Of a stretch of 64,000 bases of DNA, positions 1 through 64,000 are shown one piece after another. The notes under the pieces were generated by a model. That model worked only from the letters and a program-made list of their open reading frames with translations, made no database searches and was not told where the DNA came from. A program made the position numbers and the translations under genes. Within the stretch, counting starts at the first letter, position 1; the number at the start of each line of letters is the position of its first letter. The DNA comes from Pseudomonas nunensis (GTDB taxonomy: Bacteria; Pseudomonadota; Gammaproteobacteria; Pseudomonadales; Pseudomonadaceae): the NCBI RefSeq assembly GCF_024296925.1, contig NZ_CP101125.1, forward strand, positions 2,482,501-2,546,500, read 5' to 3'.

Positions 1-51
1 ACGGGACCTGGATTTCGTGCCTTGTTTGGGGATCGGATGTACGGCATCTAG
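1..51 (+). CDS. C-terminal tail of an upstream gene (partial)
   Basis: The first 51 bases read in frame 1 as a 16-residue tail ending GDRMYGI and a TAG stop at 49-51. The window cuts off the rest, so no family can be named. It is listed because the frame is open from the first base and the residue mix is protein-like; chance is a real alternative. Confidence 0.25.
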   Translation, partial: TGPGFRALFGDRMYGI

Positions 52-124
52 CAAGAGTTTAAAGCGACTGAGGCAACTCGCTGGGATGCGTAAAAGCGCC
101 CCCTGAGTGCCATGAGATCACGTG

Positions 125-565
125 CTACTCCAGTTGCGGAGCTGAATAAATGCATTGCGGCAAAGCACCCGTCTGATCGATGGTTTTACGACAAAACAGG
201 TCGTAGGTTTTACCATGTTCTACGGTCAGGCGAACGTGGGGCTGTCCTGAGGGTTCGTCTGGCACGGTGTTGATGGCCAATACGTGCTCCATGCGCCAAT
301 GTGCCGATGCATTCATACGCGGCGGGGTCATAACCATCACCGAACACACCGAGCCGAACGGCGAGACTTCATTGAGCACTCGCTCCAGGTACTCCACGTC
401 GGAGACCAGCAGGGTGCGACCGAACTCCATTTCTTCTTCTGTCATCTTGATGCACACATGAAACCAGGGATTTTCTAGGTCCTGTTCGACCACTGCCCAT
501 CGTTTGATTTTGAGGTCAAAGGGTAGAGGTGGATGGAGTTCTGCACTTGGCTGAGTAAAAAACAT
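125..565 (-). CDS. Hypothetical protein, 146 aa
   Basis: An unrecognised soluble protein of 146 residues with no signal peptide or membrane segment. It is rich in Glu, Val and Met, with a proline-rich start and a central stretch EEEMEFGRTLLVSDVEYLERVLNE split here as EEEMEFGRTL and VEYLERVL that could form helices. It is transcribed divergently from the Xre-type regulator at 652, with an 86-base gap that must hold both promoters, so the regulator may control it. The opposite-strand ORFs in the same place are out-of-frame shadows with poor composition. Confidence 0.55.
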   Translation of the reverse strand: MFFTQPSAELHPPLPFDLKIKRWAVVEQDLENPWFHVCIKMTEEEMEFGRTLLVSDVEYLERVLNEVSPFGSVCSVMVMTPPRMNASAHWRMEHVLAINTVPDEPSGQPHVRLTVEHGKTYDLFCRKTIDQTGALPQCIYSAPQLE

Positions 566-651
566 CGTGGCGCCCTCATAAAACGAATCCTATAGATTGT
601 AGCCCTAAAGTATTCAAAAAGGCTTCATCGTTCCTTTTGTGAGCGATACAA

Positions 652-927
652 ATGGAACTGAAACAGGCCTTTGGGACGGCGTTAAAAGCGCGGCGGCTGG
701 AGCGTAAGCTGACGCAAGAAGATTTTTCCGACGTGAGCAGCCGAACTTACCTCAGCACCCTGGAGCGGGGAAAGAAATGCCCCACACTTGAGAAGGTAGT
801 GGAGTTGGCTTCTGTCCTGCAGGTTCATCCGCTAACGTTGATCGCTGAAAGCTTCCTGGCCCTTGAGCCAGACCAGACGCTGGAGGCATTGCTGGAGGTC
901 GTCCAGCGTGAAGCGCAACAGGCCTGA
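652..927 (+). CDS. Xre-family helix-turn-helix regulator
   Basis: A small DNA-binding protein of 91 residues. Residues 6-60 form a Cro/C1-type HTH: LKARRLERKLTQEDFS, then SRTYLSTLERGKKCPTLEKV, the usual helix 2-turn-helix 3 and the 'P-T-L-E-K-V' continuation. The C-terminal 30 residues are acidic and helical and probably dimerise. Such proteins act as cytoplasmic repressors, often of adjacent accessory genes. It faces away from the gene at 125-565 and is followed by over 300 bases without a gene. The ATG is chosen for its GTGAGC stretch upstream. The family call is firm; the target is unknown. Confidence 0.8.
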   Translation: MELKQAFGTALKARRLERKLTQEDFSDVSSRTYLSTLERGKKCPTLEKVVELASVLQVHPLTLIAESFLALEPDQTLEALLEVVQREAQQA

Positions 928-1262
928 GCTTATCGGTGCGCCGATCGTGAACCGATGTCCCTCGAGGGTTTGACCGCTCCCAGTCGCCGTGACCAAGGGT
1001 GGCGTATGGGCGCTGGGTCAAGCCGCTCAAACGGGAAAAGGGCTGAGGGGTGCGCGGTTTTCGTTGCACGCACGCGATTAAGGGCTCGCACGGCCCAGCG
1101 CGGCCTTGCCGTAGGCAGCGTTAGTGCCCGCTGATGGCAAGGCCTCCCCGGCAGCGCACTCACAACAAAGCATCCGCCCGGTAATGCCGCCGAATCCCGA
1201 GAGTGTCATTCATCGCCTGAATCGGCTTCGGTAGCTACAGCTTTTGGCGAGTTGCCTTCGGT
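928..1262. other. Gene-poor stretch, GC-rich
   Basis: No supported gene between the Xre regulator and the recombinase. The sequence is GC-rich with several short, imperfect palindromes, and both strands carry only shadow ORFs. As the 3' flank of a recombinase gene it could hold an old element boundary, but no terminal inverted repeat was recognised. Confidence 0.4.
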
Positions 1263-2354
1263 TTATGGCTCTCCATCCTCCAACAGTGAGGTGGCGCGAC
1301 TGCTGAGCAACGCCCCCGCCTGGAAGTAGCCCATCACCGTGGTCACGCTGCGGTGTTCGGTCATGGCCATCACTTCACCGAGCGGCACGCCCTGACGACC
1401 AGCTTCGGTGACAAACCCCGAACGCAGGCTGTGCGCTGCCCAATCGCCTTCAAGTCCGGCCAATTGCGCCCGGCGCTGGACAATGCGCGCCACCTGGTCG
1501 CTCGACAGGCCATCAGCGCTGACCTTGCCACCTTTATACAGGCGGCGAAACAGCGGTCCAGCAACCGCCGGCGCCGCCGCCAGCCAGGCCGCCAGCGCTG
1601 CTGCGGCCGGGCCGCGCAGCGGCTTCTCCCGACGCACGCCGCCGGTGTCGGTCTTGGTCGTGCCCAGAGCGTACAGCCAGGTGTCGGCATCCAGTTGGCG
1701 CACATCATTGACTTGCAGGCCGACCACTTCCGAACGGCGCCGGCCGCCGCCGCTCCAGGCCAGCAGGAGCAGGGCGCGATCACGCACGCCACGCATACCG
1801 TCGGTGCAGGTGGCGAGCAGCGCCTGCAACGGCTCGCGCACGATCGCGGTCTTTTTGCGCACGTTCACGCCCTGGCGTGACTGGGTCTTGCGCGCGTCAC
1901 GGAGCAGGGTCTTCAGCGCTGACGCTTCGCATGGACTGTCCCAGCCATTGATCCGATGCCATTTACCCAGCACGGCCAGGCGGTGACTGACCGTGTTGAA
2001 CGCCAACGGCCCCAGCTTGGCCTTGACCCGCGCCGCCACTAAAGCGGCGTCGATGCCGGGCGGTAGCAGGTGGGCCCAGCCGCCTTGTTCCAGCGGCCGG
2101 GCCAGGTGATCGAGAACAAACTGCACGGCGACCGTAGTCGGTAGCGGCGCATCGCCCAGCGCTTGGCCATAGCGCAATTGCAGCCACGCCGACCAGTAGG
2201 CGAGGGCGCTGCGGTAGCTGCGCACGGTATTCGCCGCGGTGCCGGCAGCGATAAATGCCGCGGCGGCTTCCTGGGCGCTAAGCGCCAGAACGTGCGGGTC
2301 CAACGGGGTTTCGTCGACCAAGGGTAACTGATCTGTAATATTTAATACGTTCAA
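1263..2354 (-). CDS. Tyrosine recombinase, TnpS-like
   Basis: A tyrosine-type site-specific recombinase, 363 residues. An N-terminal SAM-like DNA-binding domain (about 30-165) precedes the catalytic domain. Visible catalytic residues are the first Arg in SGGGRRRSEVVGL, the Lys region TKTDTGG, the HSLRSGF box (HxxR), the His in MTEHRS and the nucleophile Tyr in MGYFQAG near the C-terminus. It starts at TTG because an in-frame TAA lies just upstream and no ATG is available; the TTG sits inside an 8-1-8 palindrome. It is divergent from a KfrA-like coiled-coil gene, the layout of tnpS-tnpT cointegrate resolution modules of Tn4651-type Tn3-family elements. A plain phage/island integrase is the alternative. 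Confidence 0.85.
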   Translation of the reverse strand: MNVLNITDQLPLVDETPLDPHVLALSAQEAAAAFIAAGTAANTVRSYRSALAYWSAWLQLRYGQALGDAPLPTTVAVQFVLDHLARPLEQGGWAHLLPPGIDAALVAARVKAKLGPLAFNTVSHRLAVLGKWHRINGWDSPCEASALKTLLRDARKTQSRQGVNVRKKTAIVREPLQALLATCTDGMRGVRDRALLLLAWSGGGRRRSEVVGLQVNDVRQLDADTWLYALGTTKTDTGGVRREKPLRGPAAAALAAWLAAAPAVAGPLFRRLYKGGKVSADGLSSDQVARIVQRRAQLAGLEGDWAAHSLRSGFVTEAGRQGVPLGEVMAMTEHRSVTTVMGYFQAGALLSSRATSLLEDGEP

Positions 2355-2360
2355 CGTATT
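2344..2360. promoter_or_regulatory. Perfect palindrome over the recombinase start
   Basis: AATACGTT-C-AACGTATT: two perfect 8-bp arms around one base. It overlaps the TTG start of the recombinase and lies in the 78-base gap shared with the divergent KfrA-like gene. It could be the recombination crossover site (two recombinase arms) or an operator for the KfrA-like protein; the sequence alone does not decide. Confidence 0.5.
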
Positions 2361-2432
2361 ATAATTCCATTAATCAAAAAATAACGTCGGATAACATTCT
2401 ATTATCAGTCCTAATATAACCGGAGATGGACC

Positions 2433-3290
2433 ATGGCAGTAGGGGTGCCGGAAAACGACGTATTTGCTGCAGCGGATGCGGTGTTGGCACGCGGCGAGCG
2501 GCCGACGGTGGAACGCGTGCGTCTGGAACTGGGTCGCGGTAGTCCGGCACGGGTCGGCGGTCTGCTGGATCAATGGTGGTCGCGTCTGGCCGAACGGCTG
2601 AACGGCGAGACCCGCCTGCCGGCATTGCCAGGCGAGGTGACGCAGGCTTTTGTTGCGGTGTGGCAACAAGCGATTCATCTGGCGCAGGGCGTCGCCGAAC
2701 AGGCGCTGGCCGAGCATCGTCAGGTTCTGATCGCAGAACGCGAACGGGTGGCAGCGGTCGAGGACCAGGCGCGTCAAGACGCGGCCCAATTTCGCCAGCA
2801 GGCGGCAGAAGCTGTGGCCGGGCGCCAAGCGGCCGAGGCGCGCCTGGCGGATCTGGAACTGTTGTTGGCGCAATACCAGACACAAATAAAGGACCTGCAC
2901 CAGCAGCGTGAAGGCTGGCTGTACGAGCGCCGTGAAGTTCAGCAGCACAACCAGACGTTACAGCAGGAGCTGCAGGTGCTGCGGCTCAAGGCCGAGCAGG
3001 AGCGTGTCGCGCAGGAGCTCTACATTCGCGGAGTCGAGGATCGCGCGCACCGCGAGGTCGACCGTGCCCGGGAGGAGGGCAAGGCTTCGGCGACCCAGCT
3101 CAAGGAAGTCGGGCGCCACGTCGAGCAGTTGCAACGTCGGCTGGAGTTGATCCAGGCCGAGCTGAATCAAAGCCAGCAGCGTGCCGCGGCGCAGCACGCC
3201 CGCGCTGAAACGCTGGAGCAGCAACTGACACAACTACGCCAGGTTGCTGTGACCAAGCGTAAGCCAAGATCCCGAAATCCCCCGACTTGA
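2433..3290 (+). CDS. KfrA-like coiled-coil DNA-binding protein (TnpT-like)
   Basis: 285 residues. The N-terminal 60 residues match the plasmid-type KfrA_N helix-turn-helix domain: VFAAADAVLARGERPTVERV followed by LGRGSPARVGGLLDQWW. From about residue 85 to 270 the protein is an almost unbroken coiled coil rich in Gln, Glu, Ala and Arg, ending in a basic tail (TKRKPRSRNPPT). KfrA proteins are autoregulators that support plasmid maintenance; TnpT, the helper of the TnpS recombinase in Tn4651-type resolution, has the same place and general build. A good GGAG precedes the ATG. The divergent arrangement with the recombinase argues for the TnpT-like role. Confidence 0.75.
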   Translation: MAVGVPENDVFAAADAVLARGERPTVERVRLELGRGSPARVGGLLDQWWSRLAERLNGETRLPALPGEVTQAFVAVWQQAIHLAQGVAEQALAEHRQVLIAERERVAAVEDQARQDAAQFRQQAAEAVAGRQAAEARLADLELLLAQYQTQIKDLHQQREGWLYERREVQQHNQTLQQELQVLRLKAEQERVAQELYIRGVEDRAHREVDRAREEGKASATQLKEVGRHVEQLQRRLELIQAELNQSQQRAAAQHARAETLEQQLTQLRQVAVTKRKPRSRNPPT

Positions 3291-3512
3291 ATATCCAATG
3301 CCTGAGTGTGAAGTAGGCACCGCGGGCCGATACGGTGCGATTCGACGCAGCAGATTGCACGCTTCCGACAAAGCGTCGCAATCGGCCGTGGATTCAGCCG
3401 GTCGACGCAACACAACTAAATTCTGTGTAAAAACCGTTCTTTCAGTCAACATCGAAGACGGCTGAGGTAATGCCTTGCAAACCCCATATGACTGTCACAG
3501 GCAAGGAGGAAA

Positions 3513-4008
3513 GTGGCGATTACGACTTATCGTGCCCAATTTGCGCCAGTCGACGGTGAGCTCGTGCTCACCCAGCCAGAGGCTATGAGCTGACGACCCG
3601 GTGATTATTGCATCCGCTGGCGCAGTGGTTTCCATGATCACTCCACCCCTTTGCCCACAGCGTTCAACCCTCCAGCGAACATTTGGGCTATCTTCTCTTA
3701 TCGCTCCATGCGGTTCCAATCTTGCCGCGTTCAAGTCGATCGATATTTTCTCCACGATAAAGCTGCAACTCAGGCCCTGTATAACGAGGTGGCGGCCTAG
3801 CATATCTTTGACCCTAGAAGCTGCAATCAGCAAACAGATCAGGGACGTCGAAGAGTTCCAAGCCTTGTTTATCAGGGAATACAGGACCATCTCTAAGGTA
3901 GCGCTTGGGGCTTTTAAAGAGTTGGAGAAAGGCCCACAGGTCCTCACCCCCTACGAGTTCAAAGCTCATACGCTTACTTCGCTGACAAATATTCGCTCTT
4001 ATCTCTAG
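3513..4008 (+). pseudogene. Possible broken small gene
   Basis: A strong AAGGAGG at 3505-3511 precedes a GTG that opens VAITTYRAQF and runs 26 codons to a stop at about 3593. In the next frame the reading continues as DDPVIIASAGAVVSM and stays open to 4008, with a protein-like C-terminus (KQIRDVEEFQALFIREYRT and TLTSLTNIRSYL). One indel near 3590 would join them. No family is recognised. The middle part is less protein-like, so this could also be a 26-residue peptide followed by noncoding DNA. Confidence 0.3.
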
Positions 4009-4508
4009 TTTTATTGGGTAACCGCGGTCAACTTCCTGGCCCTGAGACCACTCCGTTTCTGCCTCATGGTACTCAACAAAGCCGGCCGAGGACGTGCTGT
4101 GGGTGGTTTAGGCATACTGATCGGGGTGTTGAGTACGTTTCTGTGAGCTGTGAGACTCAAGCAAGGTGGGACTGACTTGGGTAGCGATTGGCTGATCGGC
4201 TCAGCTTCATCATTTCTCCAGATCGCGCCTATGTATAATGCTCCACGCCTGTACTCACATATCCCAGCACCTCACCTAAGACTTTAAAGAAACCAGGAAC
4301 AATGGCAATGAGCGTTACATATTTCTTGGCCCTTTGAGCCAGATACTGCGGCCCCATTTGACTAGAATTAGGTCAAGGTGAAAAGGTAAGATAGTTTTTC
4401 AGTTGGCCAAGCTTAAGAGCTGGTGTCCAGCTGACATGAGGCTGTAATTCAGCGGGCTTACCTTGCGGGAGAGCAGTTTTACCAAATTCGACTTAAGGAG
4501 AATAGGGA
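4009..4508. other. Intergenic, with a 10-bp inverted repeat
   Basis: No supported gene in 500 bases. A perfect 10-bp inverted repeat, GTACTCAACA at 4069-4078 and TGTTGAGTAC at 4127-4136, encloses 48 bases. A TATAAT hexamer occurs near 4233 without a clear -35. The end of an open frame reading GGLGILIGVLSTFL sits inside the repeat and looks like a remnant of a membrane segment. Confidence 0.35.
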
Positions 4509-4727
4509 TTGGGTCATTACCGCGAGCAACGGGATCGCCTAAATGAGCGGGTTGAGATGCTTGCAAGATTGGGAGACCAATCAATGCAGTCGAAGCCGGG
4601 CTCTTTGGAGCATGTCTTGCTGAGCAAAGTGATGGACGTATTTTGGTCTGCGAACCATCTTATGAATGAAGAATTGGAAAAGCTGAACGCCGCTGGCTTG
4701 GATCAAACTATCTACCCAGACAGTTGA
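4509..4727 (+). CDS. Small hypothetical protein, 72 aa
   Basis: An unrecognised charged, mostly helical protein. The TTG start is supported by a TAAGGAG about 8 bases upstream, and the N-terminus (HYREQRDRLNERVEMLARL) looks like an amphipathic helix. No transmembrane segment or signal peptide. It stands alone in a gene-poor stretch. The composition and the Shine-Dalgarno sequence favour a real gene; the function is unknown. Confidence 0.5.
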   Translation: MGHYREQRDRLNERVEMLARLGDQSMQSKPGSLEHVLLSKVMDVFWSANHLMNEELEKLNAAGLDQTIYPDS

Positions 4728-5061
4728 TCAGTAAGACTACGGCATAAGCTTTAGCATTGCTCAGAGCAGCCGTCCTGACTGCCAATACGGTCACTTCAGA
4801 CGCTTACGCAATACTCACACCATGACTTCGCGGTAGGCGCAACCGGCCGCTTCTGGCTGAGTTCTGCCTGTCGCCACCCGCAGCTTTGGCGCTTGGGGCT
4901 GGCCACCAGTTAAACATTGAGAGTCTGGATTAAAGCCAATCGGGGATACGACTACGCCCCCCTTGATGTTCGAGATTTCAATCGAAACGAACCTATTGGG
5001 TGAACCGCGGTAACCGAATGCGGTTAAATTCCAGACAAGGGAGCTAAGTGAGAGTATCCAC
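4728..5061. other. Gene-poor stretch
   Basis: No supported gene. A minus-strand frame (4815-5138) has a C-terminal part (IKGGVVVSPIGFNPDSQCL) that looks more ordered than its N-terminus, but it overlaps the 3' end of the better-supported gene at 5062 and lacks a ribosome site. It could be the translation of a dispersed intergenic element. Confidence 0.3.
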
Positions 5062-5451
5062 TTACATCGACGTGACCGAGACCACTTCCACAAACCTGAA
5101 TTTTTTTCTGGCCGTCTTAGTAGCTTCTTGTTCTGCAACTAGGGAGCTCAGCGTATCGGCCTCATGTACCATCTCGTGCATCTCGCCTTCAAATTCATTT
5201 CCCACACGGAGTGTAACTCTCAACCTAGGTGTGAAGCCTTTTGAGACAATCTTTTTCTTCGCAGCCTTCACCGGTTGCACAATCACAACATCCGGAACGG
5301 TGTCCTGCCTGCCTGAGTTAATTGCCGGAGCAGAGGGCTTAGAATCACCGAATAGCGCCCGGCGCATCTCATCCTCCATCAATTTTGTATTCATATCATT
5401 TCTCAGAAGAGTGTTATCTATAACCTGATCGATTCTATCAGGATGGCCCAA
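5062..5451 (-). CDS. Hypothetical protein, about 110-129 aa
   Basis: Unrecognised. Two start choices: ATG at 5451 (129 aa, no ribosome site seen) or ATG at 5394 (110 aa, weak GAGAA upstream, N-terminus MNTKLMEDEMRRALFGD). The middle is low-complexity and basic (VKAAKKKIVSKG), and the C-terminal half alternates hydrophobic and charged residues (RLRVTLRVGNEFEGEMHEMV), suggesting a small beta-rich or alpha-beta domain. No membrane segment. The overlapping plus-strand ORF is Ser/Thr/Phe-rich and typical of an antisense shadow. Confidence 0.5.
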   Translation of the reverse strand: MGHPDRIDQVIDNTLLRNDMNTKLMEDEMRRALFGDSKPSAPAINSGRQDTVPDVVIVQPVKAAKKKIVSKGFTPRLRVTLRVGNEFEGEMHEMVHEADTLSSLVAEQEATKTARKKFRFVEVVSVTSM

Positions 5452-5838
5452 CGCTGTAGTAAAGCGTCGATGAGGTCAGACCTGGAGTGGTAGAGGGCCA
5501 GCAGATACAGGCGAGCGTCAGTGTCTGTCCATCTGCTGCCTATCATGGCGGGCAGCTGTCGGCCAATAGTAGTCCTTCCCGGAGTTCAGTTTTGGGTCTG
5601 CATGAGAGAGCCCGCCGTGCTCACCAATTGGATTCTTGGTATCTCGCACTTGCTCAACCTACTCATCGAGAGCAGCTGATTCTTTGTGTGTGAAAGCAGG
5701 ACCACCATTCCATAACGTCAGGTTGTCACAATGCGACGGAGTAACGCGGGCTTCGTCATCGAGACTCAGAGCTCGTCGGCCTGCAAGTAGCGATTGGTGC
5801 ACTATCCTTACGACCTCACGTACATAGAGATGTAAGGA
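5452..5838. other. Intergenic upstream of the RloC-like gene
   Basis: No supported gene in 387 bases; only short, compositionally poor ORFs on the plus strand. It should contain the promoter of the ATPase gene at 5839, whose ATG follows GTAAGG at very short spacing. Confidence 0.35.
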
Positions 5839-8452
5839 ATGGCTCTATACGAGGAAGTACTGGCTTGGTCGGAAAGGCTGCCGCCGTGGCGCAGCGACGC
5901 CTTGCGCCGTTTGTGTGTCCAGGGTAGCTGGAGCGACCAGGATTTTGTCGAAATTCTCGATCTCGCAAAGCAACACCATGGGGTGCGAAGCGCATTCCTG
6001 CCGGTTCTTCAGCCTGTTCTATTCGCAGCAGACCATTTCCCCGCTGAGGCGAGTCAGGACCACACCGTCGTATTGCAGTCCCTGCATTCACTTACTAACG
6101 TGGGGAAGATCCCGAATAGTCAGGCTCTGAACTTCCAGCTGCATGGTCTCACCATCGTGTATGGCGGAAACGGCACGGGGAAGTCCGGTTACGCACGGGT
6201 GTTGAAGCAGGCGTGCCGTGCCCGGAGCCGAGGAGATGTCTACGCCAATGCTTACGCTACGGATTACCAGCAACTCGTACCAAGCGCTGTTATCGACTTC
6301 GCACTGGACGGCGCCGTCGCGCAGACGACCTGGAGCAATCATCGCGATAACGTACCGCAGCCAGAGCTCCGGGGCATTTCAGTTTTCGATGGCGACTGCG
6401 CTAGGCATTACCTCCAGTCACGAGAAGCTGCCAGCTTTCAGCCATCGGCTCTGACTTATCTCCAGCGGTTGGCGAATGGACTCAATCAGGCTCTGCGCCC
6501 CGCGCTGCAGGCTGAGATCACGGGCCTTGCAACAGACACGACCCCGTTCAGTGTCATTCCGTTCGAGACCGATGCCGGACGGGCGGTGCATCCGATTGGC
6601 CCGACCACTGATCTGACGCGAGCGCGTGAATTGGCTGCGCTCGCCGATGAAGAGCAGGCAGAGCGTGTACGACTTCCACAGGAAATCAGCGAAGCAGACC
6701 CAACTGCCCGGGCCTCGCTACTTGACCATGCTGCAACCAGGGTCGATGAATTGGCCAGCCTCATCACTGTGGTGGCAGGCGTAGTGTCTGATGAGGCTAT
6801 CGATGCCAAGCACCAGGCACATCGAGCCGTCGTTGAGGCTGAGGCAGCTGAACGTGCAGCGTCCGCCATGTTGCAGGCAGGAGATGCTACACAACTACTT
6901 CCTGGAACGGGGCAAGGTCCTTGGGCGTTGCTATTCAACGCTGCTCGTGAATACTCGTCGAGTACTGCATATCCAGGACAGGCATTCCCAGTCACCTGTG
7001 ACGATGCGGTCTGTGTACTTTGCCAGCAAGAGCTCAGTCCTGAAGCGCAGGACCGCTTGCAGCGATTCGACCACTACATTCGAGACCGGGCGGCGGAGAC
7101 TGCTCAGACTGCACGCAACGCTTGGCTGCATATGGTTCGAGAAGTCGCTTCAGCAAGTGTCGACTTCACAGTTGCCTCTAACATGCTGGAGAGCCTGAGG
7201 GCCCGTGATCCAGCGCTTCCGGACGATATACAGACCTCTCGGAGTGACTGTCGCGCGACTTCAGTGGCTCAAAACTGCGGTGGCTACTGGGGTATGGCAG
7301 GACTGTCCTGAGTATCGTGGAGCGAATCCGGTGGCGTCGCTCACTCAGGTTGCGGAAGTACTTCGCGTAGAGGCGGGCCGCCTGCGCGCAAACATGGACG
7401 CAGAAGCCTTAGCGGCCAAAAAGCTACGGTTGAAAGAGCTGGAAGCACGGCAGCTACTCTCCGAGCATATCGAAGGCATAGCACGGGTGATTGATAACCT
7501 GGCCCACAGGGCTCGGCTCCAGAATTGCCTAAATGACATTGCAGCTACACGGCCGATTAGCGTGCTAGCTGGCCAACTGACTCGGACTTATATCAGTGAA
7601 GCACTGGCTGGACGCATGAACGAGGAGCTCACTAGGCTGGAACTTAGGCATGTTGAAGCTGGAGTCAGCTCCGCCGGTGAGGCCGGGGCAGTTCGCCTGG
7701 GAATTCAGCTGTTGGACTGCCAGCTTGCCCCGCACCAAGTGTTGAGCGAGGCAGAGCAGCGTATGTGTGCGCTTGCCTACTTCTTCGCTGAGCTTCACCA
7801 GTCGGGATCGACTTCCGGAATCGTTTTCGACGACCCGGTCTCAAGCCTCGACCACAGCCATCGAACCGCCGTCGCGCAACGAATTGTCGAAGAGTCCGCC
7901 AACCGGCAAGTCATTGTATTCACCCACGACGCTGTATTCTTCGGTGAGTTGATAACGCTCTGCCAAGATGCGGGTCTGACACCTGAAGTGAGGTCGATCA
8001 GCTACCGGTCGGAAGGCCCTGGATATGTCGATGTCGGTTTGCCGTATGACATGCGCCGGCATCGCGAGCGCATCGTGCAACACCGTCGTGACCAGCAGCA
8101 AATTGCAGCAAGCTTCAACTCCCCTCCCGGAGACACTGAGCGGTATGCGATCCGTAATGCATACAGTGATCTTCGCGTGACGATCGAAATTGGTATCGAG
8201 GATACGATACTTAACGAAACCGTTGTCCGGTTCCGCGACGGAATCTCGGTCGGCCGGCTTAACGGCGTGATGGCTGTCCAGGAACAGGACTTCCGTGAAG
8301 TACAGCGCCTTCACGATCGATGTTGCCGCAATGTTAGCGCGCATTCGCATGCGGCCGGCCAGCAGCGTCCAGTAACACATCCCGATGAGTTGCTTGGGGA
8401 TATCGAGGCCGTGAACACGATGTTTACGCGCATCCGAAGCCGAAGAGGCTGA
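5839..8452 (+). pseudogene. RloC/PrrC-like AAA ATPase, frameshifted
   Basis: Two overlapping frames (5839-7311 and 7205-8452) together encode about 870 residues of one AAA_13-type protein. The first part carries a Walker A, GGNGTGKSG (about residues 109-117), and a Rad50-like CxxC hook, CVLCQQEL (C392/C395). The second part has the Walker B/D-loop region FDDPVSSLDH and FTHDAVFF. Its C-terminus has LRVTIEIGIE (an Arg-x3-Glu arrangement) and a later His-rich stretch, reminiscent of the PrrC/RloC anticodon nuclease triad. RloC couples DNA-damage sensing to tRNA cleavage. The shift lies between 7205 and 7311, most likely near 7235. It may be a real inactivating indel, a programmed shift or an assembly error. 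No restriction-modification genes are adjacent. Confidence 0.7.
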
Positions 8453-8667
8453 ATCAGCCGTTACGTGAGCATCTTTGCAGCGCCTGGCAAAATCTGGCGC
8501 GAGGCTGCTTACGGCCAGAAGCGGACGTTCAACATCCGTCTTTTCGCCTGTTCTGAATGCTATACACGGTGAGGCTTTCTATTAGCGCGGCCCATGGGAT
8601 AGAGGATTACTTTGGATCGAATGCAGCCGCCGCAATCGCATCCGAATTCCGCTTGACCGCTAATCAC

Positions 8668-8689
8668 GAGACATGGCATGGCATGTCTC
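8668..8689. repeat. Hairpin between convergent genes
   Basis: GAGACATG-GCATGG-CATGTCTC: perfect 8-bp arms with a 6-base loop, between the ends of the RloC-like gene (+) and the SDR gene (-). No T-run follows, so it could be a weak bidirectional terminator or a simple repeat. Confidence 0.4.
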
Positions 8690-8731
8690 CTGATTTCCGT
8701 TGAGTTGGCGTTTAGTGTTGGGACACGACAG

Positions 8732-9475
8732 TTAGCGGGCGCTGTCGATGATTTGACCTCCGTCAGGCGTGAGGCTGTATCCCGTCAAGAACTGCGAGTC
8801 CCTGCTGGCGAGAAACAATACCACTGGCGCAATATCCTCTTCCGGTGATCCATAACGGCCAAGCGCGTTAGTGGGGGCAGGCGCATCGACTGCTGTTCCC
8901 CAAGTATCAGCAACCGGCATGACATTGTTGACAGTGATATTGTCAGCGCCCCACTCCCTGGCCGCAGTGCGAGTCAAAGCACGTACTGCCTCCTTTGCCA
9001 TGTTGTAAGGCGCATAGCCCTGCATGCCAATTACGCCGGCCAAGGAAGCGAAGTTAATAACCCGGCCCTCACCGCTAGCTTTGAGGTGGGGATAGCACGC
9101 CTGCATTGCTCGCAGATAAGCAATCGGGCCCATTTCTAAATTACGCTGCAACAACTCGGCCGATAGCTCAATCACCGATGAAAAAACCGCAGAAGGATCG
9201 AAAGCATTGTTAACCAAAATATCGATTCGTCCATAGGCAGCCATCACCTTGTCGACAGCGACAGGAAATTGATCGGGATCAGCGATATCGCAAACGATTC
9301 CGAGGGCGACACCGCCAGCGGCCTGTATATCAGCAACCACCTGATCAACATTTTCAGCCGTGCGCGAAACGACCGCGACTTTCGCACCCTCCGCCGCCAA
9401 AAGTTTAGCGGTGGCTCGGCCGATACCACGGCCGGCGCCGGTGACAATAGCGACTTTTCCATTGAGTCGGGTCAT
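8732..9475 (-). CDS. SDR-family oxidoreductase
   Basis: A classical short-chain dehydrogenase/reductase of 247 residues, cytoplasmic and NAD(P)-dependent. Seen: the cofactor motif TGAGRGIG at 12-19, VCDIAD at 61-66, NNA at 89-91, catalytic Ser144 (NFASLAG), Tyr157 and Lys161 (YNMAK), and the C-terminal glycine patch TPDGG. The ATG at 9475 has GAGGGG upstream; the longer ORF start is not supported. It lies 10 bases after a DoxX-like gene in the same direction, opposite an HxlR regulator, so it is probably induced by a reactive small molecule. The substrate cannot be read from the sequence. Confidence 0.9.
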   Translation of the reverse strand: MTRLNGKVAIVTGAGRGIGRATAKLLAAEGAKVAVVSRTAENVDQVVADIQAAGGVALGIVCDIADPDQFPVAVDKVMAAYGRIDILVNNAFDPSAVFSSVIELSAELLQRNLEMGPIAYLRAMQACYPHLKASGEGRVINFASLAGVIGMQGYAPYNMAKEAVRALTRTAAREWGADNITVNNVMPVADTWGTAVDAPAPTNALGRYGSPEEDIAPVVLFLASRDSQFLTGYSLTPDGGQIIDSAR

Positions 9476-9485
9476 AGTATTCCCC

Positions 9486-9893
9486 TCACTTAAAAGCATC
9501 ATGGATGATCGCCATCGGCGCATAAGGCGATGGATTTTCGCGAACAACGTTTTGTGTCACGAACGAAGCAGCGAGGAGAATGATCCCAACGGCTGCCGGG
9601 ATAGAACCTTTGGGTTTACGAACACCCAGGTGGGCTGACGCTGATAGCAACAGGTGATAAAACATTCCGGCATACGCCAGATCACTGATTGCCACATTGA
9701 AACGCCACAAAATCGCGATGGGCCCCAGTATCTTCACCACGATCATCAACGGCACAAGATGGGCGGCTGAATAGCCCAACTCCGCTTGTGCGTTGCGAAC
9801 AAAGTCTCCTTTGGCGATGTACATCGAGGCAGAGGCGAAATAGAGCAGCGAAAGAAGCGCTGTGCTAACCCAGTAAATATAATTTTCGATCAT
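9486..9893 (-). CDS. DoxX-like membrane protein
   Basis: 135 residues with four predicted membrane helices (about 5-25, 45-65, 70-90 and 100-118), small loops and the DoxX-type pattern YFASASMYIAKGDF. DoxX-like proteins sit in the inner membrane and are linked to redox or thiol metabolism in some bacteria; the biochemical role here is unknown. It is the first gene of a two-gene operon with the SDR gene. AGGA precedes the ATG. The divergent HxlR-type regulator starts 87 bases away and probably binds in that gap. Confidence 0.8.
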   Translation of the reverse strand: MIENYIYWVSTALLSLLYFASASMYIAKGDFVRNAQAELGYSAAHLVPLMIVVKILGPIAILWRFNVAISDLAYAGMFYHLLLSASAHLGVRKPKGSIPAAVGIILLAASFVTQNVVRENPSPYAPMAIIHDAFK

Positions 9894-9980
9894 GAGGTTT
9901 TTCCTAAACAGGTGTTGTTACTTCGACCTGGGGCAAAGATGTCGTTTAATATGAAAGACCACAAGTAGGATGAAAAACTG

Positions 9981-10370
9981 GTGCTTAGTATGGAAAACCA
10001 GACTAATGATGACGGTCAGATCAATATGCATGAGGAAATGCGGCGCGCATTTTCGCTGCTTTCAGGCAAGTGGAAGCTGGAGATCATGTGGCTGCTAAAC
10101 CAGCGAATCTACCGTTTTGGGGAACTGCGCAAAGCGATCAGCGGCATTACACAACACATGCTGACGGCGCAACTTCGAGAGCTTGAGAGCGATGGCTTGA
10201 TCTCGCGAACGGTCTTCGCAGAAGTGCCCCCGCGTGTTGAATATGAAATGACAGCAAAAGCACGTGCACTCGGACCGACGATGGAGGCGCTCGCTAAATG
10301 GTGGAACGAATACGGCGGAAGCGTGCCGGTGAAGCCCGCCTCACGTGGCCGCAAAGCAAAAATAATCTAG
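9981..10370 (+). CDS. HxlR-family transcriptional regulator
   Basis: 129 residues with the single winged-HTH of the HxlR/MarR-like family: LSGKWKLEIMWLLNQRIYRFGELRKAI (quoted as LSGKWKLEIMWLL and RFGELRKAISGI), ITQHMLTAQLRELESDGLI and the wing EVPPRVEYEMTAKARALGP. Members such as HxlR, YodB and HypR sense aldehydes, quinones or disulfide stress. There is no cysteine in this copy, so thiol-based sensing is unlikely. GTG at 9981 is used because TAGGA lies upstream; ATG at 9990 is the alternative. Divergent from the doxX-SDR operon, its likely target. Confidence 0.88.
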   Translation: MLSMENQTNDDGQINMHEEMRRAFSLLSGKWKLEIMWLLNQRIYRFGELRKAISGITQHMLTAQLRELESDGLISRTVFAEVPPRVEYEMTAKARALGPTMEALAKWWNEYGGSVPVKPASRGRKAKII

Positions 10371-10416
10371 TTGGATCAACGACTGATTTGAGTCGATCTG
10401 GGTGTAGCTTGAAAGG

Positions 10417-10470
10417 CAGCTATGGGTCGTTTTCTGCCCATCGCGACAGGCCGCAAACGACCCAAAGCTG
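10417..10470. repeat. Pseudomonas-type intergenic hairpin repeat
   Basis: Long imperfect inverted repeat: CAGCTATGGGTCGTTTTCTG on the left and GCAAACGACCCAAAGCTG on the right around a short loop with TCGCGA. The arrangement (GGGTCG...CGACCC with GCAG/CTGC near the loop) is typical of dispersed intergenic hairpins in fluorescent Pseudomonas. It follows the HxlR gene and may also stop transcription. Confidence 0.6.
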
Positions 10471-10560
10471 TCGCTCTGTATCTGGAGAGCGGGGGGGGGC
10501 ACTCAGGTGCACACCTAATCGACGACAGATAGCCTGGACTTCCACGTCTCCTTGGAGCGC

Positions 10561-10926
10561 TCACGTCAAAGAATCGGTAGCGACCTCCTGAAAATTCTCT
10601 GGTTCGATGCAGGGCGGTAGCGAGTTAATACCTCCCAGCGGTGGATTGCGAATGGTGACGCTATGCTGAACCAGGCGCAGCCGAGAGGAGAGACGATTAC
10701 GATAGGTCAAAAGCTCTGAAAAGTTTGTGAACCATTTCTGCTCGCCTGCCGCAATGCCTTCCAGAAGCTTGGTCACTTCAGCTTGGGCCTCATAAAGAGG
10801 AAGAAGTGTGTAATACATGACTACAGGGAAATCAAAAGAACATGCAGAAGGCGCGAACAGGTATTTGTCTCTGTCGTCACTGCAATAGTCCCATTTATCC
10901 CATCGCGTAAACGCAAGTCGCCACAT
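10561..10926 (-). CDS. Hypothetical protein, 121 aa
   Basis: Unrecognised, with aromatic residues and Trp concentrated at the N-terminus (MWRLAFTRWDKWDYC), a hydrophobic middle (FDFPVVMYYTLLPLYEAQ) and a helical segment VTKLLEGIAAGEQKWFTNF. AGGAAG lies about 11 bases upstream of the ATG. No signal peptide. The middle resembles phage or plasmid orphan proteins but matches no family I can name. Supported by composition and absence of a better opposite frame. Confidence 0.45.
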   Translation of the reverse strand: MWRLAFTRWDKWDYCSDDRDKYLFAPSACSFDFPVVMYYTLLPLYEAQAEVTKLLEGIAAGEQKWFTNFSELLTYRNRLSSRLRLVQHSVTIRNPPLGGINSLPPCIEPENFQEVATDSLT

Positions 10927-11200
10927 GTCTGCTGATCTTCCTTTTCCATGGCATTAAGGAAGGGGATTAGGATGTCATAAAAATACAGTTGACGAGCTTG
11001 TTATTCGCGCAGAGTCGGCATCCGGCGGAAGCGATAATCTAGTATGTGGAAATCATGGGGCGCCAAGGGGGGGGCGCTGTTTGTGGGCAATTGTCTTTGG
11101 CTTAATAAGTTAAAATATTTAATACCTGCCGCAGGCAAGTAAGTCTCGTTAAGCAGCTTAAAACAGTTAGCGCTCTGCGTTAAAAGTTATCTTTAACTTT

Positions 11201-11479
11201 TTAGAACGTTTCTTGTTCAGGTTTGAGTACTGATACAAATGCAGCCAGCGAAGGGTCTTTTTCAGCATTTTGTTTGTGTCTGCCAATGAAAATCCACTCA
11301 TCCTCTGCCCAAAGAATTCGTGTAGTTTTAGGTGCTTTTCTGTCAAACACGACCTGATAGATATTCGTTTCCCGCTGCTGGACGACGACGCATTGCTCAA
11401 GGCAAACAAACAATCGCTGCCCGGGCTCCAGTGTCGGAGCACTGAGCGGGGCACGCATCTTAATTCCTGTTTTTCGCAT
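11201..11479 (-). CDS. Small hypothetical protein, 92 aa
   Basis: Unrecognised. The sequence alternates strands and short turns (RLFVCLEQCVVVQQRETNIYQVVFDR, quoted as RLFVCLEQCVVV and NIYQVVFDR; then WAEDEWIFIGRH), suggesting a small beta-rich domain. AAGGA lies upstream of the ATG at an 11-base spacing. No membrane helix. The alternative minus-strand frame in the same place is less protein-like. Confidence 0.5.
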   Translation of the reverse strand: MRKTGIKMRAPLSAPTLEPGQRLFVCLEQCVVVQQRETNIYQVVFDRKAPKTTRILWAEDEWIFIGRHKQNAEKDPSLAAFVSVLKPEQETF

Positions 11480-12001
11480 AATGACTTTCGTCCTTAAAAT
11501 TCAGAAATCGTATGCGTTAAATCAAAAGCAAAGAAGATCCGCTGCTGCCAGGGTCTCATTTCATGCCTTTGAGCATGACGCCATATGTGCTTTTCAAGGT
11601 GCAATCATCACGGTCAACTAAGTCGTTTTGACCCGTACAGACAGTCACCTTCAAGGAGTGGCATTGATAGCTCATTACTGATCGTGAGCGCTTTTTGGTT
11701 CGGTTTTATTCTCGATCTGGCCATTAGGGGCTTCTGTCACTTGAAGCTCATCGGCAAGGTCGTGTGTCTTCAAAGACAAAGCATTGGGCGGATCCACCCA
11801 GGCCGGCGTACCTCAGGCGGCTTGGTGGTTCTGCTGACGACTAGCCTCCGAGGGTCTATATGTGCATAATATTATCATGCAGTGATAATACAAAGGCAAT
11901 CTACTCAGCCTTGCCTCAGGCAGCGGCGACGTTTTTTGCTCAGTTGCACGGAGGCAAAATCGTGCATGAGAACAGAAATATGTGAGCGTTTGGAGAGCTG
12001 C
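11480..12001. other. Intergenic with palindromic operator at its right end
   Basis: More than 500 bases without a supported gene. The only clear structure is the 7-5-7 palindrome at 11871-11889, listed separately. The plus ORF at 11585 has poor composition and no ribosome site. Confidence 0.4.
11871..11889. promoter_or_regulatory. 7-5-7 palindromic operator, copy 1
   Basis: ATTATCA-TGCAG-TGATAAT: perfect 7-bp arms with a 5-base spacer. The same architecture recurs at 14793 and 20323, with weaker forms at 17171 and 17999. It sits 112 bases upstream of the first small-gene pair. Probable repressor site; the RHH protein at 19775 is the natural candidate by inference. Confidence 0.6.
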
Positions 12002-12232
12002 ATGAAACGTGAGGACGTACAAATCAAACACGCTGAAGGCATTCAGTTTGATACCCATTTGATTGCCAATCCGGCAAACACCCAGGAGTGGATCGCCTTT
12101 TTTAAAAAAGAAGCAGGAAGAAGCTTTTTCCTGGTTAATGACAACGAAGAAATTGAACCCTTCCGACACCTTGATGATTTGATTCATGAACTGCGTGAAA
12201 TCGGTATCAAGGTTGCTGAAATTCATTTTTGA
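12002..12232 (+). CDS. Small conserved protein, pair A gene 1 (76 aa)
   Basis: Unrecognised 76-residue cytoplasmic protein. Its paralogue at 17679-17909 is nearly the same length and about 70 percent identical by eye (shared FDTHLIANPANT, KKEAGRSFFLVND, EEIEPF, LREIGIK). The paralogue fixes the start at the ATG at 12002, which has GGAGAG upstream, rather than the longer ORF. It is followed 24 bases on by gene 2 of the pair. Duplication of both genes together implies a joint function. The alpha-beta pattern with a conserved FFLVND strand suggests a small single domain. Confidence 0.75.
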   Translation: MKREDVQIKHAEGIQFDTHLIANPANTQEWIAFFKKEAGRSFFLVNDNEEIEPFRHLDDLIHELREIGIKVAEIHF

Positions 12233-12256
12233 ATTCTTGTTCCTTGGAGTGTCGTC

Positions 12257-12451
12257 ATGTCTGTCAGGGTCGAACATCTGTCAAGTCCGAGTGAAGAACT
12301 ATGGTCCGTGTGTGTAGGCGTGCGGAGAATTCAGTTCCGTAATGAGCAGGGTGCAAAGGACTACGCGGCAAAGCTGAAAGAGCGTATTGAAGCTCCACAT
12401 CTGTACCCATATGCAGCGCCGGCAACCGGTGATCGAAGTGCTGGCGAGTAA
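12257..12451 (+). CDS. Small conserved protein, pair A gene 2 (64 aa)
   Basis: Unrecognised. Paralogue of the 17466-17654 product: both begin MSV(R/K)VE(H/Y)LS, share W-S-V-x-x-G, IQFR, EQGAK and LKERI(E/D)APH, then diverge in a low-complexity tail. GGAG 8 bases before the ATG. The fold looks like strand-strand-helix, similar in size to small DUF2188-like domains, but this is not established. Always found here directly behind gene 1 of the pair. Confidence 0.75.
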   Translation: MSVRVEHLSSPSEELWSVCVGVRRIQFRNEQGAKDYAAKLKERIEAPHLYPYAAPATGDRSAGE

Positions 12452-12619
12452 TTAGCTGTGATGATCTGGTTTTATTATAAATATTGAAAAATAACAAAAA
12501 TAATTACACCCCTGCTTGGGGGGGGCACAAGCCTGCAAGTTATAAATAGAAAGCGTTAAGTTTATGTCAAGTATGTTCGACAAGTGAATGCCCGTTCATT
12601 CAATATCTGGAGTCGCATA

Positions 12620-13411
12620 ATGAGGGTGAAAGTGCCAACTAAAAAGCCAGCAGAAATTGCCCTGTCGCGGGCCGCTGGTAAACTGGCCGCGGAAGTTTTG
12701 AGCATGATCGCGCCTTATGTCAAACCAGGCGTTTCTACCGACGAACTTGACGCGCTATGTCATGACTACATCGTCAACGTGCAAAAGGCCATTCCAGCCA
12801 ATGTCGGCTATCAAGGTTTCCCTAAAACCTTGTGCACATCTGTCAATCATGTGGTGTGCCACGGCATCCCGTCAGATAAAAAGCTTCGGGATGGCGATAT
12901 CATCAATATCGACATCGCAGTTCTAAAAGATGGTTGGTTCGGTGACACAAGTCGCATGTACTTTGTGGGTGAGCCAAGCGCTGAGGCTCGCCGGATAGTG
13001 GACACCACCTATGAGGCGATGTGTGCCGGCATTTATGCCGTAGGTCCTGGCGCGACGCTCGGTGATGTCGGGCATGCCATTCAAACTGTGGCGCACCGTG
13101 AGGGCTACAGCGTTGTGCGCGAATACTGCGGACATGGCATCGGTATGGTTTACCACGATGAGCCGCAGGTTCTTCATTATGGCAACCCAGGCGAAGGGCT
13201 GAATCTGAAACCGGGCATGATCTTCACCATTGAGCCAATGCTCAATGCTGGAAAGTGCGATGTAAGAACGCTTGGTGATGGCTGGACGGTGATCACCAAG
13301 GATCTTTCGCTCTCGGCCCAGTGGGAACATATGGTCCTGGTCACTAATGATGGTTTTGAGGTGTTGACTCCTTGGCCAGACCAATCAGAGGAGTATCAGG
13401 AGATTTTCTAA
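12620..13411 (+). CDS. map: Methionine aminopeptidase, type I (paralogue)
   Basis: Cytoplasmic metallopeptidase of 263 residues that removes the N-terminal Met of nascent proteins. All expected ligands are visible: Asp98 and Asp109 (NIDIAVLKDGWFGDTSRMY region), His172 (YCGHGIG), Glu205 (TIEPM) and Glu236 (QWEHM), plus His81 (VCHGIP) of the S1' region. Length matches type I enzymes without extra zinc fingers. ATG at 12620 is preceded by GGAG at good spacing; the longer ORF start is not supported. A housekeeping map is normally beside rpsB-tsf, so this is an accessory copy. It stands between the small-gene pair and an isocitrate dehydrogenase and may give tolerance to a MetAP inhibitor or process special clients; both are guesses. 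Confidence 0.92.
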   Translation: MRVKVPTKKPAEIALSRAAGKLAAEVLSMIAPYVKPGVSTDELDALCHDYIVNVQKAIPANVGYQGFPKTLCTSVNHVVCHGIPSDKKLRDGDIINIDIAVLKDGWFGDTSRMYFVGEPSAEARRIVDTTYEAMCAGIYAVGPGATLGDVGHAIQTVAHREGYSVVREYCGHGIGMVYHDEPQVLHYGNPGEGLNLKPGMIFTIEPMLNAGKCDVRTLGDGWTVITKDLSLSAQWEHMVLVTNDGFEVLTPWPDQSEEYQEIF

Positions 13412-13451
13412 TCGATTGGCCAGCCCTCCAGCTGAGCCGCAGCGATGGATG

Positions 13452-13480
13452 TAAAAGCGCCAGCTCTGACTGAGCTGGCG
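13452..13480 (-). terminator. Rho-independent terminator (minus strand)
   Basis: CGCCAGCTC-TGACT-GAGCTGGCG, a perfect 9-bp stem between the convergent map and isocitrate dehydrogenase genes. Read on the minus strand it is followed by CTTTTAC, which suits termination of the dehydrogenase transcript; it may also slow plus-strand read-through. Confidence 0.7.
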
Positions 13481-13491
13481 AGTGTGTCTAT

Positions 13492-14505
13492 CTAGTCACG
13501 CAAATAGGCCACCAAGGCGTCAGCGAAGGACTCGGTAGTACCGGTTCCGCCCATATCCGGTGTCACTTGATCACAGGAGGTTTTCAGAACAACACGGATC
13601 GCGGTACGAATGCGTGTTCCCTTGTCCACCATGCCCAAATAATCAAGCATGTCTGCGGCAGCCAACAACAATGCACATGGGTTTGCGATGTTCTTGCCCG
13701 CAATGTCTGGTGCCGAGCCGTGGACCGCTTCGAAGATGGCCGCATCGGCGCCGATGTTCGATCCGGGCGCCAGGCCCAATCCACCCACCAGGCCTGCGCA
13801 CAAGTCTGAAAGGATGTCGCCAAACAGGTTGGTGGTGACAATGACATCGAATTGATGGGGATTCATCACCAACTGCATACAGGCGTTATCGACGATCATT
13901 TCGTGAAATTCGATTTCCGGATATCCCGCAGCGACTGCACGTGCAGCCTCGAGGAACAAACCGGAACAAGACTTGATGATGTTGGCCTTGTGCACTGCGG
14001 TAACTTTCTTGCGACCTTTGCTGCGAGCCAACTCGAACGCATATCGCACGATGCGTTCGGAGGCTGTGCGTGTTACGCGAATGCTCGCCAAAGCGACTTC
14101 GCCGTCCGCTGAAATACTTTGTCCTTCGGGTAGGTACGCCCCCTCGGTATTTTCGCGCACCGTGATGATGTCGATATCTTCGAAGCGCGAACGGGTACCA
14201 GGGAAACTGATCGCGGGTCGTACATTGGCATAGAGATCGAAATGGCGGCGAAGGTGGACGTTGATCGATGAGAACCCACGACCAATCGGTGTCGTCAGAG
14301 GACCTTTGAGTGCGACACCATGTTTGGCGATTGTCTCTATGGATACTGGGGGCATCAACTGCCCATGTTGCTGTAAGGCCTCTAGACCGGCCTCAACGAA
14401 GTCGTAGCGAAGATTGCAGTCAAGAGCATCGAGTACGCGTAACGTCGCTTGCATGATCTCAGGGCCGATGCCGTCACCCTTGATGATTGCGATGGTTTTG
14501 CTCAT
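13492..14505 (-). CDS. NAD-type isocitrate dehydrogenase
   Basis: Member of the isocitrate/isopropylmalate dehydrogenase family, 337 residues. The start MSKTIAIIKGDGIGPE is diagnostic. Substrate-binding elements are Ser80/Asn82/Arg86 (FSSINVHLRR), Arg96, and Arg117 in VRENTEGAY; VHKANI and NLFGDILSDL supply the Lys and metal-binding Asp residues. ENTEGAY and short length resemble the NAD-dependent isocitrate dehydrogenase/homoisocitrate branch rather than LeuB or the long NADP enzyme. AAGGAAGAG precedes the ATG. With the malic enzyme and SulP transporter nearby it suggests an accessory C4/C6-acid module. Homoisocitrate or tartrate dehydrogenase activity remains possible. Confidence 0.82.
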   Translation of the reverse strand: MSKTIAIIKGDGIGPEIMQATLRVLDALDCNLRYDFVEAGLEALQQHGQLMPPVSIETIAKHGVALKGPLTTPIGRGFSSINVHLRRHFDLYANVRPAISFPGTRSRFEDIDIITVRENTEGAYLPEGQSISADGEVALASIRVTRTASERIVRYAFELARSKGRKKVTAVHKANIIKSCSGLFLEAARAVAAGYPEIEFHEMIVDNACMQLVMNPHQFDVIVTTNLFGDILSDLCAGLVGGLGLAPGSNIGADAAIFEAVHGSAPDIAGKNIANPCALLLAAADMLDYLGMVDKGTRIRTAIRVVLKTSCDQVTPDMGGTGTTESFADALVAYLRD

Positions 14506-14602
14506 GGTCTCTTCCTTAACAGCGCTATGTCAGCCAGCTGTATTGATTGGGTCATTGAGACTGGTGTCACGAGTCTGCTGATAAGCGTTGACTGCCCGAC
14601 GG

Positions 14603-14768
14603 CTATACCGTTGCAGTGCGCTGTGTTTCATTGCCCGCGCCGTGACTGCGCAGGTCATCGCGGATCAAATGACGGGCGTCCTGAGAGGGTGTCAGATCTC
14701 GCGCCGCACAGAGCTACTCGAGGAGGATGCTGATGCGGGGCGAGCTACCGGGTCAAGCGTGCTGTCAT
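14603..14768 (-). pseudogene. Decayed RHH (CopG-like) gene
   Basis: A broken copy of the ribbon-helix-helix gene at 19775. Reading from ATG at 14768 gives MTARLT, matching TARLT of the intact protein. After a 2-base loss the other frame gives E, a TAG in place of the second Glu, LCAARDLTPSQ and HLIRDDL, aligning with EELCASQDLTPSQ and QLIRDYL. So there is one frameshift and one in-frame stop. The 7-5-7 palindrome lies immediately upstream at 14793, as expected for an autoregulated repressor. Confidence 0.75.
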
Positions 14769-14792
14769 TGCTCCAGCGAATACACGCATAAC

Positions 14793-14811
14793 ATTAACAT
14801 ATAATGTTAAT
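14793..14811. promoter_or_regulatory. 7-5-7 palindromic operator, copy 2
   Basis: ATTAACA-TATAA-TGTTAAT, perfect arms, spacer identical in length to copy 1. It lies 25 bases upstream of the decayed RHH gene start, the position of an autoregulatory operator. The spacer and right arm contain TATAAT, a ready -10. Confidence 0.6.
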
Positions 14812-14990
14812 ACTATGCGTAGGAAAAGAGGGGGTTCATCGTGAGGACTGTGAGGCTTTTGAACGTCCGTGCATGACGGGTTGAGGTGGCTTTCAGACAG
14901 AAATAAAGGAGCAGGGGGGGCTCGAATCGTTCTGGACGTCGCACCGCCAAACCAAAACCAGCGGGCTCGCACCTCACAACAGGCATTGCC

Positions 14991-15752
14991 TCACTTTCGC
15001 ATGACGCGGCGGACAAAAAGCCTGACGTCATCAAAGGCAGGCACGATTGCCAGCGTCACCAGAACCATCGCGAGCGGTACCGTTGAGATGTACCCGATGT
15101 GCTTGAAGCCAAATGCACCCACCACGCCGCCGAAGAAGAAATTCAGCGCGAGCAGTATCAGTATTTTGAGTCGGGTCCGATTGGCGAGAACTTTTGGATG
15201 GAGCGATGTGCTAACGGCATTCCAATAAAACAGTTTTCCAAACTCGATACCGATATCCGTGATGATCCCGGTGATGTGAGTCGTTCGGATTTCGGCTTTG
15301 GATATTTTGGTAATCACCGCGTTTTGCAGGCCCATGATGAAACACAGCAGCATCACGGTGACGGACACGAACAAACCATCCACGGTGGAAAGCTGAGCGC
15401 CCATAAATCCAAAGCAGATGAGCAGAAAGGCTTCGAACAAGAGGGGCACGGCAAACTCACTGTGCATCCGTCTGCGTCGGGAGTAATTGACCATGACCGC
15501 AGAGCACGCAGCCCCAACCAGAAAAGACAACAATGCGCCGGTGCCACTAAGAACCAGGTCGTAGTCTCCCAGCACACTGTTGTCTGCCATCGAAGAAACG
15601 ATGCCTGTCATGTGTGAGGTGTACTGATGCACCGCCAGGAAACCGCCAGCATTGATTGCTCCTGCGACGAAGGCCAGGACAAACCCAAGATGTCGGTTTG
15701 CGGCTGTGGTACGCCTTCGCCCGGTGAGGCTCCTGACATATTTGATCGGCAT
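14991..15752 (-). CDS. DUF1275 (YoaK-like) membrane protein
   Basis: 253 residues, inner membrane, six to seven helices. The family pattern is clear: LAFVAGAINAGGFLAV, HMTGIVSSMAD, GLQNAVITK and RTTHITGIITDIG. A basic N-terminal 20 residues (SLTGRRRTTAANR) lies inside. The biochemical function of DUF1275 proteins is not settled. It is followed by an RHH pseudogene and preceded by a malic enzyme, all on the minus strand, with AAGGG before the ATG. Confidence 0.88.
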   Translation of the reverse strand: MPIKYVRSLTGRRRTTAANRHLGFVLAFVAGAINAGGFLAVHQYTSHMTGIVSSMADNSVLGDYDLVLSGTGALLSFLVGAACSAVMVNYSRRRRMHSEFAVPLLFEAFLLICFGFMGAQLSTVDGLFVSVTVMLLCFIMGLQNAVITKISKAEIRTTHITGIITDIGIEFGKLFYWNAVSTSLHPKVLANRTRLKILILLALNFFFGGVVGAFGFKHIGYISTVPLAMVLVTLAIVPAFDDVRLFVRRVMRK

Positions 15753-15903
15753 TTATTCACCCTTGTCTCAAGGGTGTGAGGAGCAAAAAAGCCAGCCGAT
15801 TATGCATATCTGATATCACCAGGTACTCGCGATTTAGACGGGGCTGCCCGTTGGTAGTTGATGCCTGATCGGTGAACAGAGGATCTGCTGCTGGAGCATC
15901 AGT

Positions 15904-17148
15904 TTAGAGCGGGTAATGCGTCGGGTAATGCAGCTTCGCAACGCCGGTGTCGATAGCGGCCTTGGCCACTGCGCCGGATATCGCTCCGAGCAGGCGAGCA
16001 TCGAGCGCTTTGGGGAGGATGTAATCGCGCCCAAACTCGAGCTTATCGACGTTGAACGCTTGCAGCACTTCCACAGGCGTCGGCTCTTTGGCCAATTGGC
16101 GCAGTGCTTCCACCGCCGCAATTTTCATTGCTTCGTTGATCCGGGTAGCGCGGACATCCAGCGTCCCGCGGAAGATGAACGGAAAGCCCAGAACGTTATT
16201 GACCTGGTTCGGGTAATCAGAGCGACCGGTCGCCATGATCAGGTCATCACGAGTGGCCATGGCGAGCTCGTAGCTGATTTCAGGGTCCGGGTTCGAGCAG
16301 GCAAACACGACCGGATTAGGTGCCATCGCTGCCAGTGCTTCTGCCGGAAGCAGATTGGCTCCAGACAGACCGACAAACACATCAGCGCCCTTCATGGCTT
16401 CCATCAGCGTACGCGGGCCACCGTCGTTAATGAATTGTGCTTTGTATTGATTGAGGCCTTCCCGAGCGGAGTGAATAACGCCGATGCGATCGACCATGTA
16501 CAGATTGCGTCTTTGAGCGCCGAGACTCAGCAGTAGACGCATACAGGCAGTGGCTGCGGCACCCGCACCAAGGCAAACAATTCTCGCATTTCCCAGGGTT
16601 TTGCCCTGAATCTCAAGTGCATTGAGCATGCCGGCGGCAGTGACGATGGCAGTGCCGTGTTGGTCGTCATGGAAGACGGGGATGCTGCATTGCTCGATCA
16701 GTGCTTCTTCGATTTCAAAGCACTCAGGAGCTTTGATGTCTTCCAGGTTAATGCCGCCAAAGGTGTCAGCAATGCGTACGACTGTATCGATAAAGGCCTG
16801 GGAGCTTTCAGCGTTGACTTCGATATCGATCGAATCGATTCCGGCAAAACGCTTGAACAGCAATGCTTTGCCTTCCATGACCGGCTTGCTGGCCAAGGGA
16901 CCTAGATTGCCCAGGCCCAGAATGGCAGTGCCGTTGGTGATCACAGCCACCAGATTTCCTTTACCGGTGAAGCGGTAGGCATTCTCGGGATTCTTTGCTA
17001 TTTCGCGTACAGGCTCGGCTACGCCAGGGCTGTAAGCCAGTGCGAGTTGGGCGGCTGTGTCGGCAGGCTTGGTCAGCGCAATGCTGATTTTTCCTGGGGT
17101 TGGGAACTCGTGGTAATCCAGTGCAGCCTTTTTGAAGTCGGTAGTCAT
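15904..17148 (-). CDS. NAD(P)-dependent malic enzyme
   Basis: Oxidative decarboxylation of malate to pyruvate and CO2 in the cytoplasm. 414 residues, the compact form without the C-terminal phosphotransacetylase-like domain of MaeB. Seen: LALAYSPGVAEP (Tyr of the catalytic pair), VMEGKALLFKRFAGID (catalytic Lys region), GGINLEDIKAPECFEIE (metal ligands), VFHDDQHGTAI, the Rossmann motif CLGAGAAATA and FACSNPDPE. Start ATG 17148 has TTAGGTGA upstream. A 94-codon remnant of a related gene lies at 20046. The promoter region has a palindromic TATAAT, an Anr-like box and a weak copy of the island operator. Confidence 0.93.
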   Translation of the reverse strand: MTTDFKKAALDYHEFPTPGKISIALTKPADTAAQLALAYSPGVAEPVREIAKNPENAYRFTGKGNLVAVITNGTAILGLGNLGPLASKPVMEGKALLFKRFAGIDSIDIEVNAESSQAFIDTVVRIADTFGGINLEDIKAPECFEIEEALIEQCSIPVFHDDQHGTAIVTAAGMLNALEIQGKTLGNARIVCLGAGAAATACMRLLLSLGAQRRNLYMVDRIGVIHSAREGLNQYKAQFINDGGPRTLMEAMKGADVFVGLSGANLLPAEALAAMAPNPVVFACSNPDPEISYELAMATRDDLIMATGRSDYPNQVNNVLGFPFIFRGTLDVRATRINEAMKIAAVEALRQLAKEPTPVEVLQAFNVDKLEFGRDYILPKALDARLLGAISGAVAKAAIDTGVAKLHYPTHYPL

Positions 17149-17167
17149 GCGATCACCTAATTAGATG

Positions 17168-17181
17168 TTGATTACAATCAC
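17168..17181. promoter_or_regulatory. Anr/Fnr-like box at the malic enzyme promoter
   Basis: TTGAT-TACA-ATCAC matches the Fnr/Anr consensus TTGAT-N4-ATCAA at 9 of 10 positions. It lies 20 bases upstream of the malic enzyme ATG, downstream of its likely -10 (17193-17198 read on the minus strand), so it would repress rather than activate that gene. It overlaps a weak 7-5-7 site (17171-17189). Confidence 0.4.
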
Positions 17182-17189
17182 ATGTTAAC
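17171..17189. promoter_or_regulatory. Imperfect 7-5-7 operator, copy 3
   Basis: ATTACAA-TCACA-TGTTAAC. The right arm differs from copy 2 at one base and the left arm at two. Position between the malic enzyme start and its -10 suits repression. Confidence 0.4.
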
Positions 17190-17206
17190 ACTATTATAAT
17201 GCGAGG

Positions 17207-17391
17207 CGATGAGGTCCTGACCCACAGACCAGGATCGAATTGCCAGCTGAGCGCTGCTGATGAAGGGGTTTATCAGCCAGCGGACCCACTCTATTGGCCC
17301 TAAGACTTCAGGGCGGGCCTGTATCTGTTGGCCAATAGAGATCCTTCTATGCTTGAACCCGTCTTAGGCCACCTTGTGTGGCCATTTTTTT
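17207..17391 (+). ncRNA. Candidate structured small RNA
   Basis: A plus-strand transcript is suggested by a consensus TATAAT at 17195-17200 and a good rho-independent terminator at 17367-17391, with no plus-strand gene between. The interval folds into several stems: GGTCCTG with CAGGATC, GCTGAT with ATCAGC, an 11-bp perfect pair CTCTATTGGCC/GGCCAATAGAG (17289-17299 and 17330-17340, with CCCT/AGGG inside), then the terminator. It runs divergently from the malic enzyme. No known RNA family was recognised. Confidence 0.45.
17367..17391 (+). terminator. Rho-independent terminator (plus strand)
   Basis: GGCCAC-CTTGT-GTGGCC followed by A and seven Ts. There is no plus-strand protein gene upstream for it to serve, which is the main argument for the sRNA candidate. 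Confidence 0.75.
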
Positions 17392-17465
17392 GCGCGCTCG
17401 AATGTCCCAAGCGTCAAGGCGCTGAGGTCATGGGTGTGAACGACAGGCTCGGATGAGCGCGGTGA

Positions 17466-17654
17466 TCAATGATCTTGGCTGTGAGAGACGTGGTGAGCTC
17501 GCGGGAAGGCATGGGGTGCGTCGATTCTTTCTTTGAGTGTGGCGGCATATTCCTTTGCTCCCTGCTCAGTTCGAAATTGGATGCAGCGGCTACCGAAATA
17601 TACCGACCAATACGCTTCGCTTTGACCGGACAGATACTCAACCTTTACTGACAT
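17466..17654 (-). CDS. Small conserved protein, pair B gene 2 (62 aa)
   Basis: Paralogue of the product at 12257-12451: MSVKVEYLS, WSVYFGSR, IQFRTEQGAKEYAATLKERI. Start at ATG 17654 by that comparison; AAGGAG is 7 bases upstream. The tail is His-rich (HHVSHSQDH) and unlike pair A. Unknown function, acting presumably with gene 1 at 17679. Confidence 0.75.
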   Translation of the reverse strand: MSVKVEYLSGQSEAYWSVYFGSRCIQFRTEQGAKEYAATLKERIDAPHAFPRAHHVSHSQDH

Positions 17655-17678
17655 CATCAAACTCCTTGAGTGGAACAA

Positions 17679-17909
17679 TCAGAAATGAACTTCGGCGGAC
17701 TTGATACCCAGCTCTCGAAGCTCGCGGATCAGTTCATCGAGGTGTCCAAATGACTCAATTTCTTCGCTGTCATTGACCAGAAAGTAGCTTCTCCCGGCGT
17801 CCTTTTTGAAAAGAATGATCCACTCGTGCGTATTGGCCGGGTTGGCTATCACATGCGTGTCGAAGTGCATGCCTTCACCGTGTTTGGTTTTGACGTCATC
17901 GCGTTTCAT
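17679..17909 (-). CDS. Small conserved protein, pair B gene 1 (76 aa)
   Basis: Paralogue of the 12002-12232 product, same length, about 70 percent identical by eye, with conserved FDTHVIANPANT, KKDAGRSYFLVND and LRELGIKSAEVHF. It is first in a two-gene transcript with 17466-17654 and divergent from the SulP transporter at 18050. The shared gap holds a 9-4-9 palindrome and an imperfect 7-5-7 operator. Confidence 0.77.
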   Translation of the reverse strand: MKRDDVKTKHGEGMHFDTHVIANPANTHEWIILFKKDAGRSYFLVNDSEEIESFGHLDELIRELRELGIKSAEVHF

Positions 17910-17941
17910 GCGGGGTCTCCGGGCATATGTTTATGCGCTCT

Positions 17942-17963
17942 CGACACTGTATCTACAGTGTCG
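17942..17963. promoter_or_regulatory. Perfect 9-4-9 palindrome
   Basis: CGACACTGT-ATCT-ACAGTGTCG. It lies 32 bases before the start of pair B gene 1 and 86 bases before the SulP gene. Either an operator (distinct from the ATTATCA type) or a hairpin in the leader of the minus transcript; no T-run follows on either strand. Confidence 0.45.
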
Positions 17964-17998
17964 CTGGTGTCGTACGAGGCTAGGCCAATTGCTTTACT

Positions 17999-18017
17999 AT
18001 TATCACGGCATGTGAAT
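17999..18017. promoter_or_regulatory. Imperfect 7-5-7 operator, copy 4
   Basis: ATTATCA-CGGCA-TGTGAAT. The left arm is identical to copies 1 and 5 and the right arm is degraded. It lies between divergent pair B and the SulP gene, 33 bases before the SulP ATG. Confidence 0.45.
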
Positions 18018-18049
18018 AGTATGCACATGCAGCCAAAGCGAGGCTAGTC

Positions 18050-19705
18050 ATGATTGCCATACGAGAAGCTTGGAAAGCGGGCTTGTTAGGGCGCGAGCAT
18101 TGGCTTCGAAATATCGTTTCGGGGGTCATCGTCGGCGTCGTGGCGCTACCCTTGGCCATGGCATTTGCCATCGCCTCGGGCGTCAAGCCGGAGCAAGGGA
18201 TCTACACGGCAATTGTAGGTGGCTTGTTGGTTTCGCTTTTCGGCGGGAGTCGACTACAGATCGCCGGCCCTACCGGGGCGTTCATCGTCATTCTGGCCAG
18301 CGTAACCGCCAAGTACGGCGTTGATGGCTTGCAGATCGCGACAATGATGGCGGGCGCAATTTTATTACTGCTCGGCATCACCAAGCTGGGCGCACTCATC
18401 AAGTTTATTCCCGATCCCGTGATCGTTGGGTTCACCGCTGGCATCGGTGTGATCATTTGGGTCGGGCAGTGGAAATACTTTTTGGGCTTGCCGAAAATCA
18501 GTGGCGAGCATTTTCATGAGCGGCTTTGGCACCTCATCCAGGCGCTGCCCGGCCTTCATGTGCCCACGACCCTGTTAGCCATCTTGAGCCTGCTGCTGGT
18601 GATTCTTGCGCCTAAAATTCCAGGCGTGAGGCGTGTTCCGGGTCCTCTGATTGCCATGGTCGTTGTGACAGCGCTGCATTCCTGTTTTCAATTCGATGGC
18701 GTGGCAACGATCGGGAGTGCATTCGGGGGTATTCCTCAAGGCCTACCCAAAATGGGTCTTCCTGAAATAACGCTGCCACAGATCATTGAATTGATTGGTC
18801 CTGCGTTCGCGATCGCGATGCTGGGGGCGATCGAGTCGCTGTTGTCTGCTGTAGTCGCCGACGGGATGGCCGGCACCAAACATGATTCCAATCAGGAGTT
18901 AATCGGACAAGGCATTGCTAACCTGGTCACTCCTCTGTTTGGAGGCTTTGCTGCGACAGGTGCGATCGCTCGAACAGCGACCAACATCCGCAACGGTGGC
19001 AACAGCCCCATTGCGGGTTTTGCCCACGCTGTCACGTTGATTTTATTGATCTTCTTCTTGGCACCTCTGGCTTCGGATATCCCGCTGTGCGCGTTGGCTG
19101 CGATCTTATTCGTGGTCGCTTACAACATGAGCGAACTAAAACACTTCAAACGCATGGTCAAACGAGCCCCAAAAGCGGACGTTGCGATCCTTTTAATCAC
19201 CTTCGGCCTGACCGTTTTCAGCGATCTAGCGATTGCAGTGAATATCGGGGTCATTCTCGCGATGCTGCAATTTATGCGTCGGATGGCTTCATCTGTAGAG
19301 GTGCAGCTAATGGTCGAAAAAGAGCTGGAGGCAGAGTTGCGCATGAATGGGCATGTACATCTTCCACCTGGTGTTTTGGTTTACACCATTGAGGGGCCTC
19401 TCTTCTTTGGCGCAGCAGAAACCTTTGAGCGCGTCTTGGCTCAGACGCATACCGATCCAGGGACGTTGATTATTCGCCTGAAGCGGGTGCCATTCATGGA
19501 TATCACGGGCTTACAAACGCTGCTCGAAGTTATTGAGCAGTTGCGCAAACGCAGCATCGTCGTGAGGTTGTGTGAAGCCAACGAAAAAGTCCTTGGCAAG
19601 CTCGACAGGGCAGGGGTTCTTCAGGCGCTCGGCTCACAGCATTATCATGCTGACTTCAGTGGCGCACTGGGCAGTTACGCCGAGATCGACAAGACCCAGG
19701 GCTAG
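18050..19705 (+). CDS. SulP-family anion transporter with STAS domain
   Basis: 551 residues. About 10-12 membrane helices (residues 20-415) with SulP landmarks: PLAMAFAIASGVKPEQGIYTA (split as PLAMAFAIASG, PEQGIYTAIVGG), GPTGAFIVILAS, DPVIVGFTAGIG and DSNQELIGQGIANL. A cytoplasmic STAS domain follows (about 430-545; FFGAAETFERVL, FMDITGLQTL). SulP proteins move sulfate, bicarbonate or C4-dicarboxylates (DauA). Malic enzyme and isocitrate dehydrogenase nearby make a dicarboxylate plausible, but bicarbonate or sulfate is not excluded. No carbonic anhydrase gene is adjacent. GAGG precedes the ATG. Likely controlled by the operator at 17999. Confidence 0.88.
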   Translation: MIAIREAWKAGLLGREHWLRNIVSGVIVGVVALPLAMAFAIASGVKPEQGIYTAIVGGLLVSLFGGSRLQIAGPTGAFIVILASVTAKYGVDGLQIATMMAGAILLLLGITKLGALIKFIPDPVIVGFTAGIGVIIWVGQWKYFLGLPKISGEHFHERLWHLIQALPGLHVPTTLLAILSLLLVILAPKIPGVRRVPGPLIAMVVVTALHSCFQFDGVATIGSAFGGIPQGLPKMGLPEITLPQIIELIGPAFAIAMLGAIESLLSAVVADGMAGTKHDSNQELIGQGIANLVTPLFGGFAATGAIARTATNIRNGGNSPIAGFAHAVTLILLIFFLAPLASDIPLCALAAILFVVAYNMSELKHFKRMVKRAPKADVAILLITFGLTVFSDLAIAVNIGVILAMLQFMRRMASSVEVQLMVEKELEAELRMNGHVHLPPGVLVYTIEGPLFFGAAETFERVLAQTHTDPGTLIIRLKRVPFMDITGLQTLLEVIEQLRKRSIVVRLCEANEKVLGKLDRAGVLQALGSQHYHADFSGALGSYAEIDKTQG

Positions 19706-19774
19706 AGATGAGGTGCAGGAAAATAGAAGGAGCGATGAGCAGGTATTCGTCGTACCCGCTCATGCGCAGATGAA

Positions 19775-19960
19775 TCACTTACCATTGGCCGCAGCTTTGC
19801 TTTTGGTGGCGTAAGACACGCCATGCGTCTCCAGATAGTCCCGAATAAGCTGACGAACAACCTGAGAGGGCGTCAGATCCTGAGAAGCGCACAGCTCCTC
19901 AAGGGCTTTTTTCTTGACGGGATCAATGAGCACAGTGAGTCGTGCAGTCTTATTTTCCAT
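19775..19960 (-). CDS. Ribbon-helix-helix (CopG-like) DNA-binding protein
   Basis: 61 residues. Residues 5-13 (TARLTVLID) form the DNA-contacting beta strand, followed by helix 1 (PVKKKALEELCASQ), the turn DLTPSQ and helix 2 (VVRQLIRDYLETHG). Such dimers are local repressors that often regulate themselves. A broken paralogue exists at 14603. The upstream region holds TGTTAAT at 19989-19995 and TTGTAAT at 20000-20006, half-sites of the island operator in tandem. No toxin gene is adjacent, so a toxin-antitoxin role is not supported. Confidence 0.8.
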   Translation of the reverse strand: MENKTARLTVLIDPVKKKALEELCASQDLTPSQVVRQLIRDYLETHGVSYATKSKAAANGK

Positions 19961-20045
19961 GGAATTGCCTGTACCCTAAAACGGTCAATGTTAATCAAAT
20001 TGTAATGGTCGGAGTTTTATTTGTCACCGGTTAGGTTCGTAACAG

Positions 20046-20330
20046 TTAACCGGATTGACCGTGATCAGAAAATGGCGGCGGCACGTCAATCAGAAATGGG
20101 TAAAAGTACGGAAAAATGGACGGGCATTTAGCGATTAGCGCTTGTTCGATTTCCAGACTCTTAGACTCAGCCATTCCCTCCATATGGATACCGCCGAACG
20201 TGTCGGCAATGCAATCGATCGTATCAATGACTGCGGCCGAATGGCTGGTGTTGACCTCCACCGCGTTGATTTTGGCCAGGTGCTTAAACAGAAGCGCCTT
20301 GCCCTCCATCATCGGTGTTTTTATTATCAT
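20046..20330 (-). pseudogene. Malic enzyme fragment
   Basis: 94 codons whose middle matches residues about 88-150 of the intact malic enzyme at 15904: PMMEGKALLFKHLAKI against PVMEGKALLFKRFAGI, VIDTIDCIADTFGGIHME against FIDTVVRIADTFGGINLE, and LEIEQALIAKC against FEIEEALIEQC. Both ends are lost. Divergence is too large for a recent copy. The TRIC-type gene starts just to the right, and the operator at 20323 overlaps its 5' end. Confidence 0.8.
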
Positions 20331-20341
20331 ACTATGATAAT
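20323..20341. promoter_or_regulatory. 7-5-7 palindromic operator, copy 5
   Basis: ATTATCA-TACTA-TGATAAT, in fact palindromic as ATTATCATA-C-TATGATAAT. Same outer arms as copy 1. It sits 19 bases before the GTG of the TRIC-type gene, so binding would block its transcription. Confidence 0.6.
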
Positions 20342-20359
20342 GTTATTAGGTCCTGATGT

Positions 20360-21055
20360 GTGTCTTTGAGGGCGATTCATTTCAAGAACTCTTCCCATTT
20401 GCAGTACAGGCTGGTTCCGCAGATGAAGGCTTACCACGCTGGTTGGGTGATCTATTATTGTGAGTTGTCAGGCGTTGCAGCCTTTGCAGTGACAGGCACC
20501 CTGATGGCAGGGCGAAAATCGTTGGACTGGTTCGGCGTAATCACCATCAGTTTAGTCACCGCTTTAGGCGGCGGTGCCTTGCGTGACGTACTGATGGCAC
20601 ATTATCCGATCGAGTGGGTTTCCAATGAGAATGGCTTTTTGGTAGGAGTTAGCGCTTCGCTAGGAACCATGATTTGGGCGAGGACCTTGAAAACCTTCAA
20701 CGATAGGGTGTTGTTGGTAGCCGATGCATTTGGATTGGCTGTATTTACGGTCAGAGGAACAGATATGGCTCTTCAACAAAACCTCCCTCCCAGCATCGCA
20801 GTGATCATGGGTGTAGCTACCGCAGTCGCAGGGGGTGTGATGCGTGATGTGTTGTGTAACGAAGTACCGTTGGTGTTTAAACGAGAGGTTTATGCATCCA
20901 TCAGTATTTTGGGTGCCGTCGCCTACATCACGCTGTTGGATTTGCAGATTTCACTTGAAGTAGCGTCTGCAATCGCTATTGCGTTCGTTTTTGTCAGCCG
21001 TATTGCTGCCATTCGTTGGAAATGGAAGCTACCCAGATTCGATGTAGTCGATTGA
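20360..21055 (+). CDS. TRIC-type cation channel / UPF0126 protein
   Basis: 231 residues from GTG 20360, or 210 from ATG 20423 (N-terminus MKAYHAGWVIYYCE, which better fits the family's usual length). Two repeats of three helices carry the family motifs GGGALRDVLM and GGVMRDVLCN, plus GVAAFAVTGTLMAG and FGLAVFTVRGTDMAL. These inner-membrane proteins form trimeric cation channels related to eukaryotic TRIC; some bacterial members affect glycine uptake. Upstream lies the 7-5-7 operator, linking it to the island regulon. A terminator follows at 21135. Confidence 0.88.
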   Translation: MSLRAIHFKNSSHLQYRLVPQMKAYHAGWVIYYCELSGVAAFAVTGTLMAGRKSLDWFGVITISLVTALGGGALRDVLMAHYPIEWVSNENGFLVGVSASLGTMIWARTLKTFNDRVLLVADAFGLAVFTVRGTDMALQQNLPPSIAVIMGVATAVAGGVMRDVLCNEVPLVFKREVYASISILGAVAYITLLDLQISLEVASAIAIAFVFVSRIAAIRWKWKLPRFDVVD

Positions 21056-21134
21056 TCTTGTTGCTCACCTGACAAAGCTACGTCCTATAAGAAAACATGA
21101 GTGATGCTTAGTCATCTCTGCCCCCCCATCCTTG

Positions 21135-21158
21135 AGGCTGCTCCTGCAGCCTTTTTTT
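21135..21158 (+). terminator. Rho-independent terminator
   Basis: AGGCTGC-TCCT-GCAGCCT and a run of Ts. It ends the TRIC-type gene transcript 80 bases after the stop codon. Confidence 0.75.
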
Positions 21159-21762
21159 CCTTCGCCATTCGATGATTTCGCGTCAAAAACGAAGGGCTGG
21201 AAAGCTGCATACACGTTTTACTCGACGTTATTTGGTAGGCACCAAGGTCACAGGCTTCGTACCCGAGTGCGCACTCCGTAAAATAAAAATGCCACGTGCG
21301 GTAGGTGGCTTTGCCTGATCTTTGTTCGCATCGAGCCGCTCAACCAGGTGTTTGAGCGTCGGCGCGTAATGGGTGGCATGTCGCTTCGACACCGGCAATT
21401 TCGAATAGGCAGAGGCAATGCTTCATCGCCTGGTGGATATGGCTGACTGGGTGGTAAGCCGGCTTCACATGTTTGATGAGGATGAACCCACCGTACCATT
21501 CACTACTTCTCAGTGGGCCTATATCCCCCTCAATATAATCGCGGCCCAATGCTACTGGGTAACGGAGCAAGCATGGCCGTTGCGCCCAGCTTTGGCTACG
21601 GCTCATTGCTGGATCATGCCCGACAGAATGGCCTTCTCACCGCTGACGTGATCCGCCTGTTCGAGTTCTTCGATACAGCCGATTTCGAGCTCATCCTCCG
21701 TCTTGTCTGGCAGACATCCCACGTCAATCTATCCCTTGAGATACCAGATGACCGTACGGGCC

Positions 21763-21813
21763 AAGCAGTAAGGTGCCTTGGCCTCGATGTTCACCTTGGA
21801 TAAAGCGCTTCAT
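21763..21813 (-). mobile_element. Vestige of IS1182-type transposase (N-terminus)
   Basis: From ATG 21813 the minus strand reads MKRFIQGEHRGQGTLLL, very close to the N-terminus typical of IS1182-family transposases (MKRFI-GE-R-Q-TLL). The reading then leaves the family and stops after a few codons. No terminal repeats were found, so only a scar remains. Confidence 0.45.
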
Positions 21814-21827
21814 GGGCGATCCCTGCG

Positions 21828-22007
21828 ATGAAATCCTCAGAAATCATAACAAGTGTTCGCGAAGGCGTTTCTACACACTATGGGCCGATAGCTGTCTATC
21901 GCGCAGGGCATTGGGGACGTATTCCCTTAGAAGATGCCAGGACAGTCATAGATGTTGAAGTAAAACCAGCCGAAACTCCGAGGGGTGACTGTCGCCCGGG
22001 CAGTTAG
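21828..22007 (+). CDS. Possible small protein, 59 aa
   Basis: An ORF from ATG 21828 to TAG at 22005, with protein-like order: SVREGVSTHYGPIAVYRAGH, then WGRIPLEDARTVIDVEVKP. No good ribosome site is visible and it begins inside the degraded region, so it may be the tail of a lost gene. Not recognised. Confidence 0.25.
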   Translation: MKSSEIITSVREGVSTHYGPIAVYRAGHWGRIPLEDARTVIDVEVKPAETPRGDCRPGS

Positions 22008-22345
22008 CCAAGACTGCTTGCAGCAGTGTATCAGCGGGGGTAGCGCATTTTTGAGCCGCCGCAGTACGGAATTGTTCATGCTATTGCGCTAGCGCGGCGT
22101 TCATGCACTGCCCCCCGTCAGCCTAATTAGCTGCGAGATGCTTGCTTGTATAGTTCACTGGTCAGGAATAGATTCGATCCTTCAAGGATCCTCTCAAGCT
22201 ACAAGCCAAAGGGAAATTGCAGTGATTGACTCAAAATCGCTCGGTTACTGCCTCACACTTTGATCTCATCGACGTCTCTTGCTGTTAGCTGATAGAACGC
22301 CGAGGACGTTGCGAAATTGGGTATCAATCCGGTGAGGATTATCGA

Positions 22346-23470
22346 ATGCGTGTGATGATTCTGGATGATGATCCCTGGATATCAGATCTTTTAAAACAGC
22401 TCGTGTTGAGTATCCGTCCGGTTGCCCAGGTCGACTGCTTTATCGATGTCGCTAGTGCTTTAGACGCTTGGCAGCCAAGCACCTATCAATTGGTGATGGC
22501 CGACTGGAATCTACCGGATGCCCCCGGCGTCAACCTGTTGCAGAAAATTCGCGAAAAAGATCAAGACACGCCGCTGATCATGATCACCGGACGCGCTGAT
22601 CGAGACAGTGTGCTCGCGGTAAAGTCGCTGAGAATCAGCGCCTTTTTCACCAAGCCATTCCAGGTTTCGCGCGTTGTTCAATGCCTGGAAGAGCTCCTTC
22701 CCCTTGATGCACCCCCTCGAGCGACCACTGTCAGCACTGAAGACCTGATGAGCTATCTCAATGGTTTGTCTTCGGGTGAGTTGGACTTGCCTTTACTGGC
22801 TTCGGTAAAAGACAAGCTTCAGCTCGGCTATGGCGGGGCGTTAATGGATTTGCGAGAGCTCGCCAATGATTGGCAGTATGACCCGGCTCTATGCGCGCAC
22901 TTGATCGCCGCAGCCAACGGTGCCGCGTATTTCGGGCTCGGGCAGCCATGCACGAATTTGAACGGTGCCCTGACGCGGTTGGGAGGGCTTACCAGCGTGA
23001 ATCTGGCGATCAGCCAAGCCCTGCGACAGACTAATACTCAACCAGACGGCATGCTGATGACTTTCATCCAGGCGCATTTGGATGAAGCTGAGCGCTTAGC
23101 TGAAAGGATTTTTCTGTTGGCGCAACAGTGCGGTCTAGACCCCGCGCCCCTGCAGAGTGCTGCCTTGTTGCACCGCATGGGCGAACTCTGTGTGCTTTAC
23201 CAAATTCAGAAATGGGGGAACCAAGACAATAGTGTGGACGAAGAAACGCTCATGCACGCAATCCGCGATTTTGCAGCGCCATTTGCCGTTCGCTTGAAAG
23301 CACGCTGGGGACTGCCTATGGTTCTTCGGGAACTGATAGGTGCCATTTATGCCTTGCCGCCCATGCAAGTCCGTCGCGAACAAGTGGTAATGCGCCTTGC
23401 CGCCGCCATGAACAACGGCGAACCCGAAGCAGACATTGAAAGGCTTAAACGATTGGCCGGCCTGACCTAA
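22346..23470 (+). CDS. Response regulator with HDOD domain
   Basis: 374 residues. A receiver domain (1-120) has the acidic pocket DDD at 7-9, phospho-acceptor Asp53 (MADWNLP), Thr/Ser in ITGRAD and Lys in FTKPF. Residues about 130-340 form an HDOD domain (LPLLASVKDKLQL, LIAAANGAAYFG, LNGALTRLGGLTSVNLAI), the degenerate HD-type helical domain of Pseudomonas regulators. HDOD proteins act as protein-interaction or phosphorelay outputs, not as phosphodiesterases. It lies 93 bases before the CHASE hybrid kinase start, and kinase plus cyclase follow in the same direction, so the three form one signalling unit. GGTGAGGA precedes the ATG. Confidence 0.88.
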   Translation: MRVMILDDDPWISDLLKQLVLSIRPVAQVDCFIDVASALDAWQPSTYQLVMADWNLPDAPGVNLLQKIREKDQDTPLIMITGRADRDSVLAVKSLRISAFFTKPFQVSRVVQCLEELLPLDAPPRATTVSTEDLMSYLNGLSSGELDLPLLASVKDKLQLGYGGALMDLRELANDWQYDPALCAHLIAAANGAAYFGLGQPCTNLNGALTRLGGLTSVNLAISQALRQTNTQPDGMLMTFIQAHLDEAERLAERIFLLAQQCGLDPAPLQSAALLHRMGELCVLYQIQKWGNQDNSVDEETLMHAIRDFAAPFAVRLKARWGLPMVLRELIGAIYALPPMQVRREQVVMRLAAAMNNGEPEADIERLKRLAGLT

Positions 23471-23563
23471 GCGTATTTGGGTCTTGCAGGTCGGATATCT
23501 CGTGGCCCCCAACTGGGTTCGAACTTTAATCTTGAAGGCTTCGAGGTCTTCTGCGACGGGACA

Positions 23564-26500
23564 ATGCAGGTGAGAAAGCATAAGTATTTTGCATTGAGCT
23601 GGGGAGTAGCTATCACTCTGGCGGCGGGGCTGGGGGCGAGCATTCTGAGCGGCTGGATCGTTGACCGCATCAACCAACAGCAGGCTCAGGAAGCGATCGT
23701 CGCGGCCACCGAGGAGGCCGCAGATTTGGTTTTAACGCGTCTCAATCTTTACCAATACGGTTTGCGAGGCGCTCGTGGAGCGGTGCTGACAGCGGGTGAG
23801 CATGGCGTCAGTCGTAAGGTTTTTGATCAATACAATCAAACGCGCGACCTCGCTGCCGAGTTCCCCGGTGCAAGTGCCTTGGGTTTCATCAGGCGTGTAC
23901 CGGAACAGGATGAACGCGACTTTCTCAAATACGCTCAAGCAGACGGCAAAGCTGATTTCTCCATTCGCCAGTTCTCGCCCCACTCAGGCGAGCGTTACGT
24001 TGTCCAGTATGTCGAGCCTGCTGAAGGTAACCAGCCTGCAATTGGCTTGGACATAGCCTCGGAAACATCGCGGAGAGAGGCTGCTCAATCCTCGATACAA
24101 AGCGGTACGACACGAATTACAGGGCCCATCACGTTAATACAGGCACAGGGAAAACCGCAGCAATCTTTCCTTGTGTTGATGCCCATCTTTCGCGGCGGAG
24201 TGACTCCGGTGACCGCGGCTGAGCGCGAGGCCACAGCTTTTGGCTGGAGCTATGTCGTGTTGCGGACAGAGGAGGTACTCAGAGGCCTGCGCATAGAAAA
24301 TGAGACGGTACATTTACGATTAAGGGATATCACGGTTCCAGGGCAAGAGAAGCTGTTTTATGAAAGCACCGACGACTCGGCTCGCCGTGAAACGCTGATG
24401 ACCCATCAGCTGGAGCGCGAGGTATACGGGAGGCGATGGCAAATCGAACTCGACGCAAATTCGCTGTTCATCCAGCGTCTACATCAGGTCTCACCAAAAG
24501 TTGTCCTGTTTTTCGGTGGTTTTATCACGCTTCTTCTGGCGACCTTGGCAAGTGTCGTGAGTGTCAGTCGTCAACGTCGGCGGCAGATATTTGCCGAGCA
24601 GGCAAGGTTGGCTTCCATCGTTGAAAGCTCGGCAGATGGCATTATCGGAAAAACACTCGATGGCATCGTCACCAACTGGAACAAAGGCGCCGAGCGCCTT
24701 TTTGGGTACACCGCCGAGGAAGCGGTGGGACAGACGCTCGCCAATTTGATTGTTCCGGCAGAATTGGTCACAGAGGAGGCGCATATCCTTGCGCGCATCA
24801 GGGCGGGGGAGCGTATCGATAGCTTTGATACCCAACGCCATCACAAAGACCAGCGACTGATCGATGTCTCTGCCAGCATCTCACCCATTTATGGCGAGGG
24901 TGGTCGCGTCGTTGGAGCCTCCAAGACATTAAGGGATATCTCGGCGAAAAAAGCCGCAGAGGCCCGAATTCTCGAACTCAATTTCAACCTGGAGGAGCAG
25001 GTTGCGCAGCGAACATCCGAGTTGCGGCGGCTCAATCTGTTGCTGGGCACGGTGCTGCGCTCGGCTACTGAGGTTTCGATTATTGCGACGGATCTCGATG
25101 GCGTTATTCGAGTGTTCAACAAAGGTGCCGAGCATTTGCTGGGTTACGAAGCCGATGAGGTAGTGGGCAAAGACACCCCGGCGCTCTTTCATGTACCCGA
25201 AGACGTCGCTGCCCGTGGTGTAGAGCTGAGCGAGGAGTACGCTCAGACCATCGACGGTTTTCGTGTGCTTACTCATAAACCTGAGCTTGAAGGCGCGGAA
25301 ACCCGAGAGTGGACTTACATACGCAAGGATGGCTTGCGGGTTCCTGTCACGCTGGTGGTCACCTCCATGCGCGACGCCGATGGGGTGTTGAGCGGTTACC
25401 TGGGTATCGCGGTAGACATCACCGAACGTAAAGCGGCAGAAAAGGAATTGGCTGCGAGCCTGAAGACAACACAGGAACAACGTAGCGAACTGATGGCGGT
25501 GCATGATCAGCTGCTGATGGCGGCTGAAGTGGCCGAACTGGGCGTTTGGTCCTGGACATTGGCAGACAATGCCTTGAAGTGGAATGACCGCATGTTCGAG
25601 TTCTATGGGCAGCCACTGTCGTTGCGCGATACCGGCCTTTGTTATGAGCACTGGTACTCGCGTGTTCACCCCGAGGATGTCGTGGCTGCGGCTGCAAAGC
25701 TGAAGGGTGCCGTCGAAGGGATTGATGTGTATGACACCATTTTCCGTGTCGTTCGCCCGCAGGGTCAGGTCCGCTTCATACATGCCGGCGCACAGATAGA
25801 ACGCAATCCAGACGGTACAGCTTTGCGCGTTACCGGTATCAATCGGGACATCACTGTCCAACGCGAGCTCGAGTCACATCTGCTTTACGCCAAGGAACAG
25901 GCCGATGCAGGGAGTGCGGCCAAGTCTGCCTTCCTGGCCAACATGAGTCATGAAATACGCACACCGATGAATGCTGTGTTGGGTATGTTGCAGTTGGTGC
26001 AAAACACCGACCTAGATGGTCGCCAACTCGATTATGTGAGCAAAGCGCAGACCGCGGCAAAATCACTGCTGGGTTTGCTCAATGACATCCTTGATTACTC
26101 CAAGATTGAGGCGGGCAAGCTACATCTCGATGTGCACCCGTTCGAGCTTGAGCCACTGATGCGTGATCTCGCCGTCGTGTTGGCAGGCAACCAGGGCCGG
26201 AAAGAAGTTGAGGTCATGTTTGACCTGGATGCCAAGTTACCCAACGACCTGATCGGCGATAGCCTGCGACTGCAACAAGTACTGATCAACCTGGCGGGCA
26301 ATGCCCTGAAATTCACCCTGGAAGGCCAGGTTGTGGTCAGCGTTGAACAACTGAAACGCACGGGAAATGCTGTGAGCTTGCGCATCGCCGTTTCTGATAC
26401 CGGCATCGGTATCAGCCCGGAGCAACTTCAGCGCATCTTTGAAGGTTTTACTCAGGCCGAGGCTTCAACTTCCCGGCGCTTTGGTGGCACAGGTCTGGGC

Positions 26501-28110
26501 TTGGTGATCTGCAAGCGGTTGGTCACCTTGATGGGGGGTGAACTTCAGGTGGAGAGCCAGCAAGGTGTGGGGAGTCGTTTCTGGTTCGATATCACTCTGG
26601 AGGTAGCGCCAACGTCACTGCCGAAATCCACCCCTCCTGAAGTCGATGTGTCTGTACGGATTCTGGTCGTCGACGACAATGCCATGGCGGGTGAATTGCT
26701 GTTGCGCACCGTTCATGCGTTGGGATGGAAGGCTGATCGGGTGAGTGGAGGCACGCAAGCGGTGGAATGGGTGAAGAAAGCCCAGGCGCTAGGTGAAGAC
26801 TACGACGTGGTGCTGATGGACTGGCGGATGTCCGATATGGATGGGCTGAGCGCTGCGCAATTGATCCATCAGCAGGGTAACGGTGTGCCAACTCCGATGG
26901 TCATTATGATCACTGCTTACGGCCGCGAAGTATTGGCCGACGCCCACCAGGCGGGAGACGCCCCCTTCGTGGGTTTTCTCACTAAACCTGTCACTCCCAA
27001 GCAACTGGCCGACGCTGTTCAGCGAGCGCTCAACGGCAAAGACCTGTTGCATTCTCCCGTATCTCGGTCAACGGTTGACCGGCCACAGCGTCTGGCCGGG
27101 CTGCGGTGGTGGTAGAAGACAACATGCTCAATCGCCAGGTAGCCGATGAGTTGCTGACGAGGGAAGGCGCTCAAGTAACGCTGGCCGAAGGCGGACTGGA
27201 AGGTGTGAGCAAGGTGATGAATGAGCGTGTGCTCTTCGACGTCGTATTAATGGATATCCAAATGCCAGATATTGATGGTTTGGAGGCGACCCGTCGCATT
27301 CGATCGAATCCGCGCTTTGCAACGTTGCCGATTGTGGCGATGACCGCAAATGTCTCCAATACCGACCGTGAAGCCTGTCTTGCTGCAGGAATGAATGATC
27401 ATGTCGGCAAACCTATAGACCTAGAACAACTCGTCGTAACACTGCTCTTTCAAGCAGGCCCTGAGGATAGTCAGGCATCTTTAGCCTTGGGACAAGCCAA
27501 TACAGGAGAAGGCGTTATAGAGTCTCGTGCATCAACTATTGACCGTTTTGGTGGTGACCTCGACTTGATCCGCACGGTGCTGCGTACCTTTGGCCCAGAG
27601 ATGGAAAAACAGCTTGTCCGGTTGCGCGATCAAATCCAGCGGCAAGAAGCATCTGGAGCCGCTTTTGTACTTCATACCATTAAGGGTAGCAGCGGCACCA
27701 TGGGGGCCAAGGCGGTGTCGCTACTGGCCGGCAATCTGGAGCACACACTAAAGCACGGAGATGCAGAGTGTGTAGCGAGCCTCTTGGCCGACCCGGTTTG
27801 GTTTGACGAATTGAGCAAGTTACTGCAACAAAGCCTTGAGCAAATGAATGTCGATTTTGGTCAAAGTCCGCGAGCAAAAAACAGTGCTGACGAAGATTCC
27901 GTGGCGCCGGCGCAATGGAGAGAGTCCCTGGAGGAGATTTTGCTATTGCTGGAAGCGGGCAACCTTCAAGCCATAGAGCTGGTAGATGCATTGGCGTCAA
28001 AAATGCCACATCCCCTGCGCCCACAGTTCGACGAGCTGGTTGTCAGGGTGCAGTCGCTAGACTTCTGCGCTGCGATGCCGATTGGTCGCGACCTGTTGAG
28101 ATCTGCCTGA
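23564..28110 (+). pseudogene. CHASE-PAS hybrid histidine kinase, one frameshift
   Basis: Membrane hybrid kinase of about 1515 residues, read in two frames (to 27115 and from 27106). Order: TM1 (about 10-30), periplasmic CHASE domain (60-270), TM2 (about 325-345), three PAS domains, HisKA with MSHEIRTPMN (about 794), HATPase (NLAGNALKF, DTGIGIS, GGTGLGL), receiver 1 (VLMDWRM), receiver 2 (VLMDIQMP) and Hpt (HTIKGSSG). At 27105 RLAGLR should continue LVVEDN but reads WW-stop; one missing base before TGGTGGTA restores the frame. ATG 23564 is chosen because it leads straight into TM1. Without receiver 2 and Hpt the protein would still be a hybrid kinase. The following cyclase overlaps by ATGA, implying a coupled relay. 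Confidence 0.82.
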
Positions 28111-29057
28111 TGGAACAGTCGATGGAAACCTGGTTGCCGCATTCCTTCAACCGTCCAAAACTGCTTATCGTCGACGACCAACCAACTAATATCCGGGTAC
28201 TTCATGAGCTGTTTCGTGAGGACTGTGATGTGTTCATGGCCACCAGCGGTGAGCAGGCAATCAGCGTATGTCAGACCCAACTACCCGATTTGATTCTGCT
28301 GGACGTGGTCATGGAGGATATGGACGGGCATGAAGTATGCCGTCGACTCAAGTCCGACCCTGCAACCCAAGGTATCCCAATCATCTTCATTACCGCACAG
28401 CAGCAGGAGTCAGATGAGGTGCTAGGTCTGGAGCTTGGCGCGGTGGACTTCATCAGCAAACCCATAAATACCACCATTGTCAGGGCACGTGTGCGAACAC
28501 ATCTAACCCTGAAACTACAGAGCGATCTGCTGCGTTCCATGGCGTTGATAGATGGTCTTACTGGAGTGGCCAATCGACGCAAATTCAATGAGGACATCTC
28601 GGCAGATTGGCGTTTGTGCTTTCGAGAACAAAAGCCGCTATCGCTCATTTTGGTAGATGTCGACTTTTTCAAACGCTACAACGACCGATACGGGCACCAG
28701 GCTGGAGATGGCTGCTTGAAATCTGTTGCCCAAGCGTTAGCTGAAACGGTTAGACGCCCCTATGACCTGATCGCTCGGTATGGGGGTGAAGAGTTCGCCT
28801 GCGTTCTGCCCAATACACCTCTTACTGGAGCAGTCGACATTGCAGAAAAAATGCAAAAGCGTGTCAGAGCGTTGGGCATCGAGCATGCTGCTTCTGATGT
28901 CGATCGTGTGGTGACTATCTCTCTAGGTGTCGCAACATTGACGCCCACTGGCGAACTAGGATTCGAGTCTTTGATAGACGCTGCGGACAAGCAACTCTAC
29001 GCAGCGAAGAACGCGGGCAGGGCGCGCGTATGTTCATCTGCGGTGCCGTCCAGTTAG
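28110..29057 (+). CDS. REC-GGDEF diguanylate cyclase
   Basis: 315 residues. Receiver domain 15-135 with DD at 22-23, acceptor Asp65 (LLDVVM) and Lys117 (ISKPIN). GGDEF domain 140-305 with LIDGLTGVANRRKF, VDVDFFKRYND, active-site GGEEF (225-229) and an intact inhibitory I-site RPYD five residues before it. It makes c-di-GMP when phosphorylated; the WspR/PleD type is the nearest familiar build. The ATG overlaps the stop of the upstream kinase (ATGA), so translation is coupled and the kinase Hpt or receiver is the likely phosphodonor partner. Confidence 0.9.
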   Translation: MEQSMETWLPHSFNRPKLLIVDDQPTNIRVLHELFREDCDVFMATSGEQAISVCQTQLPDLILLDVVMEDMDGHEVCRRLKSDPATQGIPIIFITAQQQESDEVLGLELGAVDFISKPINTTIVRARVRTHLTLKLQSDLLRSMALIDGLTGVANRRKFNEDISADWRLCFREQKPLSLILVDVDFFKRYNDRYGHQAGDGCLKSVAQALAETVRRPYDLIARYGGEEFACVLPNTPLTGAVDIAEKMQKRVRALGIEHAASDVDRVVTISLGVATLTPTGELGFESLIDAADKQLYAAKNAGRARVCSSAVPSS

Positions 29058-29216
29058 CGTTTTTCCCGTTGCTGACTGATCGTTTTCTTCCTGCAGCAGC
29101 GGGCTAAAGGGAGTGGCTGATCAATGGATAATCGCCGCTACCTTGCTTGACCTTAGCTGACGATCAGATTGAATGAATCTGCCCCATTTGCTGCTTGGCT
29201 TTGGGCCGCCTTGGGT

Positions 29217-29270
29217 CGGTCCTTCGCAACTGTCAGCTTTTGGCCGATCGGTGCCTGTCGCGAAGGACCG
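29217..29270. repeat. Intergenic inverted repeat
   Basis: CGGTCCTTCGC at 29217-29227 and GCGAAGGACCG at 29260-29270, perfect 11-bp arms with a 32-base loop that itself contains TTTTGGCCGATCGG. It has the look of a dispersed Pseudomonas intergenic element and lies between convergent genes, so it may also limit read-through. Confidence 0.55.
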
Positions 29271-29344
29271 TTACCAACCTATTCGACAGCTTCTGCCGAT
29301 TGTTTTCTATCGGGGAGGCGACGATCGACCCGTTGGGAACGTCA

Positions 29345-30466
29345 TTAAGAAGACAAGCTGGATCGGAATCTCAGCAGTGTGATACCAAAAAAAACCGAAC
29401 CTATCGCTGTCAAGGCAAGTAAATTCGGCCAGACCAGACTGAAGCCGGCATTGCGGAACAAAATGGCCGTGCTGAGGCTGACGAAGTGGGTAGACGGGGA
29501 CATCTGCATTACCCACTGCAGCCAGTCGGGCATGCTTTCCAGCGGTGTACTGCCGCCTGAAAGCAACAGCATCGGGATGATTACGGGGATTGCCAGCAGC
29601 CCGAATTGCGGGGTTGAACGGGCCAGTGTCGCGAGGAAGATCCCCAGCGAATTGGCGGCAAACAAATACAGCGCGGTGGCTGACAGGAACAACACTACTG
29701 AGCCGGTCAGGGGCACGCCCAACGCGAACCTCACGATACCCTCCAGCGACAACCAGGTGCAGCCAACCACGACCAGAGCATTACTGCCGATTTTCGACAG
29801 CATGATTTCAAAGGGGGTTAGCGGCAGGACCAGCAAATGGTCGAGCGTTCCATGCTCGCGCTCCCGCAGTAGAGCGGTGCCTGTGAGTATGATGGCCAGT
29901 ATGGTGATGTTGTTGACGATCTGAATCACCGCCAGAAACCAGCCTCCGTCCAGATTAGGATTGAACAGTGAATGCGTCACCAGCGTGATGGGCAGTTGGA
30001 CTGCATCGTTGTCCCGGGTGCGATACTCCAGCAACTCCCTCCCAAATATGCGCCCGATGTAACCGGCGCCCATAAACGCCTGGCTCATCGCCGTGGCATC
30101 TACATTGATTTGCAGGGTTGGACTGCGCCCTGCGTTGAAATCGGTTTGAAAGTGCGGCGGAATATCGATGATGAACGTGTATCGTCCACTGTCCATCGAT
30201 GCATCGAGCTGATCGTAGCGCAGCGGCACAGGTGCCTGAAATTCTGGCGTCAGTAGGGCGGCCGGTAGTTGGCGTGACAAATAGCTGTGGTCTTCATCCA
30301 CAATTGCCACACTGGCGTGATGAACACCAATGACTGAACCTGCGGCTGGCATGTAAATCGCCACGCTGAAGGCGTACGCGAGAAACAACAGCAGTACCCG
30401 ATCATGGCGCAGGCTGGTGAGTTCCTTGAGTGCCAGCGCGAATATGTGCGCAGGTTTGTTCATCAT
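29345..30466 (-). CDS. yhhJ: ABC-2 type permease, YhhJ-like
   Basis: 373 residues. TM1 near residue 20-40, a periplasmic loop of about 140 residues, then five C-terminal helices (about 175-370) with the ABC-2 signature REREHGTLDHLLVLPLTPFE split as REREHGTLDHL and VLPLTPFEIM. It is the second permease of a YhiI-RbbA-YhhJ exporter. The ATG at 30466 overlaps the end of the rbbA-like gene at 30463, a sign of tight coupling. The substrate of this exporter family is unknown. Confidence 0.88.
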   Translation of the reverse strand: MMNKPAHIFALALKELTSLRHDRVLLLFLAYAFSVAIYMPAAGSVIGVHHASVAIVDEDHSYLSRQLPAALLTPEFQAPVPLRYDQLDASMDSGRYTFIIDIPPHFQTDFNAGRSPTLQINVDATAMSQAFMGAGYIGRIFGRELLEYRTRDNDAVQLPITLVTHSLFNPNLDGGWFLAVIQIVNNITILAIILTGTALLREREHGTLDHLLVLPLTPFEIMLSKIGSNALVVVGCTWLSLEGIVRFALGVPLTGSVVLFLSATALYLFAANSLGIFLATLARSTPQFGLLAIPVIIPMLLLSGGSTPLESMPDWLQWVMQMSPSTHFVSLSTAILFRNAGFSLVWPNLLALTAIGSVFFGITLLRFRSSLSS

Positions 30467-33183
30467 GCCTCCTGCTTTTTCAGCATCAGCAGACTGACGC
30501 CGCTAAAGACAAGAAAAAAACCTAGCAAGGCAAGGCACTGCGGCCAGAGCTGACGCAGGTCCAGTGCCTTGGTGAAGGTGCCAACGGCGATGTCCAGGAA
30601 GTAGCCGGCAGGAAACAGTGCACCCATCATCGCAGCGGCCCCCTCCAACGATGAGCGCGGTACGATCAATCCGGAAAACTGAACAGTCGGCAAGCTGGTA
30701 ATGATCATCGTGCCGAGGATGGCGGCGATTTGTGTTCGCGTGAAGGCAGAGATCAACAAGCCGAGACTGGTTGTCGCCAGCACGTACAAAAAACCGCCGA
30801 GGGCGAGCGTGAGCAGACTTCCTTTGAATGGCACCTCAAACAACCATCGATTCATCCCGGTCAGTAAGCACAGGTTGGCCAGGCTGACCACGACATAGGG
30901 CATTTGCTTCCCTAGCAGGAATTCCAGGCGAGAAAGAGGGGTGGCGTAGAAATTGGTGATTGAACCCAGTTCCTTCTCCCGAACAATGCCCAATGCCGTC
31001 AGCATGGCCGGGATGAACGCCAGAATCAGCGCCATCACGCCAGGCCCGATCGCATTGACGCTGACCACATCCTGGTTGTAACGAAAGCGAATTTGCATGT
31101 TCGCCAACGGCTGCGAGGTGTGTGCCTGGCTGTTCAACGAGGCTAGTCGTTCCAGGTTTTCTGCGTGTACCGATTCCACATAGTTGCGACTGGTTTCAGC
31201 GCGAAACGGCATGCCGCCTTCCAGCCATGCGGCGACTGTCGGTTTGCGCCCGGCATACAGATCCCGACCGAACCCCGGAGGGATCTCCAGCGCCAGTTTG
31301 ATCTCCGAGCGTTGCAGGCGCTGCTGTAACTCGACGGGATCGTGAATGGGCGCATGTTCTGAAAAATAGCGAGAGCCACGGAACGCCTCAAGGTAGGCTC
31401 GACTTTGTGGCGACTGATCTTGATCGTAGGCCGCGAAGGCCAGGTTTTCGACATCCAGCGAAATCCCGAATCCGAAAATGATCATCATGAACACCGCTCC
31501 CAGGAATGCGAACGCGAGGCGGACCCGATCACGCATCAGTTCACGCGCCTCTTTGCTTGCAACAGCCAGCAGGCGACGCAGACGAAAGCGCTTGGGAGGG
31601 CTGATTGGAACGTCGTCGCGGGTGAACGCTTTGTCACTGGCCTGCGGGTTTTTGCCTGGAGTCTGCGCCTGTTCAAGACAAGCGATAAATGCCAACTCAA
31701 GGGTCTTGGCTGCATATTGCTTTTGCAGTTGCGCCGGGGTGCCACACGCCAGCACTCTGCCAGCGTGCATGAATGAAATCCGGTCGCAGCGCTGCGCTTC
31801 ATTCATGAAGTGCGTGGACAGAAATATCGTCACGCCCTCATCGCGTGACAGTTCGGTAAGCAAGGTCCAGAACGCGTCTCGGGCTACCGGATCCACACCC
31901 GATGTGGGCTCGTCGAGAATCAGAACCTCGGGACTGTGCAGTACCGCAACGGCCAGTGACAGCCGCTGACGTACACCCAGCGGCAGCGCGCCCGAGAACT
32001 GCATGGCAACGCCTGACAGATCGAAGCGGGCCAGCAGTGCGTCGATGCGTTCGGTACTCGCAGCCTTGGGCATGTCGTACAGTCGTGCATGCAGATCAAG
32101 GTTCTGGCGCACGGTCAATTCACCGTATAACGAGTAACTCTGGGACATGAAACCCACTCGCTTGCGAGTATCCAGATCCGTGGCGTCCACGGGCTTGCCC
32201 AACAGCATGGCTTTGCCCTGGGTCGCAGGAATCAAACCGGTAAGGACCTTCATGGTCGAGGTTTTGCCACAACCGTTCGAGCCCAGAAAACCGAAAATCT
32301 CACCTTTGGCGATGGAAAAGCTGACATCGTCGACAGCGGTGAAGTCTCCAAAGCGCAGGGTCAACCCTGTCGCTTCTATCGCGACCTGCTTGGCGCCGAG
32401 ATTCTCATCGGTGTTTACGGGCGATGCCTGCCAGGCCTTTTTTGTACCTCCCTGAAAATGAGTAAAGGCATCGTCAAGCTTGCCGCTGGGCGTGATCGCT
32501 GCCAGCTCTGCGCTGAGCCCCGATGCGATCACTTTTCCTTGATCGAGCATCAGGCAGTTTTCGAACTGCTCCGCTTCTTCCATGTAGGCCGTTGCCACCA
32601 GCACCGTCAACTGAGGTCGCAGTGCGCGCACCTCATCTATCAGCTCCCAGAAATGCCGGCGTGATAGCGGGTCGACGCCCGTTGTTGGCTCATCGAGAAT
32701 CAAAAGATCGGGTTGGTGAATCAAGGCACAGCACAGGCCCAGCTTTTGCTTCATACCCCCGGATAGCTTACCTGCCGGGCGGTCTTTGAAGCGCTCCAGA
32801 TCGGTAGCTGACAGTAGGCCCGTCAGACGCTTCTCGGTGCCTGGTCCCTCCAGGCCGAACAGGGCGGCAAAATAGCGAACGTTTTCGGCGATGCTCAGGT
32901 CCGGATAAAGATTATTACCAAGTCCCTGAGGCATAAACGCGATCCGCGAATACAAAGTGCTGCGATGGGCCGCATCATCGATCATGCCTCCCAACACCGA
33001 CAGTTCGCCGGCTTGCAACTTTTTAACCCCGGCAATCAACCCCAGTAGCGTTGACTTGCCTGCGCCGTCTGGTCCGATCAGACCGCAGCGAGTGCCGGGC
33101 GGCAGTTCGAGGTTGATATCGATCAGCGCGCGTTGGGTGGCATACGTGTGATTCAGGCGGATTATCTTTACCGCGTCTGTCAT
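30463..33183 (-). CDS. rbbA: RbbA-like ABC ATPase-permease fusion
   Basis: 906 residues with two ATP-binding cassettes followed by an ABC-2 permease. Cassette 1: Walker A GPDGAGKST (about 37-45), signature LSGGMKQ, Walker B LLILDEPTTGVD. Cassette 2: GSNGCGKTS, a modified signature ALPLGVRQRL, and LILDEPTSGVD. The permease has TM near 555 and five helices at 720-900. In E. coli RbbA is described as ribosome-associated; the yhiI-rbbA-yhhJ context suggests an export system. It overlaps its neighbours by 4 bases at each end (33180-33183 and 30463-30466). Confidence 0.92.
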   Translation of the reverse strand: MTDAVKIIRLNHTYATQRALIDINLELPPGTRCGLIGPDGAGKSTLLGLIAGVKKLQAGELSVLGGMIDDAAHRSTLYSRIAFMPQGLGNNLYPDLSIAENVRYFAALFGLEGPGTEKRLTGLLSATDLERFKDRPAGKLSGGMKQKLGLCCALIHQPDLLILDEPTTGVDPLSRRHFWELIDEVRALRPQLTVLVATAYMEEAEQFENCLMLDQGKVIASGLSAELAAITPSGKLDDAFTHFQGGTKKAWQASPVNTDENLGAKQVAIEATGLTLRFGDFTAVDDVSFSIAKGEIFGFLGSNGCGKTSTMKVLTGLIPATQGKAMLLGKPVDATDLDTRKRVGFMSQSYSLYGELTVRQNLDLHARLYDMPKAASTERIDALLARFDLSGVAMQFSGALPLGVRQRLSLAVAVLHSPEVLILDEPTSGVDPVARDAFWTLLTELSRDEGVTIFLSTHFMNEAQRCDRISFMHAGRVLACGTPAQLQKQYAAKTLELAFIACLEQAQTPGKNPQASDKAFTRDDVPISPPKRFRLRRLLAVASKEARELMRDRVRLAFAFLGAVFMMIIFGFGISLDVENLAFAAYDQDQSPQSRAYLEAFRGSRYFSEHAPIHDPVELQQRLQRSEIKLALEIPPGFGRDLYAGRKPTVAAWLEGGMPFRAETSRNYVESVHAENLERLASLNSQAHTSQPLANMQIRFRYNQDVVSVNAIGPGVMALILAFIPAMLTALGIVREKELGSITNFYATPLSRLEFLLGKQMPYVVVSLANLCLLTGMNRWLFEVPFKGSLLTLALGGFLYVLATTSLGLLISAFTRTQIAAILGTMIITSLPTVQFSGLIVPRSSLEGAAAMMGALFPAGYFLDIAVGTFTKALDLRQLWPQCLALLGFFLVFSGVSLLMLKKQEA

Positions 33184-34145
33184 AGAAGCTGCGCCGGCCA
33201 GGCAACGGACGTAGTACGCACATAACCAACACCAGGCATCCCGGGTTTTGCCTGCGGTGTGTCGGTGGGGCTGATCAGACGAGCCTTGACCCGGAACACC
33301 AGCTTCTGACGTTCGTCACGAGTCTCGACCTCTTTTGGCGTGAATTGAGATTTATCTTCGATAAAGGTGATACGCGCCGAAAGCTGTTGGCCGGGGAGGG
33401 CATCCAGGACGATTTTCGCTTCATCGCCCAGCGTCAACTTGCCTGCCGTGGCGGCAGGCAGGTACAGATTCATGTATTGGTCGTGGAGATCGATCAGCAC
33501 GAACACTTGCCCACCAGCGCCGAGTACTTCGCCGGGTTCGGCCATGCGTAGCTGGATTGAACCATTGATGGGGGCGCGTAAGCTGCCGTCGTCGATCTCA
33601 CTTTGCAGGCTCGCGGCTTGCGCCACAGCCTCACCAATCCCGGCAATCAAGGCGAGTACTTGAGCTTGGGCTGACCGTACGGCCGCACTGCTGGTGTTGT
33701 ATCGCGCTTTTTGCTGGTCGAAAAGTTGAGCGCTGTAGTAGCCACGATCGAACATTAATCGTGCGCGTTTGAGCTCCTGTTCTGCCAACCGTTGTTCACT
33801 CTGGCGAAGCTGAACATTGGCTTGAGCCACTGCAACGTTCTGACGCGCGCCTGAAACTCCTGCCAGTGCTTGTTGCAGTTTCGCTTCAAGGGTCCGGGTG
33901 TCCATCACCGCCAGCAGTTGTCCGGTGATGACCTTGTCCCCCTCGTGCACCAGCACTTGTGCGAGGCGTCCAGGGTTTTTGCTGGCGATCTGAACTTCGG
34001 TGGCTTCCAGCCGACCATTGGCGGCGTAGAATTGCTCAGGCAGTGACGGGTGACTCCAACGCCAAAAGCCGAACGCACTGCCGGCCAGCATCAGGACGAG
34101 GATCACCAATCCCGATGCGATGAGCTTACGGTGCTTCGTCGGCAT
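33180..34145 (-). CDS. yhiI: HlyD-family membrane fusion protein, YhiI-like
   Basis: 321 residues. One N-terminal membrane anchor (about 9-28), biotinyl-lipoyl halves around VQIASKNPGRLAQVLVHEGD (split as VQIASKNPGRL, VLVHEGDKV) and LRAPINGSIQ, and an alpha-hairpin between (about 85-180). It is the periplasmic adaptor of the exporter formed with RbbA and YhhJ. First gene of the three; the upstream gap carries an Anr-like box at 34197. Confidence 0.92.
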   Translation of the reverse strand: MPTKHRKLIASGLVILVLMLAGSAFGFWRWSHPSLPEQFYAANGRLEATEVQIASKNPGRLAQVLVHEGDKVITGQLLAVMDTRTLEAKLQQALAGVSGARQNVAVAQANVQLRQSEQRLAEQELKRARLMFDRGYYSAQLFDQQKARYNTSSAAVRSAQAQVLALIAGIGEAVAQAASLQSEIDDGSLRAPINGSIQLRMAEPGEVLGAGGQVFVLIDLHDQYMNLYLPAATAGKLTLGDEAKIVLDALPGQQLSARITFIEDKSQFTPKEVETRDERQKLVFRVKARLISPTDTPQAKPGMPGVGYVRTTSVAWPAQLL

Positions 34146-34196
34146 TGCACTTCTCCCTATGAATACAGAAGTATGGGGAAGTGCGTAGCGGGCAAT

Positions 34197-34210
34197 CTGA
34201 TCTAGATCAA
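34197..34210. promoter_or_regulatory. Anr/Fnr-like box upstream of yhiI
   Basis: CTGAT-CTAG-ATCAA: 9 of 10 match to TTGAT-N4-ATCAA, symmetric enough to serve either strand. Its centre is about 59 bases before the yhiI ATG, which would put it near -41 if the leader is about 17 bases, the usual activating position. Confidence 0.5.
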
Positions 34211-34262
34211 GTTGGAGCTGATGTGGCGAGTATTACTATAAGCCGATGCAATGGACGTGAAC

Positions 34263-35063
34263 TCACTCCAGCCGCTCAATGACTGCCTCGATGTGCCAAT
34301 AACCGATGCGCTCGTAATGGTCATACAATGTCGCCTCCCGCTCACGGTTTAACTGCTCAGACGACTCATAATGAGGCGACGTCCTGATCGTGGCACGCTT
34401 AAGGTCTAAAGAAACGGTGTGATCCCGCCACGACACCTCGTCGATCCATTCAGGTGCAATCAACACCCTGTGTCCCAACCACCAATTGCTTGTGTTGACC
34501 ACAAGATACTGAACCGCCCAACTGTCTTCGTTGATCAACAGGGTCTCGACGTGACCTATCTCACCATCAATGGCTTTAATGTGATAGCCGATGATAGCCT
34601 TGCAACTGCGTAAACGGAGACCGTCATTTTCATGGGGTTGCGCACTCGTACGTTCTTTTCGAGCATGTGGTACTCCGATGCCGCCCGGTGCCAGTCCGTC
34701 ACCTCGAGGATATATGTCGGGCATCCAGCTATCTGCGCCACCCCAGTAACAGGGGTAACCGTAGTAGGTGAGGTATCGCATCTCGTGCTGGCGAGATGTT
34801 GGTTGATCGAAGTCTATTCCCGGGCTGTTTTTGATGTGTTCGCTGTTGACCGTAACGGGCAGGCGATGCGACGACCAATCGGGGTGGCGAATTGAAAGTG
34901 GTGAGATCAGAACGTTTCGCCTGGAAAGCCAGGAGCCGGTATCGATAACGAGGTATCGGATGACCCAAGCCTCGTCATCGAAATAAAAGTCTTTCACTTC
35001 GCCAATATCACCGTCGGTCGCGCCGATAGTGAAGCCCTCAAGGTCCTGCAAGCTTCGTAACAT
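34263..35063 (-). CDS. PRC-barrel domain protein, two domains
   Basis: 266 residues, no signal peptide. Two PRC-barrel units: residues 3-80 (FTIGATDGDIGEVKDFYFDD, split as FTIGATDGDIG and VKDFYFDD) and about 150-225 (YHIKAIDGEIGHVETLL, WAVQYLVVNTSNWW), separated by a Gly/Pro/Trp-rich linker (YGYPCYWGGADSWMP). PRC barrels act as small adaptor folds; two-domain versions like this are common in soil-bacterial stress clusters but have no proven activity. Its neighbours are an exporter and a Crp/Fnr regulator. Confidence 0.87.
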   Translation of the reverse strand: MLRSLQDLEGFTIGATDGDIGEVKDFYFDDEAWVIRYLVIDTGSWLSRRNVLISPLSIRHPDWSSHRLPVTVNSEHIKNSPGIDFDQPTSRQHEMRYLTYYGYPCYWGGADSWMPDIYPRGDGLAPGGIGVPHARKERTSAQPHENDGLRLRSCKAIIGYHIKAIDGEIGHVETLLINEDSWAVQYLVVNTSNWWLGHRVLIAPEWIDEVSWRDHTVSLDLKRATIRTSPHYESSEQLNREREATLYDHYERIGYWHIEAVIERLE

Positions 35064-35234
35064 GGGACGGTCCTTTCGTAGTACCGATCGAATGCTCGGC
35101 GCGTGGGGAAGGGGCAGACCAGGTTCTCGACGTGGCCATGGTCACTGTGCGCGGAACTACCCGATGGGTCTGTGCGGTGCCGCACGTTGAGGCGGGACGG
35201 AAGGCAACCCGAGTTGGGCATTCAGAATCGGTGA

Positions 35235-35960
35235 TCAGTTGTCCTGGCGTCGGGTGTAGTGCAATAGCCGGTCAGTTTCGGTCTTCACTACCGAATAGCA
35301 TTCACAGCTGAGCAACTCCAGTTGCGGGCGATTGAGGACTTTAATATGGCCACGGCTGTACTCGATGACGCTTTGACGCTGCAACTTGCCCGCAGCTTCC
35401 GTGACACCTTCCCGTCGTACGCCAAGCATGTTTGCGATCAGTTCCTGAGTCATATTCAACTGATTGCCTTGCAAACGATCGAGTGACAACAGCAGCCAGC
35501 GACATAGTTGCTGATCAATCGAATGATGGCGATTACACAAGGCGGTCTGCGACATTTGCGTAATCAACGCTTGGGTGTAACGCAGCATAAGCAACAGCAG
35601 ATCGCCGTGGCGATCGAATTCCTCCTTGAGCTTTTGACCGGGCAGACGAAACGCATTGCCGGCACTCTGGACCACGGCGCGACTCGATGTGCTCTCGCCA
35701 CCCATGAACACGGCAATACCAACAAGGCCTTCGTTGCCAACCACGGCGATTTCCGCCGAAGCGCCGCTTTCCGTAACGTGCAGTAGAGAAACGATGGAGT
35801 CGGTTGGGAAGTACACGTGACGCAGGGTGTCTCCGGGTTCGTAAAGCACCTCACCCAGTTCCAGGACGACCCATTCCAAGTGCGGAGTGAGACGCTTGAG
35901 TTCCTGGCTGGCGAGCGCTGCAAGTAGGTGGTTTTGGATGGGCTGCGGCGAGGCAGACAT
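35235..35960 (-). CDS. Crp/Fnr-family regulator
   Basis: 241 residues from ATG 35960 (GGGAGC upstream). A cyclic-nucleotide-binding-type beta roll (20-130; VLYEPGDTLRHVYFPTDSIV, split as VLYEPGD and HVYFPTDSIV) and a C-terminal winged HTH (about 165-225; MTQELIANMLGVRREGVTEA, split as MTQELIANML and VRREGVTEAA). The beta roll lacks the phosphate-binding arginine set of Crp, and the recognition helix (RREGVTEA) differs from both Crp and Fnr, so it should recognise another site. No cysteine cluster. It may regulate the PRC-barrel gene, exporter or the glucan synthase upstream. Confidence 0.9.
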   Translation of the reverse strand: MSASPQPIQNHLLAALASQELKRLTPHLEWVVLELGEVLYEPGDTLRHVYFPTDSIVSLLHVTESGASAEIAVVGNEGLVGIAVFMGGESTSSRAVVQSAGNAFRLPGQKLKEEFDRHGDLLLLMLRYTQALITQMSQTALCNRHHSIDQQLCRWLLLSLDRLQGNQLNMTQELIANMLGVRREGVTEAAGKLQRQSVIEYSRGHIKVLNRPQLELLSCECYSVVKTETDRLLHYTRRQDN

Positions 35961-36035
35961 AATCAAGCTCCCTGACAGAGGACTAGTACGCCGACTCAGG
36001 GTACACCTGTGTCTCCGGAGGCAGGGAATCAACGT

Positions 36036-39000
36036 TTAATCGTCGACTGCTTGCACATATTTAAGCTCCAGCGGCCTTGGCAGGGGCTTACGGCAATCGA
36101 CGAGAATCCGGTGCTCGACACCATCATCGATGAGCACCACCGCACCTCCTTCCAGGGGATGACCATCAAGTGTCATTGAAGTTGTATCCGTGGTCCCCTG
36201 GCGCGCTTCGAAATGGTACTCCGTCAGTCCGAATCGATAAGTCAGCGTAAAACCCGGCCAGTCCTCAGGGATCAATGGCTCTAGCCTGAGCGTGTTGCCG
36301 TTGCGTTGCAGACCGAGCAGAGATTCAACTCCCAGGCGATACATCCATCCTGCGGAGCCCGTGTACCACGTCCAACCCCCGCGTCCGGCGTGGGGTGCAG
36401 TGCCATAAACATCAGCGGCCATCACATAGGGCTCGACTTTGTAGGTGTCAATCCTCGCATTATTGAGGGGGGCGGCGGGGTTGATCAGGCTCAGTAGCTC
36501 CCAAGCCTTCACAGAGTCACCCAATTGAGCAAACGCCATCGCCGCCCACACCGCAGCGTGGGTGTATTGTCCACCGTTCTCGCGTACCCCTGGCACGTAG
36601 CCTTTGATATAGCCCGGATCCAGCTCGCCTTTGTCGAACGGCGGATCGAGCAGCAGAATCGCGCGGATCTCGGGCTTGACCAGATACTGGTCCAGCGCTC
36701 GCATTGCCAAGCGCTGTCGTGTTGCCGAACCGCCCCCAGACAGCACGGACCAGCTCTGGGCGATGGAATCAATGCGGCATTCATCGTTGATAGACGAACC
36801 CAGTGGCTGTTCGTCATCAAACCAGGCGCGGCGGTACCAAGCGCCGTCCCAGGCCTCTTTTTCCAGACTATCGCGCAGCAGGATGGCATTTTCATCACAG
36901 CGTCGCGCAAAATCATCATCGCCGTACCGCGCAGCGATAAGGGCGAAGCGCTTGAGCACATGACACCCGAAAAACCCTAACCAGACACTTTCACCGCGGC
37001 CGAGATAGCCCACGCGATTCATGCCATCGTTCCAGTCGCCGCTGCCGATCAACGGCAGTCCGTGCATACCCCGTCGCAGGCTGTGTTCGATAGCTCGCAT
37101 GCAGTGCTGATAAAGCGGCTCGCGCAAATCCGACACGCCCGGCAGGTCGTAGTAGGACTCTTCACCGGTATTCAGTGCGCGCCCCTCCAGATACCCCGCG
37201 GGTTCGTCCAGCACAGACAGATCATCGGTAATTTCCACATAACGGCTTGTGGCTGCCACCAGCCAAAGAAAGTCGTCGGAGCAGGCTGTGCGCACGCCGC
37301 GATTCAGTGGTGGGTGCCACCAGTGCTGCACATCTCCCTCCTGATATTGATGACTTGCGCACAAAAGCAAATGCGAACGCACCGTTGCCGGATCTGCATG
37401 GATCATGGCCATGCTGTCTTGTAGCTGATCCCGGAACCCTATTGCTCCACCGGACTGGTAATAACCACTGCGGGCCAGGAAGCGGCAGGCGATGACCTGA
37501 TACATCAGCCAGCCGTTGACCATCACATCGAAACTCGCTGCCGGTGTCTGGACCTGGATCACCGATAGCAGCGAGCGCCAGTGCTCTCGAACTTTTTGCA
37601 ACTCCGCGGCGGCGACCTGTACCCCTCTGTAACGTTGCACAAGTTGGGTGGCCGCGGGAACGCTTTTTTCTGCGCCCATGCGTAGAACCACTTCCGTACT
37701 TTCACCGTCCGCGAGCGCCACCGTTACCTGAATCGCGGCGCAAGGATCCAGACCTGCTCCGATGCGCCCCGACAGCCCGGCATGTTGCATTGCTGATGGC
37801 GATTCCAGGCTGCCGTTGCGGCCGATGAACTCGGTACGATCGCCGCTGATGCTGTGGTCACTTCCATCCGTATCAAAGAACGCCACGCGCTCGTTGAACT
37901 CGATCGAATAGGCATTACGAGCGAAAAACGCACCACTCACAGGATCCGACTGGGTGACCACGTGCATCGCTGACTTGCTGCGCAGATCGCCCAGCACCCA
38001 TTCCACGTAACCGGTCACCGTCAACTTTCGATTTCGACCGGACACGTTGCGTACAATCAACCGCGAGAATTTGATCGGGGCGTCGGTTGCCACGAAAACC
38101 CACAGTTCGGTCTGGATGCCATCCTCCTCATGTTCGAACACGCTGTAACCAAAACCGTGACGTGTTTGATAGCTGCCAGTACCCGGACAGGGCTTTGGTG
38201 TAGCCGACCAGAAGTGCCCTGTTTCCTCATCGCGCAGGTAAATAACCTCGCCGCTGGGGTCAATAATCGGATCGTTGTGCCAAGGTGTAAGCCGGAACTC
38301 ATGCGCATTTTCCGCCCAGGTGTAGGCACTACCGGTGTCAGACACGACGGTGCCCAATTGTGCATTGGCGATGACATTGACCCAAGGGGCTGGCGTGGGG
38401 CGGGTAGCGTTCGAGTTGATCACATATTCGCTGCCATCTTCGCTGAACCCGCCGTAGGCATTGCTGAGCGACAACGGCAGGGAGAGTGGTTTGAATGGCG
38501 TGGGTATTGGCACGTATTGACGAGTCGCGACGAAGGGCGCGTACACCGGTACCACGCGCCGACGGTGTATTTGCTCGGCCAGGGAACCGAGTCCTTCGCT
38601 AAGTACCAACCGCGCGACCGACAGGATCAATGTGCGATCCTCGTTTGACATCTGTTGGGCTGTACGAACGAAAATCCCTCCGGAACGATCCACCAGCGTG
38701 GCTTCGCTACCGGAAGTTACCAGGCCCATGATCGCGTCTTGCAGTTGTTGGCGGTAACCGGTCGGGTCTTCGTTCCAAACCAAAAGGTCCACCACCAGGC
38801 CTTTCTGGCGCCAATACGCGTGTGCCTGAATCATCTTCCGGACCAGTTCGATGTTATCCAGACTTTTTATCTTCAGAAGTACGATTGGTCGGTCGCCGGA
38901 AATGGACTGTCCCCATAACCCCTGTTGGTTGCGCCGATTATCAATCAGCACGGCACTGTCGGCGCGTACTGCTGCGTTCGCGTAAAGCAGCGAAGAGGCC

Positions 39001-42000
39001 ATTTGTTCAAATAGACGGGCGTCTGCGTGCGAAGCGTTTAGCTGGCGCAGCAGTACCTGGCTGTGGGTCCAGGACAAATCGAAGACCCGATCAGCCAGAT
39101 GCCGGTCGCGGTATTTATTGATGAGAGATAGACAATGGTCGCGGCTGGTCGCCGCGCCGGTCACCAGATCGATAGTCGCTTGCTGTCCTGGTTGCAAGGT
39201 GACACGACAGCGAATTGCGACAATGGGATCAAGTACCGGCCCTGCGGTGCCCGAGAGCTGTTTGCATCCGGCATCCAGGGCGGCCGGCGACTCGAGCTTT
39301 CGCCCGCGGCCGATGAAACGGGCGCGGTCGGTTTCGTACGAAATGTCTTCAATATCGACATCATGGGCCGCCAACAAATGGCACATCCACGGTGTAGGCT
39401 CATCGCTGGCCCGTGGGCGGCGACTGCAGACAATCGCCTGTAGAGGCAACAGCAACTCTGATTGCACGAACAGCTTGCTGAAAGCAGGGTGCATTGCGTC
39501 GGTGTCTGGTCCGGCCAGCACCACTTCTGCATAGGTAGTGATCTCCAGACTTTTTGCCGATGACCCGCAATTAGTGATGTGCAATCGGCGGAGCTCGATG
39601 TTGTCTTCCGGCGAGACAACGATTTCCATGTGCGTATCGAAGTCCAGCTCCCGAGTGCGGAACTCTGCACGCGCATCACTGAAAATCGCTTCGTGGCTTT
39701 CTGTCCGGCGCAGCGTGGGTTGGAATGCTGCCGACCAGAACACGCCGGTATCGACGTCTCTCAAGTAACAGAACGTGCCCCAGTTATCCTGGGTAATGTC
39801 TTCGTGCCAACGGGTCACCGCCATATCGTTACGTCGGCTATAGCCACCACCTCCACTGCTCAGCATCACATGATAGTTACCGTTGGAGAGCAACTGAACG
39901 GCGGGGCGTTTAAGCCCGGGATGGGCGAATATCCGAAGGTCATTATCCTGGCTCTGACCGGCGTCAACCAAGGCGGACGACTGCGCTGCCTGCAGGTAAG
40001 GCGCTGCTGCTTTGGGCACCCGTTCCTGGAGCAACAGCAGGGCAGACTGCAACGCGGGGTCGGATTCGAATCGCCTTTGCATCGGTTGGTCGAGCAATAC
40101 GCTGGTCAGGGCCAACAGGCTCATCCCCTGATGGTGTGCCATGAATGACTGCACCAATGCGAAACGCTGACCCCGAGGCAGACGCGCTTCGGTGTAATCG
40201 ATGGCTTCGTAAAGCCCATAGCGGCCAGCCGCTCCCTCCCGAGCCAGACGCTGCAGGTTCTTGCAGGCAGCCTCGGCGTCCACCATCAACGCCAGCGCAC
40301 TGGCGTAAGGCGCTACGACGATGTCATCGCCAAGGCCGCGCTTAAGGCCGAGCGCCTGCACGCCAAAGGCGCGATATTGGTAGTTGAAATGCGCATCCAG
40401 GGTGTAGTAACCGGACTCCGACACTCCCCAGGGAAGACCAAGACGATGTCCCTGTTCGATTTGAACGGCCACGGCGACATGGCAGCCTTGATCGAGCAGA
40501 CTGCCGTCATAGTTCGGCATGACTAGCATGGGCATGAGGTATTCGAACATTGAGCCTGACCAGGACATCAAGGTCGGAACACCCTCGTGTTCCCCAAACA
40601 ATCGACCCAGCGTAAACCACGCCCGTTGCGGAATCTGGCCTTGTGCAATGACCACGAAGTTCGTCAGGCGCACTTCGGACGCCAGCAGATCGTAATAGCC
40701 GGTGTCCAGCCGGCGCTCTTCGGCGTTGTAGCCGATGACAAACAAATCGCGTTTGTTGTCATAGAGCAGCGAGAAGTCCATTTGCGCGAGCGCGGCGGTC
40801 AGGTTGATCAGCCGGTCAAGGCCGCGGCTGGACTCGATTGCCGCGGCGCGTACCGTTTCAACGCGAACGTGATGCTCGACTGGCCAGTCCGCGTCGTTCA
40901 GATGTGCCAAGTCCCGTAGAGATTGTCTCCGCGGTTCGCGACCGATGGCGGGCGCGGGTAACCGAAAGCGTTCCAGCGCTTCAATCCAGTCGCTGCATTG
41001 TTCAATAAGTGCACTTTGCCAATAACTGCTGTCTCCCTCGGCCTCCACCTGCGGCGTCGGCACAATGGCGCGGACTGTCTGCAGCATGTCCAGCAGTGAG
41101 TTGGCGTCGAGATGTCTGGATGCGCTGTCGAGGAGTGAGTACAACTGACCCGATTCGCCATACACCTGTTGATTTTCAACCAGGGCGTCCAAGGTATCGC
41201 GCAGGCCATCGACGATTGAAAGACCAAAAAGGGGGGCGTGGGTGATTTGCACAAGGCCCGCGCGCAATGTCAGCAGCAGCCCGGCCAGATTGCCGCTGTC
41301 AACGGTCGAAATATAATGCGGCCTCAGCGGTTCCAGCGTCTGTGTGTCGTACCAGTTGTAGAAATGCTGCTGGTGGCGTTCCAGCCTGTTCATGCTGTCC
41401 AGTGATGCCGATAACCGTCGCAACAGTCGCTCGGTACTCAGATAACCAAAGTCGTGAGCTGCCAGGTTTGCGAGCAATGCCATGCCCATATTGGTAGGCG
41501 AGGTGCGGTGGGCAATGGCCGGTTTCGGTTCTTCCTGAATATTGTCCGGTGGCAACCAGTTGTCCTGCGGGCCAACGAATTCATCGAAGAACGCCCATGT
41601 CCTGCGGGTCAGCACACGCAGGAAACGCAGCGCCTCTATCGACGGTTTAAACAGCGAGCGCTTGGGCGCTGCGCTAAAACGCCACGCCATCCAGGGTCCG
41701 GCCAGCCATGACAGCAGGAGGGGGGTAGCAATGACCAGTCTGATGGGATCCGTTACTAGCACGGTTAGCGAGATCAGGGCGAAAAGGGGACCGATCCACA
41801 TCTCGCGATAGTACCCGGTAAGCCGATTTGCCGAGTTGCGCTCTACCTCGCGGGAAGGTTTCCATTGCAAGAGCAAGCGTCTGCTGAAAATAATCCTCCA
41901 AAGCGAACGCGCAATCGCGCCAGCGCTGTAGTACATCTCAAACGGCAACCAGGCGATGGTCGCGCCGACTTGGGCCAGGTCTTGCGCCAGCCCGCCAAAA

Positions 42001-44675
42001 AGCGCCGCAAGATACTGCCGGTAGGGCACGTTCAGCGGGGGTTGCAGAACGTCGGCGAGCGTTCTGAGTAGTGGTTGCAAAACCAGCAATCCGATCACTG
42101 CCAGTGTCCAGGCCAAAGGTTCGCTACTGGCAAACCAGCCCCATGCCAACATCACCAGCAGCGCCAGTGGCTCCAGGCTGCGACGTAGATTGTCGAGAAT
42201 CTTCCAGAGCGCCATGACATCCAGACGGTTACGCGCCCATTCACCTCGCGCATTGCGCGTCCACGGCAGAATCCACGGTATCAGCTGCCAGTCACCCCGG
42301 ATCCAGCGATGTCGACGTTTGACGTCGGCGCTGTATCCCGAGGGATATTGTTCGTACAACTGCACATCGCTCAGCAGACCTGAACGGGCATAACAACCCT
42401 CGATCAAATCGTGGCTGAGAATCTGATTATCCGGCAGGCAGTCTTTCAGGGCGCAAGTAAAGGCGTCAACGTCATAAATACCTTTGCCAATGAACGATCC
42501 TTGATGGAACAGATCCTGATAGATATCCGATACAGCGCGGGTATAGGGGTCGACACCACCTCCGGTGCCAAGCAGACGCGAATAGATGGAACGCGGGGTG
42601 CTGGTCAGGCTGATGCCTACCCGAGGTTGTAAAAGAGCATGGCCCGATATGATTTTTTCTTTTCGGGTATCGAATACCGGCCAATTCAACGGGTGCATCA
42701 TGGCCGCCACACACTGGCGGGCTACGTCTTGAGGCAACTGGGTGTCAGTATCGAGGGTCAACACGTAACGCACCGTTTGCAGTGATCGCGTGTCGCCAAC
42801 CACAGTCGTGAAACGACTAGCGTCTCGTCCGCGGAGCAACGCATTGAGGTCGTTCAGCTTGCCTCGTTTGCGCTCATATCCCATCCATACCTGTTCCCCT
42901 GGATTCCAGCACCGTGGTCGATGCAGGAGGAAAAAACGGTCGATCGAACCTTCGGCGTATTTGCGATTGAGCAGGCTGATCGCCTGTGAAGCGTGTGCGA
43001 GCAAGTCGGCGTCTTGCACCTGCACCTCTTCCGGTGCATCGCAGAAGTCAGTCAGCAATGCGAAAAACAGATTGCTGTCACGATTGGCCAGGAACCTCAC
43101 CTCCAGCCCCTCAACGAGATCTTCGACGTCGGCACGGGAGGCAATGAGCGTTGGAATAGCTACAAGGGTGCGAGCTTCATCTGGAACTCCATTGGCGTAG
43201 TCCATCTTTGGCAACATCGTGGGCAACAGGCTGAACGTCACCAACCAATTGATCAGACTGAAAGCCAACTGACTGGTCATGATCAGACAAGGCACAGCCA
43301 ACACCAGCAATTCGGTGAAAGACAGACCATCGCGGCCCGCGGACGCAAGCATTGGCAGGGCGAAAATCACAGTAAGCGACCCTGCCGGGGCGAGGTAAAA
43401 CATCAATGGCGAACGTTGAACAAGGCGCTTCCAGCGTTCGTGAAGTGGCACATGGGCCTTGAGCCTTTGCTCAAGAATGCCAATGCCCGCGCCAATCAGG
43501 AAATAGCCTACATGGCTGGCTAACAAGCTGTCGGACGTTAAGGCGTTCTGCTCTCCCGAAAGCTTGACGACAATGTCTGCAACCTGGATTTCCGAGTGCT
43601 GGCTACGCCTGGCGAGCCGCTCGATCACGTGCCGATAGCTGTCGCGAGTGTCGAAGTCCATGAATGGATAAACAGCCGCCGGATCATTCTTCAATGTCTG
43701 CTCAACCAGGCTCATCGACTCGACGAATTCCCGCCAGTTGGTGGCAGACAACAGCCGCAAGCTTGCAATGCTGTTGCTGATTGAAACCTGATCGGCAGAC
43801 TGTTGCCGAGTGTCGAGCTGCACTTGACGTTCAATGCTCGAGCCGGTCTCAACGAGTGTTTGCTCGATCCAGTTCAGCGGCAGCGCTAACGCAGCGCTTT
43901 GGCCCTGCAGGCGACGGGCGAACTCGGCGACGAAAGCGGCCGTCAGAGGCGGCGCCGAGTGAGCCATATCGGCGACGGTCAGTACCACACTTTTCACGTC
44001 GCGTTCGGATATCTCAATCAGTCGCTCGGCCCAGTCATCGGCCAGATTTCCGTCGTCCCAGTTAGCCATAACGCGTGACGCGACCCTGCGTAGGTTTTCG
44101 ATCAAGGCCAGACGCAGCATGATCGGGACTGCCCAGAGCTCGCCAAGAGAGAGTGGCATCACCGTTTGATAGGCGACTATAAAACGTCTGAGGCTGTGTT
44201 CGTCGAACCGACCGTCACCATGAGAGATTGTCTCCAGTGCAATGTCATACACCCTGGGCAGGCCGGTCGACGGGCCATTGATCAGGCGCGGCAACTCTCG
44301 GCTGTAGCCTTTGGGCAGGTGCGTCCTGGCGGTACGAATGTGATCTTCAATGAGAAAGTAATTGTCCAAAAGCCACTCGGCGGCCGGCGTAATGCGTCGA
44401 CTGGTCGGCGATGCCTGTATCAGCGCAGTGCAGCTACTGCTGAGGAGGACTTCGTTGTCATCCAGCCTGCCTAGCAGAGAGTCTCGTACGTACAATTCGC
44501 TGAGCTGATGCTGTCCGGCAAGAGCGATACCGTGACTAGCCATCTGATCTGCGTTGAAAAGCTCGGAGCGAAGAATTTGCTCATGAGCGAACTTGAGTGG
44601 GCGGTATTTGCCACTTCGGCAGAAAGCAGTCAGCCGGGAAAGTAGCCGGCTGGCGCGTATCCATATGCTGGTCAT
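36036..44675 (-). CDS. ndvB: Cyclic beta-1,2-glucan synthase (NdvB/Cgs-like)
   Basis: Giant inner-membrane enzyme of 2879 residues, the size of Brucella Cgs and rhizobial NdvB. Start ATG 44675 (MTSIWIRASRLLSRL). Regions: N-terminal glucan-processing part; helices near 435-500; GT84 glycosyltransferase with TLDTDTQLP (about 643) and RRHRWIRGDWQ (about 790); further helices 830-1050; then glucoamylase-like and GH94 phosphorylase-like domains, the latter with GSGDWNDGMNRVG near 2546. It builds cyclic or linear beta-1,2-glucan from UDP-glucose and sets ring length with GH94. In Pseudomonas such glucans serve osmoprotection and antibiotic tolerance. It follows kaiC-like by 38 bases and is probably cotranscribed. 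Confidence 0.92.
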   Translation of the reverse strand: MTSIWIRASRLLSRLTAFCRSGKYRPLKFAHEQILRSELFNADQMASHGIALAGQHQLSELYVRDSLLGRLDDNEVLLSSSCTALIQASPTSRRITPAAEWLLDNYFLIEDHIRTARTHLPKGYSRELPRLINGPSTGLPRVYDIALETISHGDGRFDEHSLRRFIVAYQTVMPLSLGELWAVPIMLRLALIENLRRVASRVMANWDDGNLADDWAERLIEISERDVKSVVLTVADMAHSAPPLTAAFVAEFARRLQGQSAALALPLNWIEQTLVETGSSIERQVQLDTRQQSADQVSISNSIASLRLLSATNWREFVESMSLVEQTLKNDPAAVYPFMDFDTRDSYRHVIERLARRSQHSEIQVADIVVKLSGEQNALTSDSLLASHVGYFLIGAGIGILEQRLKAHVPLHERWKRLVQRSPLMFYLAPAGSLTVIFALPMLASAGRDGLSFTELLVLAVPCLIMTSQLAFSLINWLVTFSLLPTMLPKMDYANGVPDEARTLVAIPTLIASRADVEDLVEGLEVRFLANRDSNLFFALLTDFCDAPEEVQVQDADLLAHASQAISLLNRKYAEGSIDRFFLLHRPRCWNPGEQVWMGYERKRGKLNDLNALLRGRDASRFTTVVGDTRSLQTVRYVLTLDTDTQLPQDVARQCVAAMMHPLNWPVFDTRKEKIISGHALLQPRVGISLTSTPRSIYSRLLGTGGGVDPYTRAVSDIYQDLFHQGSFIGKGIYDVDAFTCALKDCLPDNQILSHDLIEGCYARSGLLSDVQLYEQYPSGYSADVKRRHRWIRGDWQLIPWILPWTRNARGEWARNRLDVMALWKILDNLRRSLEPLALLVMLAWGWFASSEPLAWTLAVIGLLVLQPLLRTLADVLQPPLNVPYRQYLAALFGGLAQDLAQVGATIAWLPFEMYYSAGAIARSLWRIIFSRRLLLQWKPSREVERNSANRLTGYYREMWIGPLFALISLTVLVTDPIRLVIATPLLLSWLAGPWMAWRFSAAPKRSLFKPSIEALRFLRVLTRRTWAFFDEFVGPQDNWLPPDNIQEEPKPAIAHRTSPTNMGMALLANLAAHDFGYLSTERLLRRLSASLDSMNRLERHQQHFYNWYDTQTLEPLRPHYISTVDSGNLAGLLLTLRAGLVQITHAPLFGLSIVDGLRDTLDALVENQQVYGESGQLYSLLDSASRHLDANSLLDMLQTVRAIVPTPQVEAEGDSSYWQSALIEQCSDWIEALERFRLPAPAIGREPRRQSLRDLAHLNDADWPVEHHVRVETVRAAAIESSRGLDRLINLTAALAQMDFSLLYDNKRDLFVIGYNAEERRLDTGYYDLLASEVRLTNFVVIAQGQIPQRAWFTLGRLFGEHEGVPTLMSWSGSMFEYLMPMLVMPNYDGSLLDQGCHVAVAVQIEQGHRLGLPWGVSESGYYTLDAHFNYQYRAFGVQALGLKRGLGDDIVVAPYASALALMVDAEAACKNLQRLAREGAAGRYGLYEAIDYTEARLPRGQRFALVQSFMAHHQGMSLLALTSVLLDQPMQRRFESDPALQSALLLLQERVPKAAAPYLQAAQSSALVDAGQSQDNDLRIFAHPGLKRPAVQLLSNGNYHVMLSSGGGGYSRRNDMAVTRWHEDITQDNWGTFCYLRDVDTGVFWSAAFQPTLRRTESHEAIFSDARAEFRTRELDFDTHMEIVVSPEDNIELRRLHITNCGSSAKSLEITTYAEVVLAGPDTDAMHPAFSKLFVQSELLLPLQAIVCSRRPRASDEPTPWMCHLLAAHDVDIEDISYETDRARFIGRGRKLESPAALDAGCKQLSGTAGPVLDPIVAIRCRVTLQPGQQATIDLVTGAATSRDHCLSLINKYRDRHLADRVFDLSWTHSQVLLRQLNASHADARLFEQMASSLLYANAAVRADSAVLIDNRRNQQGLWGQSISGDRPIVLLKIKSLDNIELVRKMIQAHAYWRQKGLVVDLLVWNEDPTGYRQQLQDAIMGLVTSGSEATLVDRSGGIFVRTAQQMSNEDRTLILSVARLVLSEGLGSLAEQIHRRRVVPVYAPFVATRQYVPIPTPFKPLSLPLSLSNAYGGFSEDGSEYVINSNATRPTPAPWVNVIANAQLGTVVSDTGSAYTWAENAHEFRLTPWHNDPIIDPSGEVIYLRDEETGHFWSATPKPCPGTGSYQTRHGFGYSVFEHEEDGIQTELWVFVATDAPIKFSRLIVRNVSGRNRKLTVTGYVEWVLGDLRSKSAMHVVTQSDPVSGAFFARNAYSIEFNERVAFFDTDGSDHSISGDRTEFIGRNGSLESPSAMQHAGLSGRIGAGLDPCAAIQVTVALADGESTEVVLRMGAEKSVPAATQLVQRYRGVQVAAAELQKVREHWRSLLSVIQVQTPAASFDVMVNGWLMYQVIACRFLARSGYYQSGGAIGFRDQLQDSMAMIHADPATVRSHLLLCASHQYQEGDVQHWWHPPLNRGVRTACSDDFLWLVAATSRYVEITDDLSVLDEPAGYLEGRALNTGEESYYDLPGVSDLREPLYQHCMRAIEHSLRRGMHGLPLIGSGDWNDGMNRVGYLGRGESVWLGFFGCHVLKRFALIAARYGDDDFARRCDENAILLRDSLEKEAWDGAWYRRAWFDDEQPLGSSINDECRIDSIAQSWSVLSGGGSATRQRLAMRALDQYLVKPEIRAILLLDPPFDKGELDPGYIKGYVPGVRENGGQYTHAAVWAAMAFAQLGDSVKAWELLSLINPAAPLNNARIDTYKVEPYVMAADVYGTAPHAGRGGWTWYTGSAGWMYRLGVESLLGLQRNGNTLRLEPLIPEDWPGFTLTYRFGLTEYHFEARQGTTDTTSMTLDGHPLEGGAVVLIDDGVEHRILVDCRKPLPRPLELKYVQAVDD

Positions 44676-44712
44676 AGGTGCCCTGATCCTGGGAATCGGG
44701 TAAAGAGTTGTT

Positions 44713-46170
44713 CTATTCGTCTCGGAGGAGCTTCTGCGAAGGTCGCCCACCCAATAGTCCCTCACGATCCCTTAATGGTTGGCCAACCACGATTCCATCT
44801 TCGTTGATGTCGTAACGTCGCAATTCATCAGAGTGAGCACTGGCGCGTACTTTGACCACGGCCATAACGCGCAGTAGGCGACTGTCGATTTCGATATAGC
44901 GCTGAACGATGATGGCATCCGTCATGAAGGCAGTGCCGTAAGGGCTGAAACGAAGGTCGGTGTAGCGATCTTCAAGCTCGCAAGTCATCAGTGTGCTGAC
45001 ACCCGCCTGGCTCAAGGCACTGACCAGACACAACAGTGATTCACGAAAGTCATCCCGAAACGTCGGCGCCAAAGCCAATTCAAAACCCGAAAGCGAGTCG
45101 ATGACAACGCGTGTGGCGCCGAGCCGTTTTACTTCAAGAAGCAACAGATGAACGATCTCGTCGATGGACAGGTCCGAAGCGCGGCTGTTCACCAGTCCCA
45201 CCCGGTCTGCTTCGATCAAGCGTGAAAGCTCAGGGCTCTGTGAGCGGTTCGGATGCTGCTCGAACACTGCAATCACCCCCGTTTCACCCTGGTTCGCACC
45301 GGCGGCGAGAAAGCTAGCGGCCAAAATGGTTTTGCCTGAGCCGGATGGTCCTGCTACCAGAAGTGAATAACCCTTTGGAAGGCCCCCGCCAAGCATTTCG
45401 TCAAGACCCGAGATGCCAATCTTCAAGCGCGAGCGTGTCGCTGATTGGGCAGCAAGTGGTTCCACACTGTTTTGCACAGGGGCGAATACGGTAACGCCTG
45501 TTTGATCGATGCGAAACGTATGCAGCCCGGGCAAGGTCGATTGCCCACGCATTTTCATGATCTGCATTTGTCGCACCATCGAATTGCGCTGCACCGTCTG
45601 GCCCATCCAGATCAAGCCATCGGCCACGGTGAAGACGGGATTACTCTCGGCCGGGGAAAAGTACTCGCCTATCAAGAATGTTGTCGCCTGCCAACTGGTC
45701 ATCATCACCCCCAGTTCTTGCACAAACTGCGGCAGGTTGTTGTTGGGGTTGGCTTGTGTCTGACTTGCCAACACCACTGAACGGAACGAATCAATAAACA
45801 CTAAGCCGGGACTGTAGGCTTCCACTTCACTGACGACGCGCGCTAATACCGCGTCAAGGTCACCGGCCAGCGTGTCCATGGAGAGGTTGATGTAGCGCAC
45901 TGAGTGGTTGAGCGCCTGACTCTGAAAAAACTCGAATTGCTGCTGGTAGCGCAACATCTTCAAAGGCGGTTCACCCAAGACCGTGAAATACAGCGCGGGG
46001 CGCTCGGGGGTGGCCAAGGCAAACATCATCTGGTGGGAAAGGGTTGTCTTGCCGCTGCCTGGCGGTCCGGCGATAAGGTTGAACGAGAACTCCGGCAGGC
46101 CGCCACCGAGAACTTCATTGAGCCCCGGGACACCGGTAGACAGACGGTTGATCTGTACGCTGGTACTCAT
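44713..46170 (-). CDS. KaiC-like tandem ATPase
   Basis: 485 residues with two KaiC/RecA-type domains. Walker A motifs are GPPGSGKTT (35-43) and GPSGSGKTI (274-282); Walker B regions LVFIDSFRS and VVIDSLSGF. KaiC's double catalytic Glu pair is reduced to one Glu in each domain (VLGEPP, VFEQHP), and the Ser-Thr autophosphorylation pair of clock KaiC is not evident in the aligned region (GTAFMTDAI). No KaiA or KaiB gene is near, so this is a signalling or stress ATPase, not a clock. Start ATG 46170 overlaps the TGA of the upstream 145-aa gene (ATGA), and a hybrid kinase lies before that. Confidence 0.9.
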   Translation of the reverse strand: MSTSVQINRLSTGVPGLNEVLGGGLPEFSFNLIAGPPGSGKTTLSHQMMFALATPERPALYFTVLGEPPLKMLRYQQQFEFFQSQALNHSVRYINLSMDTLAGDLDAVLARVVSEVEAYSPGLVFIDSFRSVVLASQTQANPNNNLPQFVQELGVMMTSWQATTFLIGEYFSPAESNPVFTVADGLIWMGQTVQRNSMVRQMQIMKMRGQSTLPGLHTFRIDQTGVTVFAPVQNSVEPLAAQSATRSRLKIGISGLDEMLGGGLPKGYSLLVAGPSGSGKTILAASFLAAGANQGETGVIAVFEQHPNRSQSPELSRLIEADRVGLVNSRASDLSIDEIVHLLLLEVKRLGATRVVIDSLSGFELALAPTFRDDFRESLLCLVSALSQAGVSTLMTCELEDRYTDLRFSPYGTAFMTDAIIVQRYIEIDSRLLRVMAVVKVRASAHSDELRRYDINEDGIVVGQPLRDREGLLGGRPSQKLLRDE

Positions 46171-46604
46171 TTCTCGCTGCTCTGATGATTGGTTCGGTCC
46201 ATGGAGCCCGCCGTGCAATCGCCCACGAGTTGCTCTGTGAGCGAGGGGCCGATCAGGGAGGCCAGCAATGTATAAAAAGTGCTGATCAGTGCATCACCTG
46301 ATTGACGGGCATCAGCGTGGCTCTGTTTAGCCAACAAAGCTTTCAGGGATGATGTATTCATCACCGTTTCTTCGTACTCATGGACAGATTCGAAAAAAGG
46401 ATGATTCGCTGCGCACAGGAGCAGGCTACGTCGGTAAAGCGCAGTCACTGCCTGTGGTCCGATGATCGGTGTCAGCGCGGCTCGTATTTCTTCAAGTGTC
46501 AGTACAAGCGCCTCGGCCACCTGGCCAGCGCTGTACTGGTCATGCCCCTGTACGTACAGCATTGGCACGCAACGTCTCTGTTCATCACTTGGCATGATCG
46601 GCAT
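46167..46604 (-). CDS. Unknown protein between kinase and KaiC-like gene (145 aa)
   Basis: Not recognised. Mostly helical, 145 residues, cytoplasmic. Landmarks are LTLEEIRAALTPIIGPQAVTALYRR (split as LTLEEIRAALTPI and IGPQAVTALYRR) and FYTLLASLIGPSLTEQL; the two IGPxxxxxL segments look like an internal repeat. Start is ATG 46604 or 46595. It begins 6 bases after the kinase stop and overlaps the KaiC-like start, so all three are translationally coupled, and it probably links kinase and ATPase. It is not a thioredoxin-like KaiB. Confidence 0.75.
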   Translation of the reverse strand: MPIMPSDEQRRCVPMLYVQGHDQYSAGQVAEALVLTLEEIRAALTPIIGPQAVTALYRRSLLLCAANHPFFESVHEYEETVMNTSSLKALLAKQSHADARQSGDALISTFYTLLASLIGPSLTEQLVGDCTAGSMDRTNHQSSEK

Positions 46605-46610
46605 TACTCA

Positions 46611-48986
46611 TCAGCACGATAGGCGCTGGGCTGCAAGTGCAATACGAGCCAGTGCAGGAATGGACTTGGAATGAGTGCGAGTCATGATCGAAGCGCGGTG
46701 ATTTTCCACGGTGCGCTGGCTGATCCCGAGCTCGACAGCGATGTTCTTGCTCGGGTGACCTGCCAGCACCATGTCCATGATTTGGCGCTGACGGTCAGTG
46801 AGGTTGTTAATGCATTGGGTGGCTTCGTGAGTCCAGGCCAGTTTTTTATTCGAATCACGCGAGTGTTCCAACGCTCTGGCAACACTTTGAAGAACCTCAC
46901 TTCGACCAAATGGCTTTTCAATAAAGTCCGAAGCGCCAGCCTTCATGGCATCTACAGCAATCGACACTTCACTGCTACCGCTGATCATTACGGCAGGCAA
47001 ATCGTCGCCGTTGCTTCTCAATCGATGCAGGAGATCAAGGCCTTCCATTCCCGGCAGATGAGCATCAACCAGCAAGCATGCCCGTAGCCCGGGGGAGTAG
47101 TCCTCCAGAAACGCCTCGCATGACGCATAGTCCTGGACTAGATAATCGCTTGATTCAAGGACTCCTCGAATCGTATCGCGAAAAAGATCGTCGCGATCAA
47201 CCACGAATATGATCGATGTCCTTGTATCGCATGACTCGTTTTTATCGAGTTGCTCATCGTCGACAATCGCCAGACGTTGTTGTGAAAGCAACGAAGTAAT
47301 AACAAAGATGACCTCTTTGAGCTTCGCCGGTTTGTTGAGCTGAGTACAGTGCTCGAACGCCACGTCACGGGAGGTCTGTCGTGAAATATCACCAGTCAGG
47401 ATGATGGCGGGAATGCTGCGGTGCAGTCTTTTGCGCAGCTGGCTGATTAGTTGCAAGCCATTGATCGATCCTGGCAGATTGAAGTCAGCCAGTATCAGAT
47501 CAGGTTGGACGCCTCGATGTGTGACGCTTTCGAGCGCCGTGACACCGTCGATCGCCATTGCCACTTGATATCCTTCGGATTTGAGCAGGCCGCCCAGTAA
47601 TTCGAGCAGTTCAACGTCATCCTCGACAATCAGGATCATTTCTTTGTTGGTTACTGGGCCGTGCTCTTGTAAATCATTTTCTTGCGCCGCGCTTGGCAGG
47701 GCTGCGCTTTCACGGGATAAAGCGACGTCAATAGAAAATGCAGACCCTTTTGCAAGACTCGATTGCACACGTAAACGGTGGCCCAACACGGTGCACAAGC
47801 GTTTAACGATAAGTAATCCTGTGCCATTCCCCAGACTGAAGTTTTCTATAGGCGCCGCGTAGTCTTTGAGGATTAATTCCTGCTCCGATGACCCCATGCC
47901 TATACCGGTATCCCAGACTTCAATGCTGAGCCACCGGCCGTGGCGGCGGCAGCCCAGAAGTATCCGACCTTCGTGGGTGTACTGCAGCGCATTGGACAGC
48001 AGATTGCGCAACATTTGCTCCAGTAGGCGCGGGTCACTTTCCACCGAAAGATGACAAGGAACTACCTTCAGTTTTAAACCTTTGGCACCTGCCTTGTAGC
48101 GGAACTCGTCAGCGAGTCGATCCAGCAGGTCACTCATTCGAAAGCTGACGGGGTTTGCCAGGATCGCGCCGGTTTCAATGTGGTTGATATCCAGAAGGGC
48201 ATTCAGCATTCCGGACATTGCGCCCACGGTTTCGCCAATCCTGACCGTCAGCTTGCGAGGTTGCTCATCTTTGAGAATGCCCAGCAGCAGGCCTTGCAAC
48301 AACTTGAGTGTTTGTAAAGGCTGGCGCAGATCATGACTGGCGGAGGAGAGAAAGCGTATCCGGGTGGCGTTAGCGAGTTCCGCTTTCTGCGTTGCGTCTT
48401 CAAGCGCTTGGGTGACCTGCTTTTTATCGCGGATATCGGTAAAGGTAATGATCACACCTTCAACAAAATCATCTTGTTTGTTATAGGGCGAAATCCGACG
48501 GGTAAAACTCACTCCACTACGCGATTCGACGTCTCGCTCCAGCGGGGTCATATCACGCATGACAGTTTTGGCATCATCCAGCAGATTGACATCGGTTGCC
48601 ATCGGACATAGGTCAGCCAGTGGTCGCCCAATGTCCTGGGTAAGAATGTTGAATAGTGACTGACTAGCGGGGGTGAACAAGCGGATATTCAGATTTGCGT
48701 CTAACAGAATGACCGCGATGTTCATGCTATTCAGCACGTTCAGTGAAACAAGCGAGGCGGTCCGTTGCTGTTCGAGCGAAGCACGAAGCTGATCATTCAT
48801 CTCAGTCAGCTCGATGTTCAAGGAGCGCAACTGGTGAGTGGATTCGGTTGTGTTCTTCGGCGTCAATTGCTCTTTCGAGCCCAGCGTTGCAGCATCGGCT
48901 GAAGGAGATGGGGTAATCACCTTGGGCGTGGCCGTTCCAGCGTCGAGTGGAAGGCGAACTGGCATTGTGATCTCGCAGCAATGCAT
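46611..48986 (-). CDS. Hybrid kinase PAS-HK-REC-REC-LuxR
   Basis: 791 residues, no membrane segment. A coiled coil and PAS domain (about 55-180; ILLDANLNIRLFTPASQSLF, split as VILLDANLNIRLF and TPASQSLFNIL) closely resemble the C-terminal PAS of CheB-CheR fusion proteins. HisKA with SHDLRQPLQTL, HATPase with LSNALQYTHEG, DTGIGM and GNGTGLLIV. REC1 with Asp in LILADFNLP, REC2 (FixJ-like) with Asp in LLVDAHLPGMEG and EKPFG. C-terminal LuxR/FixJ HTH with LTDRQRQIMDMVLAGHPSK and ISQRTVENHRASIM. It thus senses, relays and binds DNA in one chain. It heads the operon with the 145-aa, KaiC-like and glucan synthase genes. ATG 48965 is an alternative start. Confidence 0.9.
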   Translation of the reverse strand: MHCCEITMPVRLPLDAGTATPKVITPSPSADAATLGSKEQLTPKNTTESTHQLRSLNIELTEMNDQLRASLEQQRTASLVSLNVLNSMNIAVILLDANLNIRLFTPASQSLFNILTQDIGRPLADLCPMATDVNLLDDAKTVMRDMTPLERDVESRSGVSFTRRISPYNKQDDFVEGVIITFTDIRDKKQVTQALEDATQKAELANATRIRFLSSASHDLRQPLQTLKLLQGLLLGILKDEQPRKLTVRIGETVGAMSGMLNALLDINHIETGAILANPVSFRMSDLLDRLADEFRYKAGAKGLKLKVVPCHLSVESDPRLLEQMLRNLLSNALQYTHEGRILLGCRRHGRWLSIEVWDTGIGMGSSEQELILKDYAAPIENFSLGNGTGLLIVKRLCTVLGHRLRVQSSLAKGSAFSIDVALSRESAALPSAAQENDLQEHGPVTNKEMILIVEDDVELLELLGGLLKSEGYQVAMAIDGVTALESVTHRGVQPDLILADFNLPGSINGLQLISQLRKRLHRSIPAIILTGDISRQTSRDVAFEHCTQLNKPAKLKEVIFVITSLLSQQRLAIVDDEQLDKNESCDTRTSIIFVVDRDDLFRDTIRGVLESSDYLVQDYASCEAFLEDYSPGLRACLLVDAHLPGMEGLDLLHRLRSNGDDLPAVMISGSSEVSIAVDAMKAGASDFIEKPFGRSEVLQSVARALEHSRDSNKKLAWTHEATQCINNLTDRQRQIMDMVLAGHPSKNIAVELGISQRTVENHRASIMTRTHSKSIPALARIALAAQRLSC

Positions 48987-49207
48987 TCCGAAGGAATACG
49001 TCTCCTTGGATCCTACACCCCTTTAGTCGCTACGCAATGTCCACGCTTCAATGCTGTTCGAGTCAGCAACGTTGTAAATGGCATTCCCAACTGACCTGCT
49101 AAAAGTTACCCCGCCATTGCTGAACCGCGCCTACGTTTGTACCAGTGTATGTCGCCAAAGGTCTCCGACCGACGGTCGCTTACAGAATGCCTTGCTTACA
49201 GAAAACC
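48987..49207. other. Intergenic before the hybrid kinase
   Basis: Divergent gap between the hybrid kinase (-) and oleate hydratase (+). Only the box at 49208 on the right was recognised; no matching box was found in kinase orientation. Confidence 0.3.
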
Positions 49208-49256
49208 CCTAGGTAGTTTCCGAGTCTGTCGCCCCCACTGTAATTCCTCATACCCT
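49208..49256 (+). promoter_or_regulatory. FixJ-like box and -10, copy 1 (oleate hydratase)
   Basis: CCTAGGTAGTTTCCGAG at 49208-49224, identical to copy 2. TACCCT (TAnnnT) at 49251-49256, 38 bases after the G of GTAG. No -35 hexamer at the expected place, as for an activator-dependent promoter. The gene starts at 49322. Confidence 0.6.
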
Positions 49257-49321
49257 GAAATTCATACCGGCGCATCTCTACGGGGGTGCTTTTCGACGAC
49301 TCGGCACTCAGAGTACGACCC

Positions 49322-50938
49322 ATGACCGATAAAGATGACTCGCAAACAAATGCACCGAGTGAAACTGAGCCGCGTTTCTACCTCGTAGGCGGGGGAATAG
49401 CCGCCATGGCTGCGGCCGCGTTCATGATCCGTGATGGCGATGTCATCGGGCGCAACATCACCCTCTTCGAAAAACTCGACACGCCCGGGGGTAGTCTTGA
49501 TGGTGGAGGATCGGCACAGGACGGTTATGTGCTTCGGGGGGGACGGATGTTCGAGAGCAAGTATGTATGCACTCTGGAGTTGTTCGCGTCGATTCCGACC
49601 CTTGATGGCAAAACAACCGTCACGCAGGAGACACTCGCCTGGAATGAACGGATGCACACGTCTTCCAAGTCACGACTTGCCCGCAACGGTCTCAGGGAAA
49701 CGGCTCCGGAATTCGGACTTACCGAGGGTGACATTCTGACGATCGAGAGGATCGCAATCGAGTCGGAAGCAGCATTGGGACGAACCACGATCGCCGATCA
49801 GTTTTCAGAGTCGTTCTTCCAGACTCAATTCTGGTTGATGTGGTGCACCACGTTTGCTTTTCAACCTTGGCACAGTGCCGCGGAATTCCGTCGCTACATC
49901 GTGCGCTTCGCACACATGGTGGCGGGATTCAATCGGCTCGAAGGCATCATGCGAACGGTCTACAACCAGTACGATTCGCTGGTCAGGCCCTTGCACAAAT
50001 GGCTGGTCGAGCACGGCGTGGTCTTTGAGCAAGGGGCTTGCGTGACGGATATGCATTTGCGTGAGCAAAACAACGGAAAAAGCGTCAAGCGTATCCTCTA
50101 CGAGCGCAATGGTGGGCAGTCAGTCGTCGATGTTCGAAGCTGTGATTACGTGTTAGTGACGCTTGGTTCCATGACCGAAGCGTCGAGCATTGGAGGCATG
50201 GATCAAGCTCCGCAATTGAAAAGCAAAGCGATCAAAGGCGCTTGGGCTCTTTGGGAAACATTGGCAAAAGGCAGGCCCGAGTTCGGCCACCCACAGGTGT
50301 TTTCCAATCATATCGATGCGACCAAGTGGGTATCGTTCACGACGACCCTCAGCGATCCGGTCTTTTTGCGACGGACCGTGGAATTTACCGGCAACGTACC
50401 GGGGGAGGGCGGTTTAATAACCTTTCCTGAGTCCAACTGGTTGATGTCGATAGTGGTGCCATTCCAGCCTCACTTTATTGACCAGCCCGAGGAAGTCAGC
50501 GTGTTTTGGGGCTACGGGTTGCATGTCGACGTCCCGGGCAATTTCGTCAATATCCCGATGTCTGCCTGTACCGGGCGGGAAATCATGACGGAGTTGCTTG
50601 GGCATCTGCACTTTGGTTCAGACAGCCAGGCCATCCTGAAAAGCGCAATCTGCATTCCCTGCATGATGCCGTTCATCACCAGTCAGTTCATGCCGAGAGA
50701 GGAGGGCGATCGACCTCAGGTCGTGCCCGAGGGATACAAAAACCTGGCCTTTATAGGGCAGTACTGTGAACTGCCTAACGACGTCGTCTTCACCGTGGAG
50801 TACTCGATACGTACTGCGCAATGCGCAGTTTCCAGTTTGCTGGGGCTCAAACGCAAACCGCCAAAAGTCTACAAGGGCGCGACGGATCCTCGTGTCTTGT
50901 TCAAGGCCTTCAAGGCGTTGCATGACATGGGTGTTTAA
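49322..50938 (+). CDS. ohyA: Oleate hydratase (MCRA family)
   Basis: 538 residues, FAD-dependent, hydrates the cis-9 double bond of oleate to 10-hydroxystearate. Seen: FAD motif VGGGIAAMAAAAFMIRDG near the N-terminus, FEKLDTPGGSLDG, the conserved GGRMFESKYVCTLELF with the catalytic-region Glu, WCTTFAFQPWHSAAEFRRY split as WCTTFAFQPWHS and AEFRRYIVRF, and the C-terminal PNDVVFTVEYSIRTAQ. ATG 49322 is chosen by family N-terminus; GTG 49286 is possible. It detoxifies host or environmental unsaturated fatty acids and may modify membranes. It stands alone behind a FixJ-like box. Confidence 0.92.
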   Translation: MTDKDDSQTNAPSETEPRFYLVGGGIAAMAAAAFMIRDGDVIGRNITLFEKLDTPGGSLDGGGSAQDGYVLRGGRMFESKYVCTLELFASIPTLDGKTTVTQETLAWNERMHTSSKSRLARNGLRETAPEFGLTEGDILTIERIAIESEAALGRTTIADQFSESFFQTQFWLMWCTTFAFQPWHSAAEFRRYIVRFAHMVAGFNRLEGIMRTVYNQYDSLVRPLHKWLVEHGVVFEQGACVTDMHLREQNNGKSVKRILYERNGGQSVVDVRSCDYVLVTLGSMTEASSIGGMDQAPQLKSKAIKGAWALWETLAKGRPEFGHPQVFSNHIDATKWVSFTTTLSDPVFLRRTVEFTGNVPGEGGLITFPESNWLMSIVVPFQPHFIDQPEEVSVFWGYGLHVDVPGNFVNIPMSACTGREIMTELLGHLHFGSDSQAILKSAICIPCMMPFITSQFMPREEGDRPQVVPEGYKNLAFIGQYCELPNDVVFTVEYSIRTAQCAVSSLLGLKRKPPKVYKGATDPRVLFKAFKALHDMGV

Positions 50939-50963
50939 GTGCTGCGGATCTGCATATCCCTTG

Positions 50964-51011
50964 CCTAGGTAGTTTCCGAGCCTTCTTTCAGAGCCAACTA
51001 CCGAATAGGGT
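50964..51011 (+). promoter_or_regulatory. FixJ-like box and -10, copy 2 (lipoprotein)
   Basis: CCTAGGTAGTTTCCGAG at 50964-50980 and TAGGGT at 51006-51011, 37 bases after the G of GTAG. The first gene starts at 51069. Confidence 0.6.
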
Positions 51012-51068
51012 GATCTCTCTGCATCGGCAGACCGAACTACGCCTATTCAGGCGCCAAGGAGTGACACC

Positions 51069-51323
51069 ATGAGAAAACTCACCCTGACTACTTCATTGAT
51101 CGTGGTCTTGGCGATGACTGCCGGTTGCAGTCACCGCCGACAGGAGATTGACGCCCGGATAAGCGGCGCCGAAGACATGGCAACAGCGGCCAGAGTGCAC
51201 GCGGATCAGTCGGCGGCCAAAGCAGATCAGGCACTGCGTGCAGCCCTGGAGGCAAAGAAATCGGCAGACGAAGCCAATGCGCGCGCACAACTTATGCTCA
51301 AAAAGGCCGGTCGCGCCAATTAA
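51069..51323 (+). CDS. Lpp/OprI-type lipoprotein
   Basis: 84 residues. Lipoprotein signal with lipobox around MTAGC (Cys20), then an alanine-zipper coiled coil (MATAARVHADQSAAKADQAL, split as MATAARVHA and DQSAAKADQAL) ending in a basic Lys-rich tail (LMLKKAGRAN). Murein lipoproteins of the OprI type have the same length and heptads and can link the outer membrane to peptidoglycan. It is an accessory copy here. AAGGAG precedes the ATG; a second lipoprotein gene follows within 40 bases. Confidence 0.88.
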   Translation: MRKLTLTTSLIVVLAMTAGCSHRRQEIDARISGAEDMATAARVHADQSAAKADQALRAALEAKKSADEANARAQLMLKKAGRAN

Positions 51324-51360
51324 CGACAGGCGCATTCCAATTCAATTGAATGGCACCGCT

Positions 51361-51756
51361 ATGAAAATGAGTATTTTGCTGAGTCTGATGTGTGCTTGCC
51401 TTGTCGGCTGCGTACATGCTCCGACTGAAAAAAAAATGACCACGCCGGACTCGATCGAAAACCTCAGTCAGCCCCGCATCAAGGTGCCGGTTACCGCCAA
51501 GGACGACTACGTAGCCAAGACCAAAGCGCTGACCGGGCTGGAGGGCGACGGATGGGTGTTCGACCCGCTCTACGCGACCGCAGTGAATACCGAGCGCCGT
51601 GACCTTGCCGTGTGTAGTTTTGCTCGCCAGCGAGGAACGACAAATTCGGTTTATTTTGCCTATTACAGCGGCGAGCTGATCCTTTCGGATGACAAAGCGC
51701 CTTCTGGTGTCAGTGTTGAAAATGAATTCCTGACGATGATTTGTTCCCCCTCCTGA
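51361..51756 (+). CDS. Putative lipoprotein, 131 aa
   Basis: Start ATG 51361 yields a lipoprotein signal peptide with lipobox LVGC (Cys17) after a hydrophobic stretch. The mature part has no recognised family; it is polar with a strand-rich C-terminal half (RRDLAVCSFARQRG, VYFAYYSGELILSDD) and two further cysteines that might pair. It is cotranscribed with the Lpp-like gene. Outer-membrane sorting is likely since the residue after Cys is Val, not Asp. Confidence 0.8.
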   Translation: MKMSILLSLMCACLVGCVHAPTEKKMTTPDSIENLSQPRIKVPVTAKDDYVAKTKALTGLEGDGWVFDPLYATAVNTERRDLAVCSFARQRGTTNSVYFAYYSGELILSDDKAPSGVSVENEFLTMICSPS

Positions 51757-51758
51757 AT

Positions 51759-51776
51759 CGTGACAACCACGTTTTT
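51759..51776 (+). terminator. Weak terminator
   Basis: CGTG-ACAAC-CACG followed by five Ts, between the lipoprotein gene (+) and the VIT gene (-). The stem is only 4 bp. Confidence 0.35.
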
Positions 51777-51780
51777 AGCG

Positions 51781-52485
51781 CTAGACAATCGCCCCGAAGA
51801 GTCTGCCAACCACAGCGGTAATAACCATCGCCAAAGCTCCCCAAAATGTCACCCTCCAGGCCCCCGCCAGCAAGGGAGCGCCCCCGGCTTTTGCGGCGAC
51901 GGCGCCCAATGTGGCGAGGAAAACAAGTGACATGATCGATATCCAAAGGATCACGCTCTGAAGCGGCACTATCAGCGTTACGGTGACCGGCAAAATGGCG
52001 CCGACGGTGAAACTCGTCGCAGACGCGAACGCTGCGGAAAGAGGCTTGGCACTCAGCTCCTCGGAAATACCCAGTTCATCTCGGGCGTGTGAACCCAGGG
52101 CATCGTGCGCCATTAACTGGATGGCCACCTGTCTGGCCAGTTCAGGCTCAACCCCTCGGCCGACGTAGATATGTGCCAGCTCTTGATGTTCAGCCGCAGG
52201 CTTTGTTTCGATCTCTTTTTTCTCTCTTGCCAAGTCAGCGTGCTCGGTATCGGCCTGGGAGTGCACGGAAACGTACTCACCTGCCGCCATCGACATAGCG
52301 CCCGCTACGAGCCCCGCGACACCCGTCACGATCAGCGCGTTGTGCGTGGTACTGGCGGCTGCAACGCCGATTAACAGGCTGGCGGTCGACACAATTCCAT
52401 CGTTTGCCCCCAGCACAGCCGCTCTGAGCCAGCCTATACGGCTGCTGGTATGGGTTTCGGCATGACGACGCATGAATTTGCTCAT
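51781..52485 (-). CDS. VIT-family metal transporter
   Basis: 234 residues from ATG 52485. VIT1/CCC1 fold: WLRAAVLGANDGIVSTASLL (split as RAAVLGANDGIV and STASLLIGVAAAS), MSMAAGEYVSVHSQADTEHA (split as MSMAAGEYVSV and SQADTEHADLA), a cytoplasmic helical hairpin rich in Glu, and three C-terminal helices. Five membrane helices in all. Plant and yeast relatives carry iron or manganese into vacuoles; bacterial ones are thought to move Fe or Mn. The longer ORF start crosses the box at 52523 and is not supported. Divergent from the BON gene. Confidence 0.88.
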   Translation of the reverse strand: MSKFMRRHAETHTSSRIGWLRAAVLGANDGIVSTASLLIGVAAASTTHNALIVTGVAGLVAGAMSMAAGEYVSVHSQADTEHADLAREKKEIETKPAAEHQELAHIYVGRGVEPELARQVAIQLMAHDALGSHARDELGISEELSAKPLSAAFASATSFTVGAILPVTVTLIVPLQSVILWISIMSLVFLATLGAVAAKAGGAPLLAGAWRVTFWGALAMVITAVVGRLFGAIV

Positions 52486-52522
52486 TGCAGTTGGCCTGCT
52501 GTGCGATGGCTTCAGCCGAGAG

Positions 52523-52570
52523 TGTAGGTAGTTTCCGAGGCTACTCATGAGCAAATCAGGCGCCTAACTT
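52523..52570 (+). promoter_or_regulatory. FixJ-like box and -10, copy 3 (BON gene)
   Basis: TGTAGGTAGTTTCCGAG at 52523-52539 and TAACTT at 52565-52570, 37 bases after the G of GTAG. Oriented toward the BON gene at 52692. It also lies 38 bases upstream of the divergent VIT ATG. Confidence 0.6.
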
Positions 52571-52691
52571 GATTGACTCTGCCACTGCGCAGCTGCAACG
52601 ACTGCTTTGACGTTGAAGCCACGGGGTCTGATTGATGAGCGGCCTTGTGACAAAAGCCGCAGCGGCAACCACATAATTCGGGATTGAATTC

Positions 52692-53345
52692 ATGAAAACC
52701 GATCAGGAACTGAAAAACGACATCCTTGCGGAGTTGCGCTGGGAGCCCTCGGTCAACGCCGAACAGATCGGTGTTGAGGTCAAGGATGGCATCGTGACCC
52801 TCGCCGGACACGTCAACAGTTACGTCGAGAAGTGGGCCGCCGAGCAAGCCGTACAGAAGATCTCGGGTGTTCGTGCGCTGGCCGTGGAAATGGACGTGAA
52901 GCTCCCAGGCTTGAGCCAGCGTAATGATGCCGATGTCGCGCGTTCTGCCGATAGCGCCCTGGAGTGGGCAACCAATCTACCCAAAGACTCTATCAAGATT
53001 CAGGTTGAAGGCGGTTGGGTGAGTTTGACGGGGGACGTGGAGTGGGAATACCAACGCAGGGAAGCGGAAGGTGCAGTCCGAAACCTGATGGGCGTCAAGG
53101 GTATCAATAACAACATTTCAATCAAATCCGCGGTTTCGGTAAGAGGCGTTAAGGTCGAGATCACTGAAGCGCTCAAACGTCGGGCAATTATCGATTCGCA
53201 GAAGATTACGGTCGAAGTCCACGGTGCCGATGTGACCTTGTCCGGGACAGTCGACAATTGGGCGGAGCGAGAGTTGGCAATGCATTCAGCCTGGAGTGCG
53301 GCTGGCGTCAAGAATGTGCAGAACAACATCATCGTCAGCTACTGA
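52692..53345 (+). CDS. Triple BON-domain protein
   Basis: 217 residues, no signal peptide. Three BON domains at about 1-70, 75-145 and 150-217, each with the GxVxLxGxV core: GIVTLAGHVNSY, GWVSLTGDVEWEY and ADVTLSGTVDNW. BON proteins bind lipid surfaces or other proteins and are frequently osmotic or envelope-stress induced (OsmY has two); this cytoplasmic three-domain form is typical of soil-bacterial stress clusters. It follows FixJ-like box copy 3 and precedes a DUF1269-like gene. Confidence 0.92.
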   Translation: MKTDQELKNDILAELRWEPSVNAEQIGVEVKDGIVTLAGHVNSYVEKWAAEQAVQKISGVRALAVEMDVKLPGLSQRNDADVARSADSALEWATNLPKDSIKIQVEGGWVSLTGDVEWEYQRREAEGAVRNLMGVKGINNNISIKSAVSVRGVKVEITEALKRRAIIDSQKITVEVHGADVTLSGTVDNWAERELAMHSAWSAAGVKNVQNNIIVSY

Positions 53346-53424
53346 TCCTCATGTGGTGTTCGGCAACAGGACGCGTGTGTCTTGCACCGTTTTCAGATAC
53401 GTCCCCATGAGCAGGCTTCAGACC

Positions 53425-53907
53425 ATGAGCATTAACCGTTCTGATTTCTACATCTTTAAAACCCATGCCGAAGCCGAAAGTGCGATACGTGCTCTGAGCC
53501 AGGCAGACTTTGACGTAAAGAAACTCTCAATCGTGGGTAAGGGCTATCACACGGAAGAACACCCGATCGGCTTTTACCAGTTGGGAGACAAAGTGAAGTC
53601 TTGGGGCGCTATGGGAGCTCTTTGGGGCAGTGTCTGGGGGCTTCTTATTACGCCGGCATTTTTCTTCCTGCCTGGCCTGGGGCTCGTTGCCTTGGCGGGT
53701 CCTTTGGTGGCCCTGTTGGTGAGTGCGCTGGAGGGCGCTGTGATTGTCGGCGGTGTCTCCGCACTCGGCGCAGCGCTATTAAATATGGGGTTAAGCAAAG
53801 ACCAGGTCATCAAATACGAAACCGCCCTCAAGGCTGACGAGTATTTATTAATGGTGCATGGCAGCAGCCACGACATCGATGCGGTGCGAGCTGTGCTCGG
53901 GGATTGA
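53425..53907 (+). CDS. DUF1269-like general stress membrane protein
   Basis: 160 residues. N-terminal alpha-beta part (FYIFKTHAEAESAIRALSQA, split as FYIFKTHAEAES and AIRALSQADFDVKKL) followed by a glycine-rich double membrane segment (about 60-125; WGAMGALWGSVWGLLITPAFF, split as GALWGSVWGLL and PAFFFLPGLGLVALAG) and a C-terminal soluble strand (YLLMVHGSS). This is the 'general stress protein 17M-like/DUF1269' build. ATG 53425 chosen; 53407 also possible. Role unknown; the stress context (BON, VIT) fits. Confidence 0.8.
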   Translation: MSINRSDFYIFKTHAEAESAIRALSQADFDVKKLSIVGKGYHTEEHPIGFYQLGDKVKSWGAMGALWGSVWGLLITPAFFFLPGLGLVALAGPLVALLVSALEGAVIVGGVSALGAALLNMGLSKDQVIKYETALKADEYLLMVHGSSHDIDAVRAVLGD

Positions 53908-54037
53908 AATCACGGCGCTTTCGTTTCGAGAGAACTGCGCATTTAGCCACTACCAGAGCACTCCCATAGGGAATAACCCTTGTGGGCTCTCAGCCGAAAT
54001 CCATCGGCCTGTGTTCACTCAAGTGAAGGCATTCGTC

Positions 54038-55420
54038 ATGGCTTATACAAGTGTTAATCCCAGTGACGGCCAGTTGCTGGAAAGCTTTGAACAAATCAGC
54101 GATCTCGAGTTGGAAGAAAAGCTTGCGGCCGCAGAGCATTGTTTTCAGAGCTGGAAACATACCTCTTATGCGCAACGTGCCGCAGTGATTGGCAGGGCGG
54201 CAGAACTGATGCACTCCAGGGTTGAAGACCTGGCTCGACTGGCAACATTGGAGATGGGGAAACGCATCAGCGAAGCCAGTGGTGAAGTGACCTTCAGCGC
54301 CGATATCCTGGACTATTACGCAAAAAATGCTGAGCGCTTTTTGGCACGCCAAAGACTCCACCCCCAACAGGGCGAAGCCCATATGGAAAGCAGCCCTATC
54401 GGGGTGATTTTCGGCGTTGAACCCTGGAACTTTCCTTTTTACCAATTGGCACGTGTCGCAGGGCCGCATCTCATGGCGGGCAATGTGTTGGTGGTCAAGC
54501 ACGCCGGTTGTGTTCCGCAATGCGCGATGGCTTTCGAGTCGCTGTTGGTCGAGGCCGGAGCACCCTTGGGCCTCTACACCAACCTGATGATTTCCCATGA
54601 GCAGTCGGACCGCGTGGTGGACGACGCACGCGTCAAAGGTGTCGCCCTTACGGGTAGCGTAGCCGCCGGCCGCAGTCTCGCGGCGCGGGCCGGAGCCAAC
54701 CTCAAGCCTTCATCGATGGAACTGGGCGGCAGCGACGCGTTTATCGTACTGGAGGACGCCGACCTTGACCTCGCCGTCAACTGGGCGGTCTGGGGGCGTA
54801 TGTACAACTGCGGGCAAACCTGTTGCGCCGCCAAGCGCTTTATCGTGCTTGAAGAAGTCGCAGATGTATTTATTGAGCGCTTTCAGGCAGCACTGGCTGC
54901 GCTTAAGCCAGGCAACCCGATGGACGAGAGCACGACACTGGGGCCCATGTCGACAGAGTCGGCCCTGCAGCAGTTGCTGGCGCAGGTCGAAGACGCTGTG
55001 TTTAACGGCGCCGAGGTACTGCTTGGCGGCGAGAGAATTCGTCGTCCGGGCGCTTACATGAGTCCGACCATCCTGACCAACATCGCGCCCGACAATCCGG
55101 CTTTCAGAGATGAATTCTTTGGCCCTGTCGTGCTTTTTTTCCGGGTCAAGGATGAAGAAGAGGCGATCGCGCTAGCCAATGACTCGGATTTCGGCCTGGG
55201 TGGCTCGGTGTTCACAAGAGACGTGGGCCGTGGTCTGCGACTCGCCAGCCGGATCGATACCGGCATGGTGTTTATCAACAACATCAGTTGGTCAGATGCT
55301 GAATTGCCCTTCGGAGGGATTAAGAACTCCGGTTACGGGCGTGAGTTGGGCGATATAGGCATCCAGACCTTCGTTAACAAAAAACTGGTGCGTTACGTCT
55401 CCGTTGACGCTCCGGTTTAA
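54038..55420 (+). CDS. NAD(P)-dependent aldehyde dehydrogenase (SSADH-like)
   Basis: 460 residues. Seen: EPWNFPFYQLAR (Asn oxyanion hole), the Lys of VVKHAG, TGSVAAGRSLA (cofactor loop), ELGGSDAFIVL (general-base Glu), catalytic Cys in NCGQTCCAAKR, and EFFGPVV. It resembles short succinate-semialdehyde dehydrogenases such as Sad. GAAGG precedes ATG 54038; the longer ORF start is unsupported. It heads the ALDH-ADH-Nnr-Xfp-AckA block and would convert aldehydes to acids. Confidence 0.92.
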   Translation: MAYTSVNPSDGQLLESFEQISDLELEEKLAAAEHCFQSWKHTSYAQRAAVIGRAAELMHSRVEDLARLATLEMGKRISEASGEVTFSADILDYYAKNAERFLARQRLHPQQGEAHMESSPIGVIFGVEPWNFPFYQLARVAGPHLMAGNVLVVKHAGCVPQCAMAFESLLVEAGAPLGLYTNLMISHEQSDRVVDDARVKGVALTGSVAAGRSLAARAGANLKPSSMELGGSDAFIVLEDADLDLAVNWAVWGRMYNCGQTCCAAKRFIVLEEVADVFIERFQAALAALKPGNPMDESTTLGPMSTESALQQLLAQVEDAVFNGAEVLLGGERIRRPGAYMSPTILTNIAPDNPAFRDEFFGPVVLFFRVKDEEEAIALANDSDFGLGGSVFTRDVGRGLRLASRIDTGMVFINNISWSDAELPFGGIKNSGYGRELGDIGIQTFVNKKLVRYVSVDAPV

Positions 55421-55636
55421 GGCCGCGTCGCGCCCACTCAAGGCGCCGAGTTCTGCGCTAATTCGTGCCCGCTTAGGTCGTCATGTCGAGCATGATTGAA
55501 GCGGTCAGGGGCTTGGGTTTGTCCGCCGCCAGTTGATACGCAAGGTGCAGCGCACACCGGAAATCGGCCCACCTTCTGGACCTGCTTGTCACTTCATGTG
55601 GCCCCATGTACGGGACCCATCAAAAAGGAAGCTCCC

Positions 55637-56671
55637 ATGACACTCCAAATGCTGGCTGCCGTCGTTGAACAATTCGGCCAGCCGCTGGTGCTTAAACGTT
55701 GCGATATTCCAACCCCCGGTCCCGGGCAGATTCTGGTTCGTACCGAGGCCTGCGGGGTTTGTCATACCGACCTGCATGCGGCCCGTGGCGACTGGCCGCT
55801 CAAACCGGGTTTGCCTTTTATTCCGGGACACGAAGGCATCGGTATCGTCACAGCCCTCGGGGCCGGAGTAACCAGTGTCAAGGAAGGCGAGCGGGTCGGT
55901 GTGCCGTGGCTGTATTCGGCCTGCGGGCATTGTGAATACTGTCTGTCGGCCTGGGAGACGGTGTGTGCCCAAGCACAATTCGGTGGCTACACAAAGAATG
56001 GAGGCTTTGCCGAATACATTCTGGCAGACCCGAACTACGTCGCACACATTCCCCATGGCCTTGATCCGAGAGAGGCCGCGCCAATCATTTGTGCCGGCGT
56101 CACGACTTACAAAGGCATCAAGGAAACCGAGGCCCGGCCGGGGCAGTGGATTGTGATTTCCGGTGTGGGGGGACTGGGCCACCTGGCTGTTCAATATGCC
56201 AAGGCCATGGGGCTGCGAGTCTGCGCCGTTGATATTGATGACCGCAAACTGGCCCATGCCACCCGACTTGGAGCCGATGCCGTGGTTAATGCCAAAAAAG
56301 GCGACCCGGTCGAAGCGGCGAAAGAGGCTACTGGCGGCGGTGGTCATGGCGTGCTTATCACCGCGCCCTCGCTCAGCGCATTCAATCAAGGCGTCGCCAT
56401 GACGCGTAAACACGGGACTTGCGTGCTGGTGGGGTTGCCGCCCGGTGAGTTTCCGGTGCCGCTGTTCGATGTGGTCGCCAACTGCATCACCGTTCGCGGC
56501 TCGTTTGTCGGCACTCGTCAGGACATGGCCGAGGCGCTGACCTTTGCTGCTCAGGGCAAGGTCAAGGCAGACATCGAGTTGCAGCCGTTGTCGGCGATCA
56601 ACCAGATTTTCGAGCGCCTCGAACACGGAGATGTTCCATCGCGTGTGGTTATCGACTTCAGTGCGGTTTGA
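55637..56671 (+). CDS. adhP: Zinc alcohol dehydrogenase (AdhP-like)
   Basis: 344 residues, medium-chain, Zn- and NAD-dependent. Catalytic zinc ligands in CGVCHTDLH and GHEGIG; structural zinc cysteines in CGHCEYC plus VCAQ; Rossmann GVGGLGHLA; Asp of VDIDDRK points to NAD. Ethanol/acetaldehyde is the usual substrate of AdhP. AAGGAAG precedes the ATG. 200 bases separate it from the ALDH, without a recognised promoter. It probably reoxidises NADH when respiration is limited. Confidence 0.93.
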   Translation: MTLQMLAAVVEQFGQPLVLKRCDIPTPGPGQILVRTEACGVCHTDLHAARGDWPLKPGLPFIPGHEGIGIVTALGAGVTSVKEGERVGVPWLYSACGHCEYCLSAWETVCAQAQFGGYTKNGGFAEYILADPNYVAHIPHGLDPREAAPIICAGVTTYKGIKETEARPGQWIVISGVGGLGHLAVQYAKAMGLRVCAVDIDDRKLAHATRLGADAVVNAKKGDPVEAAKEATGGGGHGVLITAPSLSAFNQGVAMTRKHGTCVLVGLPPGEFPVPLFDVVANCITVRGSFVGTRQDMAEALTFAAQGKVKADIELQPLSAINQIFERLEHGDVPSRVVIDFSAV

Positions 56672-56685
56672 AAGAGTGGTAGAGC

Positions 56686-58173
56686 ATGAACATGTTGATT
56701 TCCGAGTCTGTGCTGACAAATCGCCAGTGCGCCTTACTTACCGTTGGGCAGATGGCCGAAGCCGATCGGCGCTCGGTCGCTGCCGGTGTGTCGTCTTTTG
56801 AATTGATGGCCAATGCCGGTGCGGCAGTGGCGCACGAAATCGAGTGCCACTGGACACCGAGACCTGTGTTGGTGCTGTGCGGGCCAGGTAATAACGGTGG
56901 TGATGGTTTCGTCACCGCCCACGTGCTGGCAGAAGCAGGCTGGCCGGTGAGGGTGGCAATGCTGGGGAGCCGATTCAGCCTCAAGGACGAAGCGCGGCAG
57001 CATGCCCAACGATGGGTTGGGGAAGTTGAAGCGTTGAGTCCCGAGGTGCTCGAAGGTGCCGAGTTAATCGTTGATGCTCTATTCGGCGCAGGCCTCAGTC
57101 GCCCACTGCAAGACCAGGCGCTGGAAACGCTTGCCGCCGCCAGCCATGGCACTGTCCCCATTGTCGCAATCGATACGCCTAGCGGCGTGATGGGCGATAG
57201 CGGTGAATCGCTAGGGGCGGTTCCGGCAGTGCTGACCGTGACTTTTTTCCGCAAGAAACCAGGCCACCTGCTGCTACCAGGGCGAGACTTGTGTGGCGAA
57301 GTGATCGTTGCGGACATTGGCACCCCGAAAGCGGTGCTCGATGCCATCGCGCCCCAAACATATGAAAATCATCCAGCACTGTGGTTGGCCAACCTGCCGC
57401 GAGCCACGTCGGACACCGACAAACACAGCCGTGGCCATGCCCTGATTTTCGGCGGGTATCCAATGACGGGGGCGGCTCGAATGGCTGCCAGAGGTGCAGC
57501 GAGAGCCGGTTCGGGTCTCACGACCATTGCGGTGCCTGAAATAGCGTTTCCCATTTATGCCACAGTGCTGGACAGCATCATGGTACGTCCATGGCTGACG
57601 CCGGAAGACTTCGGTCACTTGCTCAATGGCAGCCGCTTTTCCGCTTGGTTGATTGGCCCGGGTGCCGGCGTTGACAAGGAAACCTTCGGTCATGCTCTGG
57701 CAATGCTTGCCACTGGCCGCCCAACCATCATCGACGCCGATGCGATCACCGCATTCCAGGATGAACCCGGCGCGCTGGATCGAGCCATTCACGGTCCATG
57801 CGTGTTGACGCCCCATGAGAGCGAGTTCCGCCGGGTTTTTGATCCCTTTGGCGACAAGCTGACCCGCACCCGAGCCGCTGCCCGGCGTTGCGGGGCAGTC
57901 GTGGTCCTCAAAGGCAGTGACACCGTGATCGCCGCCCCCGACGGCAGAGCAATCATCAACGCCAATGCACCGCCAACTTTAGCCACCGCTGGGACGGGCG
58001 ATGTCTTGAGTGGAATTATTCTGGGTCTGCTAGCGCAAGGAATGTCGGCCTTTGACAGTGCCGCAGCGGGAGTCTGGTTGCACGGTGCGGCGGCTGCCGA
58101 ATTTGGTCCCGGACTACTGGCAGAAGATCTGCCGGATCTGTTACCCGCGGTGTTCCGTCGGCTGTATAGCTGA
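56686..58173 (+). CDS. nnr: Bifunctional NAD(P)HX epimerase/dehydratase
   Basis: 495 residues that repair hydrated NAD(P)H. The N-terminal YjeF_N domain (about 10-215) epimerises (LCGPGNNGGDGFV, IDTPSGVMGD); the C-terminal ribokinase-like domain (about 235-490) dehydrates with ADP or ATP (HSRGHALIFGG, GLIGPGAGV-type segment as LIGPGAGVDKE, TPHESEF, GTGDVLSGII). It starts 15 bases after adhP. An additional copy in a dehydrogenase operon is unusual and may serve high NADH turnover. Confidence 0.93.
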   Translation: MNMLISESVLTNRQCALLTVGQMAEADRRSVAAGVSSFELMANAGAAVAHEIECHWTPRPVLVLCGPGNNGGDGFVTAHVLAEAGWPVRVAMLGSRFSLKDEARQHAQRWVGEVEALSPEVLEGAELIVDALFGAGLSRPLQDQALETLAAASHGTVPIVAIDTPSGVMGDSGESLGAVPAVLTVTFFRKKPGHLLLPGRDLCGEVIVADIGTPKAVLDAIAPQTYENHPALWLANLPRATSDTDKHSRGHALIFGGYPMTGAARMAARGAARAGSGLTTIAVPEIAFPIYATVLDSIMVRPWLTPEDFGHLLNGSRFSAWLIGPGAGVDKETFGHALAMLATGRPTIIDADAITAFQDEPGALDRAIHGPCVLTPHESEFRRVFDPFGDKLTRTRAAARRCGAVVVLKGSDTVIAAPDGRAIINANAPPTLATAGTGDVLSGIILGLLAQGMSAFDSAAAGVWLHGAAAAEFGPGLLAEDLPDLLPAVFRRLYS

Positions 58174-58197
58174 TAGCCACCCGTTAAGGAGAAAACA

Positions 58198-60564
58198 ATG
58201 CGCCAGGGAATTACGACTCAACAGTTGCAGGACATGGATGCCTATTGGCGTGCAGCCAACTATCTGTCCGTCGGGCAGATTTATCTGCAAGACAATCCTT
58301 TGCTTGAAGTGCCCTTGTTACTTGAACACCTCAAGCCACGACTGCTGGGACATTGGGGGACGACACCGGGTCTGAACTTGCTTTATGTGCACCTCAACCG
58401 CGTGATCAAGGCCTTTGACCTCAACATGATTTTCATTGCGGGCCCTGGCCATGGCGGCCCCGGTATCGTTGCGCAGACGTACCTTGAGGGCTCGTATACC
58501 GAGCGTTATCCAGCGATAGAGCGTAATCACAACGGGTTGTGCAGGCTCTTCCGTCAATTTTCCTGGCCAAACGGGATTTCCAGTCACGTCTCGGCGCAAG
58601 TGCCCGGATCCATCCATGAAGGAGGTGAGCTGGGTTACTCCCTGGTGCATGCCTTCGGGGCGGCGTTCGACAATCCTCAGTTGATCGTTGCCTGTGTGAT
58701 TGGTGATGGTGAAGCGGAGACCGGCGCGCTGGCAGCCAGTTGGCACTCGAACAAGTTCCTCAACCCGATCAGGGATGGCGCCGTACTCCCCATCCTGCAT
58801 CTCAACGGTTTCAAGATTGCCAATCCGAGTGTATTGGCACGTATTCCTCATGAAGAACTGATCGCGCTCATGCGTGGCTATGGCTATGAGCCTTATGTCG
58901 TCGAGGGCGATGATCCGTTACTGGTGCATCAAGCACTGGCAGCCACGCTCGATATCGTCATGCAGAGCATTCGTGACATTCAGACGACTGCCCGTCAGGC
59001 CCTCAGAAGTGAAAGACCGCAACGTCCCACCTGGCCGATGATTATCCTGCGCACACCCAAAGGCTGGACCGGACCCAAGTGGGTCGACGGGCTGCCTGTA
59101 GAGGGCACATGGCGTGCACACCAGGTCCCGATTGCCGACTTCAGCAAACCTGAGCACCTGCAACTGCTTGAGTCGTGGATGCGCAGTTATCGGCCCCAAG
59201 ATCTATTCGACAAGAACGGCCAGCTCCGTGCAGATCTGGCTGAACTGGCCCCGACCGGTCATCAGCGTATGGGTTCCAACCCTCATGCCAACGGGGGAGA
59301 GTTGTTACGGCCATTATCGCTGCCACACTTTCACGATTATGCCGTGCCCATTAACCGACCCGGTGCGGTCAGGGCGGAAGCGACCCGCGTACTGGGTAAC
59401 TACTTGCGAGACGTCATGCAGCGCAATCTCGCATCCGGCAATTTTCGGCTATTCGGTCCTGACGAGACTGCATCGAATCGCCTGGACGCTGTGTATCAGG
59501 TGGCCGGCAAAGCCTGGATGGCCAGGATTGAAGAGGTCGATCTCAATCTCAGCGCCGATGGACGCGTGATGGAAGTCCTGAGCGAACACTTGTGCCAGGG
59601 GTGGCTTGAAGGTTACTTGTTAACCGGTCGCCACGGCCTGTTTTCCTGCTATGAAGCGTTCATCCATATCATCGACTCAATGCTCAACCAGCACGCGAAG
59701 TGGCTCAAAGAATCTAAAGCAATTCCCTGGCGCAAACCCGTCGCTTCACTCAATTACCTCCTGACTTCACACACCTGGCGCCAGGACCACAATGGCTCTT
59801 CGCATCAGGATCCGGGGTTTATCGATCACGTCGCCAACAAGAAATCCGACACCGTGCGCATCTACCTGCCGCCGGATGCCAATTGCTTATTGTCGGTCAC
59901 TGATCACTGCTTGCGCAGTCACGACTACATCAACCTGATTATTGCCGGTAAGCAACCGGAGTGGCAGTGGCTGGACATGCCATCCGCCATTCGTCATTGC
60001 ACTGCCGGAGCCGGGATCTGGAACTGGGCGGGGACTGAGGGGCCGGAGGGGCCGGATGTCGTTATGGCCTGTGCCGGCGACGTACCGACGCTTGAGACCC
60101 TGGCCAGCGTCATGCTGTTGCGTGAGTACATCCCCGACATTCGAATTCGGGTGGTCAACGTAGTTGATCTCATGGTTTTGCAGCCCAATGACGAGCATCC
60201 CCATGGCCTTCAGGACAATGATTTCGACGAGTTGTTTACCAACGACAGACCCGTCATTTTTGCTTTTCACGGATACCCCGCGCTGATTCACAAGTTGACC
60301 TATCGACGAGCCAATCATGACAATTTTCACGTGCGCGGTTTCCGTGATGAGGGTACGACCACCACGCCGTTCGACATGGTAGTGCTCAACAACCTGGATC
60401 GTTATCAGTTGGCCCTGGACGCTATCGAACGCATCCCGCGCCTGCGTAGTGAGGTGGACCGTGCGCGAGAACGTTACTGGACGATGATCCAGTGCCACAA
60501 ACGTTACATCAGCGAGCATGGCGAAGATCTGCCGCAGGTGCGGGATTGGCAATGGACAGTCTAA
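58198..60564 (+). CDS. xfp: Phosphoketolase (Xfp family)
   Basis: 788 residues, the family length. ThDP enzyme cleaving xylulose 5-phosphate (and often fructose 6-phosphate) with phosphate to acetyl phosphate. Seen: [29 protein letters not shown] split as [12 protein letters not shown], ThDP-binding [42 protein letters not shown] split as [11 protein letters not shown], and the [17 protein letters not shown] [20 protein letters not shown] precedes the ATG. The acetate kinase gene overlaps its end by 13 bases. Confidence 0.95.
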
Positions 60565-61769
60565 ACCTGACAAATGCCGAACCGGACGGCGAGTTGGCGT
60601 CGGGACGGGAGCGTCTGATTTTAGCGCTCAACAGCGGCTCGTCTTCACTGAAGTTTGGTGTTTATCGAGTCACGGGTGATCGCGTCCAGAAGTTGATTTC
60701 AGGTGAAGCACAGGCGCTCGGCACCCAAGCCGGGCGCTTTGAAGCGATCAACGCACACCAGCAACCACTCGTTGGAGAATCAGTGCCCATGATCACAACG
60801 AAGCACGCGTTGCATGAGGTTGAACGGTTGCTGGAGCAGACGCAATCAGGACCTTTGGATGGCATCGGGCATCGCGTCGTACATGGTGGCCCGGCGCTAC
60901 GCCAGCCATGTCGCATCAACAAACAGGTGCTTGAGCAACTGCAACAGGTGATTGGCTTTGCGCCTTTGCACACGCCGATGGCGCTGTCTGTCATTGAGGA
61001 AACCTCCAGACACTTCCCGGAGGTTGCACAGGTGGTGTGCGTTGACACGGGATTTCACGCACAAATGCCTGAGGTTGCCTGCGTGTTGGCATTGCCCAAA
61101 GAACTTCGCGAGCAGGGAATCCAGCGCTATGGCTTTCATGGGCTGTCTTGCGAGTCCATTGTCCGGCGGTTCGGGTCCAGTCTGCCCAGGCGTCTGATCA
61201 TCGCCCATCTGGGTAACGGAGCGAGCATCACTGCAGTGCGTGCTGGTCAATCAGTCGACACCAGCATGGGCCTGACACCCTGCGGCGGAATGATCATGAG
61301 CACTCGCAGCGGCGACTTGGACCCCGGGGTGCTGATTTACCTGATACGCCAGAAAGGACTTGATGTGGCGGCGGTAGAGACGCTGGTTGATCGGCAATCC
61401 GGTTTGCTTGGCATCTCTGGACTCAGCGCTGACATGCGCTCGCTAAAGATCGCGTCCCCTACTCAGGCAGACGCCCGACTGGCAATCGCGATGTTCTGTT
61501 ATTCGGCCTCCAAGCAGATCGCCGCAATGATGGCGGTGCTTGGCGGCATCGACACACTGGTTTTCACCGGGGGGATCGGCGAGAACGATGCCGAGGTACG
61601 CGCGAATATTTGTAATGGGCTGACCTGGACCGGTTTGCACTTGGATAGCGCGCTGAACCAGTCAGGCAGTGACCTGATAAGTACCCTTGAGTCCACCTGC
61701 ACAGTGCGCGTTTTTGACTCGCGGGAAGACGAAGAAATTGCCCGCCATACCTGGCAACTCATTCCCTGA
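60552..61769 (+). CDS. ackA: Acetate kinase
   Basis: 405 residues. Makes ATP and acetate from acetyl phosphate. Seen: [64 protein letters not shown] and FTGGIGEND. The ATG at 60552 overlaps the phosphoketolase stop, so translation is coupled and the acetyl phosphate made upstream is turned into ATP here. An N-terminal extension of about 20 residues precedes the usual start. Confidence 0.95.
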
Positions 61770-61804
61770 CGTCACTTTCCCATTCCTTGATACAGGTGCT
61801 CATC

Positions 61805-62386
61805 ATGTTGACTGACTATGCAGTAGAAAAAATTCTGGCGGCGCTGGGCCACGCGTCACCCGATGAGCACTGGATCGAAGCCTTGAACGACGGCACCCAC
61901 GTACTCATCCGTCCATTGCATGAGCAAGATCGCCAACTCGAGTTCGGTTTCATTAACCAGCTGTCCGCCGAGTCTTTTCGTACTCGTTTTTTCGGGGCGA
62001 TAGGGCAAGAGAATGTGCCACTCCTGGATCAGATGATGGACGTGGATTATCGTAATCGCATGGCATACATCGCGATGGTTCACGAAAACGGCCATCTGTC
62101 CGCTGTCGGAATCAGCCGCTATGCCGTCACTGCCGATGGCCGACAATGTGAGTGTGCGGTAGTTGTCGCGGATCACTGGCAACGTCAAGGCATGGGAACG
62201 CTATTGATGGAGCACTTGATCGTTGCGGCGCGACGTAATGGCTTCAATAAAATGATGTCGATTCATCAGACCAACAACTTCGGTATGCATCGCCTGGCGC
62301 GAAGCCTTGGGTTCCACAGCCGCTACCCGTCTACTGGCGATAACGAAATCATTCATGAACTCGACCTGACGCCGGCCTTCGGATAA
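61805..62386 (+). CDS. GNAT acetyltransferase (Pat C-domain like)
   Basis: 193 residues. GNAT fold at about 40-185: THVLIRPLHEQDRQLEFGFI split as VLIRPLHEQD, SAESFRTRFFG, the acetyl-CoA motif QRQGMGTLLM and a downstream LARSLGFHSRY. The N-terminal motif order (LIRPL, SxxSxxxRFF) is the one seen in the acetyltransferase domain of protein lysine acetyltransferase Pat/YfiQ and its Crp-linked relatives. It may acetylate acetyl-CoA or acetyl-phosphate metabolism enzymes. AGGTG precedes ATG 61805. Confidence 0.87.
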   Translation: MLTDYAVEKILAALGHASPDEHWIEALNDGTHVLIRPLHEQDRQLEFGFINQLSAESFRTRFFGAIGQENVPLLDQMMDVDYRNRMAYIAMVHENGHLSAVGISRYAVTADGRQCECAVVVADHWQRQGMGTLLMEHLIVAARRNGFNKMMSIHQTNNFGMHRLARSLGFHSRYPSTGDNEIIHELDLTPAFG

Positions 62387-62424
62387 CGGCGGCTGATGGA
62401 TGTCCATAAAATGCTGGAGTGCGC

Positions 62425-63183
62425 ATGATGCTGCTCAATACCGGACAAGTACGACCGTTGACGCCACATTTTGCGCGGTCTTACCCTTCAATAAAAACCC
62501 TTGATCAATCCACCATTCATGAAGTGTTTTTGTCGTCGCACTGCTCTGAGGAAGACCGTGAACGTTTTGACGAATTAATCATTCATAAAGTTCGTATTAG
62601 TAAAGGCATAGAGCTGTATCGCGCGGGAGATCCGTCGCAGTATTTATATTTTGTTCGGCGTGGCAGTTTTAAGACAACCCTTGTAAGCGAACAAGGTCAT
62701 AGTTTGGTCACCGGATTTACGATGTCCGGAGAACCTATGGGCTTGGAAGTGATCACTGGCGAACGGCATATATGCACGGTGTCGGCTTTGGAAGACAGTG
62801 AAGTGAATCTTATTTCTTGTCAACGGCTGGCAAATCTTGCTCGGGATATCCCCGTATTGCAGTTAAACTTGAACAGAATGCTTAGCAGGGAGCTTATCCG
62901 CAGCCAGAATATGCTAATCACTTTGGGCCACTGCACCGCAGAAGAGCGCTTGGCAATCTTCATGCTCGACCTCTCCAGGCGCTTTGCAGTAAGGGGGTAC
63001 TCTGCACACTGCTTTCTTTTGCGAATGTCGCGTGAGGATATTGCATCGTTCATTGGCGTGAGGGCCGAAACGATTTGCCGGGCTATTGCGCGCTTGCGCG
63101 CTCTACGTCTGATGACTTTCGAAGGCCGTAGCGTCGAAATTATCGATATACCGCAGCTTGAAACGTTTTGTCAGCGAGGCTGA
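62425..63183 (+). CDS. Fnr-like regulator lacking the FeS cysteines
   Basis: 252 residues from ATG 62425 (GGAG 5 bases before). Crp/Fnr beta roll about 40-150, dimer helix 150-180, winged HTH about 195-250. The recognition helix reads RAETICRAIARL: Glu and Arg at the Fnr positions (E-xxx-R), with Cys for Fnr Ser. The N-terminal CxxC cluster of Fnr/Anr is absent, so it is Dnr-like in lacking an FeS sensor. Expected to bind TTGAT-N4-ATCAA-like sites, two of which occur in this window. It closes the fermentation block and may regulate it. Confidence 0.9.
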   Translation: MMLLNTGQVRPLTPHFARSYPSIKTLDQSTIHEVFLSSHCSEEDRERFDELIIHKVRISKGIELYRAGDPSQYLYFVRRGSFKTTLVSEQGHSLVTGFTMSGEPMGLEVITGERHICTVSALEDSEVNLISCQRLANLARDIPVLQLNLNRMLSRELIRSQNMLITLGHCTAEERLAIFMLDLSRRFAVRGYSAHCFLLRMSREDIASFIGVRAETICRAIARLRALRLMTFEGRSVEIIDIPQLETFCQRG

Positions 63184-63321
63184 TACCAACAAGGTTTAGC
63201 GATGAAACAAGGGTTCCAAGGGTTCGATGAATGATTTGAGTATATTTACTCATGACGGCGCCAGTTCTATAAAGACTGTCGCTCTTTTCCTGTGGTCGAG
63301 CCCTGGTTTTATGGGTGTTGC
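63184..63321. other. Intergenic
   Basis: Nothing recognised before the box at 63322. Confidence 0.3.
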
Positions 63322-63368
63322 GTAAGTAGATTCCGATGCTTTCCCGAGTTAAGCGCGAGCATTATGAT
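63322..63368 (+). promoter_or_regulatory. FixJ-like box and -10, copy 4
   Basis: GTAAGTAGATTCCGA at 63322-63336 contains GTAAGTAG, an exact match to the FixJ core GTAMGTAG. TATGAT at 63363-63368 is 37 bases after the G of GTAG. The short ORF at 63389 and the decarboxylase gene at 63767 follow. Confidence 0.6.
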
Positions 63369-63388
63369 TGCGGGGAAGGAAAAGAGTT

Positions 63389-63484
63389 ATGGGGAAAAGC
63401 AGTACTGGCTGTCAATGTGATTTTCAGAGCGGATTTCTGAAAAATGGGCATTCAAACCCAACAGTCAAATATTTCATGCCCTGA
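63389..63484 (+). CDS. Possible 31-aa leader peptide
   Basis: ATG 63389 preceded by AAGGAAAAGAG; product MGKSSTGCQCDFQSG then FLKNGHSNPTVKYFMP. It begins about 15 bases after the predicted start of the copy 4 transcript. Two cysteines in CQC. Could be a leader ORF or chance. Confidence 0.3.
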   Translation: MGKSSTGCQCDFQSGFLKNGHSNPTVKYFMP

Positions 63485-63766
63485 GTTTACTTCTCAATTA
63501 ATGTGGTGACCTCTGTGTGGATTGTTGTGGGGGAGATTTCGCCACCCCTCTCACCGAATAAATGAAATCTTGGATTGTGCCGGGCACGCCGTGCTGAAAA
63601 CAATTAAACAAACTAATTCCAGCGGAATTTCGTAAACCAATACTCCAAAGCATGGTTCCTCCGTTGATCATAGTTCGTCGTCAACTGCATACAGTTTTCA
63701 CGATTGATGAGGGAATTAGAGTTCTTTAATCGGTCCCGGTTTCATTTATCCAATCTGGAGGTTGCG
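63485..63766. other. Long leader before the decarboxylase gene
   Basis: About 280 bases without a gene, AT-richer than its neighbours; it would be transcribed from copy 4. No hairpin with a T-run was recognised. Confidence 0.3.
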
Positions 63767-64000
63767 ATGCCCCTTGAGAAGCAACGACGTCTCGGTATGA
63801 AAGTCTTACTCATACATGAAGAGCTTTCGAATAAAACGGCGGCAGGCCGCGCGGTGAGAGAGTTAGCCGAGGTATTGGAAGGGCGTCAGGTGGAAGTCAT
63901 ATTGGCGCAATCGGCACTGGATGCGATTGCCATCATCCACTCCGACCCGATGGTGCAATGTGTCTTGCTCGATTGGGACCTGAGTCTGGACGACAGCCAT
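63767..64000 (+). CDS. Orn/Lys/Arg decarboxylase, N-terminal part (cut by window)
   Basis: ATG 63767 with CTGGAGG 5 bases upstream. The 78 visible codons form the receiver-like Orn_DC_N domain of basic amino-acid decarboxylases: KVLLIHEELSNKTAAGRAVRELAEVL split as KVLLIHEELSNKT and AGRAVRELAEVLEG, VEVILAQSALDAIAII and VLLDWDLS. The PLP domain lies outside the window. A receiver-only protein is the alternative. Such enzymes consume protons and export amines, which fits an acid or low-oxygen stress block. Confidence 0.75.
   Translation, partial: MPLEKQRRLGMKVLLIHEELSNKTAAGRAVRELAEVLEGRQVEVILAQSALDAIAIIHSDPMVQCVLLDWDLSLDDSH

Follow-up and report, generated by a model that had tools for sequence, protein, structure and literature searches.

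Four copies of a box in the window (the whole stretch of DNA analysed, 64,000 nucleotides) are read here as binding sites for the FixJ-like REC2-LuxR end of a hybrid kinase, which would activate stress, fermentation and pH-homeostasis genes; the probability of this reading, with the kinase as the proposed reader of the box, was put at about 0.85 from sequence comparison. The reading was largely supported by comparative genomics, in which computation established the box, the way it is spaced and distributed, and its association with the output domain. The boxes and the kinase were found at the following positions.

49210..49227, plus strand: box 1, TAGGTAGTTTCCGAGTCT, from motif scans; 224 bases upstream of the kinase start and oriented away from the kinase
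50966..50983, plus strand: box 2, TAGGTAGTTTCCGAGCCT, from motif scans
52525..52542, plus strand: box 3, TAGGTAGTTTCCGAGGCT, from motif scans
63323..63340, plus strand: box 4, TAAGTAGATTCCGATGCT, from motif scans; together with the preceding base it contains GTAAGTAG
46611..48986, minus strand: hybrid kinase of 791 amino acids, PAS_10 - HisKA/HATPase - REC1 - REC2-LuxR, from Pfam, a PDB sequence match and conserved residues

The observation of a shared box was confirmed. The sequence-only reading had described two exact and two near-exact copies, and CCTAGGTAGTTTCCGAG was found exactly at 49208 and 50964 and with 2 mismatches at 52523, but the copy at 63322, in the same register, was found to contain 4 mismatches to this 17-mer (counted by eye), so that "near-exact" was too strong for it. 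The fourth copy contained 3 mismatches to GTAGGTAGTTTCCGAG, and all four copies contained 0 mismatches to the cross-species consensus TRVGTANWTTCCGANNCT. The chance expectation for CCTAGGTAGTTTCCGAG in the window at up to 3 mismatches was 0.10 matches; TRVGTANWTTCCGANNCT at up to 2 mismatches gave 5 window matches against 0.45 expected, a count reached in 0 of 100 shuffles. The genome-wide scan proposed earlier as a check gave TRVGTADWTTCCGANNCT four times in the genome itself (7.33 Mb), all on the plus strand within the window, and its reversed control gave 0 matches.

The box was also found round relatives of the kinase. Eighty loci, the best 80 of 314 kinase relatives, were selected by protein alone and each covered up to about 22-40 kb round the kinase; several shared one genome and some were cut by contig ends. 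The top over-represented 9-mer in an unbiased count was GTAGTTTCC (120 seen against 4.5 expected, in 54 of the 80 loci). Seeding with GTAGTTTCCGA and four one-base variants gave 190 sites in 69 of the 80 loci, or 184 without duplicates, which beyond the seed were found to contain conserved T at -2 (0.96) and CT at 14-15 (0.92, 0.98). In the relatives, numerous genes for stress, fermentation and pH homeostasis were clustered close to the kinase gene and preceded by the box, and several of these kinases contained a CheB/CheR-like front part (partly from annotation). The pattern was found in 31 of the 34 genomes of these loci, picked mainly as named isolates, with 174 matches against 1 for the reversed pattern, a count that is partly circular because these same 80 loci had served to refine the pattern; the exact 18-base match was absent from the other 3 kinase-bearing genomes. 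G593 and G606 count as independent, since both are more distant than any of the Pseudomonas loci in the set of 80.

The phylum sample of 398 genomes was found to contain the pattern in the genome itself and 4 others and the reversed pattern in 10, which is no excess; a Fisher test of the 34 picked genomes against this sample was set aside because the sets were unmatched. The absence of an excess, and the presence of only four copies in one genome, would suit a recent repeat or chance words with no regulatory role. This was rejected as having next to no probability, given the 0.10 matches expected in the window and the conservation of the box near the kinase in distant taxa, with equal spacing and differing flanks.

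The TAnnnT hexamers reported by the sequence-only reading were found 38, 37, 37 and 37 bases past the G of GTAG in boxes 1 to 4, respectively, and at no other offset in 20-59.

49251..49256, plus strand: TACCCT, proposed -10 of box 1, offset 38
51006..51011, plus strand: TAGGGT, proposed -10 of box 2, offset 37
52565..52570, plus strand: TAACTT, proposed -10 of box 3, offset 37
63363..63368, plus strand: TATGAT, proposed -10 of box 4, offset 37

Across the sites of the 80 loci, TAnnnT was found at offset 36 (12), 37 (65), 38 (36) and 39 (5), with at most 2 at any other offset in 20-54. It was present at 36-39 in 117 of the 184 sites, against 4.3% expected, and absent there from 67; the boxes of G593 also lacked the hexamer. 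An ORF was sent to Pfam for 80 of the 117 sites, and the remaining 37 were without an ORF passing the codon score. The layout, a site abutting the -35 at a fixed distance from the -10, is that of a class II sigma-70 promoter. The earlier statement that no -35 is present stood in part: no good -35 was conserved, but the last bases of the box, CT(G), fall at the -35 position. A -35 hexamer beginning at the conserved CT(G) would be separated from TAnnnT by about 17-19 bases in the site profile, so a degenerate -35 may belong to the box. The rigid -10 spacing and the lack of a separate canonical -35 could also mark a promoter element of an alternative (ECF-type) sigma factor rather than an activator site, which was considered very improbable since the core spans about -52 to -39, ahead of the -35, the hexamer that follows resembles a sigma-70 -10 and the core matches FixJ SELEX sites.

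The kinase was found to end in a FixJ-type REC-LuxR output, as had been claimed: the best PDB match by sequence was FixJ 5xso (E 6e-34), and the output contained the REC-LuxR arrangement, a phospho-acceptor Asp and a FixJ-like helix-turn-helix (Pfam, PDB 5xso). The residues H218, D501 and D641 were conserved in the homologue alignment, with D641 kept in 78 of the 79 homologues having a residue there and the REC2 phospho-acceptor replaced by N in one relative. The recognition helix contained SQRTVENHRA, against SPRTVEVHRA in S. meliloti FixJ. The regulator is FixJ-like in site and output, though its output domain falls under the cut-off of the curated NCBIfam FixJ model NF006900 (221 bits against 255).

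The FixJ SELEX site classes given in the excerpted source are GTAGTTTCCC and GTAMGTAG (PMC4999443), and the core GTAGTTTCC is common to the box and the first class, followed in the box by GA in place of the C of GTAGTTTCCC. The likeness of copy 4 to the FixJ core GTAMGTAG, noted earlier, rests on its GTAAGTAG (PMC4999443, excerpt). The 3′ half-site is CCGANNCT here and CCC for FixJ, and the FixJ footprints at S. meliloti fixK span -69/-44 and -57/-31 according to the same excerpt (PMC4999443), whereas the box abuts the -35. A REC-LuxR output of the FixJ kind is shared with FixLJ, and a Crp/Fnr-type gene in a likely target operon would parallel fixK for FixJ. The window differs in that output and kinase form one protein, in place of a separate regulator paired with the haem sensor FixL, no haem PAS was shown in the kinase, and the candidate targets are stress and fermentation genes.

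The kinase core was found to be closest to the NahK/ErcS model NF041832, the top NCBI model, at 296.7 bits against a cut-off of 400, and the hybrid kinase differs from NahK/ErcS in its added REC2-LuxR. The second-best match of the output domain was PDB 1yio (E 3e-31), an entry titled merely response regulatory protein, which we take to be a StyR-type REC-LuxR regulator. StyR is a stand-alone regulator of styrene degradation, whereas the output here is fused to the kinase. The KaiC clock system was considered because a kaiC-like gene lies next door; this gene fails the KaiC models (202 of 408 and 123 of 546 bits), and KaiC was rejected as a partner of the kinase, a kaiC relative being near the kinase in just 2 of the 80 loci (L113, 77%; L136, 22%).

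The boxes were followed by the candidate target genes listed below.

49286..50938, plus strand: oleate hydratase (MCRA family), proposed target of box 1, Pfam E 4e-191
51069..51323, plus strand: alanine-zipper lipoprotein, proposed target of box 2, Pfam Alanine_zipper E 2.5e-6
52692..63183, plus strand: nine co-directional genes, probably one box 3 transcript, from Pfam and intergenic gaps
63768..64000, plus strand: start of a putative PLP amino-acid decarboxylase gene (Orn/Lys/Arg type), proposed target of box 4, from sequence, continued in locus L107

The nine genes were found in the order BON, YflT-like, ALDH, ADH, YjeF (NAD(P)HX repair), phosphoketolase, acetate kinase, GNAT and Crp/Fnr-type regulator, separated by gaps of 80, -49, 76, 15, 25, -72, 18 and 33, and box 3 probably drives all of them (52692-63183) rather than BON alone. 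For the closing Crp/Fnr-type gene, the FixK model gave 69 of 300 bits and the Fnr model 157 of 228 bits. The decarboxylase gene continues beyond the window end and its family was called by eye, with no family search; its leader after box 4 is about 390 bases. A 31-aa ORF after box 4 had no convincing relative in the loci compared (best E 0.13), and an Rfam scan of 44000-64000 gave no match. The possible control of these genes by a single relay, as suggested earlier, gained support from the co-occurrence of box and output domain across species; the VIT gene named with them lies on the other strand, oriented away from box 3, and is thus no obvious target.

An in-frame ATG at 49322 appeared by eye to be the likelier start of the oleate hydratase gene, inside which the fifth TRVGTANWTTCCGANNCT match (49585) also lies. 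The alanine-zipper lipoprotein gene is followed by a 131-aa ORF at 51361-51756.

For the mechanism we infer the signal, the phosphate path, binding, activation and operon extent. A signal sensed by the kinase through its PAS domain would lead to autophosphorylation at H218, from which the phosphate would pass to D641 of REC2, directly or via D501 of REC1. The output domain would then bind TRMGTAGWTTCCGA, centred near -45, beside the degenerate -35 (CTG), and may recruit sigma-70 polymerase to the TAnnnT -10 by class II activation. The oleate hydratase, the lipoprotein, the nine-gene BON-to-Crp/Fnr operon including the phosphoketolase, and the decarboxylase would thereby be turned on. The bound regulator might instead repress, or do both, and unphosphorylated FixJ is reported as a repressor in Rhodopseudomonas palustris in the excerpted source (PMC13327599); this was held to be unlikely, since the site touches the -35 or ends just before it, the usual class II arrangement, and no good -35 is conserved.

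Among 298 same-genus genomes, the box was found in 8 of 9 with the kinase and in 9 of 289 without it (p 1.5e-10), a link that could partly be joint transfer because box and kinase gene sit close to each other in most loci. When 149 same-genus genomes were searched with the output domain instead, the box was found in 7 of 8 with the domain and in 5 of 141 without it (p 2e-8); the protein searches scored just 3 to 19 candidates in each genome and could have overlooked weak relatives. The box thus tracks the FixJ-like REC-LuxR output in these 149 genomes, whether fused or stand-alone: in G070 and G100 the output domain is a stand-alone protein adjoining the box and the BON and ALDH genes. G128 contained a C-terminal kinase fragment (no start codon found) and no box. 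Eight single box matches in kinase-free genomes were inspected, and TAnnnT at 36-39 was found in G717 only; G100, one kinase-free single-match genome, proved to carry the stand-alone regulator.

Another DNA-binding protein, such as a separate FixJ/NarL-type regulator encoded elsewhere, could read the box, the kinase being a neighbour or an indirect actor; cross-talk is conceivable because the core is close to published FixJ sites, and a second FixJ-like helix-turn-helix was found in 3 of 85 loci reaching up to about 22-40 kb round the kinase, and in the other 82 none was found. This was considered quite improbable, as the box follows the output domain of the kinase even where this is stand-alone, and in the 141 same-genus genomes without it the box and the reversed pattern were about equally frequent (5 and 3, respectively). 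A fourth reversed-pattern match was found in G100, a regulator-bearing genome. A loose 15-mer at up to 1 mismatch had matched 29 of the 149 genomes and was replaced by the 18-base consensus; among 19 of its loci printed, several looked coding-like by eye.

With the kinase taken as reader, somewhat better than even odds were given to a stress regulon that is portable and has a promoter code of its own, in which the fused kinase/FixJ-like regulator and the boxed genes would travel together on islands and plasmids in Alpha-, Beta- and Gammaproteobacteria and equip their hosts against energy, oxygen or acid stress; its Crp/Fnr-type second tier would parallel FixLJ-FixK outside nitrogen fixation. 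No description of such a box regulon was found among the listings of an open-licence library. The box offers a specific, testable DNA signature for a candidate stress regulon and ties oleate hydratase, BON, CsbD and DUF3309 genes, whose role is unclear, to one candidate regulator across phyla. It is also a natural experiment on a shift in FixJ-type recognition, with a near-identical recognition helix and 5′ core and a different 3′ half-site.

The box-bearing genes near the kinase were found on plasmids in some species. In five annotated plasmid islands, taken from the 60 plasmid matches listed (L285, without annotation, was left out for that reason), a same-strand gene was found downstream of 25 of 26 boxes, counting mismatch-free matches only and with the gene tables near the boxes typed by hand. 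TAnnnT at 35-40 was present in 15 of the 26, with 1 of 7 in the Polymorphobacter island. No literature FixJ words were found in L279 by pattern search; read by eye, the stretch was found to contain TAAGTAGTCTCCCTTA.

Two copies of the FixJ-like box, at 49208 and 50964, carry the exact 17-mer and a third, at 52523, differs from it at two positions, the chance expectation being 0.10 matches in the window. The fourth copy, GTAAGTAGATTCCGATG from 63322, was further from the 17-mer than the others, so that the sequence-only reading, which had counted four exact or near-exact copies, was retained for the first three and relaxed for this one; all four matched the cross-species consensus TRVGTANWTTCCGANNCT exactly. 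The elements concerned were as follows.

46611-48986, minus strand, hybrid kinase of 791 aa
49210, plus strand, box 1, proposed target oleate hydratase
50966, plus strand, box 2, proposed target lipoprotein
52525, plus strand, box 3, proposed target a nine-gene run from BON
63323, plus strand, box 4, proposed target PLP decarboxylase

The hexamer TAnnnT, the proposed -10, was found at offsets of 38, 37, 37 and 37 bases from the G of GTAG in the four copies and at no other offset between 20 and 59, which bears out the spacing of 37-38 bases noted earlier. The motif scan proposed for the whole genome (a single contig of 7,328,926 bases) gave matches to TRVGTADWTTCCGANNCT at the four window copies only and none to the reversed pattern. 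Box 1 was found to lie 224 bases upstream of the kinase start, oriented away from the kinase.

The box was then followed around 80 loci, the best of 314 kinase relatives from a genome scan, selected by protein alone and belonging to Pseudomonas, Dyella, Rhodanobacter, Caballeronia, Paraburkholderia, many Alphaproteobacteria and a few other taxa. Exact occurrences of the core GTAGTTTCCGA numbered 108 in these loci, and those with at most one mismatch 212; the reversed word gave 30 and 15 shuffled words 2-36. In an unbiased 9-mer count the top word was GTAGTTTCC, observed 120 times against 4.5 expected and present in 54 of the 80 loci. Seeding with GTAGTTTCCGA and four one-base variants gave 190 sites in 69 of the 80 loci (184 after removal of duplicates) with the profile T-R-M-GTAG-W-TTCCGA-N-B-C-T, in which T at -2 (0.96), C at 14 (0.92) and T at 15 (0.98) were conserved outside the seed. 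TAnnnT was found at offsets 36 (12 sites), 37 (65), 38 (36) and 39 (5), and no more than twice at each remaining offset in the range 20-54; 117 of the 184 sites contained it at 36-39, where flank composition predicts 4.3%. The absence of a -35, as claimed previously, held in that no separate conserved upstream element was found in the profile of the 184 sites, but if a -35 hexamer began at the terminal CT(G) of the box, about 17-19 bases would separate it from TAnnnT. The pattern was present in 31 of 34 genomes of these loci (174 matches, reversed pattern 1), which were hand-picked, mainly named isolates and overlapped the loci used to refine the pattern. The genome of Caballeronia sordidicola PAMC 26633 (L133) contained 49 exact boxes, the most among the 34, followed by one with 15.

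Of 298 genomes of the same genus, 9 were matched by the kinase model (E 1e-120), 17 by the 18-base pattern and 7 by the reversed pattern. The box was present in 8 of the 9 kinase genomes versus 9 of the 289 without the kinase (p 1.5e-10), and the sole kinase genome without a box (G128) was found to carry just a C-terminal kinase fragment. Two of the nine box genomes without the kinase (G070 and G100) contained a stand-alone REC-LuxR regulator, 55% and 52% identical to the REC2-LuxR output domain of the kinase, adjoining the box between BON and ALDH genes. With this regulator as query (E 1e-40), such an output domain was found in 8 of 149 genomes; the box occurred in 7 of these 8 versus 5 of the other 141 (p 2e-8), assuming that the regulator and box searches covered one same draw of 149 genomes, and the reversed pattern in 3 of the 141. 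The box thus tracks the output domain rather than the kinase part. A further box, with TAnnnT at offset 38, was found at G717:C1:3575771-3575788 (L243); its genome had no kinase hit at E 1e-120, and the box is possibly an island remnant.

Across the phylum sample the pattern was found in 5 of 398 genomes (the source genome, G285, G407, G444 and G513) and the reversed pattern in 10; there is therefore no general excess of the box. The kinase model (E 1e-100) matched 7 of the 398, over its full length only in the source genome and G382, and found no such kinase in G407, G444 and G513. G382 contained no exact box and one single-mismatch box upstream of its kinase, with TAnnnT at 37, and G285 contained a kinase covering model positions 62-404; the 40 kb around it included eight boxes with no more than one mismatch.

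The kinase was found by Pfam to contain PAS_10, HisKA and HATPase domains, two receiver stretches and a LuxR-type HTH, and the nearest solved structure by sequence to its last 198 residues was FixJ (5xso, E 6e-34), as expected from the FixJ-type REC-LuxR end assigned to it before; the NCBI FixJ model scored 221 bits, below its cut-off of 255. The closest named relative was from Pseudomonas sp. ANT_J12 (96% identity). All 80 homologues had H218 and REC1 D501, and REC2 D641 was present in 78 of the 79 with a residue at that position, the remaining one containing N. In strain QS1027 (L112, identical with G140) the phospho-acceptor Asp of REC2 was replaced by Asn, yet the genome contained two box matches. 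In the eight non-Pseudomonas relatives examined for ORFs (L116, L130, L134, L139, L144, L147, L152 and L187) the kinase frame spanned 1,455-1,681 aa; that of L139 matched CheB models at its start, and several others were named CheB or CheR by annotation. This front part was absent from five aligned Pseudomonas forms and likewise from the Lichenicola form of 750 aa.

The recognition helix was SQRTVENHRA in the kinase output and SPRTVEVHRA in S. meliloti FixJ. In the S. meliloti record (L279), TAAGTAGTCTCCCTTA was seen by eye ahead of the gene two places after fixJ; this gene is annotated as an HTH protein only and is presumed from gene order to be fixK. The SELEX class of FixJ sites GTAGTTTCCC has GTAGTTTCC in common with the box (PMC4999443). 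A second FixJ-like HTH was not found in 82 of 85 loci (the 80 loci and five plasmid islands). In the best reading, the phosphorylated output domain would bind at the box and act by class II activation. By title and abstract in the open-licence literature, the core word and its variants gave no bacterial promoter study among the matches listed, and the box regulon was not described under FixJ with phosphoketolase, under CheB/CheR hybrid kinase with FixJ (among the matches listed), under the target set, or under FixJ, oleate hydratase, BON or CsbD taken in pairs.

The five annotated plasmid islands (Caballeronia, Polymorphobacter, Methylocystis, Phyllobacterium and Lichenicola) contained 26 exact boxes, 25 of which had a same-strand gene within 400 bases downstream; TAnnnT was found at 35-40 in 15 of the 26, and in the Polymorphobacter island in only 1 of 7. 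The genes preceded by a box encoded a general stress protein, Usp, BON, PRC-barrel, oleate hydratase, alcohol dehydrogenase, PLP decarboxylase, an alternate F1F0 ATPase, gnd, DnaK, NAD(P)HX dehydratase, adenylate kinase and others. Among 80 ORFs behind sites of the 80 loci, Pfam gave BON (8), ferritin, response regulator and Ysc84 (5 each), OmpA (4), and oleate hydratase, Clp, CsbD, DUF3309 and PRC (3 each). The target list suggests energy, oxygen or acid stress as the possible signal. Behind box 3 of the window lay nine co-directional genes separated by no more than 80 bases, and the Crp/Fnr-type gene closing this run may recall the action of FixLJ on fixK. By visual inspection, the largest family behind boxes in the 80 loci (19 proteins in 18 loci, 9 of these proteins following a TAnnnT-bearing site) resembles REC-type response regulators and is perhaps a feedback element. 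An ORF of 31 aa (63389-63484, plus strand), directly after box 4 within the long leader of the decarboxylase gene, had no convincing relative in a search of the loci around kinase relatives.

The neighbouring genes to the left of the kinase were as follows.

46167-46604, minus strand, ORF of 145 aa between the kinase and the KaiC-like gene
44713-46218, minus strand, KaiC-like double-ATPase gene in the same run as the kinase
36036-44765, minus strand, GH94/glucoamylase-type gene (2909 aa) in the same run
34263-36032, minus strand, second Crp-type gene and PRC-barrel gene, adjoining the GH94 gene
22346-29057, plus strand, REC-HDOD, CHASE-PAS hybrid kinase and REC-GGDEF genes in a run

The KaiC-like gene, considered as a conserved neighbour of the kinase, was not conserved across the 80 loci. 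The ORF of 145 aa had no match in Pfam or NCBIfam, and a relative of it was present in one of the 80 loci (L113). A GH94 relative was found in 9 of the 80, and since the second Crp-type and PRC-barrel genes adjoin the GH94 gene, the stress island may reach further left.
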